From: Micrococcus flavus
Lineage (GTDB): Bacteria > Actinomycetota > Actinomycetes > Actinomycetales > Micrococcaceae
Length of the DNA stretch: 64,000 nucleotides
Reading direction: 5' to 3'
Assembly (NCBI RefSeq): GCF_014204815.1
Contig: NZ_JACHMC010000001.1
Span: 1,178,001 to 1,242,000 of the forward strand
Shown here piece after piece: positions 1-64,000 of the stretch. Under the pieces are notes generated by a model that worked only from the letters and a program-made list of their open reading frames with translations, had not been told where the DNA came from and searched no databases. A program made the position numbers and the translations under genes. Numbering within the stretch: position 1 is the stretch's first letter; the number at the start of each line of letters is the position of its first letter.

Positions 1-1
1 C

Positions 2-67
2 GTCGGACCGACCCGCCAGGTCGCCCGGGACCGGACGTTCACGGTCACGGTGTCCACGCGGGCCTGA
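2..67 (+). CDS. C-terminal end of an unidentified gene (partial)
   Basis: One open frame enters from the left edge and gives 21 residues ending TVTVSTRA before TGA at 65-67. A strong hairpin follows 32 bp downstream, as expected at the end of a transcribed gene. Too little is present to name a family. The gene is convergent with rpsA. Confidence 0.4.
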   Translation, partial: VGPTRQVARDRTFTVTVSTRA

Positions 68-99
68 GGCGTCGAGCGCGGCCGGCTGCGCGGACGACG

Positions 100-135
100 A
101 CGGGCCCCGTCCTCCCGGAGGAGGACGGGGCCCGT
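100..135. terminator. Bidirectional hairpin terminator between the left-edge gene and rpsA
   Basis: A perfect 16-bp inverted repeat (arms 100-115 and 120-135) closes on the 4-nt loop CGGA. It sits between two convergent genes and lacks a long U-tract, which is common for terminators in GC-rich actinobacteria. Confidence 0.8.
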
Positions 136-184
136 CGGTGTGCGGGCCGGGCGGCGCTCCGTGGAGCCCGCCCGGCCGGGGCGC

Positions 185-1639
185 TCAGTTGCCGGTGAGC
201 TTCTCGCGCAGGGCGGCGAGGGCCTCGTCGGAGGCCAGGGTGCCGCCGTCGGAGGCCGGAGCCTCGGACGAGTAGGTGGAGCCGCCGGAAGCGGGCGCCT
301 CGGCGACCGCCTGGGTCTCCTCCTCGAGGGAGCGGCGGACCTGCTCCTTGTGGGACTCCCAGCGCGACTGGGCGTCGGCGTACTGCTGCTCCCAGGCGCC
401 GCGCTCGGCCTCGAAGCCCTCCATCCACTCGTTGGTCTCGACGTCGAAGCCCTCGGGGTACTTGTAGTTGCCCTCGTCGTCGTACTCGGCGGCCATGCCG
501 TAGAGCGCCGGGTCGAACTCGGTGCCCTCGGGGTCCACGCCCTCGTTGGCCTGCTTGAGGGACAGCGAGATGCGGCGACGCTCGAGGTCGATGTCGATGA
601 CCTTGACGAACAGCTCGTCGTTGACCGACACGACCTGCTCGGCGGTGTCGATGTGGCGCGAGGCCAGCTCGGAGATGTGCACGAGGCCCTCGATGCCGTC
701 CTCGACGCGCACGAACGCACCGAAGGGCACCAGCTTCGTGACCTTGCCCGGCACGACCTGACCCAGGGCGTGGGTGCGGGCGAAGAGCTGCCACGGGTCC
801 TCCTGGGTCGCCTTCAGCGACAGGGAGACACGCTCGCGGTCCATGTCCACCTCGAGGACCTCGACGGTGACCTCGGTGCCCACCTCGACGACCTCGGACG
901 GGTGGTCGATGTGCTTCCAGGACAGCTCGGAGACGTGCACGAGGCCGTCCACGCCGCCCAGGTCCACGAAGGCGCCGAAGTTGACGATGGAGGAGACGGT
1001 GCCGGAGCGGACCTGGCCCTTCTCCAGCTTGTGCAGGAAGTTCGAGCGGACCTCGGACTGGGTCTGCTCGAGCCAGGCGCGGCGGGACAGGACCACGTTG
1101 TTGCGGTTCTTGTCCAGCTCGATGATCTTCGCCTCGAGCTTCTGGCCGATGTACGGGGCCAGGTCGCGCACGCGGCGCATCTCCACGAGCGAGGCCGGGA
1201 GGAAGCCGCGCAGGCCGATGTCGATGATGAGGCCGCCCTTGACGACCTCGATGACGGTGCCCTCGACGACGCCGTCCTCTTCCTTGATCTTCTCGATGTC
1301 GCCCCAGGCGCGCTCGTACTGGGCGCGCTTCTTCGAGAGGATCAGGCGACCCTCCTTGTCCTCCTTGGTGAGGACCAGGGCCTCGACGGTGTCGCCCACG
1401 GCCACGACCTCGTCCGGGTCCACGTCGTGCTTGATGGACAGCTCGCGGGACGGGATGACGCCCTCGGTCTTATAGCCGATGTCGAGCAGGACCTCGTCGC
1501 GGTCCACCTTGACGACGATGCCCTCGACGAGGTCCCCATCGTTGAAGTACTTGATGGTCGCGTCGATGGCGGCGAGCAGGTCCTCGGCGGTGCCGATGTC
1601 GTTGATGGTGACCTGCGGGGCGTTGGAAGTGGTGGTCAT
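185..1639 (-). CDS. rpsA: 30S ribosomal protein S1
   Basis: This 484-residue protein binds mRNA at the 30S subunit and helps translation initiation. Four S1/OB-fold repeats can be read at about residues 37-105, 122-190, 208-277 and 293-362. Each opens with a G-x-V segment followed by an I/L-D-I/L-G or F-G-A-F-V core and an SEL motif. Four full repeats with a low-complexity acidic and Ala/Ser-rich tail are normal for actinobacterial S1, against six in E. coli. The ATG is preceded by a weak GGAG. It lies downstream of polA and the Eis-like genes on the same strand, the usual polA-rpsA neighbourhood. The 142-bp gap upstream probably carries its own promoter. Confidence 0.97.
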   Translation of the reverse strand: MTTTSNAPQVTINDIGTAEDLLAAIDATIKYFNDGDLVEGIVVKVDRDEVLLDIGYKTEGVIPSRELSIKHDVDPDEVVAVGDTVEALVLTKEDKEGRLILSKKRAQYERAWGDIEKIKEEDGVVEGTVIEVVKGGLIIDIGLRGFLPASLVEMRRVRDLAPYIGQKLEAKIIELDKNRNNVVLSRRAWLEQTQSEVRSNFLHKLEKGQVRSGTVSSIVNFGAFVDLGGVDGLVHVSELSWKHIDHPSEVVEVGTEVTVEVLEVDMDRERVSLSLKATQEDPWQLFARTHALGQVVPGKVTKLVPFGAFVRVEDGIEGLVHISELASRHIDTAEQVVSVNDELFVKVIDIDLERRRISLSLKQANEGVDPEGTEFDPALYGMAAEYDDEGNYKYPEGFDVETNEWMEGFEAERGAWEQQYADAQSRWESHKEQVRRSLEEETQAVAEAPASGGSTYSSEAPASDGGTLASDEALAALREKLTGN

Positions 1640-1781
1640 GTAGGAGGGACTCCGTCGGGATCAGGGGACACACCGGGTACCGTGCCGTCCGCGGACGGCG
1701 TCCGGGCGCCTGAGGCGCCCCACCCGGCGTGGGTCGTGATGGACATGTTTCTGGTGCGCACGAATGTGCTCATCTAGCGTA

Positions 1782-3155
1782 TCAGAAGCGCGTCAGCAGA
1801 TGGACGGGCGCCGCGGGATGCAGGAGTGCGTCGAGTCGGGCGGCGGCACCGGGCGCCCGCTCCGCCACGACGCCGGCGCCCACGAGCGCCCCGACCCGCA
1901 TCCCGCCGAGCCAGACGCCGGAGAGGTGCGCGACGTCGAGCTCGAGATCGGCCCGCGCGTCGTCCCCCAGCGGCTCGACCCGGCCGACGCCCCGGGCGAC
2001 CTCCAGGCGCCAGGTGCCCGCGGCGTGGCCGGCGGCGTCGGCGACCCGCAGCACCACGGCGCCGGCGACCTCCGGGGCGTAGTCGCGCCCGCCCAGGCAG
2101 GCCGGCACGTCCAGGATGCGCAGGTACAGGTCGTCCCACACCGCCTTCGTGCTGACCCTGCGGCGGTCGGCGAGCAGCTGCTCCAGCCGCCCGTCGTCCG
2201 GGCAGCGGGTCAGGTGCAGCCGGTCGATCAGGTCCAGGTGGGCCAGGAAGCGCCACAGCTGCCGGGCCGCGGCGTCGGTGGCCGCCAGGAAGGCCTCGAC
2301 GGACTCGGTGGTCGGCTCCTTCTCCCACCCGTCGAACCGGTAGAGCGCCACGCCCTGCACGGTCCCGTCACCGTCCCGGTGCACGGCGGCGAACAGCCCG
2401 GATCCCTTGCCGTCGTTCTTGGCCGCGCTGCGGTCCTCCCACCGCACCACGTGCCCCGAGGGGCGGTGCACGCTGCCGGGCGTGGTCCGCCGCACCCGGC
2501 CGTGGAGCTCCTCCACGACGCCCGGCATCGCCCGCGGATCCTCACGCAGCACCGTCCCGGGATCCTCCTCCCGGTGCCCGGCCGCGTCCGCCGCCAGGAC
2601 GAGTCCGCCGCGCACGTCCACGCGGACCGTGCGGCCCGTGCAGGCGGCGCCGAAGCCGAACCGGCCGTAGATGGTGGACTCCGAGGCGGTGAGGGCGGCG
2701 ACCGGCACCCCGGCCGCCGCCGCCTCGCCCAGGGAGGCCGTCATCATGGCCCGCAGGATCCCGCGCCGACGGTGGCCCGGCGAGACGGTGACGTTGGAGA
2801 TCATCCAGACGGGCAGCTCCCTGCCCGGGGAGGTGGTCAGGCGCGAGGTCCAGTCCACGAACGTGCCCACGGGCTCGCGCTCGGCCGGGTCGTCCTGCGC
2901 GAGGTACACGCCACGCAGGATCTTGGCGTCGTCGGCGCTGACGCCGAGGTCCTGGTCCGCCGCCGCCCCGTCCGGGACCTCCTCGTAGAAGCCCTTCTCC
3001 ACGGCCGCGGTGTGCCGCACGTGCGCGGGGTGTCCGGCGCGGGCGGGGTCCGCGCCGTCCGGGCCACGCTCCAGCGGGGCGAGGGTGCGCAGGACGAGGC
3101 CGTGGCGCGTGAGCACGTCGTCGGGGGAGGTCGGGGTCGTGCTCGTCGCGGTCAT
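1782..3155 (-). CDS. Eis-like GNAT N-acetyltransferase (first of a tandem pair)
   Basis: This 457-residue protein has the Eis/YncF-type arrangement: an N-terminal GNAT fold, a second GNAT-like middle domain and a C-terminal SCP2-like domain. The acetyl-CoA loop is visible at about residues 118-137, with VSPGHRRRGILRAMM matching V-x-x-x-x-R-x-x-G. A YGRFGFG segment follows, as in Eis. The chain ends in phenylalanine (LLTRF); in characterised Eis proteins the C-terminal carboxylate takes part in catalysis. Known Eis enzymes acetylate aminoglycosides or protein lysines; the substrate here cannot be read. It starts 40 bp downstream of its paralogue and is probably co-transcribed with it. Confidence 0.85.
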   Translation of the reverse strand: MTATSTTPTSPDDVLTRHGLVLRTLAPLERGPDGADPARAGHPAHVRHTAAVEKGFYEEVPDGAAADQDLGVSADDAKILRGVYLAQDDPAEREPVGTFVDWTSRLTTSPGRELPVWMISNVTVSPGHRRRGILRAMMTASLGEAAAAGVPVAALTASESTIYGRFGFGAACTGRTVRVDVRGGLVLAADAAGHREEDPGTVLREDPRAMPGVVEELHGRVRRTTPGSVHRPSGHVVRWEDRSAAKNDGKGSGLFAAVHRDGDGTVQGVALYRFDGWEKEPTTESVEAFLAATDAAARQLWRFLAHLDLIDRLHLTRCPDDGRLEQLLADRRRVSTKAVWDDLYLRILDVPACLGGRDYAPEVAGAVVLRVADAAGHAAGTWRLEVARGVGRVEPLGDDARADLELDVAHLSGVWLGGMRVGALVGAGVVAERAPGAAARLDALLHPAAPVHLLTRF

Positions 3156-3195
3156 GGCTGCCTCTCGGATCGGGTCAGGAGCGGGGTCGGCCGGT

Positions 3196-4608
3196 TCAGA
3201 AGCCGGTCAGCGAGTAGGGCGGGCGCGGCTGGCGCAGCAGCGTGTCCAGGTCGGCGGCCGCGCCGGGGCGGTGCTCGGTGAGGATGCCGGCCGCGCGCAT
3301 CATCTCCGCCTTCACCCCGCCCAGCAGGACCGAGCCCAGATCGGCGACGTCCAGGGTCAGCTCGGCGGCCTCGGGGGGCGCCGGCGTCACCCGCCCGACG
3401 CCGCCGGAGGCCGCGATCTCCCACGTGCCCGCCGCGTGGCCCAGGGCGTCCTCGACGGTGACCGTCACAGCGCCCTCGTGCAGGTACGGCCGGGCCTCGA
3501 AGCACGCGGCCACGTCGAGGATCCGGTGCCACAGGTGATGGTGGACCCCGCGGGTGTAGATGCGCGACTCGTCCAGGACGAGGAACTCGAGCAGCCGGTC
3601 GTTGGCGACGGCGGGCAGGCGCAGGCGCACCACGAGGTCCAGGTTCCCCAGGAACTCCAGCAGCGCCCGGTACGCCTCGGCGTCCGCGGCCCACAAGGAG
3701 ACCACCGTGGCCGTCACGGGGTCCTCGGCGATCAGCTCGGCCGTGGAGCCGTCCACGCGGTACACCGCCACACCCCGGTCCACCCCGTCCGGGCCCGTGG
3801 AGACGACGGCGCGCAGGCCCTGCGGCCGGCCGCCGTCGACGCGCGGATCCCGGTCCGTCTCCCGGGCCGCGTGGAAGCGGATCCGCTCCACGGAGCCGGC
3901 CTGGGCCTCGAAGGCCCGACGCCACAGCCCGTCGATGAGCTCGGCGGACGCGGTCGGCTCCACGAACCGGAATGAGCCCTCCGGGCGTCCGCCGCGCAGC
4001 TGCAGGCCGCGGGTCGCGTCCAGCCACACCGAGCGGTGATAGGTGGAGACCCCGAAGCCGAAGCGCCGGTAGAGGGTGGCCTCGGTGGCCGTGAGCAGGG
4101 CGATGGGCACCCCGGCCGTGCGCGCACGGCGCAGCGACTCGCTCATCATGGCGCGCAGGATCCCGCGCCGCCGGTGGGTGGGCGAGACGGTGACCTCGGT
4201 GATGCACCAGGCAGGCAGAAGGCGTCCGCCGCCCATGTTCAGGCGCTTCGTGAAGTCGGCCAGGGTGCCCACGGGGTCCGTGCGTGCGGGGTCCGCCTGC
4301 CGCGGATACACGCCGCTGAGGCGACGCCGGTCGCCCTGCTCCACGCCGATGAACCGGTCCGCCAGGGCGAAGTCCGGGTCGCCGACCTCGTGGAAGTTGC
4401 GCTGCAGCACGGCGGTGTGGCGCCGCACGGCCGGGGCGTCCGCCCAGCGGCGGTCGTGGTCGAACGGGGCCTCGGGGTCCGCGTCGCCGGTCTCCCACGG
4501 GGAGGGCACACGCATCAGCTCCAGGCCGTGGGCGGCGAGCGCCTCCGCGGTGGCGGGGGCGGGGGCGGTCCAGGCGGACTCGGGGCGGGTCTCAGTGGGC
4601 GGCGTCAT
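3196..4608 (-). CDS. Eis-like GNAT N-acetyltransferase (second of a tandem pair)
   Basis: This 470-residue protein is a clear paralogue of the next gene. Both have the loop VSPxHRRRGILRAMM, a Y-x-RFGFG segment about 25 residues later, and a C-terminal Phe (YSLTGF). The arrangement is GNAT, GNAT-like, SCP2-like, as in the Eis family. Its ATG lies inside the last codons of polA (17-bp overlap), so its translation is probably coupled to polA. Divergence between the two copies outside the cofactor loop suggests an old duplication with different substrates (inference). No signal peptide or membrane segment is seen. Confidence 0.85.
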   Translation of the reverse strand: MTPPTETRPESAWTAPAPATAEALAAHGLELMRVPSPWETGDADPEAPFDHDRRWADAPAVRRHTAVLQRNFHEVGDPDFALADRFIGVEQGDRRRLSGVYPRQADPARTDPVGTLADFTKRLNMGGGRLLPAWCITEVTVSPTHRRRGILRAMMSESLRRARTAGVPIALLTATEATLYRRFGFGVSTYHRSVWLDATRGLQLRGGRPEGSFRFVEPTASAELIDGLWRRAFEAQAGSVERIRFHAARETDRDPRVDGGRPQGLRAVVSTGPDGVDRGVAVYRVDGSTAELIAEDPVTATVVSLWAADAEAYRALLEFLGNLDLVVRLRLPAVANDRLLEFLVLDESRIYTRGVHHHLWHRILDVAACFEARPYLHEGAVTVTVEDALGHAAGTWEIAASGGVGRVTPAPPEAAELTLDVADLGSVLLGGVKAEMMRAAGILTEHRPGAAADLDTLLRQPRPPYSLTGF

Positions 4609-7408
4609 GCCAGCTCCTGCCGTGTCCGACGTGCACGTCGAGGGGCACGGACAGCTCGGCGGCCCGGCCCATGCGCTCCTTCAGCAGGGCGGTCGCCCGC
4701 TCCAGCTCGTGGCCGGGCACCTCCAGGATGAGCTCGTCGTGCACCTGCAGGAGCAATCGGGAGGCCAGCCCGTGCTCGACGAGGCCGGCCTGCACGTCCA
4801 GCATGGCGCGCTTGATGATGTCCGCCGCCGAGCCCTGGATGGGCGCGTTGAGCGCGGCCCGCTCGGCCATGTCCCGCAGCTGCCGGTTGTCCGAGCTGAG
4901 GTCCGGCAGGTACCGGCGGCGCCCCTCGATCGTGGAGGTGAAGCCGTCCTTCCGGGCCTGGGCGACGACGTCGCGCAGGTAGTCCCGCACGCCGCCGAAG
5001 CGGTCGAAGTAGCCCTTCATGAGGCCGCGCGCCTCGTCCACCGAGATCTTCAACTGCTTGGACAGGCCGAAGGAGGACAGCCCGTAGGCCAGGCCGTAGC
5101 TCATCGCCTTCACCTTGGCGCGCTGCTCGGCGGTGACGTCGTCCGGGTCCACCCCGAACACCTGCGAGCCGACGAACGAGTGCAGGTCCTCGCCGTCCCG
5201 GAAGGCCTGGATCAGCCCCTCGTCCTCGGACAGGTGCGCCATGATGCGCATCTCGATCTGGGAGTAGTCGGCCGAGAGGAGCACGGCCTCCTCCCCCTCG
5301 ACCTCACCGGCGACGAACACCTCGCGGATGCGCCGGCCGGCCTCCGTGCGCACGGGGATGTTCTGCAGGTTGGGGTGCAGGGAGGACAGGCGCCCGGTGG
5401 CGGCGGCGGTCTGCGAGTACGTGGTGTGGATGCGCCCGTCGCCGGCCACGGTCTCGCGCAGGCCCTCGACGGTCTGCTTGAGCTTGGTGGCGTCGCGGTG
5501 CGCCATGAGGTTCTCGAGGAACGGGTGCTCGGTCTTCTCCAGCAGGTCCTGGAGGGAATCCACGTCCGTCGAGTACCCGGTCTTGGTCTTGCGGGTCCGG
5601 GGCATGTCGAGGTGCTCGAAGAGCACCTCCTGGAGCTGCTTGGGCGAGCCGAGGTTGACCTGCATGCCGCCGGTGGCCTCGGCCACGGACGCCCACGCGG
5701 AGTCCTTGGCGGCCTGGGCGCGCTCGGTGAAGTCGGCGTGGAGCCCGTCCAGGATGTCGCCGTCCACGGCGATGCCGGTCAGCTCCATGCGGGCCAGCAG
5801 CCGGGCGAGCGGGATCTCCATCTCCTGCAGGAGCCGCTGCGCGCCGCGGTCGAGGACCTGCGGGGTGGACTCGACGGAGAGCCGGCGGACGATCCACGCG
5901 GCGCGGGCGGTCCGGGCGGCGCGGGCCGCGCGCGCCGCGGTCTCCTGTCCGCCGTCGAGGTCGAACGCGCCCTGGGCGTCCTGCTCGGCCGGGGCCTCCT
6001 CGGGGGCCTCGAGGGGGGTGCCCAGGTGCGCCTGGGCCAGGGCGGCGAGGTCGACGTCCCGCCGGTCGGGCTGGATGAGGTACGCGGACAGGGCGACGTC
6101 GTCCACCACGCCCTCGAGGGCGGCGTCCGGGCCCAGGGCGGTGGGCCGGGTGGGGGCGGCGAGCGCCTTGAGGACCCGCTTGAGGTCGTGGACGGCCTTG
6201 TCCGTGCCGGCGTCGGCGAGGACGCCGCGCAGGGCGGTCATCAGCTCCTCGTCCGGGTCGGCGACGTCCAGGTCCACGTACACGGCGGCGTCCTCGGCGG
6301 CGAGCGCCACCCCGACGGGCGTACCGAAGGTGCCGGGCACGGGCACCTTGCGCTTGGGCAGCAGGTCGGGCCCGTCCACGGCCACGTGCAGGCCGAGCAG
6401 GGCGCCGGCGTGGGCGGCGAGGAAGTCGCGGAGCTGCGCCGCCGTCGTCGCGACGACCGGCTCGGGGGCGGCCTCCACCGCGGCGGCGGGGGCCTGGGAG
6501 CCGAGCCGCTCGGCGAACACCTCGAAGACGCGCTCGCGGATGCGGTTGAACTGGAGCGCGTCGAAGAGCTCCTCCACCGGCTCGCGCGCGGGCATGGTCA
6601 GCTCCATGGCCTCAAGGGCGACGTCCAGCTCGAGGTCGCGCACGAGCGCGTTCAGGCGGCGGTTGCGGCGGACGTCGTCGAGGTGGGCGCGCAGGGCCTC
6701 GCCCTTCTTGCCGGTGATCTCGTCCGCGTGGGCGAGGACGCCGTCCAGGTCCCCGTACCTGTCCAGCCACTTGGCGGCGAACCCGGGCCCGACGCCGGGC
6801 ACGCCGGGCAGGTTGTCCGCGGACTCCCCCACGAGCGCGGCCAGCTCGGGGTACTGCGCGGGCCACACCCCGTACTTCGCCTTGACGGTCTCGGCCGTCA
6901 TGGCGGGCACCTCCGAGACCCCTCGCGTGGGGTAGAGCACCGTGGTGGAGTCCGAGATCAGCTGGAAGGCGTCCCGGTCCCCCGAGACGACGCACACGTC
7001 CCAGCCGGCGGCCTCGGCCTGCGCGGACAGGGTGGCGACGATGTCGTCGGCCTCGTAGTCCTCCTTGGTGAGGGTGGGGATGCCGAGGGCGTCCAGCACC
7101 TTGACCGTGAGCTCGATCTGCCCGGCGAACTCCTCGGGGGTCTCGGAGCGGCCGGCCTTGTACTCCCCGTACTCGGCGGAGCGGAAGATGGGACCGGCGA
7201 GGTCGAACGCCACGGCCACGTGGGTGGGCGCCTGCTGGCGGATCATGGTCAGCAGCATGGACGTGAACCCGTACACCGCGTTCGTGTGCTGGCCGGTGTC
7301 CGTCGTGAAGTTCTCGGCCGGCAGCGCGTAGAACGCGCGGAAGGCCATCGAATGGCCGTCCAGCACCAGCAGGCGCGGACGGGGCTCGGCGATGCGGGTC
7401 TCACCCAT
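4592..7408 (-). CDS. polA: DNA polymerase I
   Basis: This 938-residue enzyme fills gaps and removes RNA primers in replication and repair. It has an N-terminal 5'-3' exonuclease domain (about 1-310, with the Asp-rich DKAVHD/DYEADD metal ligands), a degenerate 3'-5' exonuclease region (about 330-530) without an obvious D-x-E pair, and the polymerase domain. Motif A is DYSQIEMRI near residue 714, motif B RAKVKAMSYGLAYG near 763-776, and motif C VHDEL near 889. Loss of proofreading residues is usual in actinobacterial Pol I. The ATG follows a good AGGAG. A TAGGCT box at about 7441-7446 on this strand could be the -10 element. Confidence 0.97.
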   Translation of the reverse strand: MGETRIAEPRPRLLVLDGHSMAFRAFYALPAENFTTDTGQHTNAVYGFTSMLLTMIRQQAPTHVAVAFDLAGPIFRSAEYGEYKAGRSETPEEFAGQIELTVKVLDALGIPTLTKEDYEADDIVATLSAQAEAAGWDVCVVSGDRDAFQLISDSTTVLYPTRGVSEVPAMTAETVKAKYGVWPAQYPELAALVGESADNLPGVPGVGPGFAAKWLDRYGDLDGVLAHADEITGKKGEALRAHLDDVRRNRRLNALVRDLELDVALEAMELTMPAREPVEELFDALQFNRIRERVFEVFAERLGSQAPAAAVEAAPEPVVATTAAQLRDFLAAHAGALLGLHVAVDGPDLLPKRKVPVPGTFGTPVGVALAAEDAAVYVDLDVADPDEELMTALRGVLADAGTDKAVHDLKRVLKALAAPTRPTALGPDAALEGVVDDVALSAYLIQPDRRDVDLAALAQAHLGTPLEAPEEAPAEQDAQGAFDLDGGQETAARAARAARTARAAWIVRRLSVESTPQVLDRGAQRLLQEMEIPLARLLARMELTGIAVDGDILDGLHADFTERAQAAKDSAWASVAEATGGMQVNLGSPKQLQEVLFEHLDMPRTRKTKTGYSTDVDSLQDLLEKTEHPFLENLMAHRDATKLKQTVEGLRETVAGDGRIHTTYSQTAAATGRLSSLHPNLQNIPVRTEAGRRIREVFVAGEVEGEEAVLLSADYSQIEMRIMAHLSEDEGLIQAFRDGEDLHSFVGSQVFGVDPDDVTAEQRAKVKAMSYGLAYGLSSFGLSKQLKISVDEARGLMKGYFDRFGGVRDYLRDVVAQARKDGFTSTIEGRRRYLPDLSSDNRQLRDMAERAALNAPIQGSAADIIKRAMLDVQAGLVEHGLASRLLLQVHDELILEVPGHELERATALLKERMGRAAELSVPLDVHVGHGRSWHDAAH

Positions 7409-7450
7409 GTGGTGTTGCTCCTCTCGACTCCGGATGTCAGCCTACTGGGC

Positions 7451-7981
7451 ATGACCGACAGCCCTGAGCCGGACCTCTCGCCCGCCGACGTCCTCGGCGT
7501 CCTCGCCTTCCACCCGGGTGTCACGCCCGTGATGACGGAGGAGGAGCGCGACGCCGTCGCCTCCGCCTCCGGCCTGACCGCGGACCTGCGCGAGGCCCTC
7601 GGCGGCGCCGGCGTCAGCCCGCTGGCCCTGAAGATGGGCATCCGCTTCGTGGAGCTGTCCGCGCAGCGGGCGGTGGCCACGATGCCGGTGGCCGGCAACG
7701 AGCAGCCCATGGGCCTCCTGCACGGCGGCGCCCACCTGGTGCTCGCGGAGTCGCTCGGCTCGATGGCCGCGAAGATCCATGCCGGACCGGGCCGCGGCGC
7801 CGTGGGGACGGAGATCGGGGCCACCCACCACCGGGCGATCCGCTCGGGCCTGGTGACCGGCACGGCCACCGCGATCCACCTCGGCCGGACGCTGACCACC
7901 CACGAGATCGTCATGACGGACGAGCAGGGGCGGCGGCTGTCCACCGTGCGCATGACGAACATGGTGCTCAGCGGCCGCTGA
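7451..7981 (+). CDS. PaaI/MenI-like hotdog-fold acyl-CoA thioesterase
   Basis: This 176-residue protein has the single hotdog fold of the PaaI/YbgC group, which hydrolyses acyl-CoA thioesters in the cytoplasm. The diagnostic segment is MGLLHGGAHLVLAES at about residues 91-105, where HGG starts the central helix and the following Glu is the usual catalytic acid. A GTEIGATHHRAIRSG strand follows. The substrate cannot be read; 1,4-dihydroxy-2-naphthoyl-CoA and phenylacetyl-CoA are both handled by related enzymes. The ATG at 7451 is chosen because the family starts just upstream of the first helix and because it lies only 42 bp from the divergent polA start. Confidence 0.85.
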   Translation: MTDSPEPDLSPADVLGVLAFHPGVTPVMTEEERDAVASASGLTADLREALGGAGVSPLALKMGIRFVELSAQRAVATMPVAGNEQPMGLLHGGAHLVLAESLGSMAAKIHAGPGRGAVGTEIGATHHRAIRSGLVTGTATAIHLGRTLTTHEIVMTDEQGRRLSTVRMTNMVLSGR

Positions 7982-7997
7982 CCATGGCGTGGACGCA

Positions 7998-8032
7998 CCG
8001 GGCCCGGGACGACGGCGTCGTCCCGGGCCCGG
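7998..8032. terminator. Bidirectional hairpin terminator, thioesterase / mrpG
   Basis: A perfect 16-bp inverted repeat (7998-8013 and 8017-8032) with a 3-nt loop lies between the convergent thioesterase gene and the end of the mrp operon. Confidence 0.8.
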
Positions 8033-8046
8033 CGCGTGTCAGGGTC

Positions 8047-8424
8047 TCAGTCCATGTCCGGCAGGCGAGGGGCCGGCCGGCCGCCCTCGCGGCCGGGGGT
8101 GTCCTCGGCGAGCTCGTCGTAGTGGCCGGGACTCATGGGCACCCCGGTGAGGTAGGCCGAGCGGCCCAGGGCCATGGTGGCGACGGACGCCGACCCGAGC
8201 TGCAGCACCACGATCAGCGCGACCTTCACGAGCGCGGCGACGCCCGGGGCGAGCAGGAGGGCGCCCACCACGATGAGGATCATCCCGACGCCGCCGGCCG
8301 TGCCGACGGCGGAGATGCGGGTGTAGGGGTCGGGGAACCGGACCAGGCCCAGCCCCGCGGTGACGAACACCAGGGCTCCGATCACCACGAGCACGGATCC
8401 GACGACGGTCAGGATGGCGTCCAC
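8047..8424 (-). CDS. mrpG: Na+/H+ antiporter subunit MrpG
   Basis: This 125-residue membrane protein is the last subunit of the Mrp (Mnh) cation/proton antiporter, a multi-subunit complex related to the membrane arm of respiratory complex I. Three hydrophobic segments (about 5-27, 41-61 and 65-85) surround the family signature GLVRFPDPYTRISAVGTA. The tail after residue 95 is hydrophilic and cytoplasmic. It starts 13 bp after mrpF and closes the operon before the hairpin at 7998-8032. Confidence 0.93.
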   Translation of the reverse strand: MDAILTVVGSVLVVIGALVFVTAGLGLVRFPDPYTRISAVGTAGGVGMILIVVGALLLAPGVAALVKVALIVVLQLGSASVATMALGRSAYLTGVPMSPGHYDELAEDTPGREGGRPAPRLPDMD

Positions 8425-8437
8425 GGGTGCGACCTCC

Positions 8438-8719
8438 TCAACGCTTGCCGCGCGTCAGCGCGCGGGCCAGGGACATGCCGGACAGGAAGGCGACGATGGC
8501 CGCGATCAGCACCAGGTCGAACGTCCACCCGTTGTCCGTGCGCACGCCGAAGAGCACCAGCATGCCCAGCGCGCTGAACGTGAGCAGATCGCCGGACACG
8601 GCGCGGTCCGCGTCCAGCGGTCCCACCACGATCCGGTAGGCGGACACGAGCGCCGCCACGGTCAGCAGCCCGATGGCCAGGTCGATCCCCGCGAGGGACC
8701 AGTCGTAGGCGAACGGCAT
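8438..8719 (-). CDS. mrpF: Na+/H+ antiporter subunit MrpF
   Basis: This 93-residue subunit has three transmembrane segments. The family motif appears as VVGPLDADRAVSGDLL at about residues 31-46. The ATG overlaps the stop of mrpE (one shared base), a typical coupled start. Its length matches MrpF proteins (about 90 residues). Within the complex MrpF packs beside MrpE and MrpG; it has no independent transport activity. Confidence 0.93.
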   Translation of the reverse strand: MPFAYDWSLAGIDLAIGLLTVAALVSAYRIVVGPLDADRAVSGDLLTFSALGMLVLFGVRTDNGWTFDLVLIAAIVAFLSGMSLARALTRGKR

Positions 8720-9153
8720 CACGCCACCCCCGTCTTCCGCATCGCGTGGAGCATGCGCCGCTCCATGTCGTGGATCTCCGCGCGCAGGGCGTCGGCGTCC
8801 TCGGCGTAGAGGCCGTGGACGTAGAGCAGACGGCGGGCGTCCGGGTCGCCGTCCTCCTCGCCGACGGCGCCGGCGCGCCGGGTGCCCAGCGTCAGCGTGC
8901 CCGGGGTCAGCGTGATGAGGGCGGACAGCAGGGTGACCTCGGCGTCCGTGCGGCAGTTGCTGCGCACCCGCGCGATGCCCGACCGGGCCTGGTCGCCGGG
9001 GGTCACGAGGTCCTTGATGACGGCTTCGGACGAGGTCACCAGGGCCCAGGCGTACCAGCACCAGAACACGAGCCAGCGCCAGGGCCAGGACAGGGCGGAC
9101 GCCGTGCCCGCCGTCAGGTCGACGGTCCCGTCTCCGTGGGTGTGCGTGGCCAT
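8719..9153 (-). CDS. mrpE: Na+/H+ antiporter subunit MrpE
   Basis: This 144-residue protein carries the MnhE signature, with PGDQARSGIARVRSNCRTD followed by LLSALITLTPGTLTLG at about residues 52-90. It has one or two N-terminal membrane segments (about 21-43) and a hydrophilic C-terminal half. The ATG at 9153 is chosen because it follows mrpD closely and gives the expected length. The N-terminus has a His-rich MATHTHGDG start. Confidence 0.9.
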   Translation of the reverse strand: MATHTHGDGTVDLTAGTASALSWPWRWLVFWCWYAWALVTSSEAVIKDLVTPGDQARSGIARVRSNCRTDAEVTLLSALITLTPGTLTLGTRRAGAVGEEDGDPDARRLLYVHGLYAEDADALRAEIHDMERRMLHAMRKTGVA

Positions 9154-9191
9154 GCGGTCGGCTCCTTCCGGGTGCTGCGGGAGTGCGGGGC

Positions 9192-10862
9192 TCACGGGTG
9201 CAGCACCGCCTCGATGTAACGGCTCGGGTCCGTCAGCCCCTGCGCCGCGACGTCGGTGACCGTCCACAGGGCCTGGCCGCCCAGGCCCAGCGCCAGGGTG
9301 GCGAGCGCGAGGACCACCGCGGGCGCGGCCAGCCGGAACGGGATGCGCGACCGGGTCACGTCCTCGTCCGGGTCGACCGTCACGGGCAGGACCCCGGTCG
9401 GCGGGCCGAGGGTCTCGCCCGAGGCCCACGACTCGGTGCGCTCCTCGTCCGTGCTCGACCCACGGCCGGAGGGAGCGGGCGCGGTCGCTGCGGCGCCCAC
9501 GATGGGCAGGGCCGCGGTGGCCAGTCGCTCGCGGTGGCCGTGCGGGGCCGTGGGCTCGCCCCAGAACCAGGCGTCCCACACGCGCAGGAGCGCCCACAGG
9601 CTCACGAGCGAGGCGGCGAGGACGAGCCCGACCGTGACGGTGCGCCCGGCGTCCAGGCCCGCGGTGACGAGCATCAGCTTGCCCACGAACCCCGAGAACG
9701 GCGGGATGCCCACGAGGGAGAGCAGCCCGACGAAGAACGCGGCGGCGACCAGGGGCTCCCGCCGGGCCAGGCCCTGCACGTCGGCGAGGCGCCCGGTGCC
9801 GTAGCGGACCTCGATCGCGCCGGTGGCCATGAGCAGGCAGCCCATCGCCACCATGTGGTGCACGAGGTAGAACAGGCCCGCCGCCAGGCCCAGGCGCGTG
9901 GACAGCCCGAGGCCCACCAGGATGCCGCCGATGCCGCTGACCATCTGCCACGACAGGATCGAGCGCACGCCGTGCTCGCCGACGGACGCGAGCGCGCCGA
10001 TCACGAGGGTCGCCACGGCGAGCACCAGCAGCACCGGGAGGAGGCGGGGGTCGCCGTCGTAGAGGACGGAGTAGACGCGGTACAGGGCGTAGACGGCCAC
10101 CTTCGTGTGGAGGGCGGCGAACAGCCCGGTCACCGCCGGGGACGTCGACGAGTAGGCCCAGGACAGCCAGCCGTGCAGCGGGACCACCGAGGCCTTGATG
10201 GACAGGGCGAACAGGACCATGCCCGCGGCGACGGCGACGCGGGTGTCCGCCACGGCCGCGCCGGCGAGCACGGCCAGGTTGACGGACCCGGTGAGCCCGT
10301 ACACGAACCCGACGCCGACCACCAGGATCGTGGAGGTCAGCAGGTTCAGCGTCACGTACAGCCGCGCCCCGTCCACGCGGCGCAGGGGTTCGCGGCGGTT
10401 CGCGGAGAGGACGTAGAGGCCGTAGCTCGGGACCAGCATGACCTCGATGAACACGAACAGGTTGAACAGGTCCGCCGTCAGGAGCGCACCGTTGACCCCG
10501 CCGATGAGGATGAGCAGCAGCGGGGCGAAGTACTGCGAGTTCGCCACCCGCGAGCCGTACGCGAACGCCGCACCCACGATGGTGAGGGCGCTCGTCAGGA
10601 CCAGCATCAGGGCCGACAGCATGTCCGCGGCGAAGCCGATGCCGATGCCGCCCGGCCAGCCGCCCAGGGAGGCGGCCAGCACGGACCCGTCGAGGCTGCG
10701 CACGCCCAGCGCGAGACCGCCCGCCGTCACGAGGCCGAGGGCGCCGAAGAGGACGGCGCGGTGCAGGCGGCGGCGGTCCCCCGCGATGACCAGGAGACCC
10801 GCGGAGAGGAGGGGGACGGCGATGAACAGGGGCAGCAGCTGCCCCAGGGCCGTGGCGCTCAC
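9192..10862 (-). CDS. mrpD: Na+/H+ antiporter subunit MrpD
   Basis: This 556-residue subunit is one of the two proton-pumping-like subunits, homologous to complex I NuoM/NuoN (Proton_antipo_M fold). About 14 hydrophobic segments can be followed. Conserved features include the FNLFVFIEVML segment with the functional Glu of transmembrane helix 5, a buried Lys in the KASVVPLHGWLSWAYSSTSP loop, and LSLVGIPPFSGFVGKLML. A hydrophilic insert near residues 425-490 separates the last helices. The GTG start overlaps the mrpC stop (GTGA). Confidence 0.95.
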   Translation of the reverse strand: MSATALGQLLPLFIAVPLLSAGLLVIAGDRRRLHRAVLFGALGLVTAGGLALGVRSLDGSVLAASLGGWPGGIGIGFAADMLSALMLVLTSALTIVGAAFAYGSRVANSQYFAPLLLILIGGVNGALLTADLFNLFVFIEVMLVPSYGLYVLSANRREPLRRVDGARLYVTLNLLTSTILVVGVGFVYGLTGSVNLAVLAGAAVADTRVAVAAGMVLFALSIKASVVPLHGWLSWAYSSTSPAVTGLFAALHTKVAVYALYRVYSVLYDGDPRLLPVLLVLAVATLVIGALASVGEHGVRSILSWQMVSGIGGILVGLGLSTRLGLAAGLFYLVHHMVAMGCLLMATGAIEVRYGTGRLADVQGLARREPLVAAAFFVGLLSLVGIPPFSGFVGKLMLVTAGLDAGRTVTVGLVLAASLVSLWALLRVWDAWFWGEPTAPHGHRERLATAALPIVGAAATAPAPSGRGSSTDEERTESWASGETLGPPTGVLPVTVDPDEDVTRSRIPFRLAAPAVVLALATLALGLGGQALWTVTDVAAQGLTDPSRYIEAVLHP

Positions 10863-11290
10863 GGGCGCACCCCCGTCCTGCGGCCGGCCCGGCCGCGCGC
10901 GATCCGGCCCGCGGCCGCGTGGCGCTCCGCGCGCGGGAAGCGCGCATCGGAGGCCGCCTGCTCCAGGGGGTCCCGTGCCTCGCCCGGGGTGGCGACCGCG
11001 TCGTCCGCCCGCCCCGTCACGGCGAGGGCCAGCAGCAGCACGGTGATCGCGAAGGCGATCACGATGGCCGTCAGGACGAACGCCTGCGGCAGCGGGTCGG
11101 CCTGCACCTCGACGTCGGCGGCGCCGACGAAGGGCAGGGCGCGGCGGTCGGTGCCGCCGGCGGCGATGATCGCGAGGTTCGCGGCATGGCCCAGCAGCAC
11201 CATGCCCAGGATCACGCGCAGCAGCTCACGCTTGGAGAACAGGTAGAACGCGCCGAAGGTCAGCATCCCTACCGTGAGGGCGATGGTCAT
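10859..11290 (-). CDS. mrpC: Na+/H+ antiporter subunit MrpC
   Basis: This 143-residue subunit is homologous to complex I NuoK. Three transmembrane segments (about 1-15, 25-45 and 72-92) match the family, with LGMVLLGHAANLAII and DPLPQAFVLTAIVIAFA as signatures. The hydrophilic C-terminal tail of about 48 residues is longer than in many homologues. The ATG overlaps the end of mrpA (11287), so the two are translationally coupled. Confidence 0.94.
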   Translation of the reverse strand: MTIALTVGMLTFGAFYLFSKRELLRVILGMVLLGHAANLAIIAAGGTDRRALPFVGAADVEVQADPLPQAFVLTAIVIAFAITVLLLALAVTGRADDAVATPGEARDPLEQAASDARFPRAERHAAAGRIARGRAGRRTGVRP

Positions 11291-14163
11291 CGGGTCGCCT
11301 CCTCTCGTGCCGTCGGGGTGGTGCGGGCGGGCGCCTCGGCCTCGGAGGCTGCGGGCGAGTCCGGGTCCGGGCCGGGGACGGGACCGCCCTCGTCCGCCGG
11401 GTGCTCCGGGCCGAGCAGGGAGAAGGCGGCGACGATCAGGCCGATCACCGCCAGGTACACGCCCAGGTCGAACGCCAGGGTCGTGGACAGCCCGTAGCCG
11501 AAGACCTTCACCCCGGCTGCCCCGAGGAAGCCCTTGCCGGTCAGATACCCGGCGAGCCCGGTGACCGTGCCCAGGGCGATGCCGGACCCGATCAGGGCCA
11601 GGTACGGCCACCGCAGCTGCCGGGCGGTGTCCGAGTCCGCCGCCAGGTACAGCATCGCGTACCCGGCCCCGGCCACCAGCGCGGCGATGAACCCGCCGCC
11701 GGGCTCGTAGTGCCCGCGCAGCAGCAGGACCAGGGAGAGCAGGATGATCAGGACGCCGAAGATGCGCCCGAACACCCGGATGTGCACGAGGTTCTCGCGC
11801 ACGTGCGCCAGAGGGGAGCGCATGTCCACCGCGGACGGCTGCGGCGGCGTGGGGCGCCGGTTCAGCAGGAGCGCGGCCACGGTGAGTCCCGTGGCGCCCA
11901 GCACCGTCATCTCGCCCCACGTGTCGAGTGCGCGGAAGTCCACGAGGATGACGTTGACGACGTTGGTGCCGCCGGCCTCCTTGTAGGAGTGGGTCAGGTA
12001 GTAGTGCGCGATCTCCGACATGCTCGTGCGCCCGGTGAACGCCAGCACGCCCACCGTGGCGGCGACGCCGGCCAGGGTGGCGGTGAGGACGGCCTGCGTC
12101 TTGCGCGGCGCGGGCTCGGTGCTGAAGCGCGCGGGCAGGCGGCGCAGCAGGAGCACCATGACGCACACGGTGAGCACCTCCACCAGCAGCTGGGTGAGAG
12201 CCACGTCCACGGCGCCCAGGGTGAAGAACCAGAGCGTCACGCCGAAGCCGACGACGCCGACCACCACCATCGCCGCGATGCGGGTCTTGGCGCGGATGGT
12301 GGCGACGACGCCGGCGCCCACGAGCGCGACGAGCACCCAGTCGTGCCAGCGGGAGGGCTGGCCGACGACCGCGGGCAGATCGCCCACCGTGGCCACGCCG
12401 ACGGCGGCCAGCACGGCCAGCACGAGGGCGGGGATCAGCAGGTGCGTGCGGGGCGCCAGCGACCCGGAGGCCCGGGAGACCACCGCGCCGATGCCGATCA
12501 GACGGTGCCGCGCCTCGTCGACGACGTCCAGGGCCGAGAACGGCAGCCCCGCGTGGGAGGCCATCCGCTCGACCGGGCCGCGCAGCAGCACGAGGAGCAC
12601 GCCGAGCGCGATCACGGCGGCCGACACCAGCAGGGCGGTGGTCACGCCGTGCCACAGGGCCAGGTGCGCGTGCACCTCCTCGCCGGAGGCGGCCTGGGCC
12701 GCGTGGGAGACGGGGGTGTCCAGGAGGCCGGGCATCAGGCCCAGGGCCACGGCGGCGGCCGCGGCGAGGACGGGGACGCCCCAGAACGTCGGCGGGGCCT
12801 CGTGGACCTCGTCGCCGCGGTCGGCCGTCCACCTGTGGGCGGCCCCGGCGGGGCTCGGGCCCCACACGCCCAGGGCGCCGAGCACGAGCCGGCCGGAGTA
12901 CGCCACGGTGAACACCGAGGTGACCGCGATGCCGGCCGTCACGAGGACCGGCAGCCAGGCGGGGCCGGGGGTGTGGAGGGCGGCGTCGAGCAGGCCCTCC
13001 TTGGACACGAACCCGAACAGGGGCGGGATGCCGGCCATGGACAGTGCGGCCACGGCGATCGCGGTGCCGGTGACGGGCATGTGCACGCGGCGGGCGGCGA
13101 GCTCGCGCAGGTCGCGCGTGCCGGCCTCGTGGTCCACCACGCCGATCAGCATGAAGAGCGCGGACTTGAAGAGGGCGTGGGCCACGGTGTGCACGATCGC
13201 CGCCGTCAGCGCGACGGGGGTGCCGATGCCGATGGCCGTCACCAGCAGGCCCAGCTGGCTCATCGTGGAGTAGGCCAGCAGGCCCTTGAGGTCGTGGCGG
13301 CGGATCGCCGAGACGGCGCCCAGCAGGGCCGTGATCAGGCCGGAGCCGATCAGCAGCGCGGACCACGTGGGGGTGCCCGCCAGTACCGGGCTGAAGACCA
13401 GCAGCAGGAAGATGCCGGCCTTCACCATGGCGGCGGCGTGCAGGTACGCGGAGACCGGGGAGATGGCCACCATCGAGTCCGGCAGCCAGGCCTGGAAGGG
13501 GAACTGGGCGGACTTCGTGAAGGCGGCCGCCGCCAGCAGGACGGCCACCGTGGTGGTGAACGCGGGGTCGGCCCAGATGTCCGAGGCCAGCACGCCGGTC
13601 AGGGAGGTGGTGCCCGCGCGCACCCCCATGAGGGCGACGGCGGCCAGGAGGGCCAGCCCGCCTCCCACGGTCACCAGCAGGGTGCGGATCGCGGGATCGC
13701 GGGCATGGTCGCCCGAGCGCCCGATGAGGAAGAACGAGGCGAAGGACGTGAACTCCCACGCCACGAACAGGACCACCACGTTGTCCGTCAGGACCAGCAG
13801 CAGCATGGACGCGGCGAAGGCCGTCATCAGCAGGTAGAAGGTGTGCGGACGGGAGGACGCGCGGTCCGCGCCGAGGTAGCGGCTCGAGTAGGCCAGGATC
13901 CCGGCACCGATCACCAGCACAATCATCGCGAACACCAGGGCCAGCCCGTCGAGCCGGAGGTCCAGGTCCACGCCGATCGCCGGGATCCACGGATGGGTCT
14001 CGGTGCGCACGCCCCCGGTCCAGGCGGAGACCAGGACGCCCGCCGCGGCCAGCAGCGGCAGCGCGAGCACCCAGCCTGCGTCGCGGCCGAGCAGGCGCGC
14101 GAAAGGCCAGGACGCCCCGACGGCGGCGATGGCGAGCAGGAGGCTGAGCAGGAGCATGGACAC
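11287..14163 (-). CDS. mrpA: Na+/H+ antiporter subunit MrpA fused to MrpB
   Basis: This 958-residue membrane protein combines the NuoL-like MrpA (about residues 1-620), the DUF4040/MrpA C-terminal region and an MrpB-type domain at about 810-930, recognised by YEPGGGFIAALVAGAGYAMLYLA. No separate mrpB follows, so the fusion supplies that subunit. The core shows FVAWEFTSFASFFLIG with the helix-5 Glu and KSAQFPFQAWLPDSM with the helix-7 Lys. The start is read as GTG at 14163; ATG at 14157, two codons later, is equally possible. It heads the antiporter operon, which likely serves Na+ and pH homeostasis. Confidence 0.94.
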   Translation of the reverse strand: MSMLLLSLLLAIAAVGASWPFARLLGRDAGWVLALPLLAAAGVLVSAWTGGVRTETHPWIPAIGVDLDLRLDGLALVFAMIVLVIGAGILAYSSRYLGADRASSRPHTFYLLMTAFAASMLLLVLTDNVVVLFVAWEFTSFASFFLIGRSGDHARDPAIRTLLVTVGGGLALLAAVALMGVRAGTTSLTGVLASDIWADPAFTTTVAVLLAAAAFTKSAQFPFQAWLPDSMVAISPVSAYLHAAAMVKAGIFLLLVFSPVLAGTPTWSALLIGSGLITALLGAVSAIRRHDLKGLLAYSTMSQLGLLVTAIGIGTPVALTAAIVHTVAHALFKSALFMLIGVVDHEAGTRDLRELAARRVHMPVTGTAIAVAALSMAGIPPLFGFVSKEGLLDAALHTPGPAWLPVLVTAGIAVTSVFTVAYSGRLVLGALGVWGPSPAGAAHRWTADRGDEVHEAPPTFWGVPVLAAAAAVALGLMPGLLDTPVSHAAQAASGEEVHAHLALWHGVTTALLVSAAVIALGVLLVLLRGPVERMASHAGLPFSALDVVDEARHRLIGIGAVVSRASGSLAPRTHLLIPALVLAVLAAVGVATVGDLPAVVGQPSRWHDWVLVALVGAGVVATIRAKTRIAAMVVVGVVGFGVTLWFFTLGAVDVALTQLLVEVLTVCVMVLLLRRLPARFSTEPAPRKTQAVLTATLAGVAATVGVLAFTGRTSMSEIAHYYLTHSYKEAGGTNVVNVILVDFRALDTWGEMTVLGATGLTVAALLLNRRPTPPQPSAVDMRSPLAHVRENLVHIRVFGRIFGVLIILLSLVLLLRGHYEPGGGFIAALVAGAGYAMLYLAADSDTARQLRWPYLALIGSGIALGTVTGLAGYLTGKGFLGAAGVKVFGYGLSTTLAFDLGVYLAVIGLIVAAFSLLGPEHPADEGGPVPGPDPDSPAASEAEAPARTTPTAREEATR

Positions 14164-14229
14164 CCCGGGTTCTCGTGGGATCAGGACGGCGGGCGCGGCG
14201 TCCGTGGCCGCGACGACGGCGGACGCGGG

Positions 14230-14358
14230 TCAGCGGCGGTGCGGCGGCTCGCCCGCCTGCAGACGACCCCATTCGGAGACCTGGCCGTTGGTCCCGACGG
14301 CGCGCACGGGGCACGCGGTGGCCAGCAGACTCACGGCGCGGGTCTGGGCTGCGCTCAT
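14230..14358 (-). CDS. Small ORF (42 aa) between tRNA-Leu and mrpA, unknown
   Basis: I do not recognise this peptide. It is included because a perfect AGGAGG lies 6 nt upstream of its ATG, in a stretch that otherwise has no gene. It opens with MSAAQTRAVSLLATACPV and ends EPPHRR, with no clear membrane segment and one Cys. It lies 33 bp after the tRNA-Leu 3' end and 66 bp before mrpA on the same strand, so it could be co-transcribed with either or both. It could also be a leader ORF controlling mrpA. Confidence 0.5.
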   Translation of the reverse strand: MSAAQTRAVSLLATACPVRAVGTNGQVSEWGRLQAGEPPHRR

Positions 14359-14391
14359 GCCGGGCCTCCTGCCGGGTCGGGGCGTCCTCGG

Positions 14392-14473
14392 TGCCCGAAG
14401 TGGGACTCGAACCCACACGCCTCGCGGCACCGCATTTTGAGTGCGGCGTGTCTACCGGTTCCACCATTCGGGC
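14392..14473 (-). tRNA. tRNA-Leu (anticodon CAA)
   Basis: An 82-nt class II tRNA reads on the minus strand. The acceptor arms GCCCGAA/TTCGGGC pair perfectly with discriminator A. The anticodon stem CCGCA/TGCGG frames the loop CTCAAAA with anticodon CAA, which reads UUG. A short variable arm and GGTTCGAGTCC T-loop are present. CCA is not encoded. A TACTGT box at 14501-14506 on the same strand is a candidate -10 element. Confidence 0.95.
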
Positions 14474-14585
14474 GTGCCCGCCGACCGGCGGGACCCGCCC
14501 ACAGTACCAGCCGGTCGTCCCCCGGTCCCGGACCGGCCGGTGGTGGGGCGCGCTGCCCGCGCGACGCGCCCGGACCGCCGCCGAG

Positions 14586-14591
14586 TAGGGT
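14586..14591 (+). promoter_or_regulatory. Candidate -10 box for the pdtaR transcript
   Basis: TAGGGT is followed by GGGCGC and a GTG at 14598, the same spacing seen at several predicted leaderless starts in this window. It would place the transcription start at or next to the GTG of the 30-codon leader ORF. Confidence 0.5.
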
Positions 14592-14597
14592 GGGCGC

Positions 14598-14690
14598 GTG
14601 CCGCCGTCGACGCCGGTCCGCCCGCCGCAGCGGGCGCCGTGCGGGACGCGGCCCGCCCTGTCCCCCCGCACCGCCGAGGAGCCCCGATGA
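14598..14690 (+). CDS. Putative leaderless leader peptide (30 codons) overlapping pdtaR start
   Basis: GTG at 14598 opens a 30-codon frame (PPSTPVRPPQR... ...TAEEPR) that ends at TGA 14688-14690. This stop overlaps the ATG of the response regulator (ATGA). The GTG sits six bases after a TAGGGT box, so it could be translated from a leaderless mRNA and pass ribosomes to the next gene. The peptide is Pro/Arg rich and matches nothing I know. It may simply be an untranslated leader, since long open frames are common at this GC content. Confidence 0.35.
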   Translation: MPPSTPVRPPQRAPCGTRPALSPRTAEEPR

Positions 14691-15280
14691 CCCCTTCCAC
14701 TGAGACCCCCGGCCTCCGCGCCGTCGTCGCCGAGGACGAGGCGCTGATCCGCCTCGACGTCGTGGAGACCCTCACCGCGGCCGGACACACCGTGGTGGCC
14801 GAGGTGGGCGACGGCCAGGCGGCCGTGGCCGCGGCGCGGGAACACCGCCCGGACGTGGTGGTCATGGACGTGATGATGCCCGTCATGGACGGGATCGCCG
14901 CGGCGGGGGAGATCTCCGCCGAGCGCCTGACCCCGGTGGTGATGCTGACCGCGTTCTCCCAGCGCGACCTCGTGGAGCGCGCCGCCCAGGCCGGGGCCAT
15001 GGCCTATGTGGTCAAGCCCTTCACGGAGAAGGACCTGCTGCCCGCGGTGGAGCTCGCGGTGGCGCGGTTCGACCAGATCCGGGGCCTCGAGGAGGAGGTC
15101 CGAGACCTGGGCGAACGGCTCGAGACCCGCAAGCTGGTCGACCGCGCGAAGGCGCTACTCCAGGCCCGGCTGGACCTCAGCGAGGCCGAGTCCTTCCGGT
15201 GGATCCAGAAGACCTCGATGGACCGCCGCCTGAGCATGCGCGAGGTGGCCCGGACCGTGGTGGACCAGATGGGGGCCTGA
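14687..15280 (+). CDS. pdtaR: PdtaR-type two-component response regulator with ANTAR RNA-binding domain
   Basis: This 197-residue protein has an N-terminal receiver domain (about 8-125) and a C-terminal ANTAR domain (about 135-195). The phospho-acceptor site is in VVVMDVMMPVMDG, acidic residues AEDEALIR lie near the N-terminus, and the conserved Lys is in VVKPFTEKDLL. The ANTAR helix shows LVDRAKALLQARLDLSEAESFRWIQKTSM. PdtaR proteins bind two-hairpin RNA targets and prevent transcription termination when phosphorylated by the sensor PdtaS. No histidine kinase lies nearby. The ATG is chosen for GAGGAG 5 nt upstream. It converges on pyk, as the region around Rv1617-Rv1626 in mycobacteria would suggest. 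Confidence 0.9.
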   Translation: MTPSTETPGLRAVVAEDEALIRLDVVETLTAAGHTVVAEVGDGQAAVAAAREHRPDVVVMDVMMPVMDGIAAAGEISAERLTPVVMLTAFSQRDLVERAAQAGAMAYVVKPFTEKDLLPAVELAVARFDQIRGLEEEVRDLGERLETRKLVDRAKALLQARLDLSEAESFRWIQKTSMDRRLSMREVARTVVDQMGA

Positions 15281-15292
15281 GCCCGGGCGCCC

Positions 15293-16777
15293 TCAGAGCA
15301 CGGGGTCGTGCCAGAAGCCCACCGGCTCGCGCTCCTCGCGGGGCAGGGCGGTGGCGCCCTCGGCCACGCCGTCGCCCACCCGGTGCACGCGCAGGGTGTT
15401 CGTGGAGCCGACCTTGCCGGGAGGGGAGCCGGCGGCGATCACCACGAGGTCGCCGTGCTCGGCGATCCCCTCGCGCGTCAGGGACTCCTCCACCTGCGCG
15501 GTCATCTGGTCCGTGGTCTCCGCGAACGGGACCATCTTCGGGTAGACGCCCCACGTCAGGCACAGGATGTTGTGGGTGTGCTCCCGGTGGGTGTACGCGT
15601 AGATCGGCTGGCGGGGGCGCAGGCGGGAGAGCCGGCGCGCCGAGTCCCCGGACTCCGTGAACGTCGCCAGGAACGGGATGTCCAGCTGGACGGCCACCTC
15701 AACGGCGGCCCGGGTGATCGCGCCACCGCGGGTGCGGGGCTGGGAGGTCAGTGGAAGGATCCGCTCGAGGCCGTGGGTCTCCGTCGACTCGATGATCCGG
15801 GCCATCGTCTCCACGGTCGTCACCGGGTGGGCGCCCACGGAGGTCTCACCGGAGAGCATGACGGCATCCGCGCCGTCGAGCACGGCGTTGGCGCAGTCGG
15901 AGGCCTCGGCGCGCGTGGGGCGCGGGTTCTCGATCATGGACTCGAGCACCTGGGTCGCCACGATCACGGGCTTGGCCCAGCGGCGAGCCAGGTCGATCGC
16001 GCGCTTCTGCACCACGGGCACGTCCTCGAGCGGCAGCTCGACGCCGAGGTCGCCGCGGGCCACCATGATCGCGTCGAACGCGTCCACGATCGCCTCGAGG
16101 TTCTCCACGGCCTGCGGCTTCTCGATCTTCGCGATCACCGGGACGCGGCGCTCCTCCTCGTCCATGATCTGGTGCACGCGGTCCACGTCGGCGGCATCGC
16201 GGACGAAGGACAGCGCCACCATGTCGACGCCGGTGCGCAGGGCCCAGCGCAGATCGTCCTCGTCCTTCTCGGACAGGGCGGGGACGTTCACGGCGACGCC
16301 GGGCAGGTTGATGCCCTTGTTGTCCGAGACGGCCCCGGCCACCACGACCTCGGTGACGACGTCGGTGTCCGTCACCTCCACGGCGCGCAGGCGCACCTTG
16401 CCGTCGTCGATCAGCAGCGGATCCCCCACGTTCACGTCGCCGGGCAGGCCTTTGTGAGTGGTGCCGACGATCTCGCGGGTGCCCTCGACGTCGCGGACCG
16501 TGATGGTGAAGCGGTCCCCCTCGGCGAGCTCGTGCGGGCCGTCGGCGAAGCGTGCCAGGCGGATCTTGGGCCCCTGCAGGTCCGCGAAGATCGCCACGGG
16601 GCGCTGCTCCTCCACGCAGAGCCGGCGCACGCGCTCGTAGGTGGCGGCGTGCACCTCGTGGTCTCCGTGGCTCATGTTCATGCGCACCACGTCCACGCCC
16701 GCTCGGATAAGCGCGCGGGTGCTCTCGTCCGAAGCGGTGGCCGGGCCGAAGGTGGCGATGATCTTCGCGTGTCTCAT
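15293..16777 (-). CDS. pyk: Pyruvate kinase
   Basis: This 494-residue enzyme converts phosphoenolpyruvate and ADP to pyruvate and ATP. Recognisable parts are the N-terminal RHAKIIATFGPAT, the KIEKPQAVENLEAI strand with the catalytic Lys, the Mg-binding MVARGDLGVELP, the ATQVLESMI segment and the C-terminal alpha/beta domain. The length is normal. The ATG at 16777 is chosen because it matches the family N-terminus and because TAGGGT ends seven bases upstream, the pattern of a leaderless transcript. It lies 12 bp from the end of the convergent pdtaR. Confidence 0.97.
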   Translation of the reverse strand: MRHAKIIATFGPATASDESTRALIRAGVDVVRMNMSHGDHEVHAATYERVRRLCVEEQRPVAIFADLQGPKIRLARFADGPHELAEGDRFTITVRDVEGTREIVGTTHKGLPGDVNVGDPLLIDDGKVRLRAVEVTDTDVVTEVVVAGAVSDNKGINLPGVAVNVPALSEKDEDDLRWALRTGVDMVALSFVRDAADVDRVHQIMDEEERRVPVIAKIEKPQAVENLEAIVDAFDAIMVARGDLGVELPLEDVPVVQKRAIDLARRWAKPVIVATQVLESMIENPRPTRAEASDCANAVLDGADAVMLSGETSVGAHPVTTVETMARIIESTETHGLERILPLTSQPRTRGGAITRAAVEVAVQLDIPFLATFTESGDSARRLSRLRPRQPIYAYTHREHTHNILCLTWGVYPKMVPFAETTDQMTAQVEESLTREGIAEHGDLVVIAAGSPPGKVGSTNTLRVHRVGDGVAEGATALPREEREPVGFWHDPVL

Positions 16778-16784
16778 GCGTCCC

Positions 16785-16790
16785 ACCCTA
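16785..16790 (-). promoter_or_regulatory. Candidate -10 box of a leaderless pyk promoter
   Basis: On the minus strand TAGGGT is followed by seven bases and the pyk ATG. No Shine-Dalgarno sequence is present between them. Confidence 0.55.
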
Positions 16791-16851
16791 AGCCGGACGC
16801 CCGCCTGCGACCGAGGGCGGGGGTCCGGCGCGTCATCGTGAGATGCATCGC

Positions 16852-18312
16852 TCAGCCGAGCACCAGTCCGCGGTCGGTCGGCTTGACCGGATGCGGCAGG
16901 CGGGACCACGACTCGAGGGACTCGTCCACGGCCTGCGCGCAGGCCCGGCCCTCGGCGATGGCCCAGACCACGAGCGAGGCGCCGCGACCGGCGTCGCCGC
17001 ACACGAAGACCCCGGGCTCGTCCGTCTCGTACGTCCGCGAACGGGACACCACGCCGCGCTCCGTGCGCACGCCGATCTGACCCGTGAGGTGCTCCTCCTC
17101 CACGCCCGTGAAGCCCAGGGCCAGCAGGACGAGGTCCGCCTTCACCTCCCGCTCCGTGCCGGGCTTCGGTCCCCGCGTGCCGTCCTCCCGGATCTCGGTC
17201 TCCGCCACCCGGAGGGCGCGCACGCGGCCGTGTTCGTCGCCCAGGAACTCCAGCGTGGAGGCCAGGTGCTCGCGCGCGCCGCCCTCGGCGTCGGCCGTGG
17301 TCACCTGGTGCACCTTGGGCACGGTGGGCCAAGGCTGGTGGACGGGGCGCTCCACGGGCAGCTGCTGGCCGATGGCCAAGGTGGTGACGGAGGCGGCACC
17401 CTGGCGGTGCGCGGTGCCGATGCAGTCCGCACCGGTGTCCCCGCCGCCGAGGATCACGACGTGCCGCCCCTCCGCGCTGATCGGGTCGGTGACCTCGTCG
17501 CCGGCGGAGGCGTGGTTGGCCTGGACCAGGTAGTCCATGGCCAGGTGGATGCCGTCTAGGCTGCGACCGGGCACGGACAGCTCACGACCCACCGGAGCGC
17601 CGGTGGCCACGATCACGGCGTCGAAGCGGGCCTTGAGCGCGTCCCAGGTCAGGTCCGTGCCGATCTCCACGCCCGTGCGGAACCGGGTGCCCTCGGCCTC
17701 CATCTGGGCGATGCGCCGGTCCAGGATGTCCTTCTCCATCTTGAAGTCCGGGATGCCGTAGCGCAGGAGGCCGCCGAGGCGGTCGTCCCGCTCATACACG
17801 GCGACCGTGAAGCCGGCGCGCGTGAGCTGCTGGGCGGCGGCGAGGCCGGCCGGGCCGGACCCGACCACGGCCACGGTGTGGCCGTTGAGCCGCTCCGGGA
17901 CCACCGGGTCGAGCCAGTCGTGCTCGAACACCTGCTCGGCGATCGCCACCTCGGTCTGCTTGATGGTCACGGCCGGCTGGTTGATCCCCAGCACGCACGA
18001 GTCCTCGCAGGGGGCCGGGCAGATCCGTCCGGTCACCTCGGGGAAGTTGTTGGTGGAGTGCAGGCGTGCCGCCGCCTCCTCCCAGTGGCCGCGGCGGACC
18101 AGGTCGTTCCACTCCGGGATGAGGTTGCCCAGCGGGCAGCCGGAGTGGCAGAACGGGACGCCGCAGTCCATGCAGCGGCTCGCCTGGGTCCGCACGACCG
18201 CCTCGTCCTGGCGCACGTACACGTCTTTGAAGTCCATGATGCGCACGGGCACGGGACGCGTGGGGCGCTCGACGCGCTCCCGGTTCTTCAGGAATCCGCG
18301 CGGGTCAGCCAC
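16852..18312 (-). CDS. gltD: Glutamate synthase (NADPH) small subunit
   Basis: This 486-residue subunit passes electrons from NADPH through FAD and two 4Fe-4S clusters to the large subunit. Cys residues near 47, 50, 55 and 59 and a second CPAPCEDSC set near 97-105 ligate the clusters. The FAD-binding [10 protein letters not shown] lies near residues 150-160. The NADPH-binding [13 protein letters not shown] lies in the C-terminal half. The GTG start overlaps the last codons of gltB by 8 bp, so the subunits are translated in a coupled way and in the order large-small. Confidence 0.96.
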
Positions 18313-21300
18313 GGGTCACCTCCAGCAGTCGGTTCCAGACGGTGTCTCCGTCCGGGTCGAGACCCTCCTCCACGGCGGCGGCCCGGGTGCGCCGCACCAG
18401 GTCGAACTGCCGCGGCAGCAGGGTGGTGAATCGGCCCCAGACGGCCTCGGCGGCCTCGCCGCCGGCCTCCAGGTCCGCCAAGAGCCGCTCGGCGACGGCG
18501 GAGCCCGTCTCCTCGCGATGCACGCGCAGGAGCTCGACGATCCACTCCCGGTCCTCCGTGGTGGGGGCCTCGATGATGAGGTCGTCGTTCCGCACGGCCA
18601 GCGGGTTCAGGTCCGTGCGGTCCAGGTCCAGCACCCAGGCGCGCCCACCGGACATCCCGGCCGCGAGGTTGCGCCCGGTCGGGCCCAGGATCAGCGCCTG
18701 GCCGCCCGTCATGTACTCGAGGCCGTGGTCGCCGATGCCCTCGACCACCGCGGCGGCGCCCGAGTTGCGCACCAGGAACCGCTCGCCCACCTGGCCGCGC
18801 AGCAGCAGCTCGCCGGAGGTGGCGCCGTAACCGATCACGTTGCCGGCCACGGTGTTCTCCTCCGCGGCGAACGGGGCTGCCTCGTCCGGGCGGACCACGA
18901 TCCGGCCGCCGGACAAGCCCTTGCCCACGTAGTCGTTGGCGTCACCGGACAGGCGCAGTGTGACGCCGGCGGGCAAGAAGGCCCCGAACGACTGGCCGGC
19001 CTCCCCCGTGAGCACCACCGTGATCGTGTCCGCGGGCAGGTCGTCGGTGAGCCGGGCGCGGGTCACGTGGTAGCCGAGCAAGGTGCCCACGGAGCGGTCC
19101 GTGTTCACCACGGTGTCCGTCAGGGTCACCGGCTCGCCGGAGGTCAGGGTGTCCCCCAACCCGGCGAGGAAGCGGTTGTCGATGTGCGCGTCCAGTCCGT
19201 GGTCCTGGTAGGTGCCGCGTCGCATGGGCGCGTCGGCCTGCCCGGCGCGGCGTCCCACGGAGGGGTCGGACAGGATGCCGGAGAGATCTAGGCCCTCGGT
19301 CTTCCAGTGGTGCAGGGCGGCGTCGACGTCCAGCAGCTCGCGGTGGCCGATCGCCTCGTCCAGGGTGCGGAAGCCGAGCTCGGCCAGGAGCTCCCGGACC
19401 TCCTGGGCGATGAACTCGAAGAAGTTCACCACGAACTCCGGCTTGCCCGTGAACCGCGAGCGCAGCTCGGGGTTCTGGGTGGCCACGCCCACGGGACAGG
19501 TGTCCAGGTGGCACACGCGCATCATGATGCAGCCGGAGACCACGAGGGGGGCGGTGGCGAAGCCGAACTCCTCGGCGCCGAGGAGGGCGGCCACCACCAC
19601 GTCGCGGCCGGTCTTGAGCTGGCCGTCCACCTGGACGGTGACGCGCTCGCGCAGGCCGTTGAGCATGAGGGTCTGCTGTGCCTCGGCGAGGCCGATCTCC
19701 CAGGGGGTGCCCGCGTGCTTGAGCGAGTTCAGCGGAGAGGCGCCGGTGCCGCCGTCGTGACCGGAGATGAGCACGACGTCGGCGCGCGCCTTGGCCACGC
19801 CGGCCGCCACGGTGCCCACGCCGGACTCGGAGACGAGCTTCACGTGCACGCGCGCCTCGGGGTTGGAGCGCTTGAGGTCGTAGATGAGCTGGGCGAGGTC
19901 CTCGATCGAGTAGATGTCGTGATGCGGGGGCGGGGAGACGAGCGAGACGCCGGGCGTGGAGTGCCGGGTCTGCGCCACCCACGGGTAGACCTTGGCGCCC
20001 ATCAGCTGGCCGCCCTCGCCGGGCTTGGCGCCCTGGGCCATCTTGATCTGCAGGTCCGTGGCCGTGGCCAGGTACAGGCTGGTCACGCCGAAGCGGCCCG
20101 AGGCGATCTGCTTGATCTTCGAGCGGCGCTCCGGGTCGAGCAGGCGCTCCACGTCCTCGCCGCCCTCGCCGGAGTTGGAGCGGGCCCCGAGCCGGTTCAT
20201 GGCGATCGCGAGGGTCTCATGGGCCTCCTGTGAGATGGACCCGTAGGACATGGCCCCGGTGGAGAACCGGGTGACGATCGAGGCGACGGACTCGACCTCG
20301 CGGATCGGCACGGGGGTCCGTCCCTCGGTGCGGAACCGCATCAGCCCGCGCAGGGTCATCAGGTCCGCGGCCTGGTCGTCCACGCGGCGGGTGTAGTCCT
20401 TGAACACGTCGTACCGGCGCTCGCGGGTGGAGTGCTGGAGACGGAACACAGTCTCGGGGTTGAACAGGTGGGGCGGGCCCTCGCGCCGCCACTGGTACTC
20501 CCCGCCCACCTCGAGCTCGCGGTACGGGTTGATGTCGTTGCCGTCCGGCGGGTAGGCGAACTCGTGGCGTGCCTGGATCTCGGCGGCGATCACCTCGAGG
20601 CCCACGCCGTCGAGCGGGCTCGTGGTCCCGGCGAAGTAGCGGTCCACGAAGCGGCGGGCCAGGCCGAGCGCCTCGAAGGTCTGCGCGCCGGTGTACGAGG
20701 AGACCGTGGAGATGCCCATCTTGGACATGATCTTCTGGACGCCCTTGCCGAGGGCGGTGATGAGGTTGGCCACGGCCTGTTCGGCGGTGACGCCGGTGAT
20801 CTCCCCGGTGCGCACGAGCTCCTCGGCGGACTCCATGGCCAGGTAGGGGTTGACCGCGGAGGCGCCGTAGCCCAGGAGCGCGGCCACGTGGTGGACCTCC
20901 CGGACGTCGCCGGCCTCCACCACGAGCGAGGTCCTGGTGCGGTTGGCGCTGGCCAGCAGGTGGTGGTGGACCGCAGAGGTCAGCAGCAGGGAGGGAATGG
21001 GCGCCCACTGCGCGGTGGAGCCGCGGTCCGAGAGCACCACGTACTCCACCCCGCGGTTCACGGCGGCGGAGACCTGCTCGCAGATCTCCTTGAGGCGGGA
21101 GCGCAGCTCCTCCGCCCCGCCGGCCACGCGGTACGTGCCGGTGACCTTGAGCGTCAGGCGGGTGCCGTCGTCGTCCCTCAGGTGCTGGATCCGGGCCAGC
21201 TGGTCGTTGTCGATCACGGGGAAGGGGATGTCGATCTGCCGTGTGCGCACCTGCGCCGTGGACAGGACGTCGCCCTGCGGACCGATGCCGGTGCGCATGG

Positions 21301-22957
21301 AGGTGACCTGCTCCTCGCGGATCGCGTCCAGCGGCGGGTTGGTCACCTGGGCGAAGGACTGTGTGAAGTAGTCGAAGAGCAGGCGGGGGCGTGTCGACAG
21401 CACGGCGACGGGCGTGTCCGTGCCCATCGCGCCGAGCGGCTCGGCGCCCTTCTCGGCCATCGGTCCGACGAGCACGCGCAGCTCCTCGGCGGTGTAGCCG
21501 AAGATCCGCTGACGCTGCTGGATGGACTCCGCCGAGTGGCGCACGTGCTCGCGCTCAGGCAGCGCGTCCAGGTCCACGAGGTTCTCCTGGACCCAGCGCT
21601 CCCACGGACGGGCGGCGGCGACCTCGGCCTTGACCTCCTCGTCCGCCACGATCCGGCCCTGCGCGGTGTCCACGAGGAACATCCGGCCGGGGGCCACGCG
21701 GCCCTTGCGCACCACGCAGGACGGGTCCAGGGGCACGACGCCGACCTCCGAGGCCAGCACGACGAGTCCGTCCCGCGTCTCCCACCAGCGCGCCGGGCGC
21801 AGGCCGTTGCGGTCCAGGACGGCGCCCACCTGCGTGCCGTCGGAGAAGGAGACGGCCGCGGGGCCGTCCCACGGCTCCATGAGCATGGAGTGGTACTGGT
21901 AGAAGGCGCGGCGGGCCGGGTCCATGGTCGCGTGGTTCTCCCACGCCTCCGGGATCATCATCATGATCGCCTGCGTCAGCGGGCGGCCCGAGAGCATGAG
22001 CAGCTCGGCGACCTCGTCGAACGAGGCCGAGTCCGAGCCGATCGGGCTGATCAGCGGGTACAGCTCCTCGGGGACCTCACCCAGCATCGGGTGGGACAGC
22101 TGCGCCTGGCGGGCGCGCATCCAGTTGCGGTTGCCCTTGACCGTGTTGATCTCGCCGTTGTGGGCGATGGTCCGGAACGGCTGGGCCAGCGGCCAGGACG
22201 GGAACGTGTTGGTGGAGAATCGGGAGTGCACGATCCCCAGCAGCGTGGTGAAGCGCTCGTCGGAGAGGTCCGGGTAGAACGGCTCGAGCTGCGCGGTGGT
22301 CAGCATGCCCTTGTACACGATGGTCCGCGAGGACAGCGACGGGAAGTAGACCCCCGCCCGGTTCTGGGCCCGACGCCGCAGACGCCATGCGCGCACGTCC
22401 AACGACTGCCCCGGCTCGTCCCCGGCCTCCCCGTCCGCCAAGGAGAGGAAGACCTGCTCGAACGCGGGCATCGCGGCCCGGGAGCCCTCGCCCAGCACGG
22501 ACGGGTCCGTGGGGACCTCCCGCCAGGCCAGGACGTTGAGCCCCTCGGCCCGGGCCAGGTCCTCGACGGCGGCGCGGGCCTGCTCGCGCTCGGCCCCCTC
22601 GCGGGGCAGGAACGCGGTGCCCGCGGCGTACTCCCCCGCCGGCGGCAGCTCGGCGTCCAGCACCGCACGGAACAGGGCGTCCGGGATCTGGGTCAGGAGG
22701 CCCGCGCCGTCGCCGGTGCCCTCGTCCGCCCCCACCGCGCCGCGGTGCTCGAGGGCGCGCAACGCCGTGAGTGCGTGCTGCACGACGTCGTGCCCCGGCT
22801 CGCCACGCAGCGTGGCGATCACGGCGAGGCCGCAGTTCTCCGTCTCCCGGGCGGGGTCGTACAGACCCTGGGCCTCAGGGAATGCGGAGAAGCGGGTGAA
22901 GGGGTCGACCGGCGCGCCCTGGGGCGTCACCGGCGCGGACAGGGAGGCATCGCTCAC
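18305..22957 (-). CDS. gltB: Glutamate synthase (NADPH) large subunit
   Basis: This 1550-residue subunit makes two glutamates from glutamine and 2-oxoglutarate. It has an N-terminal class II glutamine amidotransferase domain with nucleophile Cys42 (NCGLAVIA), a central domain, the FMN-binding synthase barrel, and a C-terminal beta-helix domain rich in Gly. The 3Fe-4S ligands are C-x5-C-x4-C ([12 protein letters not shown]) near residue 1145. The start is taken as GTG at 22957 because GGAAAGGA lies about 8 bp upstream; the open frame extends further but the added residues are not family-like. As in other GltB proteins, the residues before Cys42 are probably removed to expose it. Confidence 0.96.
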
Positions 22958-23102
22958 GGAGCCGTCCTTTCCGTTGGCGCGGTTGCTCGGACGGGGACGG
23001 CATCGGCCCCGGGTCGGAACGACGGTACACCGCTGTGTGGTGACGGCCACGGTCCGTTCCACAGGATGACGTGACCATGACAGGCGACGGCCCGAGACAC
23101 GT

Positions 23103-23135
23103 CACGCCCCGCCCGGCGGAGCCGGGCGGGGCGTG
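23103..23135. terminator. Hairpin terminator after lgt
   Basis: A perfect 15-bp inverted repeat (23103-23117 and 23121-23135) with a GGA loop lies just downstream of the lgt stop on the minus strand. It separates the his-trp-lgt operon from gltBD. Confidence 0.75.
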
Positions 23136-23163
23136 GGAGAGGACATGCAGTGCGGCGCGCGCG

Positions 23164-24150
23164 TCAGCGGGTGCGGCGCCCGACGTCGTCGAGGGCGCGG
23201 GCGTCCGCGGTGCCGTCCCCGAGATCGGCGGACACGGGCCCCGCCGGCCCGTGGCCGGGCAGCCACACCGGATCGTGGGCCCGCGGCCCGACGGCCGCGC
23301 CGCGGTGCCGGGCCAGGATGAGGGCGAGCATCCCGACGGCGACGAGCAGCAGCAGGAGGGAGGTCCAGACGTTGAGCCGGGCGGTGACGCCGAACAGGGT
23401 GACCATCTCGGCGTCGTCGATGCGCAGCGCCTCGATCCACACCCGGCCCAGCGTGTACCAGGCCACGTAGGCCCACATCATGGCTCCGCGCCGCAGCCGC
23501 ACGGTGCGGTCCAGGAGCAGCAGCAGCGCCACGCCCGCGAGGTTCCACAGGGACTCGTAGAGGAAGGTCGGGTGGAACAGCGTGTCCGCCGGCATGCCGG
23601 CGGGGAAGTTCGGGTGGTCCGGGTCGATCCGCAGGCCCCACGGGAGTGTGGTGGGCGCGCCGAAGAGCTCCTGGTTGAACCAGTTGCCCCAGCGACCGAT
23701 CGCCTGGGCCAGCAGCACGCCGGGGGCCACGACGTCGGCGAACGCCGTCAGGCGCAGCCCGTACCGGCGGCACGCGATCCAGGCGCCCACCGCGCCCAGG
23801 GCCACCGCGCCCCAGATGCCCAGGCCGCCGTTCCACACGTGGAGGATCTTCACGGGGTCCCCCGTGCCGTCGAACCCGGGGCCGAAGTACCGGTCCGGCG
23901 AGGAGAACACGTGGTACAGCCGCCCGCCCACGAAGCCGAACGGGATGGCCCACAGCGCGATGTCCAGAATGCGACCCTCGGGCCCACCCCGCGCCGCCCA
24001 GCGGCGCTCGGACAGCCACAGGGCCGCCACGATGCCCGCGATGATGCACAGGGCGTACGCGTGGATCTTGAGTGGGCCGAGCTCGAACCCGTCCCAGGAC
24101 GGCGAGGGGATGGCGGCCAGCGGGGCCAGTGCGAGGGGGACGCCCGACAC
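23164..24150 (-). CDS. lgt: Prolipoprotein diacylglyceryl transferase
   Basis: This 328-residue integral membrane enzyme transfers diacylglycerol from phosphatidylglycerol to the lipobox Cys of prolipoproteins. Seven hydrophobic segments can be followed. The signature GRWGNWFNQELFG lies near residues 143-155 and contains the essential Arg and Asn, and a FVGGRLYHV segment precedes it. The C-terminal 50 residues are hydrophilic and cytoplasmic. GTG at 24150 is chosen because GGGAGG lies 7-8 bp upstream and because it begins 2 bp after the trpA stop. Placement after trpA is conserved in actinobacteria. Confidence 0.95.
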   Translation of the reverse strand: MSGVPLALAPLAAIPSPSWDGFELGPLKIHAYALCIIAGIVAALWLSERRWAARGGPEGRILDIALWAIPFGFVGGRLYHVFSSPDRYFGPGFDGTGDPVKILHVWNGGLGIWGAVALGAVGAWIACRRYGLRLTAFADVVAPGVLLAQAIGRWGNWFNQELFGAPTTLPWGLRIDPDHPNFPAGMPADTLFHPTFLYESLWNLAGVALLLLLDRTVRLRRGAMMWAYVAWYTLGRVWIEALRIDDAEMVTLFGVTARLNVWTSLLLLLVAVGMLALILARHRGAAVGPRAHDPVWLPGHGPAGPVSADLGDGTADARALDDVGRRTR

Positions 24151-24152
24151 GC

Positions 24153-24962
24153 TCAGGCCTCCCGCACGGTGCCGGTGGACAGCTCGCGGGCCAGCGCACC
24201 GACGGCGTCCGGGCCCCCGTCGCGCAGCGCCTTGACGAGGGCCGTGCCCACGATGGCGCCGTCGGCGTAGCGGCCGACCTCGGCGACGTGCTCGGGCCGG
24301 GAGATGCCCAGGCCCACGCACACGTGCTCGGTGCCGGCGGCCTTCGCGCGGGCCACGACCGACTCCGCGGCCGAGGACACCTGGTCGCGGGCGCCGGTGA
24401 CGCCCATGACGGACACGCCGTAGACGAAGCCCCGGGAGGACTCCACGGTCAGCGCCACCCGTTCGTCCGAGGACGAGGGGGCGGTCAGGAAGATCCGGTC
24501 CAGGCCGTGGCGGTCGGAGGCCTCGAACCACGCGGCCGCCTCCTCGGGCACCAGGTCCGGGGTGACCAGTCCGGCGCCGCCGGCCTCGGCCAGGCGCCGG
24601 GCGAACTCGTCCACGCCCATCCGGTCCACGAGGTTCCAGTAGGTCATCACCACGACGGCGGCGTCCGTGCGCTCGGTGATCCGGCGCACCACCTCGAACA
24701 CGTCGCGGGTGTGGAAGCCGTTGCGCAGGGCCACGCTGGTGGCCTCCTGGATGACGGGCCCGTCCATCACCGGGTCGGTGTACGGCAGGCCGATCTCGAT
24801 CACGTCCGCGCCGTTGCGCCCGAGCTGCACGGCGGCCTCGACCGACTCGTCGACGGTGGGATAGCCCGCGGGCAGGTACCCCACGAGGGCGGTGCGGCCG
24901 GCGGCGCGGGCGGCGTCCAGGGCGGCGGCGGTCTTCGAGTGCGGGGTCATCTGCTCGCTCAC
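24153..24962 (-). CDS. trpA: Tryptophan synthase alpha chain
   Basis: This 269-residue TIM barrel cleaves indole-3-glycerol phosphate to indole and glyceraldehyde 3-phosphate. The catalytic Glu and Asp appear in [16 protein letters not shown], and the phosphate-binding loop in [13 protein letters not shown]. The GTG start overlaps the trpB stop (GTGA), with GGAG 7 bp upstream; an internal ATG four codons later is the alternative. It forms a channelled complex with TrpB. Confidence 0.96.
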
Positions 24963-26269
24963 TGCTCCACTCCGGGGTCCATCTCGTCCAGCGGGTCCTT
25001 CTCCTCGTGCCCCTCGCCGAGGCCGAACCAGGCCGCGGCCGTGGCCACGTCCTTGTCCCCGCGGCCGGAGAGGTTCACGATGATGATCCGCTCCTCGCCC
25101 TCGGGGGTGTCCTCCCCGACGAGGCCCTCGTCGGCCCAGCGGCGGGCCAGGCGCAGGGCACCGGCCAGGGCGTGGGCCGACTCGATCGCCGGCATGATCC
25201 CCTCGGTGCGGGTCAGACGGAGCAGGGCGTCCATGCACTCCGCGTCGGTGACCGGCTCGTAGGTCGCGCGGCCGGTGTCGTTGAGGAAGGCGTGCTCCGG
25301 GCCGACGGCCGGGTAGTCCAGGCCGGCCGAGATCGAGTGGGAGTCGATCGTCTGTCCGTCCTCGTCCTGCATCAGGTAGGTCCGCGCCCCGTGGAGCACG
25401 CCGGTCCGGCCCAGGGTGATGGACGCGGCGTGTCGGCCGGTCTCCACGCCGTCGCCGCCGGCCTCGAAGCCGTAGAGCTCGACCTCCGGATCGTCCATGA
25501 AGCCGTGGAACAGGCCCATGGCGTTCGAGCCGCCGCCCACGCACGCGGCGACCGCCGCGGGGAGCCGACCCGTCTGCTCGAGCACCTGCTGGCGCGCCTC
25601 CTCGCCGATCACCGAGTGGAACCAGCGGACCATCGCCGGGAAGGGGTGCGGGCCGGTGACGGTCCCGAGCAGGTAGTGGGTGGTCTCCACGGACGCCACC
25701 CAGTCGCGCAGCGCCTCGTTGATGGCGTCCTTGAGGGTGCGGGCGCCGACGGTCACCGGGATGACCTCCGCGCCGAGCATCTGCATGCGCGCCACGTTCA
25801 GGGCCTGCCGGCGGGTGTCCTCCTCGCCCATGTACACGGTGCACTCCATGCCGAACAGGGCCGCGGCGGTGGCCGTGGCCACGCCGTGCTGGCCGGCCCC
25901 GGTCTCGGCGATCAGACGGGTCTTGCCCATCCGGCGCGCCAGGAGCGCCTGGCCGATCACGTTGTTGATCTTGTGCGACCCGGTGTGGTTGAGGTCCTCG
26001 CGCTTGAGGAACACCCGCACGCCGGGGCTGTCCGCGGCGAACCGCGGGGCCTCGGTGAGCAGGGAGGGGCGGTTGACGTAGTCGCGGTACAGGCCCCGCA
26101 GCTCCTCGACGAACGCGGGGTCCTCCCGCGCGGCCTCGTACGTCTCCGTGACCTGCTGCAGGGCCGCCATGAGCGACTCCGGCATCCACTGGCCGCCGTA
26201 GCGCCCGAAGTACGGGCCGGTCTGGCCCTGGAACGGGCCCTCGAAGTCGATGGACGGCTGGCTGCTCAT
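24959..26269 (-). CDS. trpB: Tryptophan synthase beta chain
   Basis: This 436-residue PLP enzyme joins indole and serine. The PLP-binding Lys is in [11 protein letters not shown], and the phosphate-binding loop is [10 protein letters not shown]. The ATG at 26269 ([11 protein letters not shown]) is chosen over an upstream in-frame ATG because AGGAG lies 8 bp before it and homologues begin near this point. A C-terminal acidic tail extends past the usual GRGDKD end by about 30 residues. Confidence 0.97.
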
Positions 26270-26297
26270 GGGTTCGCTCCTCAGGGGATCGGGACGG

Positions 26298-27110
26298 TCA
26301 GCGGGCGCTGAGGGATGCGGCACGGAAGGCGCGCAGCGCGTCGGCGGGGGTTCCGTGCTTCACGAGCGCCTCGCCCACCAGGACGGCGTCGGCGCCGGCG
26401 GCGGCGTACTGACGCACCTGCTCCTCGGACTCCACCCCGGACTCGGCGACGCGCACCACGTCCTCGGGAAGGTCTCCGGCGAGGGCCGCGTAGCGTGCCG
26501 GGTCGACGTCGAGGGTCTTCAGGTTGCGGACGTTCACGCCCAGGATCCGGGCGCCGGAGGCCACGCCGCGGGCGATCTCCTCCGGGGTGTGGGCCTCGAC
26601 GAGCGCGTGCATGCCCAGCGACTCGGCGAGCTCGCGGAAGCCGCGCAGCTCGGCGTCGTCGAGGGAGGCGACGATGAGCAGGATCAGGTCGGCGCCGTGG
26701 GCGCGCGCCTCGAGGATCTGGTATTCGGTGACCATGAAGTCCTTGCGCAGGACCGGCAGCGTCACACGCTCGCGCACGGCGTCCAGGTCCGCGAGGCTGC
26801 CGCCGAAGCGGCGGCCCTCCGTCAGGACGGACACGGCGCTGGCGCCGCCGTCCTCGTAGGCGGCGGCGAGGTCGGCCGGGGCGTCGACGTCGGCCAGGAC
26901 GCCCTTGGAGGGGCTGCGCCGCTTGACCTCGGAGATCACGCGCACACCGGCCGGGTCGGTCCGGCCGCCGGCGAGGGCTGCGAGGGCGTCACGGGGCGCG
27001 GGGGCCTGCTCGACGAGGCCGCGCAGGGCCGCGTCCGGCACGGCGGCCCGGCGCTCGGCCAGGTCCTCCCGCACCCCCTCGACGATGGACTCGAGGACGC
27101 TGGAGGTCAT
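26298..27110 (-). CDS. trpC: Indole-3-glycerol phosphate synthase
   Basis: This 270-residue TIM barrel makes indole-3-glycerol phosphate. Motifs include [13 protein letters not shown] with catalytic Lys, [10 protein letters not shown], and the phosphate loop around [10 protein letters not shown]. It is a monofunctional TrpC without TrpF. Its ATG overlaps the stop of the preceding membrane protein by one base (TGATG). Confidence 0.96.
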
Positions 27111-27472
27111 CAGTGGCCGGCGCGGCGGGCCTGCGCGGCGTCGACGTCGCTGGGGTCCTCGCTCACGCCGCGGCCGGAGAGGCGGCTGCCGAGCAGGCCG
27201 GCGATCGCGCCCAGCACGAGCAGGACGACGCCGATCCAGATGAGGATCTCCCACGAGGCCAGCAGTCCGATGCAGCCGAGGGCGAAGCCGACGATCGCGA
27301 GAATCGCCATGGCCCAGGCGGAAGGGGTGTTGCCGTGGTCCGGCTTCTGCGCGTGCGTCGGGTCGTTGAGGACGCGGCCGTCCTCCGTGATGACGACCTC
27401 GCCCGCCTGGGGGGCGGCGGTGTGCGCGCCGGCGCGGGGGGTGTGGTTCACGGTGGCCTCGGTGTGGCTCAT
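27110..27472 (-). CDS. HGxxPAAW-family small membrane protein of the trp operon
   Basis: This 120-residue protein has two adjacent transmembrane segments (about residues 52-70 and 73-92), immediately preceded by [13 protein letters not shown]. That resembles the HGxxPAAW motif naming an actinobacterial family often found beside trp genes. The function is not known. The ATG has GAGGGA upstream, and a CACAAT box about 48 bp upstream suggests a possible internal promoter. The stop overlaps the trpC start. Confidence 0.75.
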
Positions 27473-27597
27473 GGGAGTCCCTCGTTCGGTTGTGCTCGTA
27501 AGGATGACGACGTCCGCTCATTGTGCCACGGACGGGCCCGGCGGGACCGGGGGTGACGCCCGGCGGGCGCGCCCCGGCCGCGCCGGCGGGGGGACTC

Positions 27598-28173
27598 TCA
27601 GGTGGGGTCCTCGCCCCGGGAGAGCTCGTCCCACGCGTCCATGCGGTCCACGGGCCCCCGCCGGCGGTCCTCCACGACGGCGTCGCCGACCGGCTCCGCC
27701 GACGGCGCCTCGTAGCGGCGGGACCGGGCCCATCCCCGGCCCGCCACCAGGGCGAGGACGCCCAGTGCGAGGGCCAGGAGGCCGCCGAGGGCGGACACCC
27801 ACGGCCATGCGGACACGGCGTAGCCGGCCGCCGGGGCGGTGGTGCCGGTGACCTCGGCGACGGCGCCGGCCGCGGCGGCCGCGGGGTCGAGCGCCGCGGT
27901 GACCGCCGTCGAGGCGATCACGGCCCCGGAGACGGCCATGACGAGGCCGACGATCACGGTCCCCGCGCGGCGGGCGGTGGTGAGGGCCAGGGCGGCGGCC
28001 ATCACCACGAGGGCCAGCGCCGTGCCCACCGGCGAGACCCGGCCTCCGGAGGCCGTGGCGCTGGGAACGACGGAGCCCTCCAGCCCCGTGGCGGTGACCC
28101 ACGTCCGGCCGGTGGCCGCGAGGACCAGGACGCCGGCGGCCAACGCGGCCAGGACGACGGTGCGTCGGCGCAT
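27598..28173 (-). CDS. Trp biosynthesis-associated membrane protein (TIGR02234-like)
   Basis: This 191-residue protein has four hydrophobic segments (about 5-23, 50-64, 72-98 and 124-147) and a hydrophilic tail. The tail ends [16 protein letters not shown], matching the conserved W-D-x-L-S-x-G-x-D-P-T ending of the family that sits between trpE and trpC in actinobacteria (Rv1610 position). Its biochemical role is unknown. The start overlaps the trpE stop by one base. Confidence 0.8.
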
Positions 28174-29729
28174 CAGGCGCTCCTCAGCTCACGGGCGGTG
28201 AGGGCCGCGCGCAGGGGGGCGGTGGCTTTCGTGACCGTCTCCGCGGTCTCCGCCTCCGGGTCCGAGTCCGCCACGATCCCCGCACCGGCCTGCACGTGGG
28301 CCCGGCCGCCGGCCAGCGTGACCGAGCGGATGTTGATGGCCATGTCCATGTTGCCGGCGAGGTCGAAGTACCCGACCACGCCGCCGTACGGCCCGCGCTC
28401 GGTGGGCTCCCACTCGTCCAGCAGCTGCAGGGCGCGCGGCTTGGGGGCGCCGGAGAGCGTGCCCGCGGGGAACGCGGAGCGCAGCACGTCCAGCGCGGTG
28501 ACCCCGTCCCGGAGCCGGCCCTCGACGTGCGACACGAGATGCAGGATGTGGCTGAACGCCTCGAGCTCCATGAACTGCGTGACCTCCACGGACCCGGCCT
28601 CGCACACGCGGGAGAGGTCGTTGCGGGAGAGGTCCACGAGCATCAGGTGCTCGGCGCGCTCCTTCTCGTCCTCTTCCAGTTCCTTGCCCACGAGCCGGTC
28701 CCCCTCCGCGGATCCCGTGCGGCGGCGCGACCCGGCGATCGGATGGGTGACCACGTGCCGGTCCGCCACCGTGACCAGCGCCTCCGGCGAGGATCCCACG
28801 ATCTCGTAGGGCTCGCCGTCGGGGGTCTCGAAGGAGAAGAGGTACATGTACGGGCTCGGGTTGACCATGCGCAGGACCCGGTAGACGTCCACGCCCGAGG
28901 CGGCCGTCTCCACGGACAGCCGGCGGGAGACGACCGCCTGGAACACCTCGCCGTCCCGGATGGCCTCCTGTGCCCTCCCGACGGCGGCCCGGAAGCCCGC
29001 CGCCCCCCAGCGGTCCTCGGCCTGGGCGGCCACCTCGTCGGCGTCGGCCTCCAGCCAGCGGCGGGGCACCTCGTCGACCGGGTCCTCGGCGCCCGAGCGC
29101 AGCCGGGCGAGCATCGCGTCCAGGCGGGCGACGGCGTCGTCGTAGGCCCGCTCCGCGCCGGTGGCCAGGCCGTTGCCGTTGATCGCGAGGGCGATCAGGG
29201 TGACCGTGCCGTCCGTGGCGTCGTGGACGGCGAGGTCCGAGATGAGGTTCATGGCCAGCATCGGCAGTCCCAGGTGGTCCTCGGGCGGGTGCGGCAGCCG
29301 CTCCCACGCCCGGACCACCGGCCAGCCGAGGAACCCCGCCAGGCCCGAGACCAGGTGCGGCAGGTCCGGGCCCACGCTCGCGCGGGCGTCCGTGCCCAGC
29401 AGGCGCAGCGTCTCGGCGAGGACCTCGAGCGCGTCCCCCTCGCGGGGCAGCCCCTGGGGCACCTCCCCCTGCCAGACGGCCTCGGTGCCGCGGGCCGTGA
29501 GCGTGGCGGCCGAGCCGGCGCCCACGAAGCTGTACCGGGACCACGCGGCACCCGGGGCGGCGGACTCCATGAGGAACGTGCCCGGACGGGATCCGGCCAG
29601 GCGGCGGTGCAGCGCCAGCGGGGTCAGCCCGTCCGCCAGCACGGTCCGGACCACGGGGATCACGCGGGAGCGGTCCGCCAGGCGCAGGAACTCCTCGCGC
29701 GTGGGCGTCAGGCCGGGGGCGACCGTCAT
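28173..29729 (-). CDS. trpE: Anthranilate synthase component I
   Basis: This 518-residue enzyme converts chorismate and ammonia to anthranilate. The chorismate-binding core is seen in [52 protein letters not shown] and [14 protein letters not shown]. The N-terminal feedback region has [18 protein letters not shown], the likely tryptophan-binding LxES element. The ATG at 29729 overlaps the hisI stop. No trpG lies in the window, so the amidotransferase subunit must be encoded elsewhere. No trp attenuator or T-box is seen upstream. Confidence 0.96.
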
Positions 29730-30106
29730 CGGACCGTCTCCTGCTCCGGGGCGCGTCCGGCCGGGCCCGGCAGCTCCCGGCCGGTGAAGCACGAGGCCGT
29801 GCCCGTGTGGCAGGCGGGACCGGTCTGGTCCACGCGCAGCAGCAGCGTGTCGCCGTCGCAGTCGGCGGCCACGGAGACCACCCGCTGCAGATTCCCCGAG
29901 GTCTCCCCCTTGCGCCACAGCTCGCGGCGGGAGCGGGACCAGTAGGTGGCCCAGCCGGACTCCAGGGTCGTACGCAGCGCCTGCTCGTCCATCCACGCCA
30001 TCATCAGCACCTCCCCCGTGTCGTGCTGCTGGGCGATCGCAGGGATCAGGCCACGGTCATCGAAGGTGAGGGGCGGCAGGTCGACGCCGGGCACGAAGGG
30101 GCTCAT
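29726..30106 (-). CDS. hisI: Phosphoribosyl-AMP cyclohydrolase
   Basis: This 126-residue enzyme carries out the third step of histidine synthesis. Metal ligands are visible in the Asp-Cys-Asp cluster [12 protein letters not shown] and in [14 protein letters not shown]. It is monofunctional; the pyrophosphohydrolase is hisE elsewhere in the window. The ATG at 30106 is preceded by TAGAAT and eight bases, a leaderless pattern, so hisI heads the transcript through trpE to lgt. Confidence 0.95.
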
Positions 30107-30114
30107 GGCAGTCC

Positions 30115-30120
30115 ATTCTA
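30115..30120 (-). promoter_or_regulatory. Candidate -10 box of the hisI-trp-lgt operon
   Basis: TAGAAT on the minus strand, followed by GGACTGCC and the hisI ATG. It lies back to back with the promoter of the divergent TIGR03085 gene. Confidence 0.55.
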
Positions 30121-30133
30121 GGGAGGCCGCGTG

Positions 30134-30139
30134 TACCGT
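30134..30139 (+). promoter_or_regulatory. Candidate -10 box of the TIGR03085-like gene
   Basis: TACCGT is followed by six bases and ATG at 30146. The spacing matches the other predicted leaderless starts. Confidence 0.45.
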
Positions 30140-30145
30140 GGTCGC

Positions 30146-30871
30146 ATGCCCCACGCCCCCTCCGCGCCCGGCCGCGGGACGCCGGACTTCTCCGCCGCCT
30201 CCCGTGCCGCGCTGGTCGAGGCCCTGATCGCCGCGGGACCGGGGATGCCCACGCTCTGCGAGGGCTGGCGCACCGAGCACCTGGCCGCCCACGTCCACCT
30301 CCGCGAGACCGCCGCGGTCGCCGGCCTGCTCCTGCCCGGCCTGCGCGGGCGGCTCGAGCGCCGCACCCTCGAGCTGGGCGACGCCCACGCCACCGACCGC
30401 ACCTTCGCGGACCTCGTGGACCGCGTGGAGCGAGGTCCCATCGACGAGCCCGAGACCGGCGGACGGCTGCGCCGTGGAGCGCTGCGCGTGGCCGGCCGGG
30501 TCCGCCGCTCCGCGCCCGTGCGCCGCGTGGCCGACCAGATGAACCTCCTCGAGTTTTTCGTCCACACTGAGGACGTGCGCCGGGCCCAGGGCCGCTGGGC
30601 GCCGCGCATCCTGGCCGACGACTACGCGGACACGCTGTGGACCCAGCTGGCCCAGCAGGCCGGTCAGCTCTATCACGACGAGGACACCGGCGTGCAGCTC
30701 GAACGGCGGGCCCGCCCTGCCTCCCGCACCGACAACACGGTGCTCACCCCACGGACCGCCCGCGACGGCGAGCCCACCGTGCGGATCGTCGGGCCCGTCG
30801 GGGAGTTGGCCCTCCACGCCTTCGGCCGGCGCTCCGCCGCGCTCGTGCTCGAGGACCGCCAGCCCGCCTGA
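30146..30871 (+). CDS. TIGR03085-family protein (mycothiol-dependent maleylpyruvate isomerase-like fold)
   Basis: This 241-residue protein resembles the actinobacterial TIGR03085 family, whose N-terminal half has the DinB/MDMPI four-helix fold. Family-like features are [35 protein letters not shown], where the two His residues are likely metal ligands, and [18 protein letters not shown] with a third. The enzymatic role is unknown. The ATG at 30146 is preferred to an upstream GTG because of the promoter-like TACCGT just before it. Confidence 0.75.
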
Positions 30872-30903
30872 GGTGCATCAACGCACCGGCCAGCCGGCGC
30901 GCG

Positions 30904-31674
30904 TCACCGCACGACGTGCCCGGCGGCGCGCAGGGCCTCCTTGATCCGGGTCAGCATGTCGTCCGGGCCGAAGTGCAGCATGGACGCGGCCAGCACGGCG
31001 TCGGCGCCGGCCTCGACCGCCGGTGGGAAGTGCTCGGGCTCACCCGCGCCGCCGGAGGCGATCAGCGGGACCGAGGTGGCCGCGCGAACGTCCCGGATCA
31101 TCTCCAGGTCGAAGCCCGCGCGGGTGCCGTCGGCGTCGATCGAATTGAGCAGGATCTCCCCCACGCCTCGCTCCGAGGCCTCCCGGCACCACGCGACCGC
31201 GTCGATGCCCGTGCCCTTCCGCCCGCCGTGCGTGGTGACCTCGTAGCCCGAGGCGCAGCGCGGGTCCGCCGTGCGGCGGGCGTCGAGGGAGAGCACCAGG
31301 ACCTGGTTGCCGAACCGCCGGGTGACCTCCTCGATCAGCTCCGGGCGGGCCACCGCCGCGGAGTTCACCGACGCCTTGTCCGCACCCGTGCGCAGCAGCC
31401 GGTCCACATCCTCCACAGAGCGGACCCCGCCGCCCACGGTCAGGGGGATGAACACCTGCTCGGCGGCGCGCGTGACGACGTCGAACATCGTGGCCCGCTC
31501 CCCCGTGGTGGCGGTGACGTCCAGGAAGGTCAGCTCGTCCGCACCGAGGGCGCCGTAGCGTGCGGCCAGCTCCACGGGGTCGCCGGCGTCGCGCAGGTTC
31601 TCGAAGTTCACGCCCTTGACCACACGCCCGGCGTCCACGTCGAGGCAGGGGATGACGCGCACGGCGACGCTCAT
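30904..31674 (-). CDS. hisF: Imidazole glycerol phosphate synthase cyclase subunit
   Basis: This 256-residue TIM barrel forms imidazole glycerol phosphate and AICAR. Catalytic Asp residues lie in [15 protein letters not shown] and [13 protein letters not shown], with phosphate loops at [12 protein letters not shown] and [12 protein letters not shown]. The ATG at 31674 follows AAGGAG by 5 bp. It is the last gene of hisE-hisG-hisF and converges on the TIGR03085-like gene. The partner hisH is not in the window. Confidence 0.96.
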
Positions 31675-31716
31675 GGGGACTCCTTCGCGGGGGTCGGGGC
31701 GGGGTGACAAGGCGGG

Positions 31717-32565
31717 TCAGAGGCGGATGGCGTGGATGGCGGAGACGAGGATGCCGCGAGCGCCGAGGTCGTACAGGTCGTCCATGACCCGGTTGGAGTC
31801 GGACTTGCGCACCATCGAGCGGACGGCCACCTGGGACTCGTCCCGCAGCGGGGAGATCGTGGGCGACTCCAGCCCGGGGGTGACGGCGACGGCCCGCTCG
31901 AGCAGGTCCCGGCTGATGTCGTAGTCGATCATCACCCAGCGGCGCGCCACGAGCACGCCGTTGAGGCGGCGCAGCAGCACGTCCAGGCCGGCGGGCCGCT
32001 CCCCCGCCCGGCCGATCATGATCGCCTCGGAGTCCAGGATGGGCTCGCCGAAGACCTCCATGCCGGCCGCGCGCAGGGTGTTTCCCGTCTCCACGACGTC
32101 GGCGATCGCGTCCGCCACGCCGAGCTTCACGGAGGACTCCACGGCCCCGTCGAGGTGGACCACCGTGGCGTCGAGGCCGGTCTGCTGGAGGTAGTCGGTC
32201 AGCAGTCCGTCGTAGCTGGTGGCGATCCGCCGCCCGGCCAGCTGGGAGGCGTCCGAGAAGGCGCCGACCGGGGCGGCGAGGCGGAACACGGACCGGCCGA
32301 AGCCGAGCGCCATGATCTCCTCGGCGGTGTCCCGCACCTGGGCGTCGCGGAAGAGGTCGCGGCCGGTGAGGCCGACGTCCAGGGTGCCCTGCCCCACGTA
32401 CACGGCGATGTCGCGGGGGCGCAGGTAGAAGAACTCCACCTCGTTCTCGGGGTCCACGAGCACGAGCTCGCGGGAGTCGCGCCGCTGGCGGTAGCCGGCC
32501 TCCAGGAGGATCTCGCGGGCGGACTCGGACAGGGCGCCCTTGTTGGGCACGGCGATGCGCAGCAC
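31717..32565 (-). CDS. hisG: ATP phosphoribosyltransferase (long form)
   Basis: This 282-residue enzyme makes the first step of histidine synthesis. The N-terminal periplasmic-binding-like catalytic lobes include LRIAVPNKGALSESA, GLTGRDLF and DAIADVVETGNTLRAAG. The last 75 residues are the regulatory domain found in long-form HisG, which binds histidine for feedback inhibition, so HisZ is not needed. The GTG start has AGGAG about 6 bp upstream. Confidence 0.96.
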   Translation of the reverse strand: MLRIAVPNKGALSESAREILLEAGYRQRRDSRELVLVDPENEVEFFYLRPRDIAVYVGQGTLDVGLTGRDLFRDAQVRDTAEEIMALGFGRSVFRLAAPVGAFSDASQLAGRRIATSYDGLLTDYLQQTGLDATVVHLDGAVESSVKLGVADAIADVVETGNTLRAAGMEVFGEPILDSEAIMIGRAGERPAGLDVLLRRLNGVLVARRWVMIDYDISRDLLERAVAVTPGLESPTISPLRDESQVAVRSMVRKSDSNRVMDDLYDLGARGILVSAIHAIRL

Positions 32566-32618
32566 TGAAGTCTCCTGGACGGTGGGGCGGGCGAGGGGTC
32601 GGGCGGGACGGACGGCGC

Positions 32619-32882
32619 TCAGAGGTGCCGGTAGACGTCCTCGAGGCTGATGTCCTTGGCGATCATCAGGGTCTGCAGGTGGTACAGCAGCTGCGAGATC
32701 TCCTCGGCGGCCTCGTCCTTGGTCTCGTACTCGGCGGCCATCCACACCTCGGCGGCCTCCTCCACGATCTTCTTGCCGATCGCATGGACGCCGGCGTCCA
32801 CCTGGGCGACGGTCCCGGAGCCCTCGGGGCGCTCCTGCACCTTGCGCGTCAGTTCCGCGTACAGCTCGTCGAAGGTCTTCAC
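32619..32882 (-). CDS. hisE: Phosphoribosyl-ATP pyrophosphohydrolase
   Basis: This 87-residue all-alpha enzyme hydrolyses phosphoribosyl-ATP to phosphoribosyl-AMP. The MazG-like metal site is in [17 protein letters not shown] and [16 protein letters not shown]. The GTG start lies six bases after TAGGGT (32889-32894), another leaderless pattern. It begins the hisE-hisG-hisF transcript and is the last backbone gene before the accessory island. Confidence 0.95.
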
Positions 32883-32888
32883 GGGACC

Positions 32889-32894
32889 ACCCTA
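32889..32894 (-). promoter_or_regulatory. Candidate -10 box of the hisEGF operon
   Basis: TAGGGT on the minus strand is followed by GGTCCC and the hisE GTG. Confidence 0.55.
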
Positions 32895-33038
32895 GCGACC
32901 CGGCCCCTCCAGCCCGGACCGCAGACGGTCATTGTGACGGGCGGGACGGCGGGGTCTTCGCCACGCGCTGCACCCGCGAGCCCACGTGGGACGCCCCGGC
33001 GACCCAGCATCCTCCCCTGACATGTCTGCACGCTCCTC

Positions 33039-33143
33039 CTATTCCATCGGGGGCTCGAGCGCGAAGCACCGCGGCTCCAGGACGAATCCAAGAGACTCGG
33101 TCATCCTCCGGGCGGCCGCCCGGGCCCACCGCGCCAGATCCAT
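33039..33143 (-). pseudogene. Remnant of a GNAT acetyltransferase C-terminus
   Basis: The minus strand from ATG 33143 to TAG 33039 reads 34 codons with RRMTESLGFVLEP followed by a short tail ending ALEPPME. The M-x-E-S-L-G-F element is typical of the last strand-helix of GNAT proteins. No upstream acetyl-CoA motif is found in this or neighbouring frames, so only the end survives. The call rests on one motif. The rest of the hisE-33205 gap shows nothing I can name. Confidence 0.35.
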
Positions 33144-33191
33144 TCGGCGACGCACGCATCCATCTCGTCGACTTCCCGAGCCCCCCCAACC

Positions 33192-33197
33192 TAGGCT
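33192..33197 (+). promoter_or_regulatory. Candidate -10 box of the orphan gene at 33205
   Basis: TAGGCT, followed by seven bases and ATG at 33205, with no Shine-Dalgarno sequence between them. Confidence 0.5.
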
Positions 33198-33204
33198 CCC
33201 GGGC

Positions 33205-33735
33205 ATGGAGATCACCGCCGGGCGGCGCGGCCGCGCCTACGTCGCCGACTGGGAACAGGGATGCTGCGGCGAGCGGGTCCTCCTGGGAGAAATCGTCGAC
33301 ATGGTCCTCCTCCCCTTCTCGGATGAGGACCAGGATCCCCCGCTCGGACCCGTGGACTGGATCATGACCCACCACGATGACGGCGACCCATCCCGCCCCG
33401 CCCACCGAGTAAGCGCCCGGCTGCAGCGGGTGCAACAGATCCACTCCCGATGGCGGGTGGCATCGGGCAACGCGGTGGAAGGCGTGGAATGGGAGCGGGC
33501 TCCCGGTGCTGCGCAGCTCGTGGAGAGGGCGCGGCTGCCCGGCAGAGCCGATATGTTCAGCCAGGTCCCGGAGGAGCCCGGCGCCGCAGGCATGTCCCTT
33601 TTCCCCCTGGCCCCAGGGGCCCCGATGCTCTCCTCCGAGGCCAGTTACAGCCCCGTGCTCCCCGAGCCGCCCGGCCCTGACGGTTGGCTCCTGGACCTGG
33701 AGATCCTCGCGGACCTCGGCCCGCAAGCCGAATGA
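33205..33735 (+). CDS. Hypothetical protein with N-terminal W-E-x-x-CCG motif
   Basis: I do not recognise this 176-residue protein firmly. The N-terminus YVADWEQGCCGERVLLGEIV resembles small actinobacterial proteins of the DUF6578 type, which start with a D-W-x-x-x-C-C-G-x-x-F motif, but the rest cannot be matched by eye. It is acidic, has no signal peptide or membrane segment, and the ending WLLDLEILADLG looks like a closing strand-helix. It is transcribed alone and is predicted leaderless. Position at the left edge of the accessory island suggests acquisition by transfer. Confidence 0.6.
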   Translation: MEITAGRRGRAYVADWEQGCCGERVLLGEIVDMVLLPFSDEDQDPPLGPVDWIMTHHDDGDPSRPAHRVSARLQRVQQIHSRWRVASGNAVEGVEWERAPGAAQLVERARLPGRADMFSQVPEEPGAAGMSLFPLAPGAPMLSSEASYSPVLPEPPGPDGWLLDLEILADLGPQAE

Positions 33736-33949
33736 CGGGCCGCCATGCTCGCCCAGACGCGAACCGGTGCACCGCCGTGCGGGGCGTCGGCCGACTCCCA
33801 CCGGGGCTGACCTGCAGGTCCCCGTCAGACTGTCCCACCACGTCATAGACCCTCCGACACTTCTGTCCAATAGCCCGGGCCGGGACCGTGACTGACGTGA
33901 TGGCCTTGTGGGCGGACAGGGTGTGTAACGGGGTATACCCGGCTGGACG
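33736..33949. other. Gene-free stretch at the left edge of the metal-resistance island
   Basis: No frame here looks like a gene on either strand. The base composition is less GC-extreme in parts (for example TGTAACGGGGTATACCC near 33922-33938), which suggests accumulated remnants. It ends at the short paired IS ends that begin at 33950. Confidence 0.4.
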
Positions 33950-34020
33950 CCTAGGGCGTGTCTGATAATGCTTCGAGGGTTTGGCTAAGGCCCTGGACCC
34001 ATTCTCAGACACGCCCTAGG
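33950..34020. mobile_element. 71-bp paired IS ends (MITE-like or collapsed IS) flanked by CTAG
   Basis: Arms 33950-33965 and 34005-34020 are perfect 16-bp inverted repeats. The outer bases form CTAG on both sides and the inner part starts GGCGTGTCTGA. CTAG or TA target duplications are known for the IS427 group of the IS5 family, so this could be an internally deleted element of that type (inference). No transposase is left. The right end interrupts the cmtR-like gene exactly at the CTAG. Confidence 0.6.
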
Positions 34021-34148
34021 TCGCGGGCGAGTACCGCCGGGTAGCTCGGGCCCTCGAGGAGTGTCATGAGGATGCGGGGGCGGGTCGGGTCGGCCATCGC
34101 CCGGCCCAGCCGGTTCATCACGTCCAGCCGCGAAGCAATAGTCAGCAT
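34005..34148 (-). pseudogene. CmtR-like ArsR-family metal sensor, truncated by IS ends
   Basis: The minus strand from ATG 34148 reads 44 residues matching the CmtR N-terminus: NRLGRAMADPTRPRILMTLL, then YPAVLARDLG. At the CTAG of the IS end the frame runs into element sequence and stops after G-R-V. The recognition helix and the later Cys ligands of CmtR are missing, and they are not found on the other side of the element, so the 3' part was lost. In intact CmtR a Cys at position 4 binds Cd/Pb; here that position is Ile. The fragment is divergent from the intact CadC-like regulator at 34227. Confidence 0.8.
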
Positions 34149-34206
34149 GCGCTGACCATACAGAACCTGCTGACCTCTCGTGTGTGGCTCCCGCTGCTGA
34201 TATCTG

Positions 34207-34218
34207 CATAGGTGTATG
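34207..34218. promoter_or_regulatory. Possible ArsR-family operator
   Basis: CATA-GGTG-TATG is a small inverted repeat overlapping the -10 box TATGGT (34215-34220) of the next regulator. ArsR/SmtB proteins often bind AT-rich repeats of this kind to block RNA polymerase. The TATGGT box lies six bases before ATG 34227, a leaderless pattern. Confidence 0.4.
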
Positions 34219-34226
34219 GTCGTGGC

Positions 34227-34601
34227 ATGAGTGTGACGCCGTCGGATTCGTGTCAGGTCACCGCCGTCCATCCGGAGAAGGTGGCGCTGACCCGGGAGAG
34301 GATCCCCGACGAGCGCGAGGCCGGCAGGTTGGCCGGGCTGTTCAAGCTCCTGGGGGACCCGCGCCGTGCCCGGGTGCTGTATGCGTTGCTGGAGGCCGGC
34401 GAGCTGTGCGTATGTGACCTGGCGGCGTCGGTCGATGTCGCGGAGGCGTCGGTGTCCCAGGTGCTGCGGGTGCTGCGTACCGCTGGGGTGGTCGAGAACC
34501 GCCGGGAGGGGCGGATGGTGTACTACCGCCTCGCTGACGGGCATGTGCGGATGCTGCTGGACGTCTCCCGTGAGCACGCCCGCCACGAGGGGCAGGGCTG
34601 A
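34227..34601 (+). CDS. ArsR/SmtB-family metal-responsive repressor (CadC/CzrA-like)
   Basis: This 124-residue winged-helix repressor should release DNA when it binds zinc, cadmium or lead. Two metal sites can be read. The alpha-3 site is ELCVCDLA, as in CadC, with an extra Cys at residue 9 of the N-terminal arm. The alpha-5 site follows D-x-H-x10-H-x2-H exactly, in ADGHVRMLLDVSREHARH, as in SmtB/CzrA. The recognition helix is EASVSQVLRVLRTAGVV. The ATG at 34227 is chosen from the TATGGT box just upstream. The stop overlaps the exporter start (TGATG), so the sensor and pump form one operon. Confidence 0.88.
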   Translation: MSVTPSDSCQVTAVHPEKVALTRERIPDEREAGRLAGLFKLLGDPRRARVLYALLEAGELCVCDLAASVDVAEASVSQVLRVLRTAGVVENRREGRMVYYRLADGHVRMLLDVSREHARHEGQG

Positions 34602-35512
34602 TGGGGGCGGGACACAGCCATGCCCCGGCGACCGGGCATGCCGGTGGCCGCTACCGTCGGCGGCTGGCGGGGGCGTTCGCCCTGACGGCGGGCTTCTTCC
34701 TGATCGAGCTGGTCGCGGGGCTGGTGTCGGGGTCGTTGGCGCTGCTGTCGGATGCCGGGCACATGGCTGCCGATGTGGTGGTGCTGGGTGCGGCGCTGCT
34801 GGCGACGCGCATCGCGAGCCGGCCGGACTCCACGGGGCGACGCACCTATGGCTCCTACCGGGCCGAGGTGTTCGCCTCGGCGTTGGCGGTGCTGGCGATG
34901 CTCGCGGTCGGGGTGTACGTGGTGGTCGAGGCCATCAGCCGGCTGGGCGACGCGCCGGAGGTGGCCTCCGGCGCCATGCTCGCGGTCGGCTTCGCCGGCC
35001 TGGTGATCAACATCATCTCCATGCTGCTGCTGCGCAGCGGGGCCAAGGACAGCCTGAACGTCAAGGGCGCCTACTACGAGGTGATCGCCGACGCCGCCGG
35101 GTCGGTGGGTGTCATGGTCGCCGGCGTGCTGATCATCCTCACCGGCCAGCCGATCTGGGACGTCGTGGTCGCGGCGCTCATCGCGGTCTTCGTCATCATC
35201 CGGGCGGTGGTTCTGGGCAGGCAGGTGATCGCGGTGCTGGGCCAGCACGCCCCGGAAGGGGTGGACCCGGAGGACGTCGCCGGTGACCTGGACGCGGTCG
35301 AGGGGGTGGAGGAGGTCCACGACCTGCACCTGTGGACCCTGACGTCGGGGATGAACGTGGCCACGGCCCACCTGGTCGCTGACCAGGGCGCGGACCACGG
35401 CGCCGTGCTTGCCGGCGCGCGCCGGGTGCTGCGCGACCGTTACGGTATCGCCCATGCCACCTTGCAGGTGGAGGGCGCCGGCAGCGACGGCTGTCACGAC
35501 CTGAGCTGGTAG
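34601..35512 (+). CDS. czcD: Cation diffusion facilitator, CzcD-like Zn/Cd/Co exporter
   Basis: This 303-residue CDF transporter exports divalent cations in exchange for protons. Six transmembrane segments lie at about 22-45, 50-70, 88-108, 123-145, 158-180 and 185-203, followed by a cytoplasmic ferredoxin-like domain with VHDLHLWTLTSGM. The helix-2 metal site is SDAGHMAAD (HxxxD). The matching helix-5 site reads YEVIAD (ExxxD), where many zinc CDFs have HxxxD. His-rich ends (GHSHAPATGH at the start, GCHD at the end) fit metal loading. It is controlled by the overlapping ArsR-type gene. Confidence 0.92.
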   Translation: MGAGHSHAPATGHAGGRYRRRLAGAFALTAGFFLIELVAGLVSGSLALLSDAGHMAADVVVLGAALLATRIASRPDSTGRRTYGSYRAEVFASALAVLAMLAVGVYVVVEAISRLGDAPEVASGAMLAVGFAGLVINIISMLLLRSGAKDSLNVKGAYYEVIADAAGSVGVMVAGVLIILTGQPIWDVVVAALIAVFVIIRAVVLGRQVIAVLGQHAPEGVDPEDVAGDLDAVEGVEEVHDLHLWTLTSGMNVATAHLVADQGADHGAVLAGARRVLRDRYGIAHATLQVEGAGSDGCHDLSW

Positions 35513-35576
35513 CACTCGGCACGGAAGCCCGCTCGCGAGAGCCGCACATGCTTGAGCAACGTCTTAGGAGCGCGCG

Positions 35577-35717
35577 ATGACCGCGAAGCACGGCAAGGGC
35601 CCCGGGCCGGACGAGGGCCAGCGGCCGGCCCGGCGCGGGGTGGTGCTCACCCTGCTGGGGATCGGTCTGGTCGCCGCGGCTTACGTGGTGACGATCGTGG
35701 TCATGGTGGTGCGGTGA
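35577..35717 (+). CDS. Small single-pass membrane protein (46 aa) after czcD
   Basis: ATG 35577 has AGGAG 7 bp upstream. The peptide has a hydrophilic Gly/Pro/Lys start (MTAKHGKGPGPDEGQ), two Arg, then one hydrophobic helix of about 25 residues rich in Val, ending in Arg. It lies 64 bp after czcD on the same strand. I know no named family. A tiny positive-inside membrane peptide beside a transporter could be an accessory of the exporter (inference). Confidence 0.6.
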   Translation: MTAKHGKGPGPDEGQRPARRGVVLTLLGIGLVAAAYVVTIVVMVVR

Positions 35718-35988
35718 CGCGGCCCAAACGGACCGCGGCCTCATGGCGGCGCCGCAAGGCGGTCATCGCGTCGTCCAGTGCTGTCCTCGTCGGGTCGAGC
35801 ACGTAGAGGTCGTGAAGACGTCCAGATATAGGCCTGGGACGGGAGTTCTTGCATCGACTGAACTCCCCGGTGGTTGCAGGTCCGATACGCAGGGGTGCCA
35901 GTAAGTAGGGCTGATCGGCGCCCATTTTCTTGTCTCGCGCCCCGGGGCGAGGCGGTCCCCTATCGGTGTCCCTGTGTGCGGGGCAGGT
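35718..35988. other. Intergenic remnant between the czcD operon and merA
   Basis: No complete gene. On the minus strand a frame from about 35830 to 35701 reads GRLHDLYVLDPTRTALDDA and then ALRRRHEAAVRLGRVT before a stop. It looks coding-like but has no convincing start, and I cannot assign it. The 3' end overlaps the last codons of the small membrane protein on the other strand. Confidence 0.35.
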
Positions 35989-37437
35989 TCACGCCGCGCA
36001 GCAGGAGAGCTTGGCGATGTCGGTGGTGAAGGCCTGTGCGGTGAGCTTGAGGCCTTCGGCCATGGTCAGGTAGGGGCTCCAGAGGTTGGCGACCTGGCTG
36101 GTGGTCATGCCGGCCTCGAGCATGTAGACCCCGGCGGCGGCGAGGTCGCCGGCGTCCTGGGCCAGGGCGGTAATGCCGATGATGCGGCCGGTGTCGGCGT
36201 CGGTGACCATCTTGATGAACCCGCGGGTGTCGCGGTTGACGATCGCGCGTGGGACGTGCGCGAGTGACAGGACACGGCTGTCGTAGCGGATCCCGGCAGC
36301 GGAGGCCTGCCGTTCGGTCATCCCGACGGCGGCCAGGGCGGGGCTGGTGAACACGACCCGGGGCAGGTGGCGGTAGTCGACCTCGAGGCCGGCGCCGGTG
36401 AGGGCGTTGTCGGCGACGAGGGCGCCGTGGGCCGCGGCGACGTACACGAACTGACGGTGGGCGGTGACGTCACCGGCAGCCCAGACGCGCGGGTTGGTGC
36501 TGCGCAGATGGCTGTCGACGACCACCTCGCCGTGGTCGCCGGTGCGCACGTCGACGGTGTCGAGACCGAGCGTGGCGGTGACCGGGCGGCGCCCGGTGGC
36601 GACGAGTACCTCGGCCGCCCGGAGTTCCTGTGAGCCGTCAGTGGTGGTGGCAGTGACCGTGACCTCGCCGGTGGCCGGGTCGCGGCGGACCGCGCTGGGC
36701 ACCGCGCCGCGGATGATCTGGATGCCTTCGTCCGTGAAGATCTCATCCAGGGCGGTGGACGCCTCGGGTTCTTCCTGGGACGCCAGCCGTGAGCGGACCA
36801 GCATGGTGACCCGGACGCCGAGCCGAGCGAAGAGCTGGGCCTGCTCCATCGCGACGTAGCCGCCGCCGATGACCAGCAGCGACTCCGGGACGTGGTCCAG
36901 TTCCATCGCGGTGGTCGAGGTCAGGTAACCGGCCTCCTGCAGGCCGGGGACCGGCGGCGCCCAGGGCCTGGAGCCGGTGGCGATGAGGTAGTGTGCGGCC
37001 CGGACCGTCTCCACCGTGCCGTCAGGGCCGGTGACGCGCAGTGCCGGCTCGCTGGGTGTGCCGACGAACGTGGCGTCCCCGGGGTGGAGATCCCATCCGT
37101 ACTCGGTGGCCAGGTCCAGGTACTTCTCGCCACGCAGTGACCCGACGAGCCGATCCTTGCCGGCGATCAAGGCGGGCATGTCGACCGGCCGGACTTCGGG
37201 GAGCGGCAGGCCGGGGAACCGGGAGGCGTCGAGTGTGACGTGGCGGGCCTCGGCGGTCGCGAGCAAGGCCTTGGAGGGCACGCACCCGGTGTTCACGCAG
37301 GTACCGCCGACGGTGCCACGCTCGATCATCACCACCCGTCTGCCGAGGTTGGTGGCGCGGATCGCGGCCGCGAACGCCGCCCCACCGGACCCGATCATTG
37401 CCAGGTCATACGACCTGCTGTTAGCCGTTGCCGTCAT
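35989..37437 (-). CDS. merA: Mercury(II) reductase
   Basis: This 482-residue flavoprotein reduces Hg(II) to Hg(0) with NADPH. The FAD-binding GSGGAAFAAAIRA lies near residue 15, followed by the redox pair GGTCVNTGCVPSKALL. The NADPH-binding IGGGYVAMEQAQ is in the middle. The C-terminal dimer domain ends KLSCCAA, with the paired Cys that distinguishes MerA from other disulfide reductases. No N-terminal MerP-like HMA domain is present. The ATG at 37437 is chosen for AAGGAGGA 4-5 bp upstream. It is divergent from merR across a 24-bp palindrome; no merT, merP or merB is in the window. Confidence 0.93.
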   Translation of the reverse strand: MTATANSRSYDLAMIGSGGAAFAAAIRATNLGRRVVMIERGTVGGTCVNTGCVPSKALLATAEARHVTLDASRFPGLPLPEVRPVDMPALIAGKDRLVGSLRGEKYLDLATEYGWDLHPGDATFVGTPSEPALRVTGPDGTVETVRAAHYLIATGSRPWAPPVPGLQEAGYLTSTTAMELDHVPESLLVIGGGYVAMEQAQLFARLGVRVTMLVRSRLASQEEPEASTALDEIFTDEGIQIIRGAVPSAVRRDPATGEVTVTATTTDGSQELRAAEVLVATGRRPVTATLGLDTVDVRTGDHGEVVVDSHLRSTNPRVWAAGDVTAHRQFVYVAAAHGALVADNALTGAGLEVDYRHLPRVVFTSPALAAVGMTERQASAAGIRYDSRVLSLAHVPRAIVNRDTRGFIKMVTDADTGRIIGITALAQDAGDLAAAGVYMLEAGMTTSQVANLWSPYLTMAEGLKLTAQAFTTDIAKLSCCAA

Positions 37438-37465
37438 GAACTCCTCCTTCATCGCCCTCAGGATC

Positions 37466-37489
37466 GACCTTCCAGTGCACTGGAAGGTC
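37466..37489. promoter_or_regulatory. MerR-family operator shared by merA and merR
   Basis: A perfect 24-bp palindrome whose half is GACCTTCCAGTG. The ACCTTCC/GGAAGGT halves are the classic heavy-metal MerR recognition pattern. On the minus strand TTGACC overlaps one edge and can serve as the -35 element of merA, with the palindrome filling a long spacer, as expected for MerR-type promoters. The same site lies just upstream of merR and allows autoregulation. Confidence 0.85.
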
Positions 37490-37508
37490 AAGGGGGAGAA
37501 TGAGTGGC

Positions 37509-37898
37509 ATGCGGATCGGTGAGGTGGCTCGGGCGTCGGGCACGACGAGCAAGACCCTGCGGTACTACGAGGAGGTCGGGCTGCTACCCGCCGCGGACCG
37601 CACCCCGGCGGGCTACCGGGACTACGGCGCCGAGGTGCTCGACCGGCTGGACTTCATCCGCCGGGGGCAAGCGGCCGGGCTGACCCTGGCCCAGATCGGT
37701 CAGGTGCTGGACATCCGCGACCGGGGGCAGGCCCCCTGCCGGCACGTCACCGACCTGCTCGACACCCGCCTTGATGTGATCGACCGGCAACTCGCCGAGC
37801 TCGCGCAGCTACGCACCACGATCGCCGACCTGCGCGAGGACGCCGCCGCCGGCGACCCGGCCACGTGCTCCCCCGAGGATGTCTGCCGCTACCTGTGA
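37509..37898 (+). CDS. merR: MerR-family heavy-metal-responsive regulator
   Basis: This 129-residue regulator has an N-terminal winged helix (MRIGEVARASGTTSKTLRYYEEVGLL), a dimerisation coiled coil (about 80-112) and metal-binding Cys residues at 77, 120 and 126 (QAPCRHV and CSPEDVCRYL). Three Cys in these places fit the thiol-binding MerR/ZntR group. The adjacent merA points to Hg(II). Start choice: ATG 37509 has GGGGGAG about 9 bp upstream; an in-frame ATG at 37500 is possible but too close to that site. Confidence 0.88.
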   Translation: MRIGEVARASGTTSKTLRYYEEVGLLPAADRTPAGYRDYGAEVLDRLDFIRRGQAAGLTLAQIGQVLDIRDRGQAPCRHVTDLLDTRLDVIDRQLAELAQLRTTIADLREDAAAGDPATCSPEDVCRYL

Positions 37899-38380
37899 CA
37901 CCGAAGTTCACGGGCCCGTGGCAGCGCATGGCGGCCCACTCTGTTGCGTTGGGGTGTTAGACCTTTCGCAACGGTTCTGTTGCGCGGGGTGCACCCTATC
38001 GCGACGCCTATTCCTCCGGCCTGCCGTCGGCCGCTGTCCCGGTGAAGGATCGGCTTGCGGAACGTGAGCCTCACTCGCAGCGCCCTCTTGCCCGCGTGCT
38101 TGGAGGCCGCCACTGAGCTCCGACAGAACCCCGCCATATAGCGGCGCAAGCCACACCGAGAGACGCGCCCCCGCTAAGGACGGCGATGGGCCACTGCCTT
38201 TATCGGTCGTTTCTGGCGTGGTTCCCAGACGCCTCCGGCAGTCTCCCCAAGTTGCCTGCCAGACGGCCGAAGACTGGCCTCAATCAGTTCGCCACAACAC
38301 CGGCCCCAGCAGGGTTTGTGGCAGACGTCTTTCAGCCTGCCCACGTTGCGCAGTGAACACGGGGCCGGCAACCAGGGCGC
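37899..38380. other. Gene-free stretch between merR and the partition remnant, with IS-like ends
   Basis: No convincing gene on either strand. GGTTCTGTTGCG at 37973-37984 resembles IS6-family terminal repeats, and an inverted GGTTCTGT copy ends at 38130 (ACAGAACC on the plus strand). The enclosed 158 bp has no transposase. GTTGCG occurs three times in 37943-37984. The stretch is less GC-rich than the backbone and probably consists of collapsed mobile DNA. Confidence 0.45.
37973..38130. mobile_element. Possible IS6-like remnant or MITE (158 bp)
   Basis: The two ends share inverted GGTTCTGT; after that the match breaks (TGCG against CGGA). IS6-family elements commonly start GGYTCTGTTGC, so one end fits and the other is diverged. 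There is no transposase frame inside. This is a tentative call from short end similarity only. Confidence 0.3.
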
Positions 38381-38458
38381 TCAGGGGTTCTCAGCCATGG
38401 AGGGGCAGGCGTCTCCGATGGCCTGGAGGATCAGCTCAGACCCTTCGGCCTGGCGCAC
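38381..38458 (-). CDS. Very small ORF (25 aa) directly after the RHH gene, doubtful
   Basis: On the minus strand GTG 38458 opens a frame containing RQAEGSELILQAIGDACPS and ending AENP at TGA 38381-38383, four bases after the RHH gene stop. The composition is protein-like and helix-forming. There is no Shine-Dalgarno sequence, so it may be the end of a broken gene. Confidence 0.25.
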   Translation of the reverse strand: MRQAEGSELILQAIGDACPSMAENP

Positions 38459-38461
38459 CGG

Positions 38462-38758
38462 TCAGGGCATCAGGTGCGCGCGGACCAAGGCTTCAATGAC
38501 CGCGGCCTGGCTGGGCGTTGCCGGGTTCGTTGCGGCCTCTCGACGCACCGCGTCGCGGATCGCTTCGGGCACCCGCACGTTCAGCGCCACGGTCGGCGCC
38601 CCCCGCCGGGCCAGGGGCGCATACCCGCCGGCCGGGTCCGAGGCTGTTGCCGGTGCTGCGGGGATCACCGCTCCGGGGGCCGGGGTCTGGGGGGCCGGGG
38701 TGGGCTTGCGTCGCTGTGCTCGCAGGCTCAGGTCGGGTTCGGACTGCTTCTCGTTCAT
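38462..38758 (-). CDS. Ribbon-helix-helix partner of a plasmid ParA (ParB-like)
   Basis: This 98-residue protein has a disordered Pro/Ala-rich first half. A C-terminal ribbon-helix-helix follows, with VALNVRVPEAIRDAVRREA then PSQAAVIEALVRAHL. Small RHH proteins of this design serve as the DNA-binding partner of ParA in type Ib plasmid partition. Its ATG overlaps the parA stop (ATGA), the usual coupling in par operons. It appears intact although parA is truncated. Confidence 0.7.
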   Translation of the reverse strand: MNEKQSEPDLSLRAQRRKPTPAPQTPAPGAVIPAAPATASDPAGGYAPLARRGAPTVALNVRVPEAIRDAVRREAATNPATPSQAAVIEALVRAHLMP

Positions 38759-39063
38759 GCGGTGATCCTTTCGAAGATGAGGCCGGCCAGGTCGGCGTAG
38801 GCGGTGGCGACGGGTTCGCCCTTCTCGTAGCGGCCCAGCCAGTCGCAGGCCAGACGTGCCTTGGGGACGATGGAGCGGGCCGGCACCAGGGGAGTGAGCA
38901 GCAACCCGGTCTCGCGCAGCTCCTCGACGGCCACGGTCTGGTCCTTGGGGGTGATGTGATCCTTGTAGTCCGAGACGACGATGCCCACCTCGGTGAGCCG
39001 GTCTACAGCTCCCAGCAGGGCCATGGACTGTTTGAACGCGGCCACGCTCTGGTGGTCGATGAC
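38755..39063 (-). pseudogene. parA: ParA-type partition ATPase, 5'-truncated
   Basis: Only the last 102 codons remain. They read VDRLTEVGIVVSDYKDHIT, then AVEELRETGLLLTPLVPARS, then YADLAGLIFERI, the C-terminal part of a Walker-type ParA/MinD ATPase. The P-loop and Walker B region are missing. The frame stays open upstream of about 39063, but the residues there no longer look like ParA and no start is apparent, so the junction with backbone DNA lies near 39064-39075. This marks a fragment of an integrated plasmid. Confidence 0.7.
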
Positions 39064-39283
39064 GGGCCGTGGATGCCGCGAGCGAGACGAAAGGGCGGGG
39101 GCTTCGCGCTCCGCCTCTATCGTCGGGTCCCCGCGCCCTCCGGCCGACCCCATCCATGACGGCGAGCGGCTGCCGGCGTTCCGGACGGGCACGGCTGACA
39201 GGCCTGCGCTCACCCCCACCGGCCCCTGGGACAGGGCCCCATCAAGAGCAGCCGACTCGCCAGGCCGCCCCGCCCGGCCATCC
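39064..39283. other. Junction stretch between the plasmid remnant and ribH
   Basis: No gene seen. A stem with one bulge around 39221-39239 (GGCCCCTG and CAGGGCC) lies 45-63 bp after the ribH stop and may end the rib transcript. The boundary between backbone and acquired DNA lies somewhere here. Confidence 0.35.
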
Positions 39284-39766
39284 TCAGTGCCGCGGCGTGA
39301 CCGAGCGCAGCGCGATCTCGGTGAGCACGGCGGCCTCGAGGGCCTCCCGGCCCTTGTCCTCGCGGGAGCCGGGCAAGCCGGCGCGATCGCGGGCCTGCTG
39401 CTCGGTGTCCACGGTGAGCACGCCGAAGCCCACGGGCACGCCCGTGCGCACCGACACCTCGGTGACGCCCTGCGTGACGGACTGGCAGACGTACTCGAAG
39501 TGCGGGGTGCCGCCGCGCACCACCACGCCCAGGACCACGACGACGTCGAACGACCCCACCAGCCGGGCCGCGGCCACGGACAGCTCCACGGTGCCGGGCA
39601 CACGGACCAGCGTGGGCTCCAGGCCGAGGTCGGCCGCGGCGGCCTGCGCCCCGGCGATCAGGCCGTCCATGATCTCGGTGTGCCACTGGGCGGCGACGAT
39701 CGCGACGCGCAGCCCGGCGGCGGCCTGCGGGTCGAGGGTGACGGTGGGGGCTCCTGCTCCGCTCAT
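39284..39766 (-). CDS. ribH: 6,7-dimethyl-8-ribityllumazine synthase
   Basis: This 160-residue enzyme condenses the pyrimidine and dihydroxybutanone phosphate intermediates into lumazine. Active-site segments are [46 protein letters not shown] and [13 protein letters not shown]. The ATG overlaps the ribBA stop (ATGA). It is the last gene of the rib operon. Confidence 0.96.
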
Positions 39767-41091
39767 GGGGTGTCCTCCTGGGTCGGGGTGGTGGGGGTGC
39801 TGGGGGCGGCTGGGGTCGCCGGGGAGGCGTCCCCGAGGTCGCGGCCGGCGAGGTCGTGGTCCATGCGGTCCCGCTTGGTGCGCAGGTAGCGCCCGTTGTG
39901 GGCCGTCACGGGGGTCGGGGCTGGGACGCGGTCGACGACGTCGATCCCCGCCGCCCGCAGGCCCTCCGCCTTGGCGGGGTTGTTGGTGACCAGGCGCACC
40001 CGGGTGATGCCGGCGTCGCGCAGGACGGCGGCGGCGCCGTCGTACTCGCGGGCCTCGGCGGGGAACCCGAGCGCGAGGTTGGCCTCGACCGTGTCCAGGC
40101 CCTCCTCCTGCAGCCGGTAGGCGCGGACCTTGTTGGCCAGGCCGATGCCGCGGCCCTCGTGTCCGCGCAGGTACAGCACGCCGCCGCCGTGGGCCGCCGC
40201 GTCCGCGAGCGCGGCGTGCAGCTGGGGGCCGCAATCGCAGCGCAGGGAGCCGAAGACGTCGCCGGTGAGGCACTCGGAGTGCAGGCGCAGGGTGACGGGG
40301 GCGTCGGGGTCGCCGCCGGGACCGGGGGCGAGGAGGAGCACGTGCTCGGCGCCGGTGGCGGGGTCGGGGTGGACGCTGACCCGGAAGTCGCCGTGGACGG
40401 TGGGCAGGGAGGCCTCGGCCGGTCCGGGGGTGGCGGCGGGCCGGTGGGCGTCCAGGTGGGCCACGAGGTCCTCGATGGAGATGAGGACGAGCCCGTGCTC
40501 GTCGGCGAAGTCGCGCAGGGCGGGCAGGCGCATCATGGTGCCGTCGTCGTGGACGAGCTCGGCGATCGCGGCGACGGGCGCGGTCCCGGCGAGCTCGCAC
40601 AGCTCGACGCCGGCCTCGGTGTGCCCGCGGCGGGCGCGGACTCCCCCGGGCACGGCGCGCAGGGGGAAGACGTGGCCGGGGCGGGTGAGGGCGGCCGGCT
40701 CGGCGTCCGGGTCCGCGAGGGTGCGCAGGGTGACGGTCCGGTCGGCGGCGCTGATGCCGGTGGTGACGCCGGCGGCCGCATCCACGGAGACGGTGTAGGC
40801 GGTGCCCTTGGGGTCCTCGTTGACAGCAGTCATGGGCGGCAGGTCGAGCCGGTCGGCCAGCTCGGCGGGCAGGGGCGCGCAGATGACGCCGGAGGTGTGC
40901 CGCACGGTGAAGGCGGTGACGGCGTCGGTGGCCAGGGCCGCGGCGTAGATGAGGTCGCCCTCGTTCTCGCGGTCGGCGTCGTCCACGACGACGACGGGGC
41001 GGCCCGCGGCGATCGCGTCCACCGCGGCCTGGACCGGGTCCAGGCGGATGTCGTCGGGGTGATCGGTGAGGGGCTGTTCGGTGACGTTCAC
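39763..41091 (-). CDS. ribBA: Bifunctional 3,4-DHBP synthase / GTP cyclohydrolase II
   Basis: This 442-residue fusion supplies both starting branches of riboflavin synthesis. The N-terminal DHBP synthase (about 15-215) shows [19 protein letters not shown] and [12 protein letters not shown]. The C-terminal cyclohydrolase II (about 230-415) has the zinc site [19 protein letters not shown] and the [12 protein letters not shown] loop. The Pro/Thr-rich last 25 residues are unusual but harmless-looking. The GTG start overlaps the ribE stop. Confidence 0.96.
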
Positions 41092-41729
41092 GCGCGGTCC
41101 TCCCGGGCGGCGGGGACGGCGGCGAGGCGCTCGGCGTAGCGGGCCATGACGTCGGTCTCCAGGTTGACGGGGTCTCCGGGGGCGAGGTCGGCCAGCGTGG
41201 TGGCCTGCAGGGTGGCCGGGATGAGGCCGACCTCGAACCAGTGCTCGACGGCGTCGGGGACGGACACGGCGGTGACCGTGAGGGACACCCCCTGCAGGGC
41301 GATGGCGCCCTGCGCGGCGACGTACCGGGCCAGCGCCACGTCGAGTCCGATGCGCAGCGTGGTCCACTCGCCGTGCTCGGTCACCTCGAGCACGGTGCCG
41401 ACGCCGTCCACGTGCCCCTGGACGAGGTGCCCGTCGAGGTGGTCGGTGGGGCGCAGGCAGCGCTCGAGGTTGACGCGGTCGCCCGGGCGGCGCGCTCCGA
41501 GGCTGGTCATCCGCAGGGTCTGGCCCATCAGGTCGGCGCGGAAGCGGCCGTCAGCGGACTCCGGGCCGTTGAGGGCCGTGAGGCACACGCCGTCGACGGC
41601 GAGCGAGCCGCCGGCGGGCAGCCCGTCGAGGGCGCCTCCGGCGTCGAGGGTCAGGGTTGCGGTGTCCGCCTCCGGGTGCTCCTCGAGGGAGACGACGGTG
41701 CCAAGGTGGGTGATGATCCCGGTGAACAT
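41088..41729 (-). CDS. ribE: Riboflavin synthase alpha chain
   Basis: This 213-residue enzyme dismutates two lumazine molecules to riboflavin. Two lumazine-binding repeats are visible, starting at the invariant [12 protein letters not shown] and at [26 protein letters not shown] and GVSLTVTAV are the matching substrate loops. The ATG lies 1 bp after the ribD stop codon. Confidence 0.95.
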
Positions 41730-41730
41730 G

Positions 41731-42840
41731 TCAGTCCTTCGCGGTGGGGGCCAGATGGAACAGGACGTCGTCGCCGAGCGTGCGCACGGGACCGCCCTCG
41801 GACGGGTCGGGGGCCCAGCGCAGGCCCTCGGCGAGGGTGCCCACGGGCAGCCCGGCGACGGCGGGCAGGCCCGGCCCCAGCAGCAGCGGGGCGGTGTAGG
41901 CGAACACCTCGTCGACGAGTCCGGCCGCGAGCCATGCGCCGAGCACGTGGGGACCGCCCTCGATCAGCAGGTGTCCGGGGCGGGATCCGCCGTGGGGCCA
42001 CGGACCCGGGTGGGCGGCCAGGGTGGCGAGGACCGCGTGCGGGTCGTGGGAGCGCACGTGGATCAGGTCCGCGCGGTCCGCGAGCGCGGCGCCGGCGGGA
42101 AGGTCGCGGCGGCCCTGGATCACGGGGACCGGCTGGACGGTCAGGTCGGCGCCCACGGCGTCGCGGGCGGTCAGGCGGGGGTCGTCGGCGGCGACGGTGC
42201 CGGTGCCCACGACGATCGCGTCGACCCGGGCGCGCACCTCGTGGGCGTGGGCGCGGGAGGCGGGCCCGGTGATCCAGCGGCTGGTGCCGTCGGCGGCGGC
42301 GGCCTGGCCGTCGAGGGACTGGGCGAGGTGCGCGGTGACCCAGGGGCGGCCGGCGTCGCGGACATGGCGCCAGCGGTCGGTGAGCGCGGCGGAAGCGGCA
42401 TGGCCGGTGGGGCCGGTGACGCGCACCCCGGCCCGGGCCAGGCGGGCCGCTCCCCCGCCCTCGGCACCGGTGGCGTCGGCGACGGCGTAGCGGACGGCGC
42501 CGAGGCCGGCGTCCAGGATGGCGAGGGAACACGGACCGGTCGTTCCGGTGTGGTCGCACGGCTCGAGGGTGACGTGCATGGTGCAGGCGGCGGGATCGAC
42601 GGCGGCGAGCGCCCGGTCCTGGGCGCGGGCGGCCCGCCAGCGGGTCAGGGCGTCGGCCTCGGCATGAGGGGCGCCGCGGCCGCGATGGTGGCCGACGGCG
42701 AGGACCGCGCCATCGGGGCCGCTGATCACGGCACCGACCAGCGGGTTGGCGCCGCGCACGCCCTCGAGGGCCGCGGCGGCGGCGAGGTCGAGCGGCTCGG
42801 CGGGGGACGGCGTCGTCGGGCAGGGCTGCGGGAGACTCAC
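41731..42840 (-). CDS. ribD: Bifunctional riboflavin deaminase-reductase
   Basis: This 369-residue protein has an N-terminal deaminase (about 10-145) and a C-terminal reductase (about 155-369). The zinc site is PHAEADAL with TLEPCDHTGTTGPC. The reductase shows AHLAQSLDGQAA, DAIVVGTGTVAADDPRLTAR and LLIEGGPHVLGAWL. The GTG start overlaps the ribM stop (GTGA). Confidence 0.94.
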   Translation of the reverse strand: MSLPQPCPTTPSPAEPLDLAAAAALEGVRGANPLVGAVISGPDGAVLAVGHHRGRGAPHAEADALTRWRAARAQDRALAAVDPAACTMHVTLEPCDHTGTTGPCSLAILDAGLGAVRYAVADATGAEGGGAARLARAGVRVTGPTGHAASAALTDRWRHVRDAGRPWVTAHLAQSLDGQAAAADGTSRWITGPASRAHAHEVRARVDAIVVGTGTVAADDPRLTARDAVGADLTVQPVPVIQGRRDLPAGAALADRADLIHVRSHDPHAVLATLAAHPGPWPHGGSRPGHLLIEGGPHVLGAWLAAGLVDEVFAYTAPLLLGPGLPAVAGLPVGTLAEGLRWAPDPSEGGPVRTLGDDVLFHLAPTAKD

Positions 42841-43541
42841 CGGGCGACCCCCTCGGCGGGGCCGTCCGGCAGGAGCGTCTCCACGGCGGGCTTCTCCCGG
42901 TCCTTGGCGCGCAGCCACACCACGAACCCGGTGAGGGTGAACAGGCCATAGACGGCGTACATGACGGCGGAGGCGTAGTAGCCGCTGCTCCAGAGCAGGG
43001 GGACGCCGACGACGTCGACCGCCACCCACACGAGCCAGAACTCGACCCAGCCGCGGGCCATGCCGTAGGTGGCCAGCAGGGAGCCGACGAAGGTCCAGGC
43101 GTCCGCCCACACCGGCTCCCAGGAACCGAGGGCGCGGAACACCGGGGTGAGCGCGAGGGTGCCGACCAGCATGCCCAGCGCGAGGAATGTGCGCCCGCCC
43201 CCGCCGGCCCACTCCGGGGTGATGGCGGGGGCGCTGGCCGCGCGGCCCCGGCGGGCGGCGTTCCAGCGGGCCCAGCCGTAGACGGAGACGGCGATGAACA
43301 TGATCTGGCGGCCGGCCTGGCCCAGGAGGGTGGCGTGGTCCGCCCCGCCGAACAGGGACGCGAGGAAGACGGTGAGCAGGATCAGGTTGCCGAGGATGCC
43401 CACGGGCCAGGCCCAGACCTTGCGGGCCATGCCGCCGAGGGCCGAGGCGAGGCCGAAGACGTTGCCGACCACCTCGCGCATCAGCAGGCCGCCGCCGGCC
43501 ACGGGGATGGTCCAGTTGAACAGGTCGACGAGCCAGTCCAC
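42837..43541 (-). CDS. ribM: Riboflavin transporter of the PnuX/RibM type
   Basis: This 234-residue membrane protein belongs to the PnuC-like family, with about seven to eight hydrophobic segments. Conserved elements are WPVGILGNLILL, GRQIMFIAVSVYGWARW and EFWLVWVAVDVVGVPLLWSSGYY. PnuX/RibM proteins import riboflavin and are found under FMN riboswitches in Corynebacterium and Streptomyces, as here. GTG 43541 is chosen for the GGAGGAGA about 9 bp upstream and the family-like DWLVDLFNWTIPV start. Confidence 0.88.
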   Translation of the reverse strand: MDWLVDLFNWTIPVAGGGLLMREVVGNVFGLASALGGMARKVWAWPVGILGNLILLTVFLASLFGGADHATLLGQAGRQIMFIAVSVYGWARWNAARRGRAASAPAITPEWAGGGGRTFLALGMLVGTLALTPVFRALGSWEPVWADAWTFVGSLLATYGMARGWVEFWLVWVAVDVVGVPLLWSSGYYASAVMYAVYGLFTLTGFVVWLRAKDREKPAVETLLPDGPAEGVAR

Positions 43542-43556
43542 GGGAGCGGGTCTCCT

Positions 43557-43576
43557 CCTCGGATCGGTCTCCGAGG
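43557..43576 (-). promoter_or_regulatory. Possible Shine-Dalgarno-sequestering hairpin of the rib leader
   Basis: CCTCGGA and TCCGAGG form a 7-bp stem with a 6-nt loop. Its 3' arm includes the first AGG of the ribM ribosome-binding site GGAGGAGA, so folding would hide it. This fits translational control by the FMN aptamer. Confidence 0.45.
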
Positions 43577-43627
43577 GGTGCGCTCCGGGGCCCTGGCTGC
43601 GCCGGGGCGCGTGCAAGGGCTCGGCCG

Positions 43628-43769
43628 CGTGCCTCTCCCATCCCGACTGTACGGTCGGCACCGGAATTCCACCGGTCAGGCCGCGGACCCTGACCCTCGG
43701 GTGAGGGCGGGACGCGCGGTTAGCGGGCTGTCACCGCCGGTGCGGACTTCCACCGCATCTCGGAGCACG
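43628..43769 (-). ncRNA. FMN riboswitch (RFN element)
   Basis: The minus strand carries the RFN consensus in order: GCTCCGAGATGCGGTGGAAG, CACCGGCGGTGACAGCCCGC, GACCGGTGGAATTCCGGTGC and GGGATGGGAGAGGCACG. The ends CGTGC and GCACG pair as P1. It lies 87 nt upstream of ribM and would lower expression of the five-gene riboflavin operon when FMN is plentiful. Confidence 0.95.
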
Positions 43770-43782
43770 TTGCTTGCCAGCG

Positions 43783-43788
43783 AGTATG
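43783..43788 (-). promoter_or_regulatory. Candidate -10 box of the rib operon
   Basis: CATACT on the minus strand lies about 14 nt upstream of the riboswitch P1 stem and abuts the stop codon of the upstream hypothetical gene. No good -35 box is visible. Confidence 0.4.
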
Positions 43789-45192
43789 TCACGGCTCGGG
43801 ATCGAGGCTGAGCCCGGCCACGCCGATCCGATCGAGACATGCGAGGAGCTCCTCCTCGTCCTGGGTGAGCCGGTCCAGGACGGCCTGGACCCTCTTCAGT
43901 GCCGGCCGTGTCCCGTAGGCCATGAACACGTTGGCCTCCCCATCCAGCTCCACCCGGCGCACCTCCGCCGGGAAGCCCAGCTCCAGGATCCGGTCCCAGG
44001 TGTGGCCCGCGTGCTCCAGGCCCCGGGACTCGAGCACTGGAGTGGCCGGCACCGGCTGCATCGGCATGGTCAGCACGTACGTGCGCTCCTCCAGCCTCTC
44101 GATCGAGGCCACGCTCGAGCCCGTCACCAGGCGGGACACCGGCACGACCGCCGGTCCGCCCCCGGCGAAGACCTCCCCGGCCAGGCCGGCCGAGACCAGC
44201 ACGTCGACAACGCTCGCCAGCACCTCCGCCGAGGAGCACCACCACGCCAGCAGGGCCACGGCGTCCTCCACCGCCTCCCGCGGCCCACGCACCACCGTGG
44301 CGGAGTCCTCGCAGGCGATCCGCACCCCGGCCTCGGGCAGACACGGCCACCGCACGGAGAACAGCCCCGCCCAGAACACCCCCGGGTCCGTCACGCCCAT
44401 CCGCTGCAGCAGGCCAGCGATCTCCTCGCTCGGGGCAGGCAGGACAGCGCGGACCACGTCGGCCGTGGCGTCCTCCGGTGTCACCGTGACCGCCTCCAGG
44501 GCGGCCACCCTGATGCGCTTAGCAGGCCGGGTCGTCTGCGTGTGCAGGGCGCGGGCGTCGCGCGGCCCACGAGCGGCCGGTCCGAGGGCAGCCTCCATGA
44601 GCCAGTGGTTCGCCTTGGGCTCGCCACCCCAGTTCACCTGCGCGATCCCCGCGGCCGCGTCCCACACCGCCTGCGGCAAGGGAACCTGACGGACATCGAA
44701 GACCTGCAGATCTTTGACGGGAGACGAGACCAGGAGCTCCTCCAGGGCCAGGCATTCGCGGACCCCGTCCACCATCACTTCCTCCAGGGCGGGGGCCTTC
44801 AGGCCATGGAGGCTCACAATCGGCAGCAGCGCCCAAGATACAGTCTTCACAGTCGGAAGTCTGGGCCAGACTGTGGCCGCTGGTAGGCCGGTTCCCTGCC
44901 ACACCTGGAGATCCCGGATGTGGAATCTGGCCAACCCACCGATGTGCTCCGGCCGCGCGTAGCGCAACGTCAAAGACCTCAGTTTCCGCAGTCGCGCCCA
45001 CTCATGGAGGTGCTCGCTGGTCCTGCCCTCGAGGCTCCACGTCCGCGGGAAGGTCCGATCCGAGGGGTGTGGACCGATCGGTCCCTCGAAGACGAGCATC
45101 CGCGCCCATGTCAGATCCCCGATCGGGACCCCGTCCCACGACCCCGACTTCTGGACCTGGATGTACCCGTCGGAGTCCGACCACGCGGTCAT
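43789..45192 (-). CDS. Hypothetical protein, leucine-rich-repeat-like N-terminal half (467 aa)
   Basis: I do not recognise this gene. Residues about 25-190 show short repeating strands (ARLRKLRSLTLRYARPEHI, ARFHIRDLQVWQ, LHGLKAPALEEVMVDGV, SSPVKDLQVFDVRQV) like a solenoid of leucine-rich repeats. The C-terminal half mixes alpha and beta, with a Trp pair at AWWCSSAEV and an end DEEELLACLDRIGVAGLSLD. It has no signal peptide. ATG 45192 is preferred over an upstream in-frame ATG at 45249 because AGGAGG lies 5 bp before it. It is the last of three orphan genes between rpe and the riboswitch, and its stop touches the rib promoter. Confidence 0.75.
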   Translation of the reverse strand: MTAWSDSDGYIQVQKSGSWDGVPIGDLTWARMLVFEGPIGPHPSDRTFPRTWSLEGRTSEHLHEWARLRKLRSLTLRYARPEHIGGLARFHIRDLQVWQGTGLPAATVWPRLPTVKTVSWALLPIVSLHGLKAPALEEVMVDGVRECLALEELLVSSPVKDLQVFDVRQVPLPQAVWDAAAGIAQVNWGGEPKANHWLMEAALGPAARGPRDARALHTQTTRPAKRIRVAALEAVTVTPEDATADVVRAVLPAPSEEIAGLLQRMGVTDPGVFWAGLFSVRWPCLPEAGVRIACEDSATVVRGPREAVEDAVALLAWWCSSAEVLASVVDVLVSAGLAGEVFAGGGPAVVPVSRLVTGSSVASIERLEERTYVLTMPMQPVPATPVLESRGLEHAGHTWDRILELGFPAEVRRVELDGEANVFMAYGTRPALKRVQAVLDRLTQDEEELLACLDRIGVAGLSLDPEP

Positions 45193-45303
45193 CTCAGCCT
45201 CCTCGTCACGCCGCATTGTGCTGGCGTCTCGCGCCGTCGACGCCGTCATTCTCGCGACTCAGCATCCTACTCGATGCGCAGGAGCGATCGGTGATAGAAG
45301 CGG

Positions 45304-45762
45304 TCAGTGATAGATGGGAAACAGGAGATACGAGACCCCATAGAACACCATCTTCTGCGGGAGATAACTGAGGAAGACTTCGTGGTAGTGCCGGGAATCA
45401 ACGTCCGCCCTGTCCTTGTCGTATGTCAGCAGTTCCGCGCCACCCCGTGCGGCATCCGCGGCGCGGTCCACTCGGAAGAATGACGTGATCAGCACGAGGA
45501 GGGACATCCAGTTCAACCAGAGCAACCAGTCCAGCGTCTTCGAGGGGCGACCGAGCATCTCTGAGGCAGAGCCGCCCTGCCAGACACCGTCGACCGCCTC
45601 CCACGCGAGTTCGTCGATCATCGTCACGTTGTAGAGGAAGGAGAGCAGGTAGAACCCGCCGATGATCCAGAGGAGATCCGTCAGTCCGGCTGACCTCTTC
45701 AGGACCACCCAATTCAGCAGCACGAAGGTGGCGAGCAGGGCACAAGCGATCACGACGGTCAC
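45304..45762 (-). CDS. Hypothetical membrane protein (152 aa)
   Basis: It has three or four hydrophobic segments: about 2-20, 29-45, 77-93 and the end FYGVSYLLFPIYH. Between the last two lies a polar stretch rich in Asp/Arg (DRAADAARGG and YDKDRADVDSRHYHE). The GTG start has GAGG 5 bp upstream. No family is recognised. A membrane protein of this size beside unknown soluble genes could be an immunity-type or sensor component (inference). Confidence 0.65.
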   Translation of the reverse strand: MTVVIACALLATFVLLNWVVLKRSAGLTDLLWIIGGFYLLSFLYNVTMIDELAWEAVDGVWQGGSASEMLGRPSKTLDWLLWLNWMSLLVLITSFFRVDRAADAARGGAELLTYDKDRADVDSRHYHEVFLSYLPQKMVFYGVSYLLFPIYH

Positions 45763-45844
45763 GTCGTCCTCGCCAAGGGCCGATCCTGATCTGCCATGTC
45801 ATGGCTTCTCGCCCCGCCTCCACGCCCGTCGGCCTCGGCCGCGC

Positions 45845-46294
45845 TCATCGGATCCGCTCGAACTCGATGCCCTCGGGCCCTGAGAAGACCTCCGGAGGAG
45901 GCGCCGTCTCCAGAAGCCCCCGGTGCCGCGCGATGCACTCGAACAGGACCGTCACGAATCCGCCTGGTGACATGTCCCCCTCCTTGTCAGAGGTGTAGGT
46001 CACCGCGCTGTAGACGGCGTCCCCGCAGTGGATCTCGAACAACACCGCGTCCCCATAGGGGCCGTAGATGGCGGCACGCAGGTTCGGCCCCCACTCCACG
46101 ACGAGGCCGTCACACCACTCCTCACCGAAGGTGTCGGCGAAGACCCCGGTGTACGCCGCAGTGACGCCGTCGACCTCAGAGGTGATCAGCTCGTGGAGCG
46201 GCTGACCACCGCCTGCCCCGCCCTTCGACTTCAGCACACGGGTCGAGGCCGCCCCTCCTTGGTAGCGGCTCCAAGGCCGACGGGACATCGCCAT
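45845..46294 (-). CDS. Hypothetical protein directly downstream of rpe (149 aa)
   Basis: This soluble protein has an alpha/beta look: strands GLVVEWGPNLRAAIYGPYG, AVLFEIHCGDAVYSAVTYT and a helix FVTVLFECIARHRGLLE. It ends PEGIEFERIR. No family is recognised; the size and acidic tendency resemble immunity proteins, but no signature is present. The ATG lies only 6 bp after the rpe stop, so it is probably co-transcribed with rpe. An internal ATG two codons later is possible. Confidence 0.65.
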   Translation of the reverse strand: MAMSRRPWSRYQGGAASTRVLKSKGGAGGGQPLHELITSEVDGVTAAYTGVFADTFGEEWCDGLVVEWGPNLRAAIYGPYGDAVLFEIHCGDAVYSAVTYTSDKEGDMSPGGFVTVLFECIARHRGLLETAPPPEVFSGPEGIEFERIR

Positions 46295-46300
46295 CCCGGC

Positions 46301-46966
46301 TCAGCCGGCGACGGCGTCGCGCGCCAGGGCGCGCAGCCCGGCGATCGCGGCGTCGGGGTCGTCGGCGCCGAACACGGCGGAGCCGGCCACGAAGACGTCC
46401 GCCCCGGCCTCGGCGGCGCGCAGGATCGTCTCCCGGTTCACGCCGCCGTCGACCTGGAGGGCGATCGGGGCGGGGGCGCCGTCGAGGGCCTGCCGGGCCC
46501 GGCGGATCTTGGGCAGGGTCACGTCCAGGAAGGACTGCCCGCCGAAGCCGGGCTCCACGGTCATCACCAGGAGCATGTCCAGCTCGGGCAGCAGGTCCAG
46601 GTACGGCTCGATCGGGGTGGCCGGGCGGACCGCCATGCCTGCCTTCGCCCCGGCCGACCGCAGGGTGCGGGCCAGCAGGACGGGCGCACGGGCGGCCTCG
46701 GCGTGGAAGGTGACCGACTCGGCGCCGGCCTCGGCGTAGTCCGGGGCCCAGCGGTCGGCGTCCTCGATCATCAGGTGGATGTCCAGGGGCAGGTCCGTGG
46801 CGGCCCGGATCGCCTGCACCACCGGCAGCCCGAGGGTGAGGTTCGGCACGAAGTGCCCGTCCATCACGTCCACGTGGACGGCGTCGGAGCCGGGGATGCG
46901 GGCGAGCTCCTCGGCCAGGCGGGCGAAGTCCGCCGAGAGGATCGAGGGGTGGATGCAGGCGCTCAT
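46301..46966 (-). CDS. rpe: Ribulose-phosphate 3-epimerase
   Basis: This 221-residue TIM barrel interconverts ribulose 5-phosphate and xylulose 5-phosphate. Signatures are [55 protein letters not shown] and [13 protein letters not shown], with the catalytic Asp pair and metal-binding His. The ATG has GGAGGAG 5 bp upstream. The rsmB-rpe order is conserved in actinobacteria. Confidence 0.96.
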
Positions 46967-47013
46967 GGGGCTCCTCCGGACGGTCGGGCGTGGGGTGCGG
47001 TCAGACGGGTCGG

Positions 47014-48624
47014 TCAGTCGATCGGGGCGCGGAACAGCGCCAGGAACATGGCGTCCGTGCCGTGCCGGTGCGGCCACAGCTGCGCGGTGTAGGCGGTGAC
47101 CGGGTCCGTGCCCTCCGGCGCGGTGAGGCCGAGGTCCGCCAGCGCCACGTCCTGCAGGGCCGCGGCGGCGTCGAGTTGCTCGAGCTCCGGGTGGCGCCGG
47201 GCCAGGTCCTGGACCTGGACGATCGTCTCGGCGACGTGCGGGGAGCACGTCACGTACGCCAGCACGCCGCCGGGGGCCAGCACCCCCACGGCGGCGTCCA
47301 GCAGCTCCGCCTGTAGACCCGTCAGTTCCGCAAGATCCGCGGGCGTCCGCCGCCAGCGGGACTCCGGGCGACGGCGCAGCGCCCCCAGGCCCGTGCACGG
47401 GGCGTCCACGAGGATCCGGCCGAAGCCGCCGGCGGGGGCGTCGTCGGCGATCGTCCGGCCGTCCCCGGTGCGCACCTGCCACGCCGTCTCCGGTACGCCG
47501 GCCAGGGCGGAGCGGACGAGCTCGGCGCGGTGCGGGGCGACCTCGTTGGCCAGGACGGTGGCCCCGCGCTCGGCCGCGAGCGCCGCCAGGAGCGCGGCCT
47601 TGCCGCCGGGGCCCGCGCAGAGGTCGAGCCACCGGCCGTCGGCGTCCCCGGCGCGCGTCTCGACGGCGGCGAGGGCGCGGGCGGTGAGCTGGGAGCCGAC
47701 GTCCTGCACACGCAGGACGCCCTCGCGCAGCCCGGCCAGGCGGCCGGCGTCGCCGCCGTGGTGCAGGGCGGAGCCGGGGGCCAGCGGGCCGGGCTCGGCG
47801 CCGTCGTCGATCGCGGCCTGCAGGGCCTCGGCGCCGCCGGGCACGGGCAGGCCCACGAGGTTGACCACGGGGGCGGCGTTGTCGGCGGCCAGCAGGGCCT
47901 CGAGCTCGGCGTCACGGTCCTCGGCGCCGGCCGTGGAGGGGTGTCCGGCCAGGGCCTGGCGCAGGGCGCGCACGATCCACGCCGGGTGCGAGTGGCGGAC
48001 CGCGCGGGCGGCGTCGCCGCCGTCCTCCGGGGCGACGTCGGCGAGCCAGTCCTCGAGGGGCCGCTCGGAGACGCGGCGGAGCACGGCGTTGACGAACCCG
48101 GAGGGGCCGGCGCCGATCTCGGCGCGCACGAGCGCGACGGTCGCGTCGAGGGCGGCGTGGGCGGGCACGCGCATGTGCAGCAGCTGGTGGGCGCCGAGGC
48201 GCAGGGCGTCCAGGACGGGGGCGTCGATCGCGTCGAGCGGCCGGTCCACGCAGCGAGCCAGCACGGCGTCGTAGAGGCCGAGGCCGCGCAGGGTGCCGTA
48301 GGCGAGCTCGGTGGCGAAGCCGGCGTCGCGGCGGTCCAGGCGGGCCTCGCGGATGCGCCGGGGCAGGACGAGGTTGGCGTAGGCGTCCTCGGCGTGGACG
48401 GCGCGGACCACCCGGTAGGCGGTCAGGCGCGCGGGATCCGCCTGGCGGGTGCGCTGGGAGGGGGCCTGCGCGGTGCGGTGCCGGCCGGCGCCGGAGCGGC
48501 CGCGGTGGCGCTGGCGTCCGGCGGCGTCGCGGCGGTCCTCGTGGGGCCCCCCGCCCCTCGCCCCTCCGGACCGGCCGCCGCCTCGGCGTCGATCACGTCC
48601 TGCCGTGCCGTCCTGCGCGCTCAT
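47014..48624 (-). CDS. rsmB: 16S rRNA (cytosine-967-C5)-methyltransferase
   Basis: This 536-residue protein has an Arg/Gly-rich basic N-terminal extension (about 1-65), a NusB-like RNA-binding domain (about 65-205) and a C-terminal SAM-dependent methyltransferase. The methyltransferase shows motif [16 protein letters not shown], motif [20 protein letters not shown] and motif VI YVTCSPH, with the two catalytic Cys residues. The ATG overlaps the fmt stop. The basic extension is longer than in E. coli RsmB and may be disordered. Confidence 0.95.
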
Positions 48625-49751
48625 GCCTGCTCCCCTGTCCTGGTGTCCGTGGTGGCGGCCCGGCGGCGGGCGGCCTCCGCCTGCGCCTCCTGATGCTCCT
48701 GCAGGGCGTCCCCGCCGAGCAGGGCCATGGGGGCGGGCAGGCCGCGCAGCCAGTCGGCGGCGGCCATCTCCTTCTTGCCCGCCGGCTGCACGCGGCCGAG
48801 GCGGACCGCGCCGCCGCGGGTGCGCAGCCATCCGGAGCCACCGGTGGAGACCACGGCCCCGGGCGCGGATTCGGCCAGGTCCGCGGGCCATGCCTCGTCC
48901 CCCTCAGCCACGGGCAGCACCCCGGCGAGCTTGAGGCGGACGGGGGTGGCGTCGTCGTCGGTGTCCGCCAGAACGAGCCAGCCCCAGGCGCCGGGCTCAG
49001 GGGTGACCCCGTTGATCCGGGCGGCCACGGCGCGCACGTCCTGGGCGGGGTCCACGAGGCCGTCGGCGGCGGTGAGCTTGGCGGCGTGCGTCGGCTCGCC
49101 CTCCTGGGGGACGGCGACGGCGGTGCCGGCGGCGAGCTCGGCCAGGACCTGCAGCACGAGCGGGCCGCCGCGCTCGGCGAGGTCGGCGAGGACCTCGCCG
49201 GAGGTCTCCTCCGGGCCCACGGGACGCTCGATCCGCGCGAAGACGGGGCCGGTGTCGAGGCCCTCCTCGAGCCGGAAGACGTCCGCGCCGACCGAGTCCA
49301 CGCCGTCCATCACCGCGCGCTGCACAGGGGCCGCGCCGCGGTAGGCGGGCAGCCGGGAGAAGTGCAGGTTGAGCCAGCCGTGCTCCGGGATGCCCAGCGC
49401 GTCCGCGGGCACGATCGCCCCGTAGGCGACGACGACGGCCACGTCCGGGGCGAGCGCACGGACCTGGTCCAGGACGGGGGCGCCGGCCTCGCCCCGCAGG
49501 CGGTCGGCCTTGAGGACGGGCACGCCGGCCTCCTCGGCAGCGCGGGCCACCGGGGACGGGGTGAGCACCCGCTTGCGACCCACGGGGGCGTCGGGGCGGG
49601 TGAGCACGCCCACGACCTCGTGCTCCGAGCCCAGCAGCGCGCGCAGCACGGGCACGGCGGTCTCGGGAGTGCCGGTGAAGAGCACGCGCAGGGGGCGGGC
49701 GTCGGCGCGCGGCTCGGGATCGGGGGTGGCGTCAGGGTGCGGATCGGTCAC
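48621..49751 (-). CDS. fmt: Methionyl-tRNA formyltransferase
   Basis: This 376-residue enzyme formylates initiator tRNA. It has a formyltransferase domain (about 20-220) with LNLHFSRLPAYRGAAPVQ and a C-terminal OB-fold domain. A hydrophilic tail of about 30 residues ends it. The GTG start overlaps the stop of the upstream nuclease-like gene (GTGA). The fmt-rsmB pair is standard. Confidence 0.95.
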   Translation of the reverse strand: MTDPHPDATPDPEPRADARPLRVLFTGTPETAVPVLRALLGSEHEVVGVLTRPDAPVGRKRVLTPSPVARAAEEAGVPVLKADRLRGEAGAPVLDQVRALAPDVAVVVAYGAIVPADALGIPEHGWLNLHFSRLPAYRGAAPVQRAVMDGVDSVGADVFRLEEGLDTGPVFARIERPVGPEETSGEVLADLAERGGPLVLQVLAELAAGTAVAVPQEGEPTHAAKLTAADGLVDPAQDVRAVAARINGVTPEPGAWGWLVLADTDDDATPVRLKLAGVLPVAEGDEAWPADLAESAPGAVVSTGGSGWLRTRGGAVRLGRVQPAGKKEMAAADWLRGLPAPMALLGGDALQEHQEAQAEAARRRAATTDTRTGEQA

Positions 49752-50665
49752 GGCTGAAGCCTATCGGCGCCGCCGAAGGCGGCGGCCCGGGCGGCCTCGA
49801 GGCCGCCGGCGGTCCCCGGCGATGACACCGGGGGCGGGCCGATCACACGCAGGGCGGGGCCGGCGTCGTCCACAGCCTGGGCATGGGTCCAGACCTGGCG
49901 GAGCGCCCAGAACTTGTGCCAGTGGCGGGGCAGCGCGTTCGGATTGGCCTGGTGGACGGCCACCTCCGTCTCCCCCAGCGCGACGCCGAGGAGCATCTGC
50001 GCGTCCCCATGGGCCCAGGGCTCCCACGTGCCGGCCTCGGCGTCCACGAGGGACTCCTCCGCCTTGAGCCCGGCCGTGAGCTGCATGACCACCTTCGGGT
50101 CCAGCGCCTTCACCCGCCCGTCCCGGCCCGTGCCCTTGGTCTTGTAGTCGATCAGGCACAGGCGACCGCCGATCCGCGCGACCAGGTCCAGGGTGCCGGC
50201 GTAGCCCACGGTGTGGTTCCACACGGTGATCTCGGCGGCCACGGGCTGGACGTCGTAGAGGTCCCACCACTCGTCGAACCGGTCCGCGTAGGCGCCCTCG
50301 CCGTGCTCGATCAGTCGTGCGCGGGCATCCGCCATGGTGTGCGGCCGCCCGAGGGCGCGCAGGGCGACCTGCTCGGCGTAGTCGTGGACGCGGTCCCCGC
50401 GCTCGGCCGCGGCGTCCCGGTAGCGGGCGGCGGCGTCCGCGCACTGGCGGGCCACCTGCCTCAGCCGTGCCGGCGAGCCCACCGACTCCGCCAGGCGCGG
50501 ATCCTGGGCGACGGCGTTCGCGGCCATCCAGCCCACCCAGCCGTCCAGGTCCGTGCGCTCCATGCCGATCACCGTGGTGATGGAGGGGACCTCGGGCAGC
50601 CCGGACACCGAGCGCGCGTACATGCGGCCCTGCGGGGTCTGGTGGGCGAGGCGTGGCTGGGTCAT
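49748..50665 (-). CDS. PD-(D/E)XK nuclease superfamily protein (RecB/Cas4-like fold)
   Basis: This 305-residue protein has the core of the PD-(D/E)XK nuclease fold: YAGTLDLVARIGGRLCLIDYKTKG places the metal-binding Asp and the D-x-K pair near residues 155-178. An N-terminal PSITTVIGMERTDLDGWVGWMAA segment is common in actinobacterial proteins of this kind next to fmt. No helicase domain is attached. It could process DNA ends; the substrate is unknown. ATG 50665 is preceded by CAGAAT and eight bases, a leaderless pattern. It begins the nuclease-fmt-rsmB transcript. Confidence 0.75.
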   Translation of the reverse strand: MTQPRLAHQTPQGRMYARSVSGLPEVPSITTVIGMERTDLDGWVGWMAANAVAQDPRLAESVGSPARLRQVARQCADAAARYRDAAAERGDRVHDYAEQVALRALGRPHTMADARARLIEHGEGAYADRFDEWWDLYDVQPVAAEITVWNHTVGYAGTLDLVARIGGRLCLIDYKTKGTGRDGRVKALDPKVVMQLTAGLKAEESLVDAEAGTWEPWAHGDAQMLLGVALGETEVAVHQANPNALPRHWHKFWALRQVWTHAQAVDDAGPALRVIGPPPVSSPGTAGGLEAARAAAFGGADRLQP

Positions 50666-50673
50666 GGGGCACC

Positions 50674-50679
50674 ATTCTG
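50674..50679 (-). promoter_or_regulatory. Candidate -10 box of the nuclease-fmt-rsmB transcript
   Basis: CAGAAT on the minus strand, eight bases before the ATG at 50665, with no Shine-Dalgarno sequence. Confidence 0.45.
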
Positions 50680-50732
50680 GCAAACCCCGGGAGCCCGTCC
50701 GGGCCGTCCCGACGCGCGACGGGCCGGCCGAT

Positions 50733-50762
50733 TTGGCACCCGGTGCGCGCATGGTCTAGAGT
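50733..50762 (+). promoter_or_regulatory. Promoter of the tRNA cluster
   Basis: TTGGCA (50733-50738), an 18-bp spacer and TAGAGT (50757-50762) form a housekeeping-sigma type promoter about 60 bp upstream of the first tRNA. It is the best -35/-10 pair in the window. Confidence 0.65.
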
Positions 50763-50821
50763 TCTTTCTCGTTGGAAATCGCGGAGAACGGTCCTGTGGC
50801 CGGTGCTGCGAAGCCCATCCT

Positions 50822-50895
50822 GCGGATGTAGCTCAGTTGGCTAGAGCGCCACCTTGCCAAGGTGGAGGTCGCGAGTTCGAATCTCGTCATCCGCT
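50822..50895 (+). tRNA. tRNA-Gly (anticodon GCC), copy 1
   Basis: 74 nt. Acceptor arms GCGGATG/CATCCGC pair perfectly with discriminator U. Anticodon stem CCACC/GGTGG holds loop TTGCCAA with anticodon GCC. The T-loop is GAGTTCGAATCTC. CCA is not encoded. Confidence 0.96.
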
Positions 50896-50913
50896 CGCAA
50901 GTCCCCCATCCCT

Positions 50914-50984
50914 GGTCGGGTGGCCGAGAGGCGAGGCAGCGGCCTGCAAAGCCGTATACGCGGGTTCGAATCCCGTCCCGACCT
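50914..50984 (+). tRNA. tRNA-Cys (anticodon GCA)
   Basis: 71 nt. Acceptor arms GGTCGGG/CCCGACC with discriminator U, as required for cysteine. The anticodon loop is CTGCAAA with GCA. It follows tRNA-Gly by 18 bp. Confidence 0.95.
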
Positions 50985-51043
50985 CGCAGGCCGTTCCTTC
51001 GGGAGTGGCGGCAAGCTTGCTTCAGTCCTCGGACTGAGGTCGA

Positions 51044-51115
51044 GCGCGATTGGCGCAGCGGTAGCGCGCTTCCCTGACACGGAAGAGGTCACTGGTTCGA
51101 ACCCAGTATCGCGCA
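51044..51115 (+). tRNA. tRNA-Val (anticodon GAC)
   Basis: 72 nt. Acceptor arms GCGCGAT/ATCGCGC with discriminator A. The anticodon stem CTTCC/GGAAG holds loop CTGACAC with GAC. Confidence 0.95.
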
Positions 51116-51142
51116 CGGATGGATCCGTGAGGATCGCATCAC

Positions 51143-51216
51143 GCGGATGTAGCTCAGTTGGCTAGAGCGCCACCTTGCCAAGGTGGAGGTCGCGAGTTCG
51201 AATCTCGTCATCCGCT
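51143..51216 (+). tRNA. tRNA-Gly (anticodon GCC), copy 2
   Basis: 74 nt, identical base for base to the copy at 50822-50895. It is the last tRNA before the hairpin at 51223. Confidence 0.96.
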
Positions 51217-51222
51217 CCACGA

Positions 51223-51252
51223 GAAGGGCCCCTCCTGACGGAGGGGCCCTTC
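51223..51252 (+). terminator. Terminator of the tRNA cluster
   Basis: A 13-bp perfect stem (51223-51235 and 51240-51252) with loop TGAC, followed by two T residues. Confidence 0.75.
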
Positions 51253-51359
51253 TTACGTCCGGCCTGCGCTCCGCCCGACGGCGGCGACGCGCCCTCCCCG
51301 GGTGCGTCGCCGCCGTCGACGGAGGCCGTGCGGAGCTCCGGCTCAGCGGACTCCGGGGC

Positions 51360-52430
51360 TCACTTGGCCTCGGACTCGCCCGTCTGCCCCTCGCGCACGA
51401 GCGCGGTCATGCGGGAGACGGTGCGGAAGTACTTCTTCATGTACCCGCCGTGCATCATCTCCTGGGTGAACAGCTCGTCGAACGGCACGCCGGAGGCCAC
51501 CACGGGGACGTCCTTGTCGTACAGGCGGTCCGCGAACACCACGAAGCGCAGCGCGGTGGCCTGCTCGGTGATGGTGCGCACGTCGTGGAAGGCGGCGACG
51601 TCCACGTCCTTGACCAGCTCCCGGTAGCGGGACGGGTGCACGCGGGAGAGCATCGCGGTGAGCTCGGAGAAGTCGTCCACGGACAGCACTCCGGCGTGCG
51701 GGAAGTTCGCCTCCGCCGTCGGGACGACCTGGTCGTCCGCGAGCGGGGCCGGGGCCGCCGCGAGGCCGCGGTGGCGGTAGTCCTCGCCGTCCACCCGGAT
51801 GACCTCGAACTGCTCGGCGAGGACCTGGATCTCCCGCTGGAAGTCCTGGGCGGCGAACCGGCCCTCGCCCAAGGAGCCCGGCAGGGTGTTGGAGGTGGCC
51901 ACCAGGCGCACGCCGGCGTCGGCCAGCTCTCGCATGAGGCGGGACATCAGGACGGTGTCCCCCGGGTCGTCCAGCTCGAACTCGTCGATGCACACCAGGG
52001 TGTATCCCTTGAGCACGTCCACGGCCTTGCGGAAGGAGAGGGCGCCCACGAGGTTCGTGTACTCCACGAACGTGCCGAACGCCTTGGGCCCGGGGGCGGC
52101 GTGCCACGTGGAGGCCAGCAGGTGGGTCTTGCCGACGCCGAAGCCGCCGTCGAGGTAGATGCCCGCCGGCTCCGCCACGGCCCGCTTGCGCCCGCCGCCG
52201 AACAGGCCGCCGAAGAGACCGCCGCCGCCGGACCCGGCGGCCGGGCCGCCGAGGGACGCCGCGAACCGACGCAGCCGCTCCACGGCCTCAGCCTGCGAGG
52301 GATGGGCCGGGTCCGGGATGTAGGAGTCGAAGGAGACCTCCCCGAACCGGTAGGAGGGCTGGAAGGCCTCGAGCAGCTGGTCCGCGGAGACCTGCGGGGA
52401 GCGCTCGGCGAGGTGGACGATCTGGGGCAC
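51360..52430 (-). CDS. zapE: AFG1/ZapE-family ATPase
   Basis: This 356-residue P-loop ATPase has Walker [12 protein letters not shown] near residue 98 and Walker [10 protein letters not shown] near 148, followed by a sensor element LVATSNTLP. The AFG1/ZapE family acts at the membrane; E. coli ZapE associates with the Z-ring and mitochondrial Afg1 with protein turnover. An unusual Gly-rich insert ([15 protein letters not shown]) lies near residues 67-81, just before the Walker A domain. The start is GTG 52430 with GGAG upstream. It is divergent from the sulfurtransferase gene. Confidence 0.88.
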
Positions 52431-52548
52431 GACGGCTCCATCCTGGGATCGACGGCGGGGACCTGCGTCATGCTACCGGGCGTGCGGACATGACCCCCCG
52501 TGTCCGGAGTGAGGCCACCCTGACCCAATACGTCCCACCGGTGTGGCG

Positions 52549-52554
52549 TAATCT
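52549..52554 (+). promoter_or_regulatory. Candidate -10 box of the sulfurtransferase gene
   Basis: TAATCT followed by seven bases and ATG 52562. Predicted leaderless. Confidence 0.55.
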
Positions 52555-52561
52555 GGGCGCC

Positions 52562-53455
52562 ATGACCGACACCGCCGAGAAGTTCTCCCAGTACGCCCAC
52601 CCCGAGAGGCTCGTGACCACCGACTGGGTGGCCGAGCACGTCGACGACGACGACGTGGTGGTCCTCGAGTCCAACGAGGACACCCTGCTGTACTCCACCG
52701 GCCACATCCCCGGCGCCGTGAAGATCGACTGGCACACCGAGCTCAACGACGAGGCCACCCGCGACTTCGTGGGTCCGGAGGCCTTCGCCGAGCTGGCGGC
52801 GTCCAAGGGCATCTCCCCCGACACCACCGTGGTGTTCTACGGCGACAAGTCCAACTGGTGGGCCGCCTACGCCCTGTGGGTGTTCACCCTGTACGGCCAC
52901 GAGGACGTCCGCCTGATGGACGGCGGTCGGGACAAGTGGCTCGCCGAGGGGCGCGAGACCACCCGTGAGGTCCCCGAGGTGACCCGCGGCGACTACCCCG
53001 TGCGCGAGCGCGACGACGCCACCGACCGTGCCGCCCGCGAGGACGTCCTCGCCGCCCTGGGCACCACCCCGCTGATCGACGTGCGGTCCCCCAAGGAGTA
53101 CACGGGCGAGACCACCCACATGGACGGCTACCCCCAGGAGGGCACCCTCCGCGGCGGCCACATCCCCACCGCCGCGTCCGTGCCGTGGGCCAGGGCCGCC
53201 AACGAGGACGGCACCTTCAAGACCCGCGCGGAGCTCGAGGCGATCTACCGCGACGAGGCCGGCCTCGGCGAGACCGACGCGGTGATCGCCTACTGCCGCA
53301 TCGGCGAGCGCTCCTCCCACACCTGGTTCGTGCTCAAGCACCTGCTCGGCTACCGGGACGTGCGCAACTACGACGGCTCCTGGACCGAGTGGGGCAACGC
53401 CGTGCGCGTGCCCATCGTCCAGGGCGAGCAGCCCGGCGAGGCCCCCGCGCGCTGA
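52562..53455 (+). CDS. sseA: Thiosulfate/3-mercaptopyruvate sulfurtransferase (two rhodanese domains)
   Basis: This 297-residue protein has two rhodanese domains. The N-terminal one (about 15-135) is non-catalytic, with [21 protein letters not shown]. The C-terminal one (about 165-285) carries the active-site loop [12 protein letters not shown]. The CRIGERSS loop is common in actinobacterial SseA/CysA proteins. It moves sulfane sulfur from a donor to cyanide or other thiophilic acceptors. The ATG at 52562 is preferred to an upstream in-frame start at 52490 because the -10 box lies just before it and the family starts here. Confidence 0.92.
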
Positions 53456-53484
53456 GACCGGCCCGCTCCCCCGCACCCGGACCG

Positions 53485-53528
53485 ACGACGGCGCCTCTCA
53501 CCTCCGTGGAGGTGAGAGGCGCCGTCGT
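53485..53528. terminator. Bidirectional hairpin terminator, sulfurtransferase / transporter
   Basis: A perfect 21-bp inverted repeat (53485-53505 and 53508-53528) lies between two convergent genes and is followed by TTCT on the plus side. It is the longest perfect hairpin noticed in the window. Confidence 0.85.
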
Positions 53529-53546
53529 TCTGGCGGGAGGGCGGGG

Positions 53547-54911
53547 TCAGGCCCCGGTCACGGTGCGGACGACGCCGTAGACGATGCCGCTGACGGCCAC
53601 GAGGCCGGCGATGGTGACGAACACGTTCGACAGGGCGCCGCGGTACGGGGCCAGCGCCGGGAGACGGCGGATCGCGTACATGGGCATGAGGTACAGGATG
53701 ATCGCGATCACGGGGCCGGCGACGGTCTCGATGAGCCCCAGCACGCCCGGGTTCGCGATGGCCACCAGCCACGTGGTCACGAAGATGAACGCGGCGGTGC
53801 CCAGACGCAGGACCCGGTCGCTGATGCGGGTGCCGTCCGGGTCCACGGTGGAGCGGACGATGCCGGCCGCGCCCTCCGCGGTGCCCAGGTAGTGGCCGAA
53901 GAACGAGGACACGATCGCCAGGATCGCCACGATGGGCCCCAGCGCGGAGATCAGGGGCGCGTCGTGGACGTTGGCCAGGTGGGACAGCACCGGCAGGTTC
54001 GCCTCCTTGGCGGCCGCCATCCCGTCCGGGCCCAGGGCCAGCACGCAGGACCACACGAAGAACATGGTGAACACCACCAGCAGGCCCGTGGTGCGGGCCA
54101 GGACGGCGGAGGCGCGCGTGGCGGCGGCCGGACCGTACCGGCGCTGCAGGGCGAGCGAGAACTGGGAGATCGCCGGGGAGTGGTTGAAGGCGAACACCAG
54201 CACAGGGATCACGAGCCACAGGGACATGAGCACCTCGCCCACCCCCGGGGCGGGGCCTGCCGTCAGCGCGCCCAGGTCCCACGAGGGGATGAGGTACAGG
54301 CTGGTGCCGAACAGGATCAGGATCAGCGGGTAGACCAGCCAGCCGGTGACGGCGAGCATGATGCGCTGGCCGGCCACCATCACGGCCATTATGAGGGCGA
54401 TCAGGACGAAGGACAGGAGCGCCCGCGGCGGGGAGGCCATGCCCAGCTGGTGGACCAGCAGCGAGTCCACGGTGTTGGTGATGGACACGCCGTAGATCAG
54501 GACGATCGGGTAGATGGCCAGGAAGTACAGGACCGTGATCGCCATCCCCGGGCCGCGGCCGAAGGACGCGCGGGCCACGGCCGTGATGTCGTCGCCGGCG
54601 TTCGGGGAGGCGCACACGAAGCGGGACAGGGCCCGATGCGAGAAGTACGTCATCGGCGCGATCAGCAGCGTGGCCAGGGCGAGCGGCCAGATCCCGCCCA
54701 TGCCCGCGTTGATGGGCAGGAACAGCACGCCGGCGCCGACGGCGGTGCCGACCAGGGAGACCATCCAGTGGCGCTCGAACGCCCGGTCCGGGCGAGGATC
54801 GGCGGGGCTGGTTCCGGCGGGGGCGCCGGCGGTGTCGGACTGGCCTCTGACATGGGCGTTCGTCGCCGAAGGGGAACCGGAGGGAGGCATGCGCGCCAGT
54901 GGTAGGAGCAT
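53547..54911 (-). CDS. HAAAP-family amino acid permease (serine/threonine or aromatic)
   Basis: This 454-residue transporter has about eleven hydrophobic segments after a hydrophilic N-terminus of about 45 residues. The first helix carries [21 protein letters not shown], the family G-x-G-x-L-F-L-P motif. [16 protein letters not shown] and [13 protein letters not shown] resemble SdaC/TdcC-type H+- or Na+-coupled serine/threonine symporters. The substrate cannot be fixed. The start at 54911 is uncertain; ATG 54890 would remove seven residues. It is oriented against the flanking sulfur genes. Confidence 0.85.
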
Positions 54912-54959
54912 TCGCCGGTGACCCCGGACACGGCCCGGACCCGGCGCGGCGCCGGGCCC

Positions 54960-54965
54960 TAGACT
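54960..54965 (+). promoter_or_regulatory. Candidate -10 box of sufE
   Basis: TAGACT followed by eight bases and ATG 54974. Predicted leaderless. Confidence 0.55.
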
Positions 54966-54973
54966 GGGGCACC

Positions 54974-55432
54974 ATGACCGACACCGCCGTGCCCGCGAAC
55001 CTGGCCGAGATCATCGACGACTTCGCCGGGGTGCCCGACCCGCAGAAGCTCGAGCTGCTGCTCGAGTTCGCCGACGAGCTGCCCGCCCTGCCGTCCCGCT
55101 ACGACGGGCACGAGGAGGAGATGGAGCAGGTGGTGGAGTGCCAGTCCCCGCTCTTCCTGGCCGTCGAGCTCGAGGACGGCGCCACCGGCGACGACGCCCC
55201 GGTCCGCCTGTTCATCACCGCCCCACCCGAGGCCCCCACCACGCGCGGCTTCGCCTCCGTGCTCTCCCAGGGCCTCGACGGCCTCACCGCGCGGCAGATC
55301 CTCGACGTCCCCGAGGACATCCCCTCCCGCCTGGGCCTGCAGAAGGCGCTGACCCCGTTGCGCCTGCGCGGGATGTCCGCGATGCTCGGCCGCATCAAGC
55401 GCAACGTGCGCGAGCAGGCCGGGATCGCCTGA
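54974..55432 (+). CDS. sufE: SufE-type sulfur acceptor protein
   Basis: This 152-residue protein takes persulfide sulfur from a cysteine desulfurase. The active Cys is in [15 protein letters not shown] near residue 56, and the C-terminal helix reads [17 protein letters not shown]. In actinobacteria sufE is often paired with a CRIGERSS-type sulfurtransferase; here both are present but split by a transporter gene on the other strand. The first codons MTDTA repeat those of the sulfurtransferase, a coincidence or a copied start. Confidence 0.92.
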
Positions 55433-55437
55433 GGCCC

Positions 55438-55947
55438 GTGGCCCGACGCTCCCCCGCCCCCTCCGGCGCCCCCACGCCCGCGGTCCAGGTCCTCCTGGAC
55501 GCGGGCGTGGCGCATCGGGTGCTCTCCTTCGACGCCGGAGCCGACGCCGCAGGGCCCGGCCTCGGCGTTCAGGCCGCCGAGGCCCTCGGCGTGCCGCCCG
55601 AGCGCACCTTCAAGACGCTCATGGTGGCCCTGCCCGACGGCGACCTCGCCGCGTGCTGCATTCCCGTGAGCGGCCGGCTGGACCTGCGGGCCGCGGCGGC
55701 CGCCCTCGGGGTGAAGCGGGTGGCGCTGGCCGAGCTCGCCGTCGCCGAGCGGCGCACCGGCTACGTGCGCGGGGGCATCTCCCCGCTGGGCCAGCGGCGC
55801 CGCCACCGGGTGGTGGTGGACGCCTCCGCGCTCGCGGGCGGACGCATGTACGTCTCCGCCGGCCAGCGGGGCCTGGACCTCGAGCTGGACCCGGAGGACC
55901 TGGTGCGGCTCACCCAGGCCGTGGTGGCCGACGTCGTCGCCGCCTGA
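55438..55947 (+). CDS. YbaK/EbsC-family Cys-tRNA(Pro) deacylase
   Basis: This 169-residue protein has the YbaK/ProXp fold that clears mischarged Cys-tRNA(Pro). Signatures are PPERTFKTLMVAL with the conserved Lys, AACCIPVSGRLDLRAAA, and TGYVRGGISPLGQRR with the G-G-x-S-P motif. The GTG start lies 6 bp after the sufE stop, so the two genes are co-transcribed. The Ala-rich start is variable in the family. Confidence 0.85.
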   Translation: MARRSPAPSGAPTPAVQVLLDAGVAHRVLSFDAGADAAGPGLGVQAAEALGVPPERTFKTLMVALPDGDLAACCIPVSGRLDLRAAAAALGVKRVALAELAVAERRTGYVRGGISPLGQRRRHRVVVDASALAGGRMYVSAGQRGLDLELDPEDLVRLTQAVVADVVAA

Positions 55948-55986
55948 GCCGCGCAGGGGTCCGGCGGCCGGGCCGACGGGGCGTCG

Positions 55987-58107
55987 TCAGCGCAGCAGGG
56001 CCGCGATCTCCTCGCCCAGCTGCGGGGCCAGCGTGCGGGCGAACGTGGCGGTCAGGTGGTTGGAGTCGAAGAACACGACCGCCTCCCCCACCACGGGCGC
56101 GCACTCGCCCTCGCCGGGGCAGATCAGGTGGGTCAGGTCGATCACATCCCACTCGGGGTCCCGGCCGGCGGCCGCGGTGAGCTCGGGCGCCCCGGAGTCG
56201 GCGATCGCCTCCGCCCGGTCGTAGGCGCACGCGGCCGGGTCGTCCGGGTTCTGCTCGAGGCACCGCGGGACGTTGAGCCCTGCCCACGGGGAGTCCTGGA
56301 CGACCGCGAGACGGCCGGCATGCGGGGCGAGACGACGCCAGGCCTCGGCCATGCCCTCCTCGTAGGAGGGCCCGGAGAGCGTGTCGTGGGAGGCGGCCGT
56401 GACGAGGACGAGGTCCGGCCGCAGCCGCTCGGCGACCCCGGGGAGGCGCTCGTTCCACTCGCCGCAGGCGGTGTACTCCTCGCCGTCGTGCTCGGTCACA
56501 GCCGTGGACACCCCGCAGGAGGCCTTCGTGTGGGAGACCACGCGCCAGTCGCGCTCCTCCGCGAGGACCTCCAGGGGCGCGGTCCACTGGCTGGCGTGGG
56601 AGTCGCCCAGCAGGAGGATCACCGTCTCGGCGTCCGGGTCGCCGAACTCGCACGCCTGCGGCTCGACGTCCGTGTAGCCCAGCTGGCAGCCCTCCAGGTG
56701 GGCCGGGGAGCGGTCATCGTCGGCGACGGCCGGGGCGGGGACCATGCGGCCGCCGCCCGCGAGCGCGGCCATGGGGTCCTCTCCGGAAGCCGGTGCCTGG
56801 GCGCCGGCGACCTGGACGTCCGTGCCCGGCCGCTGCGGGACGGCGGCGACGCCGGCGGTGAGGACGAGGGCCCCGAGGGCGGCGGAGGCGGCCATGCCCA
56901 CGCCGCCGCGGGTGAGGGCCCGGCGTCGCCCGGCCAGGACGGGCCCGTGCAGGGCCGGCAGCTCGACGGCGCGACGCAGCAGCCAGGCCAGCCCCACGGA
57001 GGCCAGTGCGAGCGTCAGCCCCAGCCACAGGGGCAGGCGGGCGTCGGGGAAGCGCCACGCGGCGAGGGTCAGCACCGGCCAATGCACGAGGTACAGGGAG
57101 TAGGACAGGTCGCCGATCCACTGCATCGGCCGGGTGGCCAGCAGGCGGGCCGGATGCCAGGCGGTGGAGCCGTCCTCGTGGGCGCCGGCGAGGATGACCA
57201 ACGCCGATCCCGCCACGGGGACGGCGGCCACGACGCCCGGGTAGGCGGCCTCACCGGAGATCGCGACCAGCGCCACGGCGATCATCGCCAGTCCGACCCA
57301 GCCGAGCCCGGCGCGGACGGCGGCGGGGATCACCGGCAGGACCACGAGGGCCGCGGCCAGGGCGGCGCCGAGGGCCAGCTCCCACACGCGCGTCGTGGTG
57401 ACGAAGTAGGCCGCCCCCGGGTCGGTGGAGGAGTGGACGGCGGAGTGGACGAAGGACGCCAGCCCCAGCACGCCGGCCGTCAGGAGGACGCGCCGCGCGG
57501 CCACGGGCGCGCTGGGACGCCGTCGGACGGGGCCGGACGCGGCGGCGTCGGACCGGCGGCCGCGTCGGATCAGGGCGCCCGCACCGACGGTGACCAGGAC
57601 CACGAGCAGGGGCCAGAAGAGGTAGAACTGCTCCTCCACGGCCAGCGACCAGTAGTGCTGGTAGGGGCTGGCAGCCTCCTCCTGCGCGAAGTAGTCGGTG
57701 CTCTCCGCGGCGAAGAGCCAGTTGACCACGCTCAGGGCGGAGGCGACGGCGGTGGCGCCCAGGCGCGCCCACTCTCCCGCGGGCATCACGAGCATCCCGG
57801 CGGCGAGCGTGAGCACCAGGACCACGAGCGCCGCGGGCAGGATGCGGCGGGCCCGGCGGGCGTAGAACTCGGTCAGGGCCACCCGGCCGGTCCGGTCCAC
57901 CTCCTTGAGCAGCAGCCCGGTGATCAGGAAGCCGGAGATGACGAAGAAGACGTCCACCCCCACGAATCCGCCCGGCACGGCGGTGACGCCGGCGTGGAAG
58001 ACCAGGACCGCCAGGACCGCCACGGCGCGCAGGCCCTGAATGTCCCCGCGGAAGCGGTGCAGGCCGAGCCCGGGGGTCAGCGGACGGGGTGCGGTGGGCG
58101 GGGCCAT
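55987..58107 (-). CDS. OafA-type membrane acyltransferase fused to an SGNH domain
   Basis: This 706-residue protein has an N-terminal acyltransferase-3 domain of about ten transmembrane helices (residues 20-400). It opens with FRGDIQGLRAVAVLAVLVFHAG, contains FFVISGFLITGLLL and YQHYWSLAVEEQFYLFWPLL. A linker helix (about 420-440) leads to an extracytoplasmic SGNH hydrolase-like domain (about 500-706) with GDSHASQW as block I and DSNHLT as block V. Such fusions O-acetylate cell-wall or surface polysaccharides. It lies 20 bp after the phosphatidyltransferase gene on the same strand, in the place where mycobacteria have PIM genes. Confidence 0.9.
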   Translation of the reverse strand: MAPPTAPRPLTPGLGLHRFRGDIQGLRAVAVLAVLVFHAGVTAVPGGFVGVDVFFVISGFLITGLLLKEVDRTGRVALTEFYARRARRILPAALVVLVLTLAAGMLVMPAGEWARLGATAVASALSVVNWLFAAESTDYFAQEEAASPYQHYWSLAVEEQFYLFWPLLVVLVTVGAGALIRRGRRSDAAASGPVRRRPSAPVAARRVLLTAGVLGLASFVHSAVHSSTDPGAAYFVTTTRVWELALGAALAAALVVLPVIPAAVRAGLGWVGLAMIAVALVAISGEAAYPGVVAAVPVAGSALVILAGAHEDGSTAWHPARLLATRPMQWIGDLSYSLYLVHWPVLTLAAWRFPDARLPLWLGLTLALASVGLAWLLRRAVELPALHGPVLAGRRRALTRGGVGMAASAALGALVLTAGVAAVPQRPGTDVQVAGAQAPASGEDPMAALAGGGRMVPAPAVADDDRSPAHLEGCQLGYTDVEPQACEFGDPDAETVILLLGDSHASQWTAPLEVLAEERDWRVVSHTKASCGVSTAVTEHDGEEYTACGEWNERLPGVAERLRPDLVLVTAASHDTLSGPSYEEGMAEAWRRLAPHAGRLAVVQDSPWAGLNVPRCLEQNPDDPAACAYDRAEAIADSGAPELTAAAGRDPEWDVIDLTHLICPGEGECAPVVGEAVVFFDSNHLTATFARTLAPQLGEEIAALLR

Positions 58108-58127
58108 GGGTCTCCTGGTGGGTCGGC

Positions 58128-58739
58128 TCAGGGGGCGGGACGGGTCTGGCGGCGCACGGCCGCCACCCGCTGCAGGACGGTGATCAGGGAGGCGGCGGCG
58201 AGCAGGGCCAGGACGGCGGTGAGCACGACGGTCGGCAGACCCAGACCGGTCAGCCCGGCGAAGACCAGGGTCAGCACGAGCCGCTCGGCGCGCTCGGCCA
58301 CGCCGCCGGACGCGGTCAGGCCCAGGGACTCCGCCTTGGCCCGGACGTAGGACACGAGCATCCCCAGGGCCAGGCACACCCCGGCCAGCACCCCCACAGG
58401 GGCCGCCTGCCCGGCGCCGAAGCCCCACCAGCACAGGGCCAGGAAGATGGATGCGTCCTGCACCCGGTCCAGGGTGGAGTCCAGGAAGGAACCCCAGGGC
58501 CCGGTGGTGCCGGCCTCGCGGGCCATGATCCCGTCCACGAGGTCCGAGAAGACGAACAGCGTGATCACGATCGTGCCCCAGAAGAGCTGGTCCATCGGGT
58601 AGAGGATCAGCGCCGCGGCGCTCACGCCCACCGTGCCCGCCACGGTCACCGCGTCCGGGCTCACCCCCGCACGCAGCAGGGCGCGGGCCACCGGGGTGAA
58701 CAGGCGGGTGGTGGCCCCGCGGGCGTGGCGGTCCAGCAT
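58128..58739 (-). CDS. pgsA: CDP-alcohol phosphatidyltransferase (phosphatidylinositol phosphate synthase type)
   Basis: This 203-residue membrane enzyme has about six transmembrane helices. The catalytic motif D-G-x2-A-R-x8-G-x3-D-x3-D is complete (DGIMAR, then GSFLDSTLD). The order thrS-HIT-pgsA is the same as Rv2614c-Rv2613c-Rv2612c, whose PgsA1 makes phosphatidylinositol phosphate from CDP-diacylglycerol and inositol phosphate. That role is therefore the best guess, with glycerol phosphate as the alternative acceptor. The ATG overlaps the stop of the HIT gene (TGATG). Confidence 0.88.
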   Translation of the reverse strand: MLDRHARGATTRLFTPVARALLRAGVSPDAVTVAGTVGVSAAALILYPMDQLFWGTIVITLFVFSDLVDGIMAREAGTTGPWGSFLDSTLDRVQDASIFLALCWWGFGAGQAAPVGVLAGVCLALGMLVSYVRAKAESLGLTASGGVAERAERLVLTLVFAGLTGLGLPTVVLTAVLALLAAASLITVLQRVAAVRRQTRPAP

Positions 58740-59449
58740 CAGGCGGACGCCCCCGGGGTGCGGGGGGCGTCCGTGCCGGTGGGCGCGGACGAGGCGGCCT
58801 GCGTGTTGCGCTCGCGCCGGGCGGCGTGCTCGGCGGCGGCCTGCGGCCAGACCCGCGCGAGGATCTCGCGGGTCTGCCCGAGTGTCTGGGACATGTTCTT
58901 GGTGTGGGCGATGATCGGCAGGAAGTTCCCGTCCCCCGTCCAGCGCGGCACCACGTGCTGGTGCAGGTGCGCGGCGATCCCCGCACCCCCGGCCACGCCC
59001 TGGTTCATGCCCAGGTTGTAGCCCTTGGGGCGGGTGGCGGCCTCGAAGGCGAGCATCGCGGTCTGCGCCAGGTCCGCCATCTCCCGCGTCTCCTCGGCGG
59101 TGGCGTCGGTGTACATGGGGATGTGGCGGTACGGGCACACCAGGAGGTGGCCCGGGTTGTACGGGTACAGGTTGAGGATCACGAAGCACGTGGCGCCCCG
59201 GTGGACGATCAGGGAGGACTCGTCGTCGCGGGCCGGGGCCGCGCAGAACGGGCACGTGTGTTCGTCCGTGACCTGGTCCGGGCCGGCCTGGATGTAGGCC
59301 ATGCGGTGCGGGTTCCAGAGCCGCTCGAACGGGTCCGGCACGCCGGGCAGGGCGAAGGCGTCCGTGGTCGCGGCATCCCCCGCCGGGTCCCCGTACGGGG
59401 ACCCGGCGGGACCGCCGGCGTGGGCGCCGTCGTCGTCGGGGCCGGTCAC
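58739..59449 (-). CDS. HIT-family hydrolase, AP4A phosphorylase-like
   Basis: This 236-residue protein has the HIT signature [10 protein letters not shown] (H-x-H-x-H). [12 protein letters not shown] supplies a zinc-type Cys pair, and [10 protein letters not shown] precedes it. The Mycobacterium homologue in the same position between thrS and pgsA (Rv2613c) is a diadenosine tetraphosphate phosphorylase, a likely function here. The first 35 residues are a low-complexity Gly/Asp extension. The GTG start overlaps the thrS stop (GTGA). Confidence 0.88.
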
Positions 59450-61464
59450 GGGGTCACCTCGCGGTCCCGCACCGCCTTCACGATGCGGGCCACGGCCTCG
59501 TCCACCGGGACGCCGTTGTCCTGCGTGCCGTCCCGGAAGCGGAAGGAGACCGCGCCGGCCTCGGCGTCCTCGCCGCCGGCGATCAGCACGAACGGCACCT
59601 TCTCCTTGGACGCGGAGCGGATCTTCTTCGGGAAGCGGTCCGAGGAGTCGTCCAGGCGCGCCCGGATCCCCTCGGCGCGCAGGCGCGCGACGACGTCGCC
59701 CAGGTAGTCGTTGAACGCCTCGGCCACCGGGATGGCCACGACCTGCTCGGGCGCGAGCCACGCCGGGAAGGCGCCCGCGTAGTGCTCGGTCAGGACGCCG
59801 AGGAAGCGCTCGATCGAGCCGAACAGGGCGCGGTGGATCATCACGGGACGCTGACGGGTGCCGTCGGCGGCCTGGTACTCGAGGTCGAAGCGCTCGGGCA
59901 GGTTGAAGTCCAGCTGGATGGTGGACATCTGCCACGTGCGGCCGATCGCGTCGCGGGCCTGCACGGAGATCTTCGGGCCGTAGAAGGCGGCGCCCCCCGG
60001 GTCCGGGACCAGCTGCAGGCCGGAGGCCTCGGCGACCTCGGCGAGGGTGCGCGTGGCCTCCTCCCAGATCTCGTCCGAGCCGACGGACTTCTCCGGGTCC
60101 TTGGTGGAGAGCTCCAGGTAGAAGTCGTCCAGGCCGTAGTCCTTGAGCAGGTCGAGGACGAAGGTCAGCGTGGTGGTGAGCTCCTCCTGCATCTGCTCGC
60201 GGGTGCAGTAGATGTGGGCGTCGTCCTGGGTCATGCCGCGCACGCGGGTGAGGCCGTGGACCACCCCGGACTTCTCGTACCGGTACACCTGCCCGAACTC
60301 GAACAGCCGCAGCGGCAGCTCGCGGTAGGAGCGCCCGCGGGAGCGGAACACCAGATTGTGCATGGGGCAGTTCATGGGCTTGAGGTAGTAGTTCTGCCCC
60401 TGCTTGGTGATCTGCCCGGTCTCCGGGTCGCGCTGCTCGTCGATCTGCATGGGCGGGAACATGCCGTCGGCGTACCAGTCGAGGTGCCCGGAGACCTCGT
60501 AGAGGTGCTGCTTGGTGATGTGCGGGGTGTACACGAACTCGTACCCGGCCTGCTCGTGGCGGGTCCGCGAGTAGTCCTCCATCTGCTTGCGGATCACGCC
60601 GCCGCGGGGATGGAAGACGGGCAGGCCCGAGCCGAGCTCGTCCGGGAAGGAGAACAGGTCCAGCTCGGCGCCGAGCTTGCGGTGGTCGCGACGCTCGGCC
60701 TCGGCCAGGCGCTCCTGGTAGGCCTTGAGGTCCTCCTTGGAGGCCCACGCGGTGCCGTAGATGCGCTGCAGCTGCTTGTTCTTCTCGTTGCCGAGCCAGT
60801 ACGCGGCGGCGGAGCGGGTCAGGGCGAAGCCGTTGCCGATCAGCTTGGTGCTGGGCAGGTGGGGGCCGCGGCAGAGGTCGCACCACACGGCGTCGCCGGA
60901 CTTGCGCTCCACGTTGTCGTAGATCGTGATCTCGCCGGCGCCGACCTCCACGGAGGCGCCCTCGCCGGCGTTCTCGGCGTCGTCCTTCTTGCCGAGCAGC
61001 TCGAGCTTGTACGGCTCGTCCGCCATCTCGGCGCGGGCCTCGTCCTCGGTGACCACGCGGCGGCGGAAGGTCTGGCCGGACTTGACGATGCGCTGCATCA
61101 TCTTCTCCAGCTGCTTGAGGTCCTCCGGGGTGAAGGGCTCGGCCACGTCGAAGTCGAAGTAGAAGCCGTCCATGATGAACGGGCCGATGCCGAGCTTGGC
61201 GTCCGGACGCAGCTGCTGCACCGCCTGGGCCATGACGTGGGCGGTGGAGTGGCGCAGCACGTCCAGGCCGTCCGGCTCGGTGAGGTCCACCGACTCCACG
61301 GACTCGCCGCCGTGCAGCTCGCGGGAGAGGTCCCAGAGCCGCCCGTCCACGCGCATCACCACCGTGGTGGGCTGGTCCGCGAAGAGCTCGGTGCCGGTGA
61401 TGCCGTGGGTCACCTCCCGCATCTGTCCGTCGACGGTCAGCAGGATGTTGTTCGGCTCGCTCAC
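59446..61464 (-). CDS. thrS: Threonyl-tRNA synthetase
   Basis: This 672-residue class II synthetase has an N-terminal TGS domain (about 1-65), an editing domain with the H-x3-H motif [10 protein letters not shown], a catalytic core and a C-terminal anticodon-binding domain. Motif 2 reads [21 protein letters not shown] followed by [18 protein letters not shown] zinc-type Cys is in MNCPMH. The GTG start has GAGGAG about 6 bp upstream. It heads thrS-HIT-pgsA-acyltransferase. Confidence 0.96.
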
Positions 61465-61534
61465 GAGTGCTCCTCAATCGGGTCAGGCTTCCGGGCGGGT
61501 GGCGTACGGGGGCCACCGCCAGCCGCGGTCCATT

Positions 61535-64000
61535 CTAGGCGGGCGGGACCAGGCGGGAGGCCGGGGCGGCCGCTCCCTGCGGTGCGGGCGCGGGGGCGGG
61601 TCCCGGCCGGGCCGCCACCCGGGCGGCCATGGGCACCGCGACGTCGGGACGCACCTTCACCGGCCACCCCCCGGTGCCGTGGTGCGGGATGTCCGGCACG
61701 GCGCCCGGGACCTCGACGCCGCGGCGGCGCAGGGCGGCGGAGCGGCGGTCCGCGGCGAGCCAGGCACGCCAGCGGTCACGGGTGGCGTCCAGGTAGTCCG
61801 GGTCCGGGAGCGTCTCGGGGCGGTGCAGATCCCACGCGCGGACCGCCTGCACGGACACCGCCCGGGCGCCGGTGCGGCGGACGGTGCCCTCGATCAGCAG
61901 CAGCCGCGCGGAGAAGAGCATCTCCCCCGAGGCGTGCTGGGCCTCGGTGAAGAAGGAGGCGTCCACGCAGCCGGTGCCGTCGTCCACCGAGAGGAACACC
62001 ACGCGCTTGCCCGAGCGCATGGGCGGGGTCTGGGTGGCCACCCGCACCCCGGCCACGAGCACGCGGGACTGGGTGCGCCGGGACAGCAGGTCCTTCGCCC
62101 GCGTGACGCCGAGGGCGTCCAGGTAGGGGGCGTGGGAGTCCATGAGGTGGGCGGTCACGTCCAGGGCGGTGAGGTCCAGCTCGGTGCGCACCGCCGCGTC
62201 CCGGGACGGTTCGGGGAACAGCGGGGCCAGGGCCGTCAGCTCGGTGTCCGGCAGGTCCAGGGCGAGCTGCCCGTCCACCTGGCGCGGCCGGGATGGCCGC
62301 GAGCGCCGCGCGGCGCGGCCGGGGGCGTCGCTGCGCGTGGCGGAGTGCTGCAGCTCGAGGTGGTGGACGAGGTCGGTGCGGGAGGCGCCGCCGGGGGGCA
62401 GGAGGCAGTCGAGGGCCCCGAGCTGGGCGAGGCGTTCGAGGCTGCGGGCGGTGGGGCGGGCCCGGTCCCGGACGTCGGCGAGGCTCGCGTAGGGCCGTCC
62501 GGCGTCGAGACGGTCGATCTCGGCGTCGCTGAGCCCGGAGAGGGCGGTGAGGGGCAGGCGGATGCCCCAGCGGTCGGCGTCGGAGGGGGCGGCGTCGGGG
62601 ACGCTCCGTCCTGTGGGGCGCCCGTCCACCTCGGGATGGGAGGGGATGCGCTCGACGCGGACGTGGCGGGTGGAGCGGTTGACGTCCACGGGCAGGACGG
62701 GGATGCCCATGCGGCGGGCCTCGGCGACCATGAGGCGGGCGGGGTACATGCCGGGGTCGTGCTCGAGGATCGCGGCCATGAAGGCGGCGGGGTGGTGCGT
62801 CTTGAGCCACGCGGAGTGGTAGGTGGGCACGGCGAAGGCGGCCCCGTGGGCCTTGCAGAAGCCGAAGGAGCCGAAGGCGTGGAGGGTGGCCCAGACCTCG
62901 TCGATCACGTCGAGGCCGTAGCCCTTCTCGAGGGCGGCGGAGCGGAAGAACGCCTCGACCCGCCGCTCCTCGGGGCCGCCGATGAGGCGGCGCAGCTCGT
63001 CGGCGCGGGCGAGGCCGCAGCCGGTCATCACGTCCATGGTGCGCAGGACCTGCTCGTGGAAGACGGTGACGCCGTGGGTCTCGGCGAGGACGGGCTCGAG
63101 GTCGGGGTGGGGATAGTGGGCGGGGGCCCACCCGTGGCGGTGCTCGAGGAAGGGCCGGACCATGTCGGACTGCATGGGGCCGGGGCGGAAGAGGGAGATG
63201 TCCACGGTGAGGTCGTTGAACTCCCGCGGCTCGAGCTTGCCGATCAGCTCGCGCTGGCCGGGCGACTCGATCTGGAAGCAGCCGAGGGTGTGGGTGGTGC
63301 GGATCATCTCGTAGGTGGCGCGGTCGTCCAGGGGGACCTGCTCGAGGTCGATCCGCTCCCCCGTGGTGCGCTCCACCTCCTGGAGGGTGTAGGCGATCGC
63401 GGACTGCATGCGCACGCCGAGGATGTCGAGCTTGAGGAAGCCCATCGGGTCCATGTCGTGCTTGTCGAACTGGCTCATGGGCAGGCCCATGCCGGAGGGC
63501 TGGACGGGGGTGCGGTCCAGCAGGTGCGCGTCGGAGAGGATGACGCCGCAGGGGTGCATGGAGATGTGGCGGGGCAGGCGGTCCAGTCGCTCGGTGAGGT
63601 CGACGAGCAGGTCGAGCTGGTGGCGCCCCTCGCGGCGGCCCGAGTCGATGCGCCCGGCGAGGTCGGAGAGCTCGGGCATGCGGGTGAGGGCGCCGCGGAA
63701 GTCGGAGGCGGAGAAGCGCCAGAGCTGCTTGGCGATCCCGTCCACCTCGTGCTCGTCCATGCCGAGGGCCAGGCCGGCGTCGCGGACGGCGCCGCGGGCG
63801 CGGTAGGCGTTCTGCATGCTCATCAGGGTGGTGCGCTCGGGCCCGAAGCGGGCGACGACGGCGTGGTAGATCTCGTGCCGGCGGGCGGACTCCACGTCGA
63901 TGTCGATGTCCGGGAGGGTGGAGCGGTCGTCCGAGAGGAAGCGCTCCATGATCAGGCCGTTGGCCATGGGGTCCACGTGGGAGATCCGCAGGGCGTGGTT
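61535..64000 (-). CDS. dnaE2: Error-prone DNA polymerase DnaE2, C-terminal part (runs off the right edge)
   Basis: The frame is open to the window edge, so the N-terminal PHP domain and first part of the polymerase are missing. The catalytic Asp motif PDIDIDVESARRHEIY is present, followed by MSMQNAYRARGAVRDAG, the finger region, LGCFQIESPGQRELIGKL and FGFCKAHGAAFAVPTYHSAWLK. The C-terminal OB-type domain is near RVLVAGVRVATQTPP. The absence of the replicative tau-binding C-terminus and the ES-x-GQ sequence mark it as DnaE2/ImuC, the SOS-induced translesion enzyme. The companions imuA and imuB are not in the window. The tail after about residue 760 of the visible part is Pro/Ala rich. Confidence 0.92.
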   Translation of the reverse strand, partial: NHALRISHVDPMANGLIMERFLSDDRSTLPDIDIDVESARRHEIYHAVVARFGPERTTLMSMQNAYRARGAVRDAGLALGMDEHEVDGIAKQLWRFSASDFRGALTRMPELSDLAGRIDSGRREGRHQLDLLVDLTERLDRLPRHISMHPCGVILSDAHLLDRTPVQPSGMGLPMSQFDKHDMDPMGFLKLDILGVRMQSAIAYTLQEVERTTGERIDLEQVPLDDRATYEMIRTTHTLGCFQIESPGQRELIGKLEPREFNDLTVDISLFRPGPMQSDMVRPFLEHRHGWAPAHYPHPDLEPVLAETHGVTVFHEQVLRTMDVMTGCGLARADELRRLIGGPEERRVEAFFRSAALEKGYGLDVIDEVWATLHAFGSFGFCKAHGAAFAVPTYHSAWLKTHHPAAFMAAILEHDPGMYPARLMVAEARRMGIPVLPVDVNRSTRHVRVERIPSHPEVDGRPTGRSVPDAAPSDADRWGIRLPLTALSGLSDAEIDRLDAGRPYASLADVRDRARPTARSLERLAQLGALDCLLPPGGASRTDLVHHLELQHSATRSDAPGRAARRSRPSRPRQVDGQLALDLPDTELTALAPLFPEPSRDAAVRTELDLTALDVTAHLMDSHAPYLDALGVTRAKDLLSRRTQSRVLVAGVRVATQTPPMRSGKRVVFLSVDDGTGCVDASFFTEAQHASGEMLFSARLLLIEGTVRRTGARAVSVQAVRAWDLHRPETLPDPDYLDATRDRWRAWLAADRRSAALRRRGVEVPGAVPDIPHHGTGGWPVKVRPDVAVPMAARVAARPGPAPAPAPQGAAAPASRLVPPA

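Follow-up and report, generated by a model that had tools for sequence, protein, structure and literature searches.

Plasmid scraps and a defective metal-resistance transposon between hisE and ribH of Micrococcus flavus: a probable two-layer mosaic

The hisE–ribH interval

In the 64-kb window of Micrococcus flavus DNA analyzed here, 6.4 kb lies between hisE and ribH. Coordinates refer to this window unless another locus is named. Both border genes are on the minus strand and were identified by Pfam profile searches: hisE (PF01503; 32619–32882) adjoins the interval at 32882, and ribH (PF00885), located upstream of hisE, forms the other border with its end at 39284. We compared the window's genome (G000; 2.55 Mb in two contigs, C1 and C2) with ten further genomes of the same genus. 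Four of the ten (G001, G002, G004, and G010) have empty sites, with only 54–69 bp between hisE and ribH. Because the two genes are adjacent in these congeners, the 6.4-kb stretch is a real insertion, as an earlier note on this DNA had proposed.

The same spacer carries other inserts elsewhere in the genus. G005 has a different insert with a pnuC-like gene (by eye), while G006, G007, and G008 (L004, L006, and L003) have a large membrane protein whose C-terminal domain is conserved, accompanied in two of these genomes by a small membrane gene. These inserts of other species are unrelated in content to the one seen in the window and in G003 (see below); hence, DNA has entered this spacer repeatedly, filling it more than once in the genus. 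In an alignment by eye, 10/10 genomes retain two elements ahead of the GTG start codon of hisE: a CGTCAC(A) motif at a distance of ~50–57 bp and, at ~10 bp, a TAGGGT-like box (32883–32940, minus strand, in the window). In every genome with an insert, the foreign DNA lies beyond these motifs, and hisE has therefore probably retained its own promoter. On the other side of the insert, a comparison of 39301–45114 with G003:C6 shows 82–84% identity across the rib genes and into the DNA that follows, against 97% farther on (45.4–50 kb) and at hisE. This drop hints at local recombination in the vicinity of the insert.

The central part of the interval is a block of metal-resistance genes. It begins with the 5′ part of a cmtR gene (34020–34148, minus strand) whose frame is intact in L031 and L032. 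An ArsR/SmtB-type metalloregulator with an ELCVCDL motif (34227–34601, plus strand; NF033788, 91 bits, cut-off 55) is followed by a cation diffusion facilitator (CDF) exporter (34601–35512, plus strand; PF01545; TIGR01297, 236 bits, cut-off 82) and by an ORF for a 46-aa protein with one hydrophobic stretch (35577–35717, plus strand). The merA gene (35989–37434, minus strand) encodes a mercuric reductase with a GTCVNTGC motif and a C-terminal CC, and exceeds the equivalog cut-off of TIGR02053 (559 bits, cut-off 454). It shares a promoter region with a MerR-family regulator (37500–37898, plus strand) whose family is clear, with no equivalog cut-off reached; a 24-bp perfect palindrome between the two genes, GACCTTCCAGTGCACTGGAAGGTC (37466–37489), is the probable operator/promoter. 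No merT or merP was seen with this pair in the window. Profile searches thus bear out the truncated cmtR, the sensor-exporter operon, and the merA/merR pair of the earlier note.

Other than the cmtR stump, the genes named above are in good condition: merA, the MerR-family gene, the palindrome, and the ArsR and CDF genes are intact, and these remaining metal genes should still work. Mercury reduction and Zn/Cd-type efflux are their likely activities; the MerR-type regulator would control merA, and thereby Hg(II) reduction, from the shared palindromic promoter, and ArsR would control the CDF exporter. Actinobacterial plasmids of Cellulosimicrobium and Corynebacterium likewise have a mercuric reductase gene with an adjacent MerR-family gene, but the window's pair has only 73–75% DNA identity to those copies.

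Plasmid remnants and an orphan gene at the edges

On the hisE side, the interval contains an orphan gene encoding a DUF6578 protein (PF20218; 33205–33735, plus strand). A GNAT remnant previously placed at 33.0–33.2 kb has no Pfam match and was rejected. Farther in, 33806–33949 (minus strand) is what remains of a plasmid serine resolvase gene: part of its upstream (res) region and its initial codons. At 73–86%, this remnant matches seven Micrococcus plasmids, beside genes labeled “recombinase family protein”, and nothing else in PLSDB; it also matches, in the same range, the 40.8-kb contig of the window's own genome (G000:C2), which has the resolvase as well. Near the intact resolvase/res region of that contig, L020:8238–14442 seems by eye to encode a protein with a TIR domain and a restriction-modification pair of type III.

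On the ribH side lies a C-terminal ParA fragment (38755–39051, minus strand), i.e., 98 residues of a 260-aa ParA, next to an intact 98-aa partner gene (38462–38758, minus strand). The earlier note had described a parA fragment with a ribbon-helix-helix partner; the fragment and the partner are there, while the family of the partner is a judgment by eye, its protein having no Pfam match. G006 has a full 260-aa ParA and a 98-aa partner (96% identical) at another place, and intact ParA homologues with 53–60% identity are carried by plasmids, among them ones from Arthrobacter, Kocuria, and Curtobacterium. Plasmid searches with 38150–38460 and with the partner protein gave no match. Within the former stretch lies the motif CGGTCGTTTGTGGC (38202–38217), with CGCCACAAC repeats close by; it is found again at junctions in several Micrococcus loci (L016:11978–11993 and L018) and may mark where some other mobile element ends.

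The par fragment has its intact homologues on actinobacterial plasmids, and the PLSDB matches of the res remnant are Micrococcus plasmids alone; both are plasmid scraps. The DUF6578 gene need not be plasmid-borne, since it has chromosomal paralogues. There is no replication gene among the interval ORFs read, and searches for this outer layer returned no near-identical plasmid. The nearest relative, G003 (93% identity at hisG–hisE), has the same DUF6578 gene in the same place beside hisE (L001; 98.6% DNA identity) and, beside ribH, the par stretch (L015; 95–97%) with the identical ParA truncation. These shared borders are on two contigs, with the interior between them falling in a contig gap. 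Because this sister species shares the outer parts of the insert, i.e., the DUF6578 side and the par side, they appear to be older than what lies between them.

The metal block as a piece of a transposon

The metal block (34020–38051; 4.03 kb) is 99.3–99.8% identical in G001, G002, and G007 (Micrococcus sp. EYE_212), at unrelated sites; G004 has a partial block (34015–35572) with the same range of identity, also at an unrelated place. These same species have 77–86% identity to the window at hisG–hisE. The block also occurs in Micrococcus terreus, Kribbia dieselivorans, Helcobacillus massiliensis, and one MAG, all four with a MerA 100% identical to that of the window, and in G226, a genome from another family. 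Genome comparison found no copy in G003, where the interior between the shared borders is the contig gap. In PLSDB, the best plasmid matches to the block reach 73–78%, with no near-identical record; the cadD–cmtR end of the same transposon is on plasmids at 99%. Since G003 is without the block, near-identical copies occupy other sites and species, and the block is a transposon piece (see below), it appears to be separate from the plasmid scraps and a later arrival than the outer layer.

In Kribbia, the block is inside a complete 11,154-bp element (L076:245–11398). The ends of this element read TGTGGCTTCG... and ...GAAGTCACA (TGT...ACA), with 24-bp-spaced repeats, and are flanked by an 8-bp target duplication, CTCGCAGA. 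The Helcobacillus copy is 99.6% identical and is flanked by the 8-bp duplication AATCCCGC. The order of genes is cadD–cmtR, merR/merA, small protein–CDF–arsR, cmtR–cadA–cadD, serine resolvase, rve/Mu-C transposase, and AAA ATPase, such that the cmtR stump of the window corresponds to the second cmtR and the 46-aa protein is part of the transposon. Pfam searches place the resolvase (Resolvase) at L076:8531–9124, the transposase (rve and Mu-transpos_C; PF00665 and PF09299) at L076:9135–10529, and the adjoining ATP-binding protein (AAA_22) at L076:10535–11344; all three are absent from the window. In Kribbia (L031:18–1422 and L076:11523–17000), the intact transposon apparently sits within a phage-tail-like (contractile injection) gene cluster, as judged by eye.

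Given the transposase/ATPase/resolvase set, the related, repeat-bearing ends, and the short target duplication, we class the intact source element by its architecture as a Tn552/Tn5053-like transposon. IS21-type ends, considered for the TGTGG... sequences, and a Tn3-type element, suggested by the resolvase, were both dropped because the intact element has a Mu-C transposase, an AAA ATPase, and a resolvase. Tn552 of staphylococci has a transposase with an ATP-binding partner and a resolvase, no TniQ, and a beta-lactamase cargo; compared by description, the source element has the same set, with no TniQ seen, but its cargo is metal resistance. The target duplication of Tn5053 is 5 bp. The source element also resembles CadD/CmtR cadmium cassettes (PF03596, NF047906) in having two cmtR and two cadD genes, whereas the window keeps only the stump of one cmtR.

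Mercury transposons of the Tn5053/Tn402 family are described as “res site hunters” (PMC7765201, PMC3960245). They have an rve-type transposase, an ATPase, a serine resolvase, and a mercury cargo in common with the source element. In Micrococcus genomes, ends of elements related to the latter abut plasmid res regions. The source element differs in being actinobacterial, in its cargo of cadmium, mercury, and CDF genes, and in its 8-bp target duplication, with no TniQ seen; the window copy is, in addition, defective. The ends that abut the plasmid res segment are at three positions (G003/G006, the window genome's own chromosome near 128.4 kb, and G002), while the two intact copies, in Kribbia and Helcobacillus, do not abut res sites. 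This pattern suggests, short of proof, that the transposon family targets res sites. The res remnant of the window was rejected as a target of the window's own transposon, since nothing interrupts it between 33806 and 33949. The same genome contains a second transposase-less relative of the transposon (L079:8433–11702, i.e., G000:C1 ~128.4–131.7 kb), with two probable termini, a resolvase, and a cadD–cmtR end (99.2%); the plasmid res segment is directly outside one terminus.

At the left edge of the window copy is a 63-bp MITE of IS5/DDE_Tnp_1 type (33954–34016), with 12-bp terminal inverted repeats (GGGCGTGTCTGA/TCAGACACGCCC) and a TA duplication (33952–33953 and 34017–34018). What had been taken for paired IS ends is, therefore, a genuine pair of inverted repeats within a TA duplication, but belongs to one small element with further copies, ~94–95% identical, in G002, G003, and G007. 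All Micrococcus copies of the block (G000, G001, G002, G004, and G007) break off at one and the same base of the second cmtR (element position 5224), where there is a CTAG of the kind seen at IS5-type insertions. What lies beyond this common cut varies: an IS5-type element, a different transposase gene, a MITE, or unrelated DNA, with the window and G002 sharing the 63-bp MITE. Since five Micrococcus genomes share the truncation base, the simplest reading would be a single truncation event, after which the shortened form spread.

At the right edge, homology to the intact transposon stops at a res-like junction of transposon modules (38028–38051; CTGTCCCGGTGAAGGATC). At 38051, the window parts from G001 and G002, whose copies run on into cmtR and cadD. 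The element copies of G006 and of the window genome's own chromosome (at 130.5 kb) likewise break off close to this point (position 1191), and several plasmid matches do too. Because the junction resembles a res repeat, CTGTCCGGTGAAGG, that precedes the resolvase in L031, module exchange is likely to have occurred here. The adjoining 38052–38155 (minus strand; reads TGTGGCTTGCGCC...) is, by resemblance, the probable terminus of a related Tn552/Tn5053-like transposon. It is also present in G007 C4, with a similar pattern at other ends; the opposite end is gone from the window, leaving no duplication to compare. The region of ~37.97–38.15 kb, formerly read as an IS6-like remnant, is better explained by this transposon-internal junction and terminus, and an IS6 remnant was rejected, as the genus genome comparison revealed no such copies outside the block. 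Without transposase, ATPase, and resolvase, the window copy is the middle of the transposon plus one probable terminus.

A probable history of the interval

On the reading of the earlier note, the interval is a captured metal-resistance plasmid that later eroded. In favor of this reading are the par and res remnants of plasmid type, with partition genes present and the metal genes between the two remnants, and the cadD–cmtR end of the transposon, which is itself plasmid-borne at 99%. However, G003 has the borders without the block, and the block is near-identical across families, whereas the par segment is 91–97% identical even to its nearest relative. Moreover, the transposon, where intact, lies elsewhere and is flanked by target duplications of its own. 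A plasmid search of the insert covers ≤30% of it, at 73–78%, and no replication gene is among the ORFs read; the res remnant does have its counterparts on Micrococcus plasmids, but for the window's block no plasmid match exceeds 78%. The lack of a plasmid match, which the earlier note had named as refuting its proposal, thus applies to the metal block but not to the res remnant. We consider capture of one plasmid unlikely: its plasmid remnants stand, while the metal block is a transposon piece with a separate history. Less probable still, to the point of being very doubtful, is an integrative genomic island that entered as one unit by site-specific integration. The insert is discrete, between two conserved genes, in a spacer that is a repeated insertion point, but no integrase is among the ORFs read, and the inserts of other species are unrelated in content. 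Direct repeats flanking the whole 6.4 kb are none beyond chance, the longest (9 bp) being the commonest value for random pairs, and an island with att repeats was rejected on this ground.

Instead, we favor, with a probability of roughly 85%, a mosaic of two layers: older plasmid scraps, then a recent, defective piece of a metal transposon. Plasmid-derived DNA (par and resolvase/res) and the DUF6578 gene would have arrived between ribH and the hisE promoter while the lineage was still shared with G003, and decayed afterwards. In Micrococcus, the transposon would have been cut in its second cmtR by an IS5-type insertion, with loss of cadA, cadD, the resolvase, and the transposase, and the truncated form would then have spread between species. 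A piece of this mobile multi-metal transposon may have joined the first layer recently through IS5-type activity, its left edge in the window being marked by a MITE of the same IS type. Module exchange near the res-like site would have removed the cadD–cmtR end from the window copy.

No paper in a partial literature library was recognizable as describing the 11.15-kb transposon, which is probably an undescribed member of a known, Tn552/Tn5053-like kind. A broader proposal, which we advance tentatively and at slightly less than even odds, is that an undescribed multi-metal transposon (two cadD, two cmtR, cadA, CDF, and merA) currently circulates across several families of Actinomycetes, swapping cargo modules at its own res and favoring plasmid res, with a transposase-less Micrococcus derivative that moves between IS5-type elements or MITEs.

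For the interval itself, “a plasmid was captured” would give way to an ordered series of events, with real, recent gene traffic in place of a single captured metal plasmid, and with the ribH–hisE spacer as the site of repeated insertions that spare the hisE promoter region. The window is in itself an ordinary mosaic; what is unusual is how fresh the inter-family spread of the transposon appears. Carriers of metal resistance are less well known in Actinomycetes than in Proteobacteria, and here a metal-resistance transposon occurs in nearly identical copies in different genera and families of this group.
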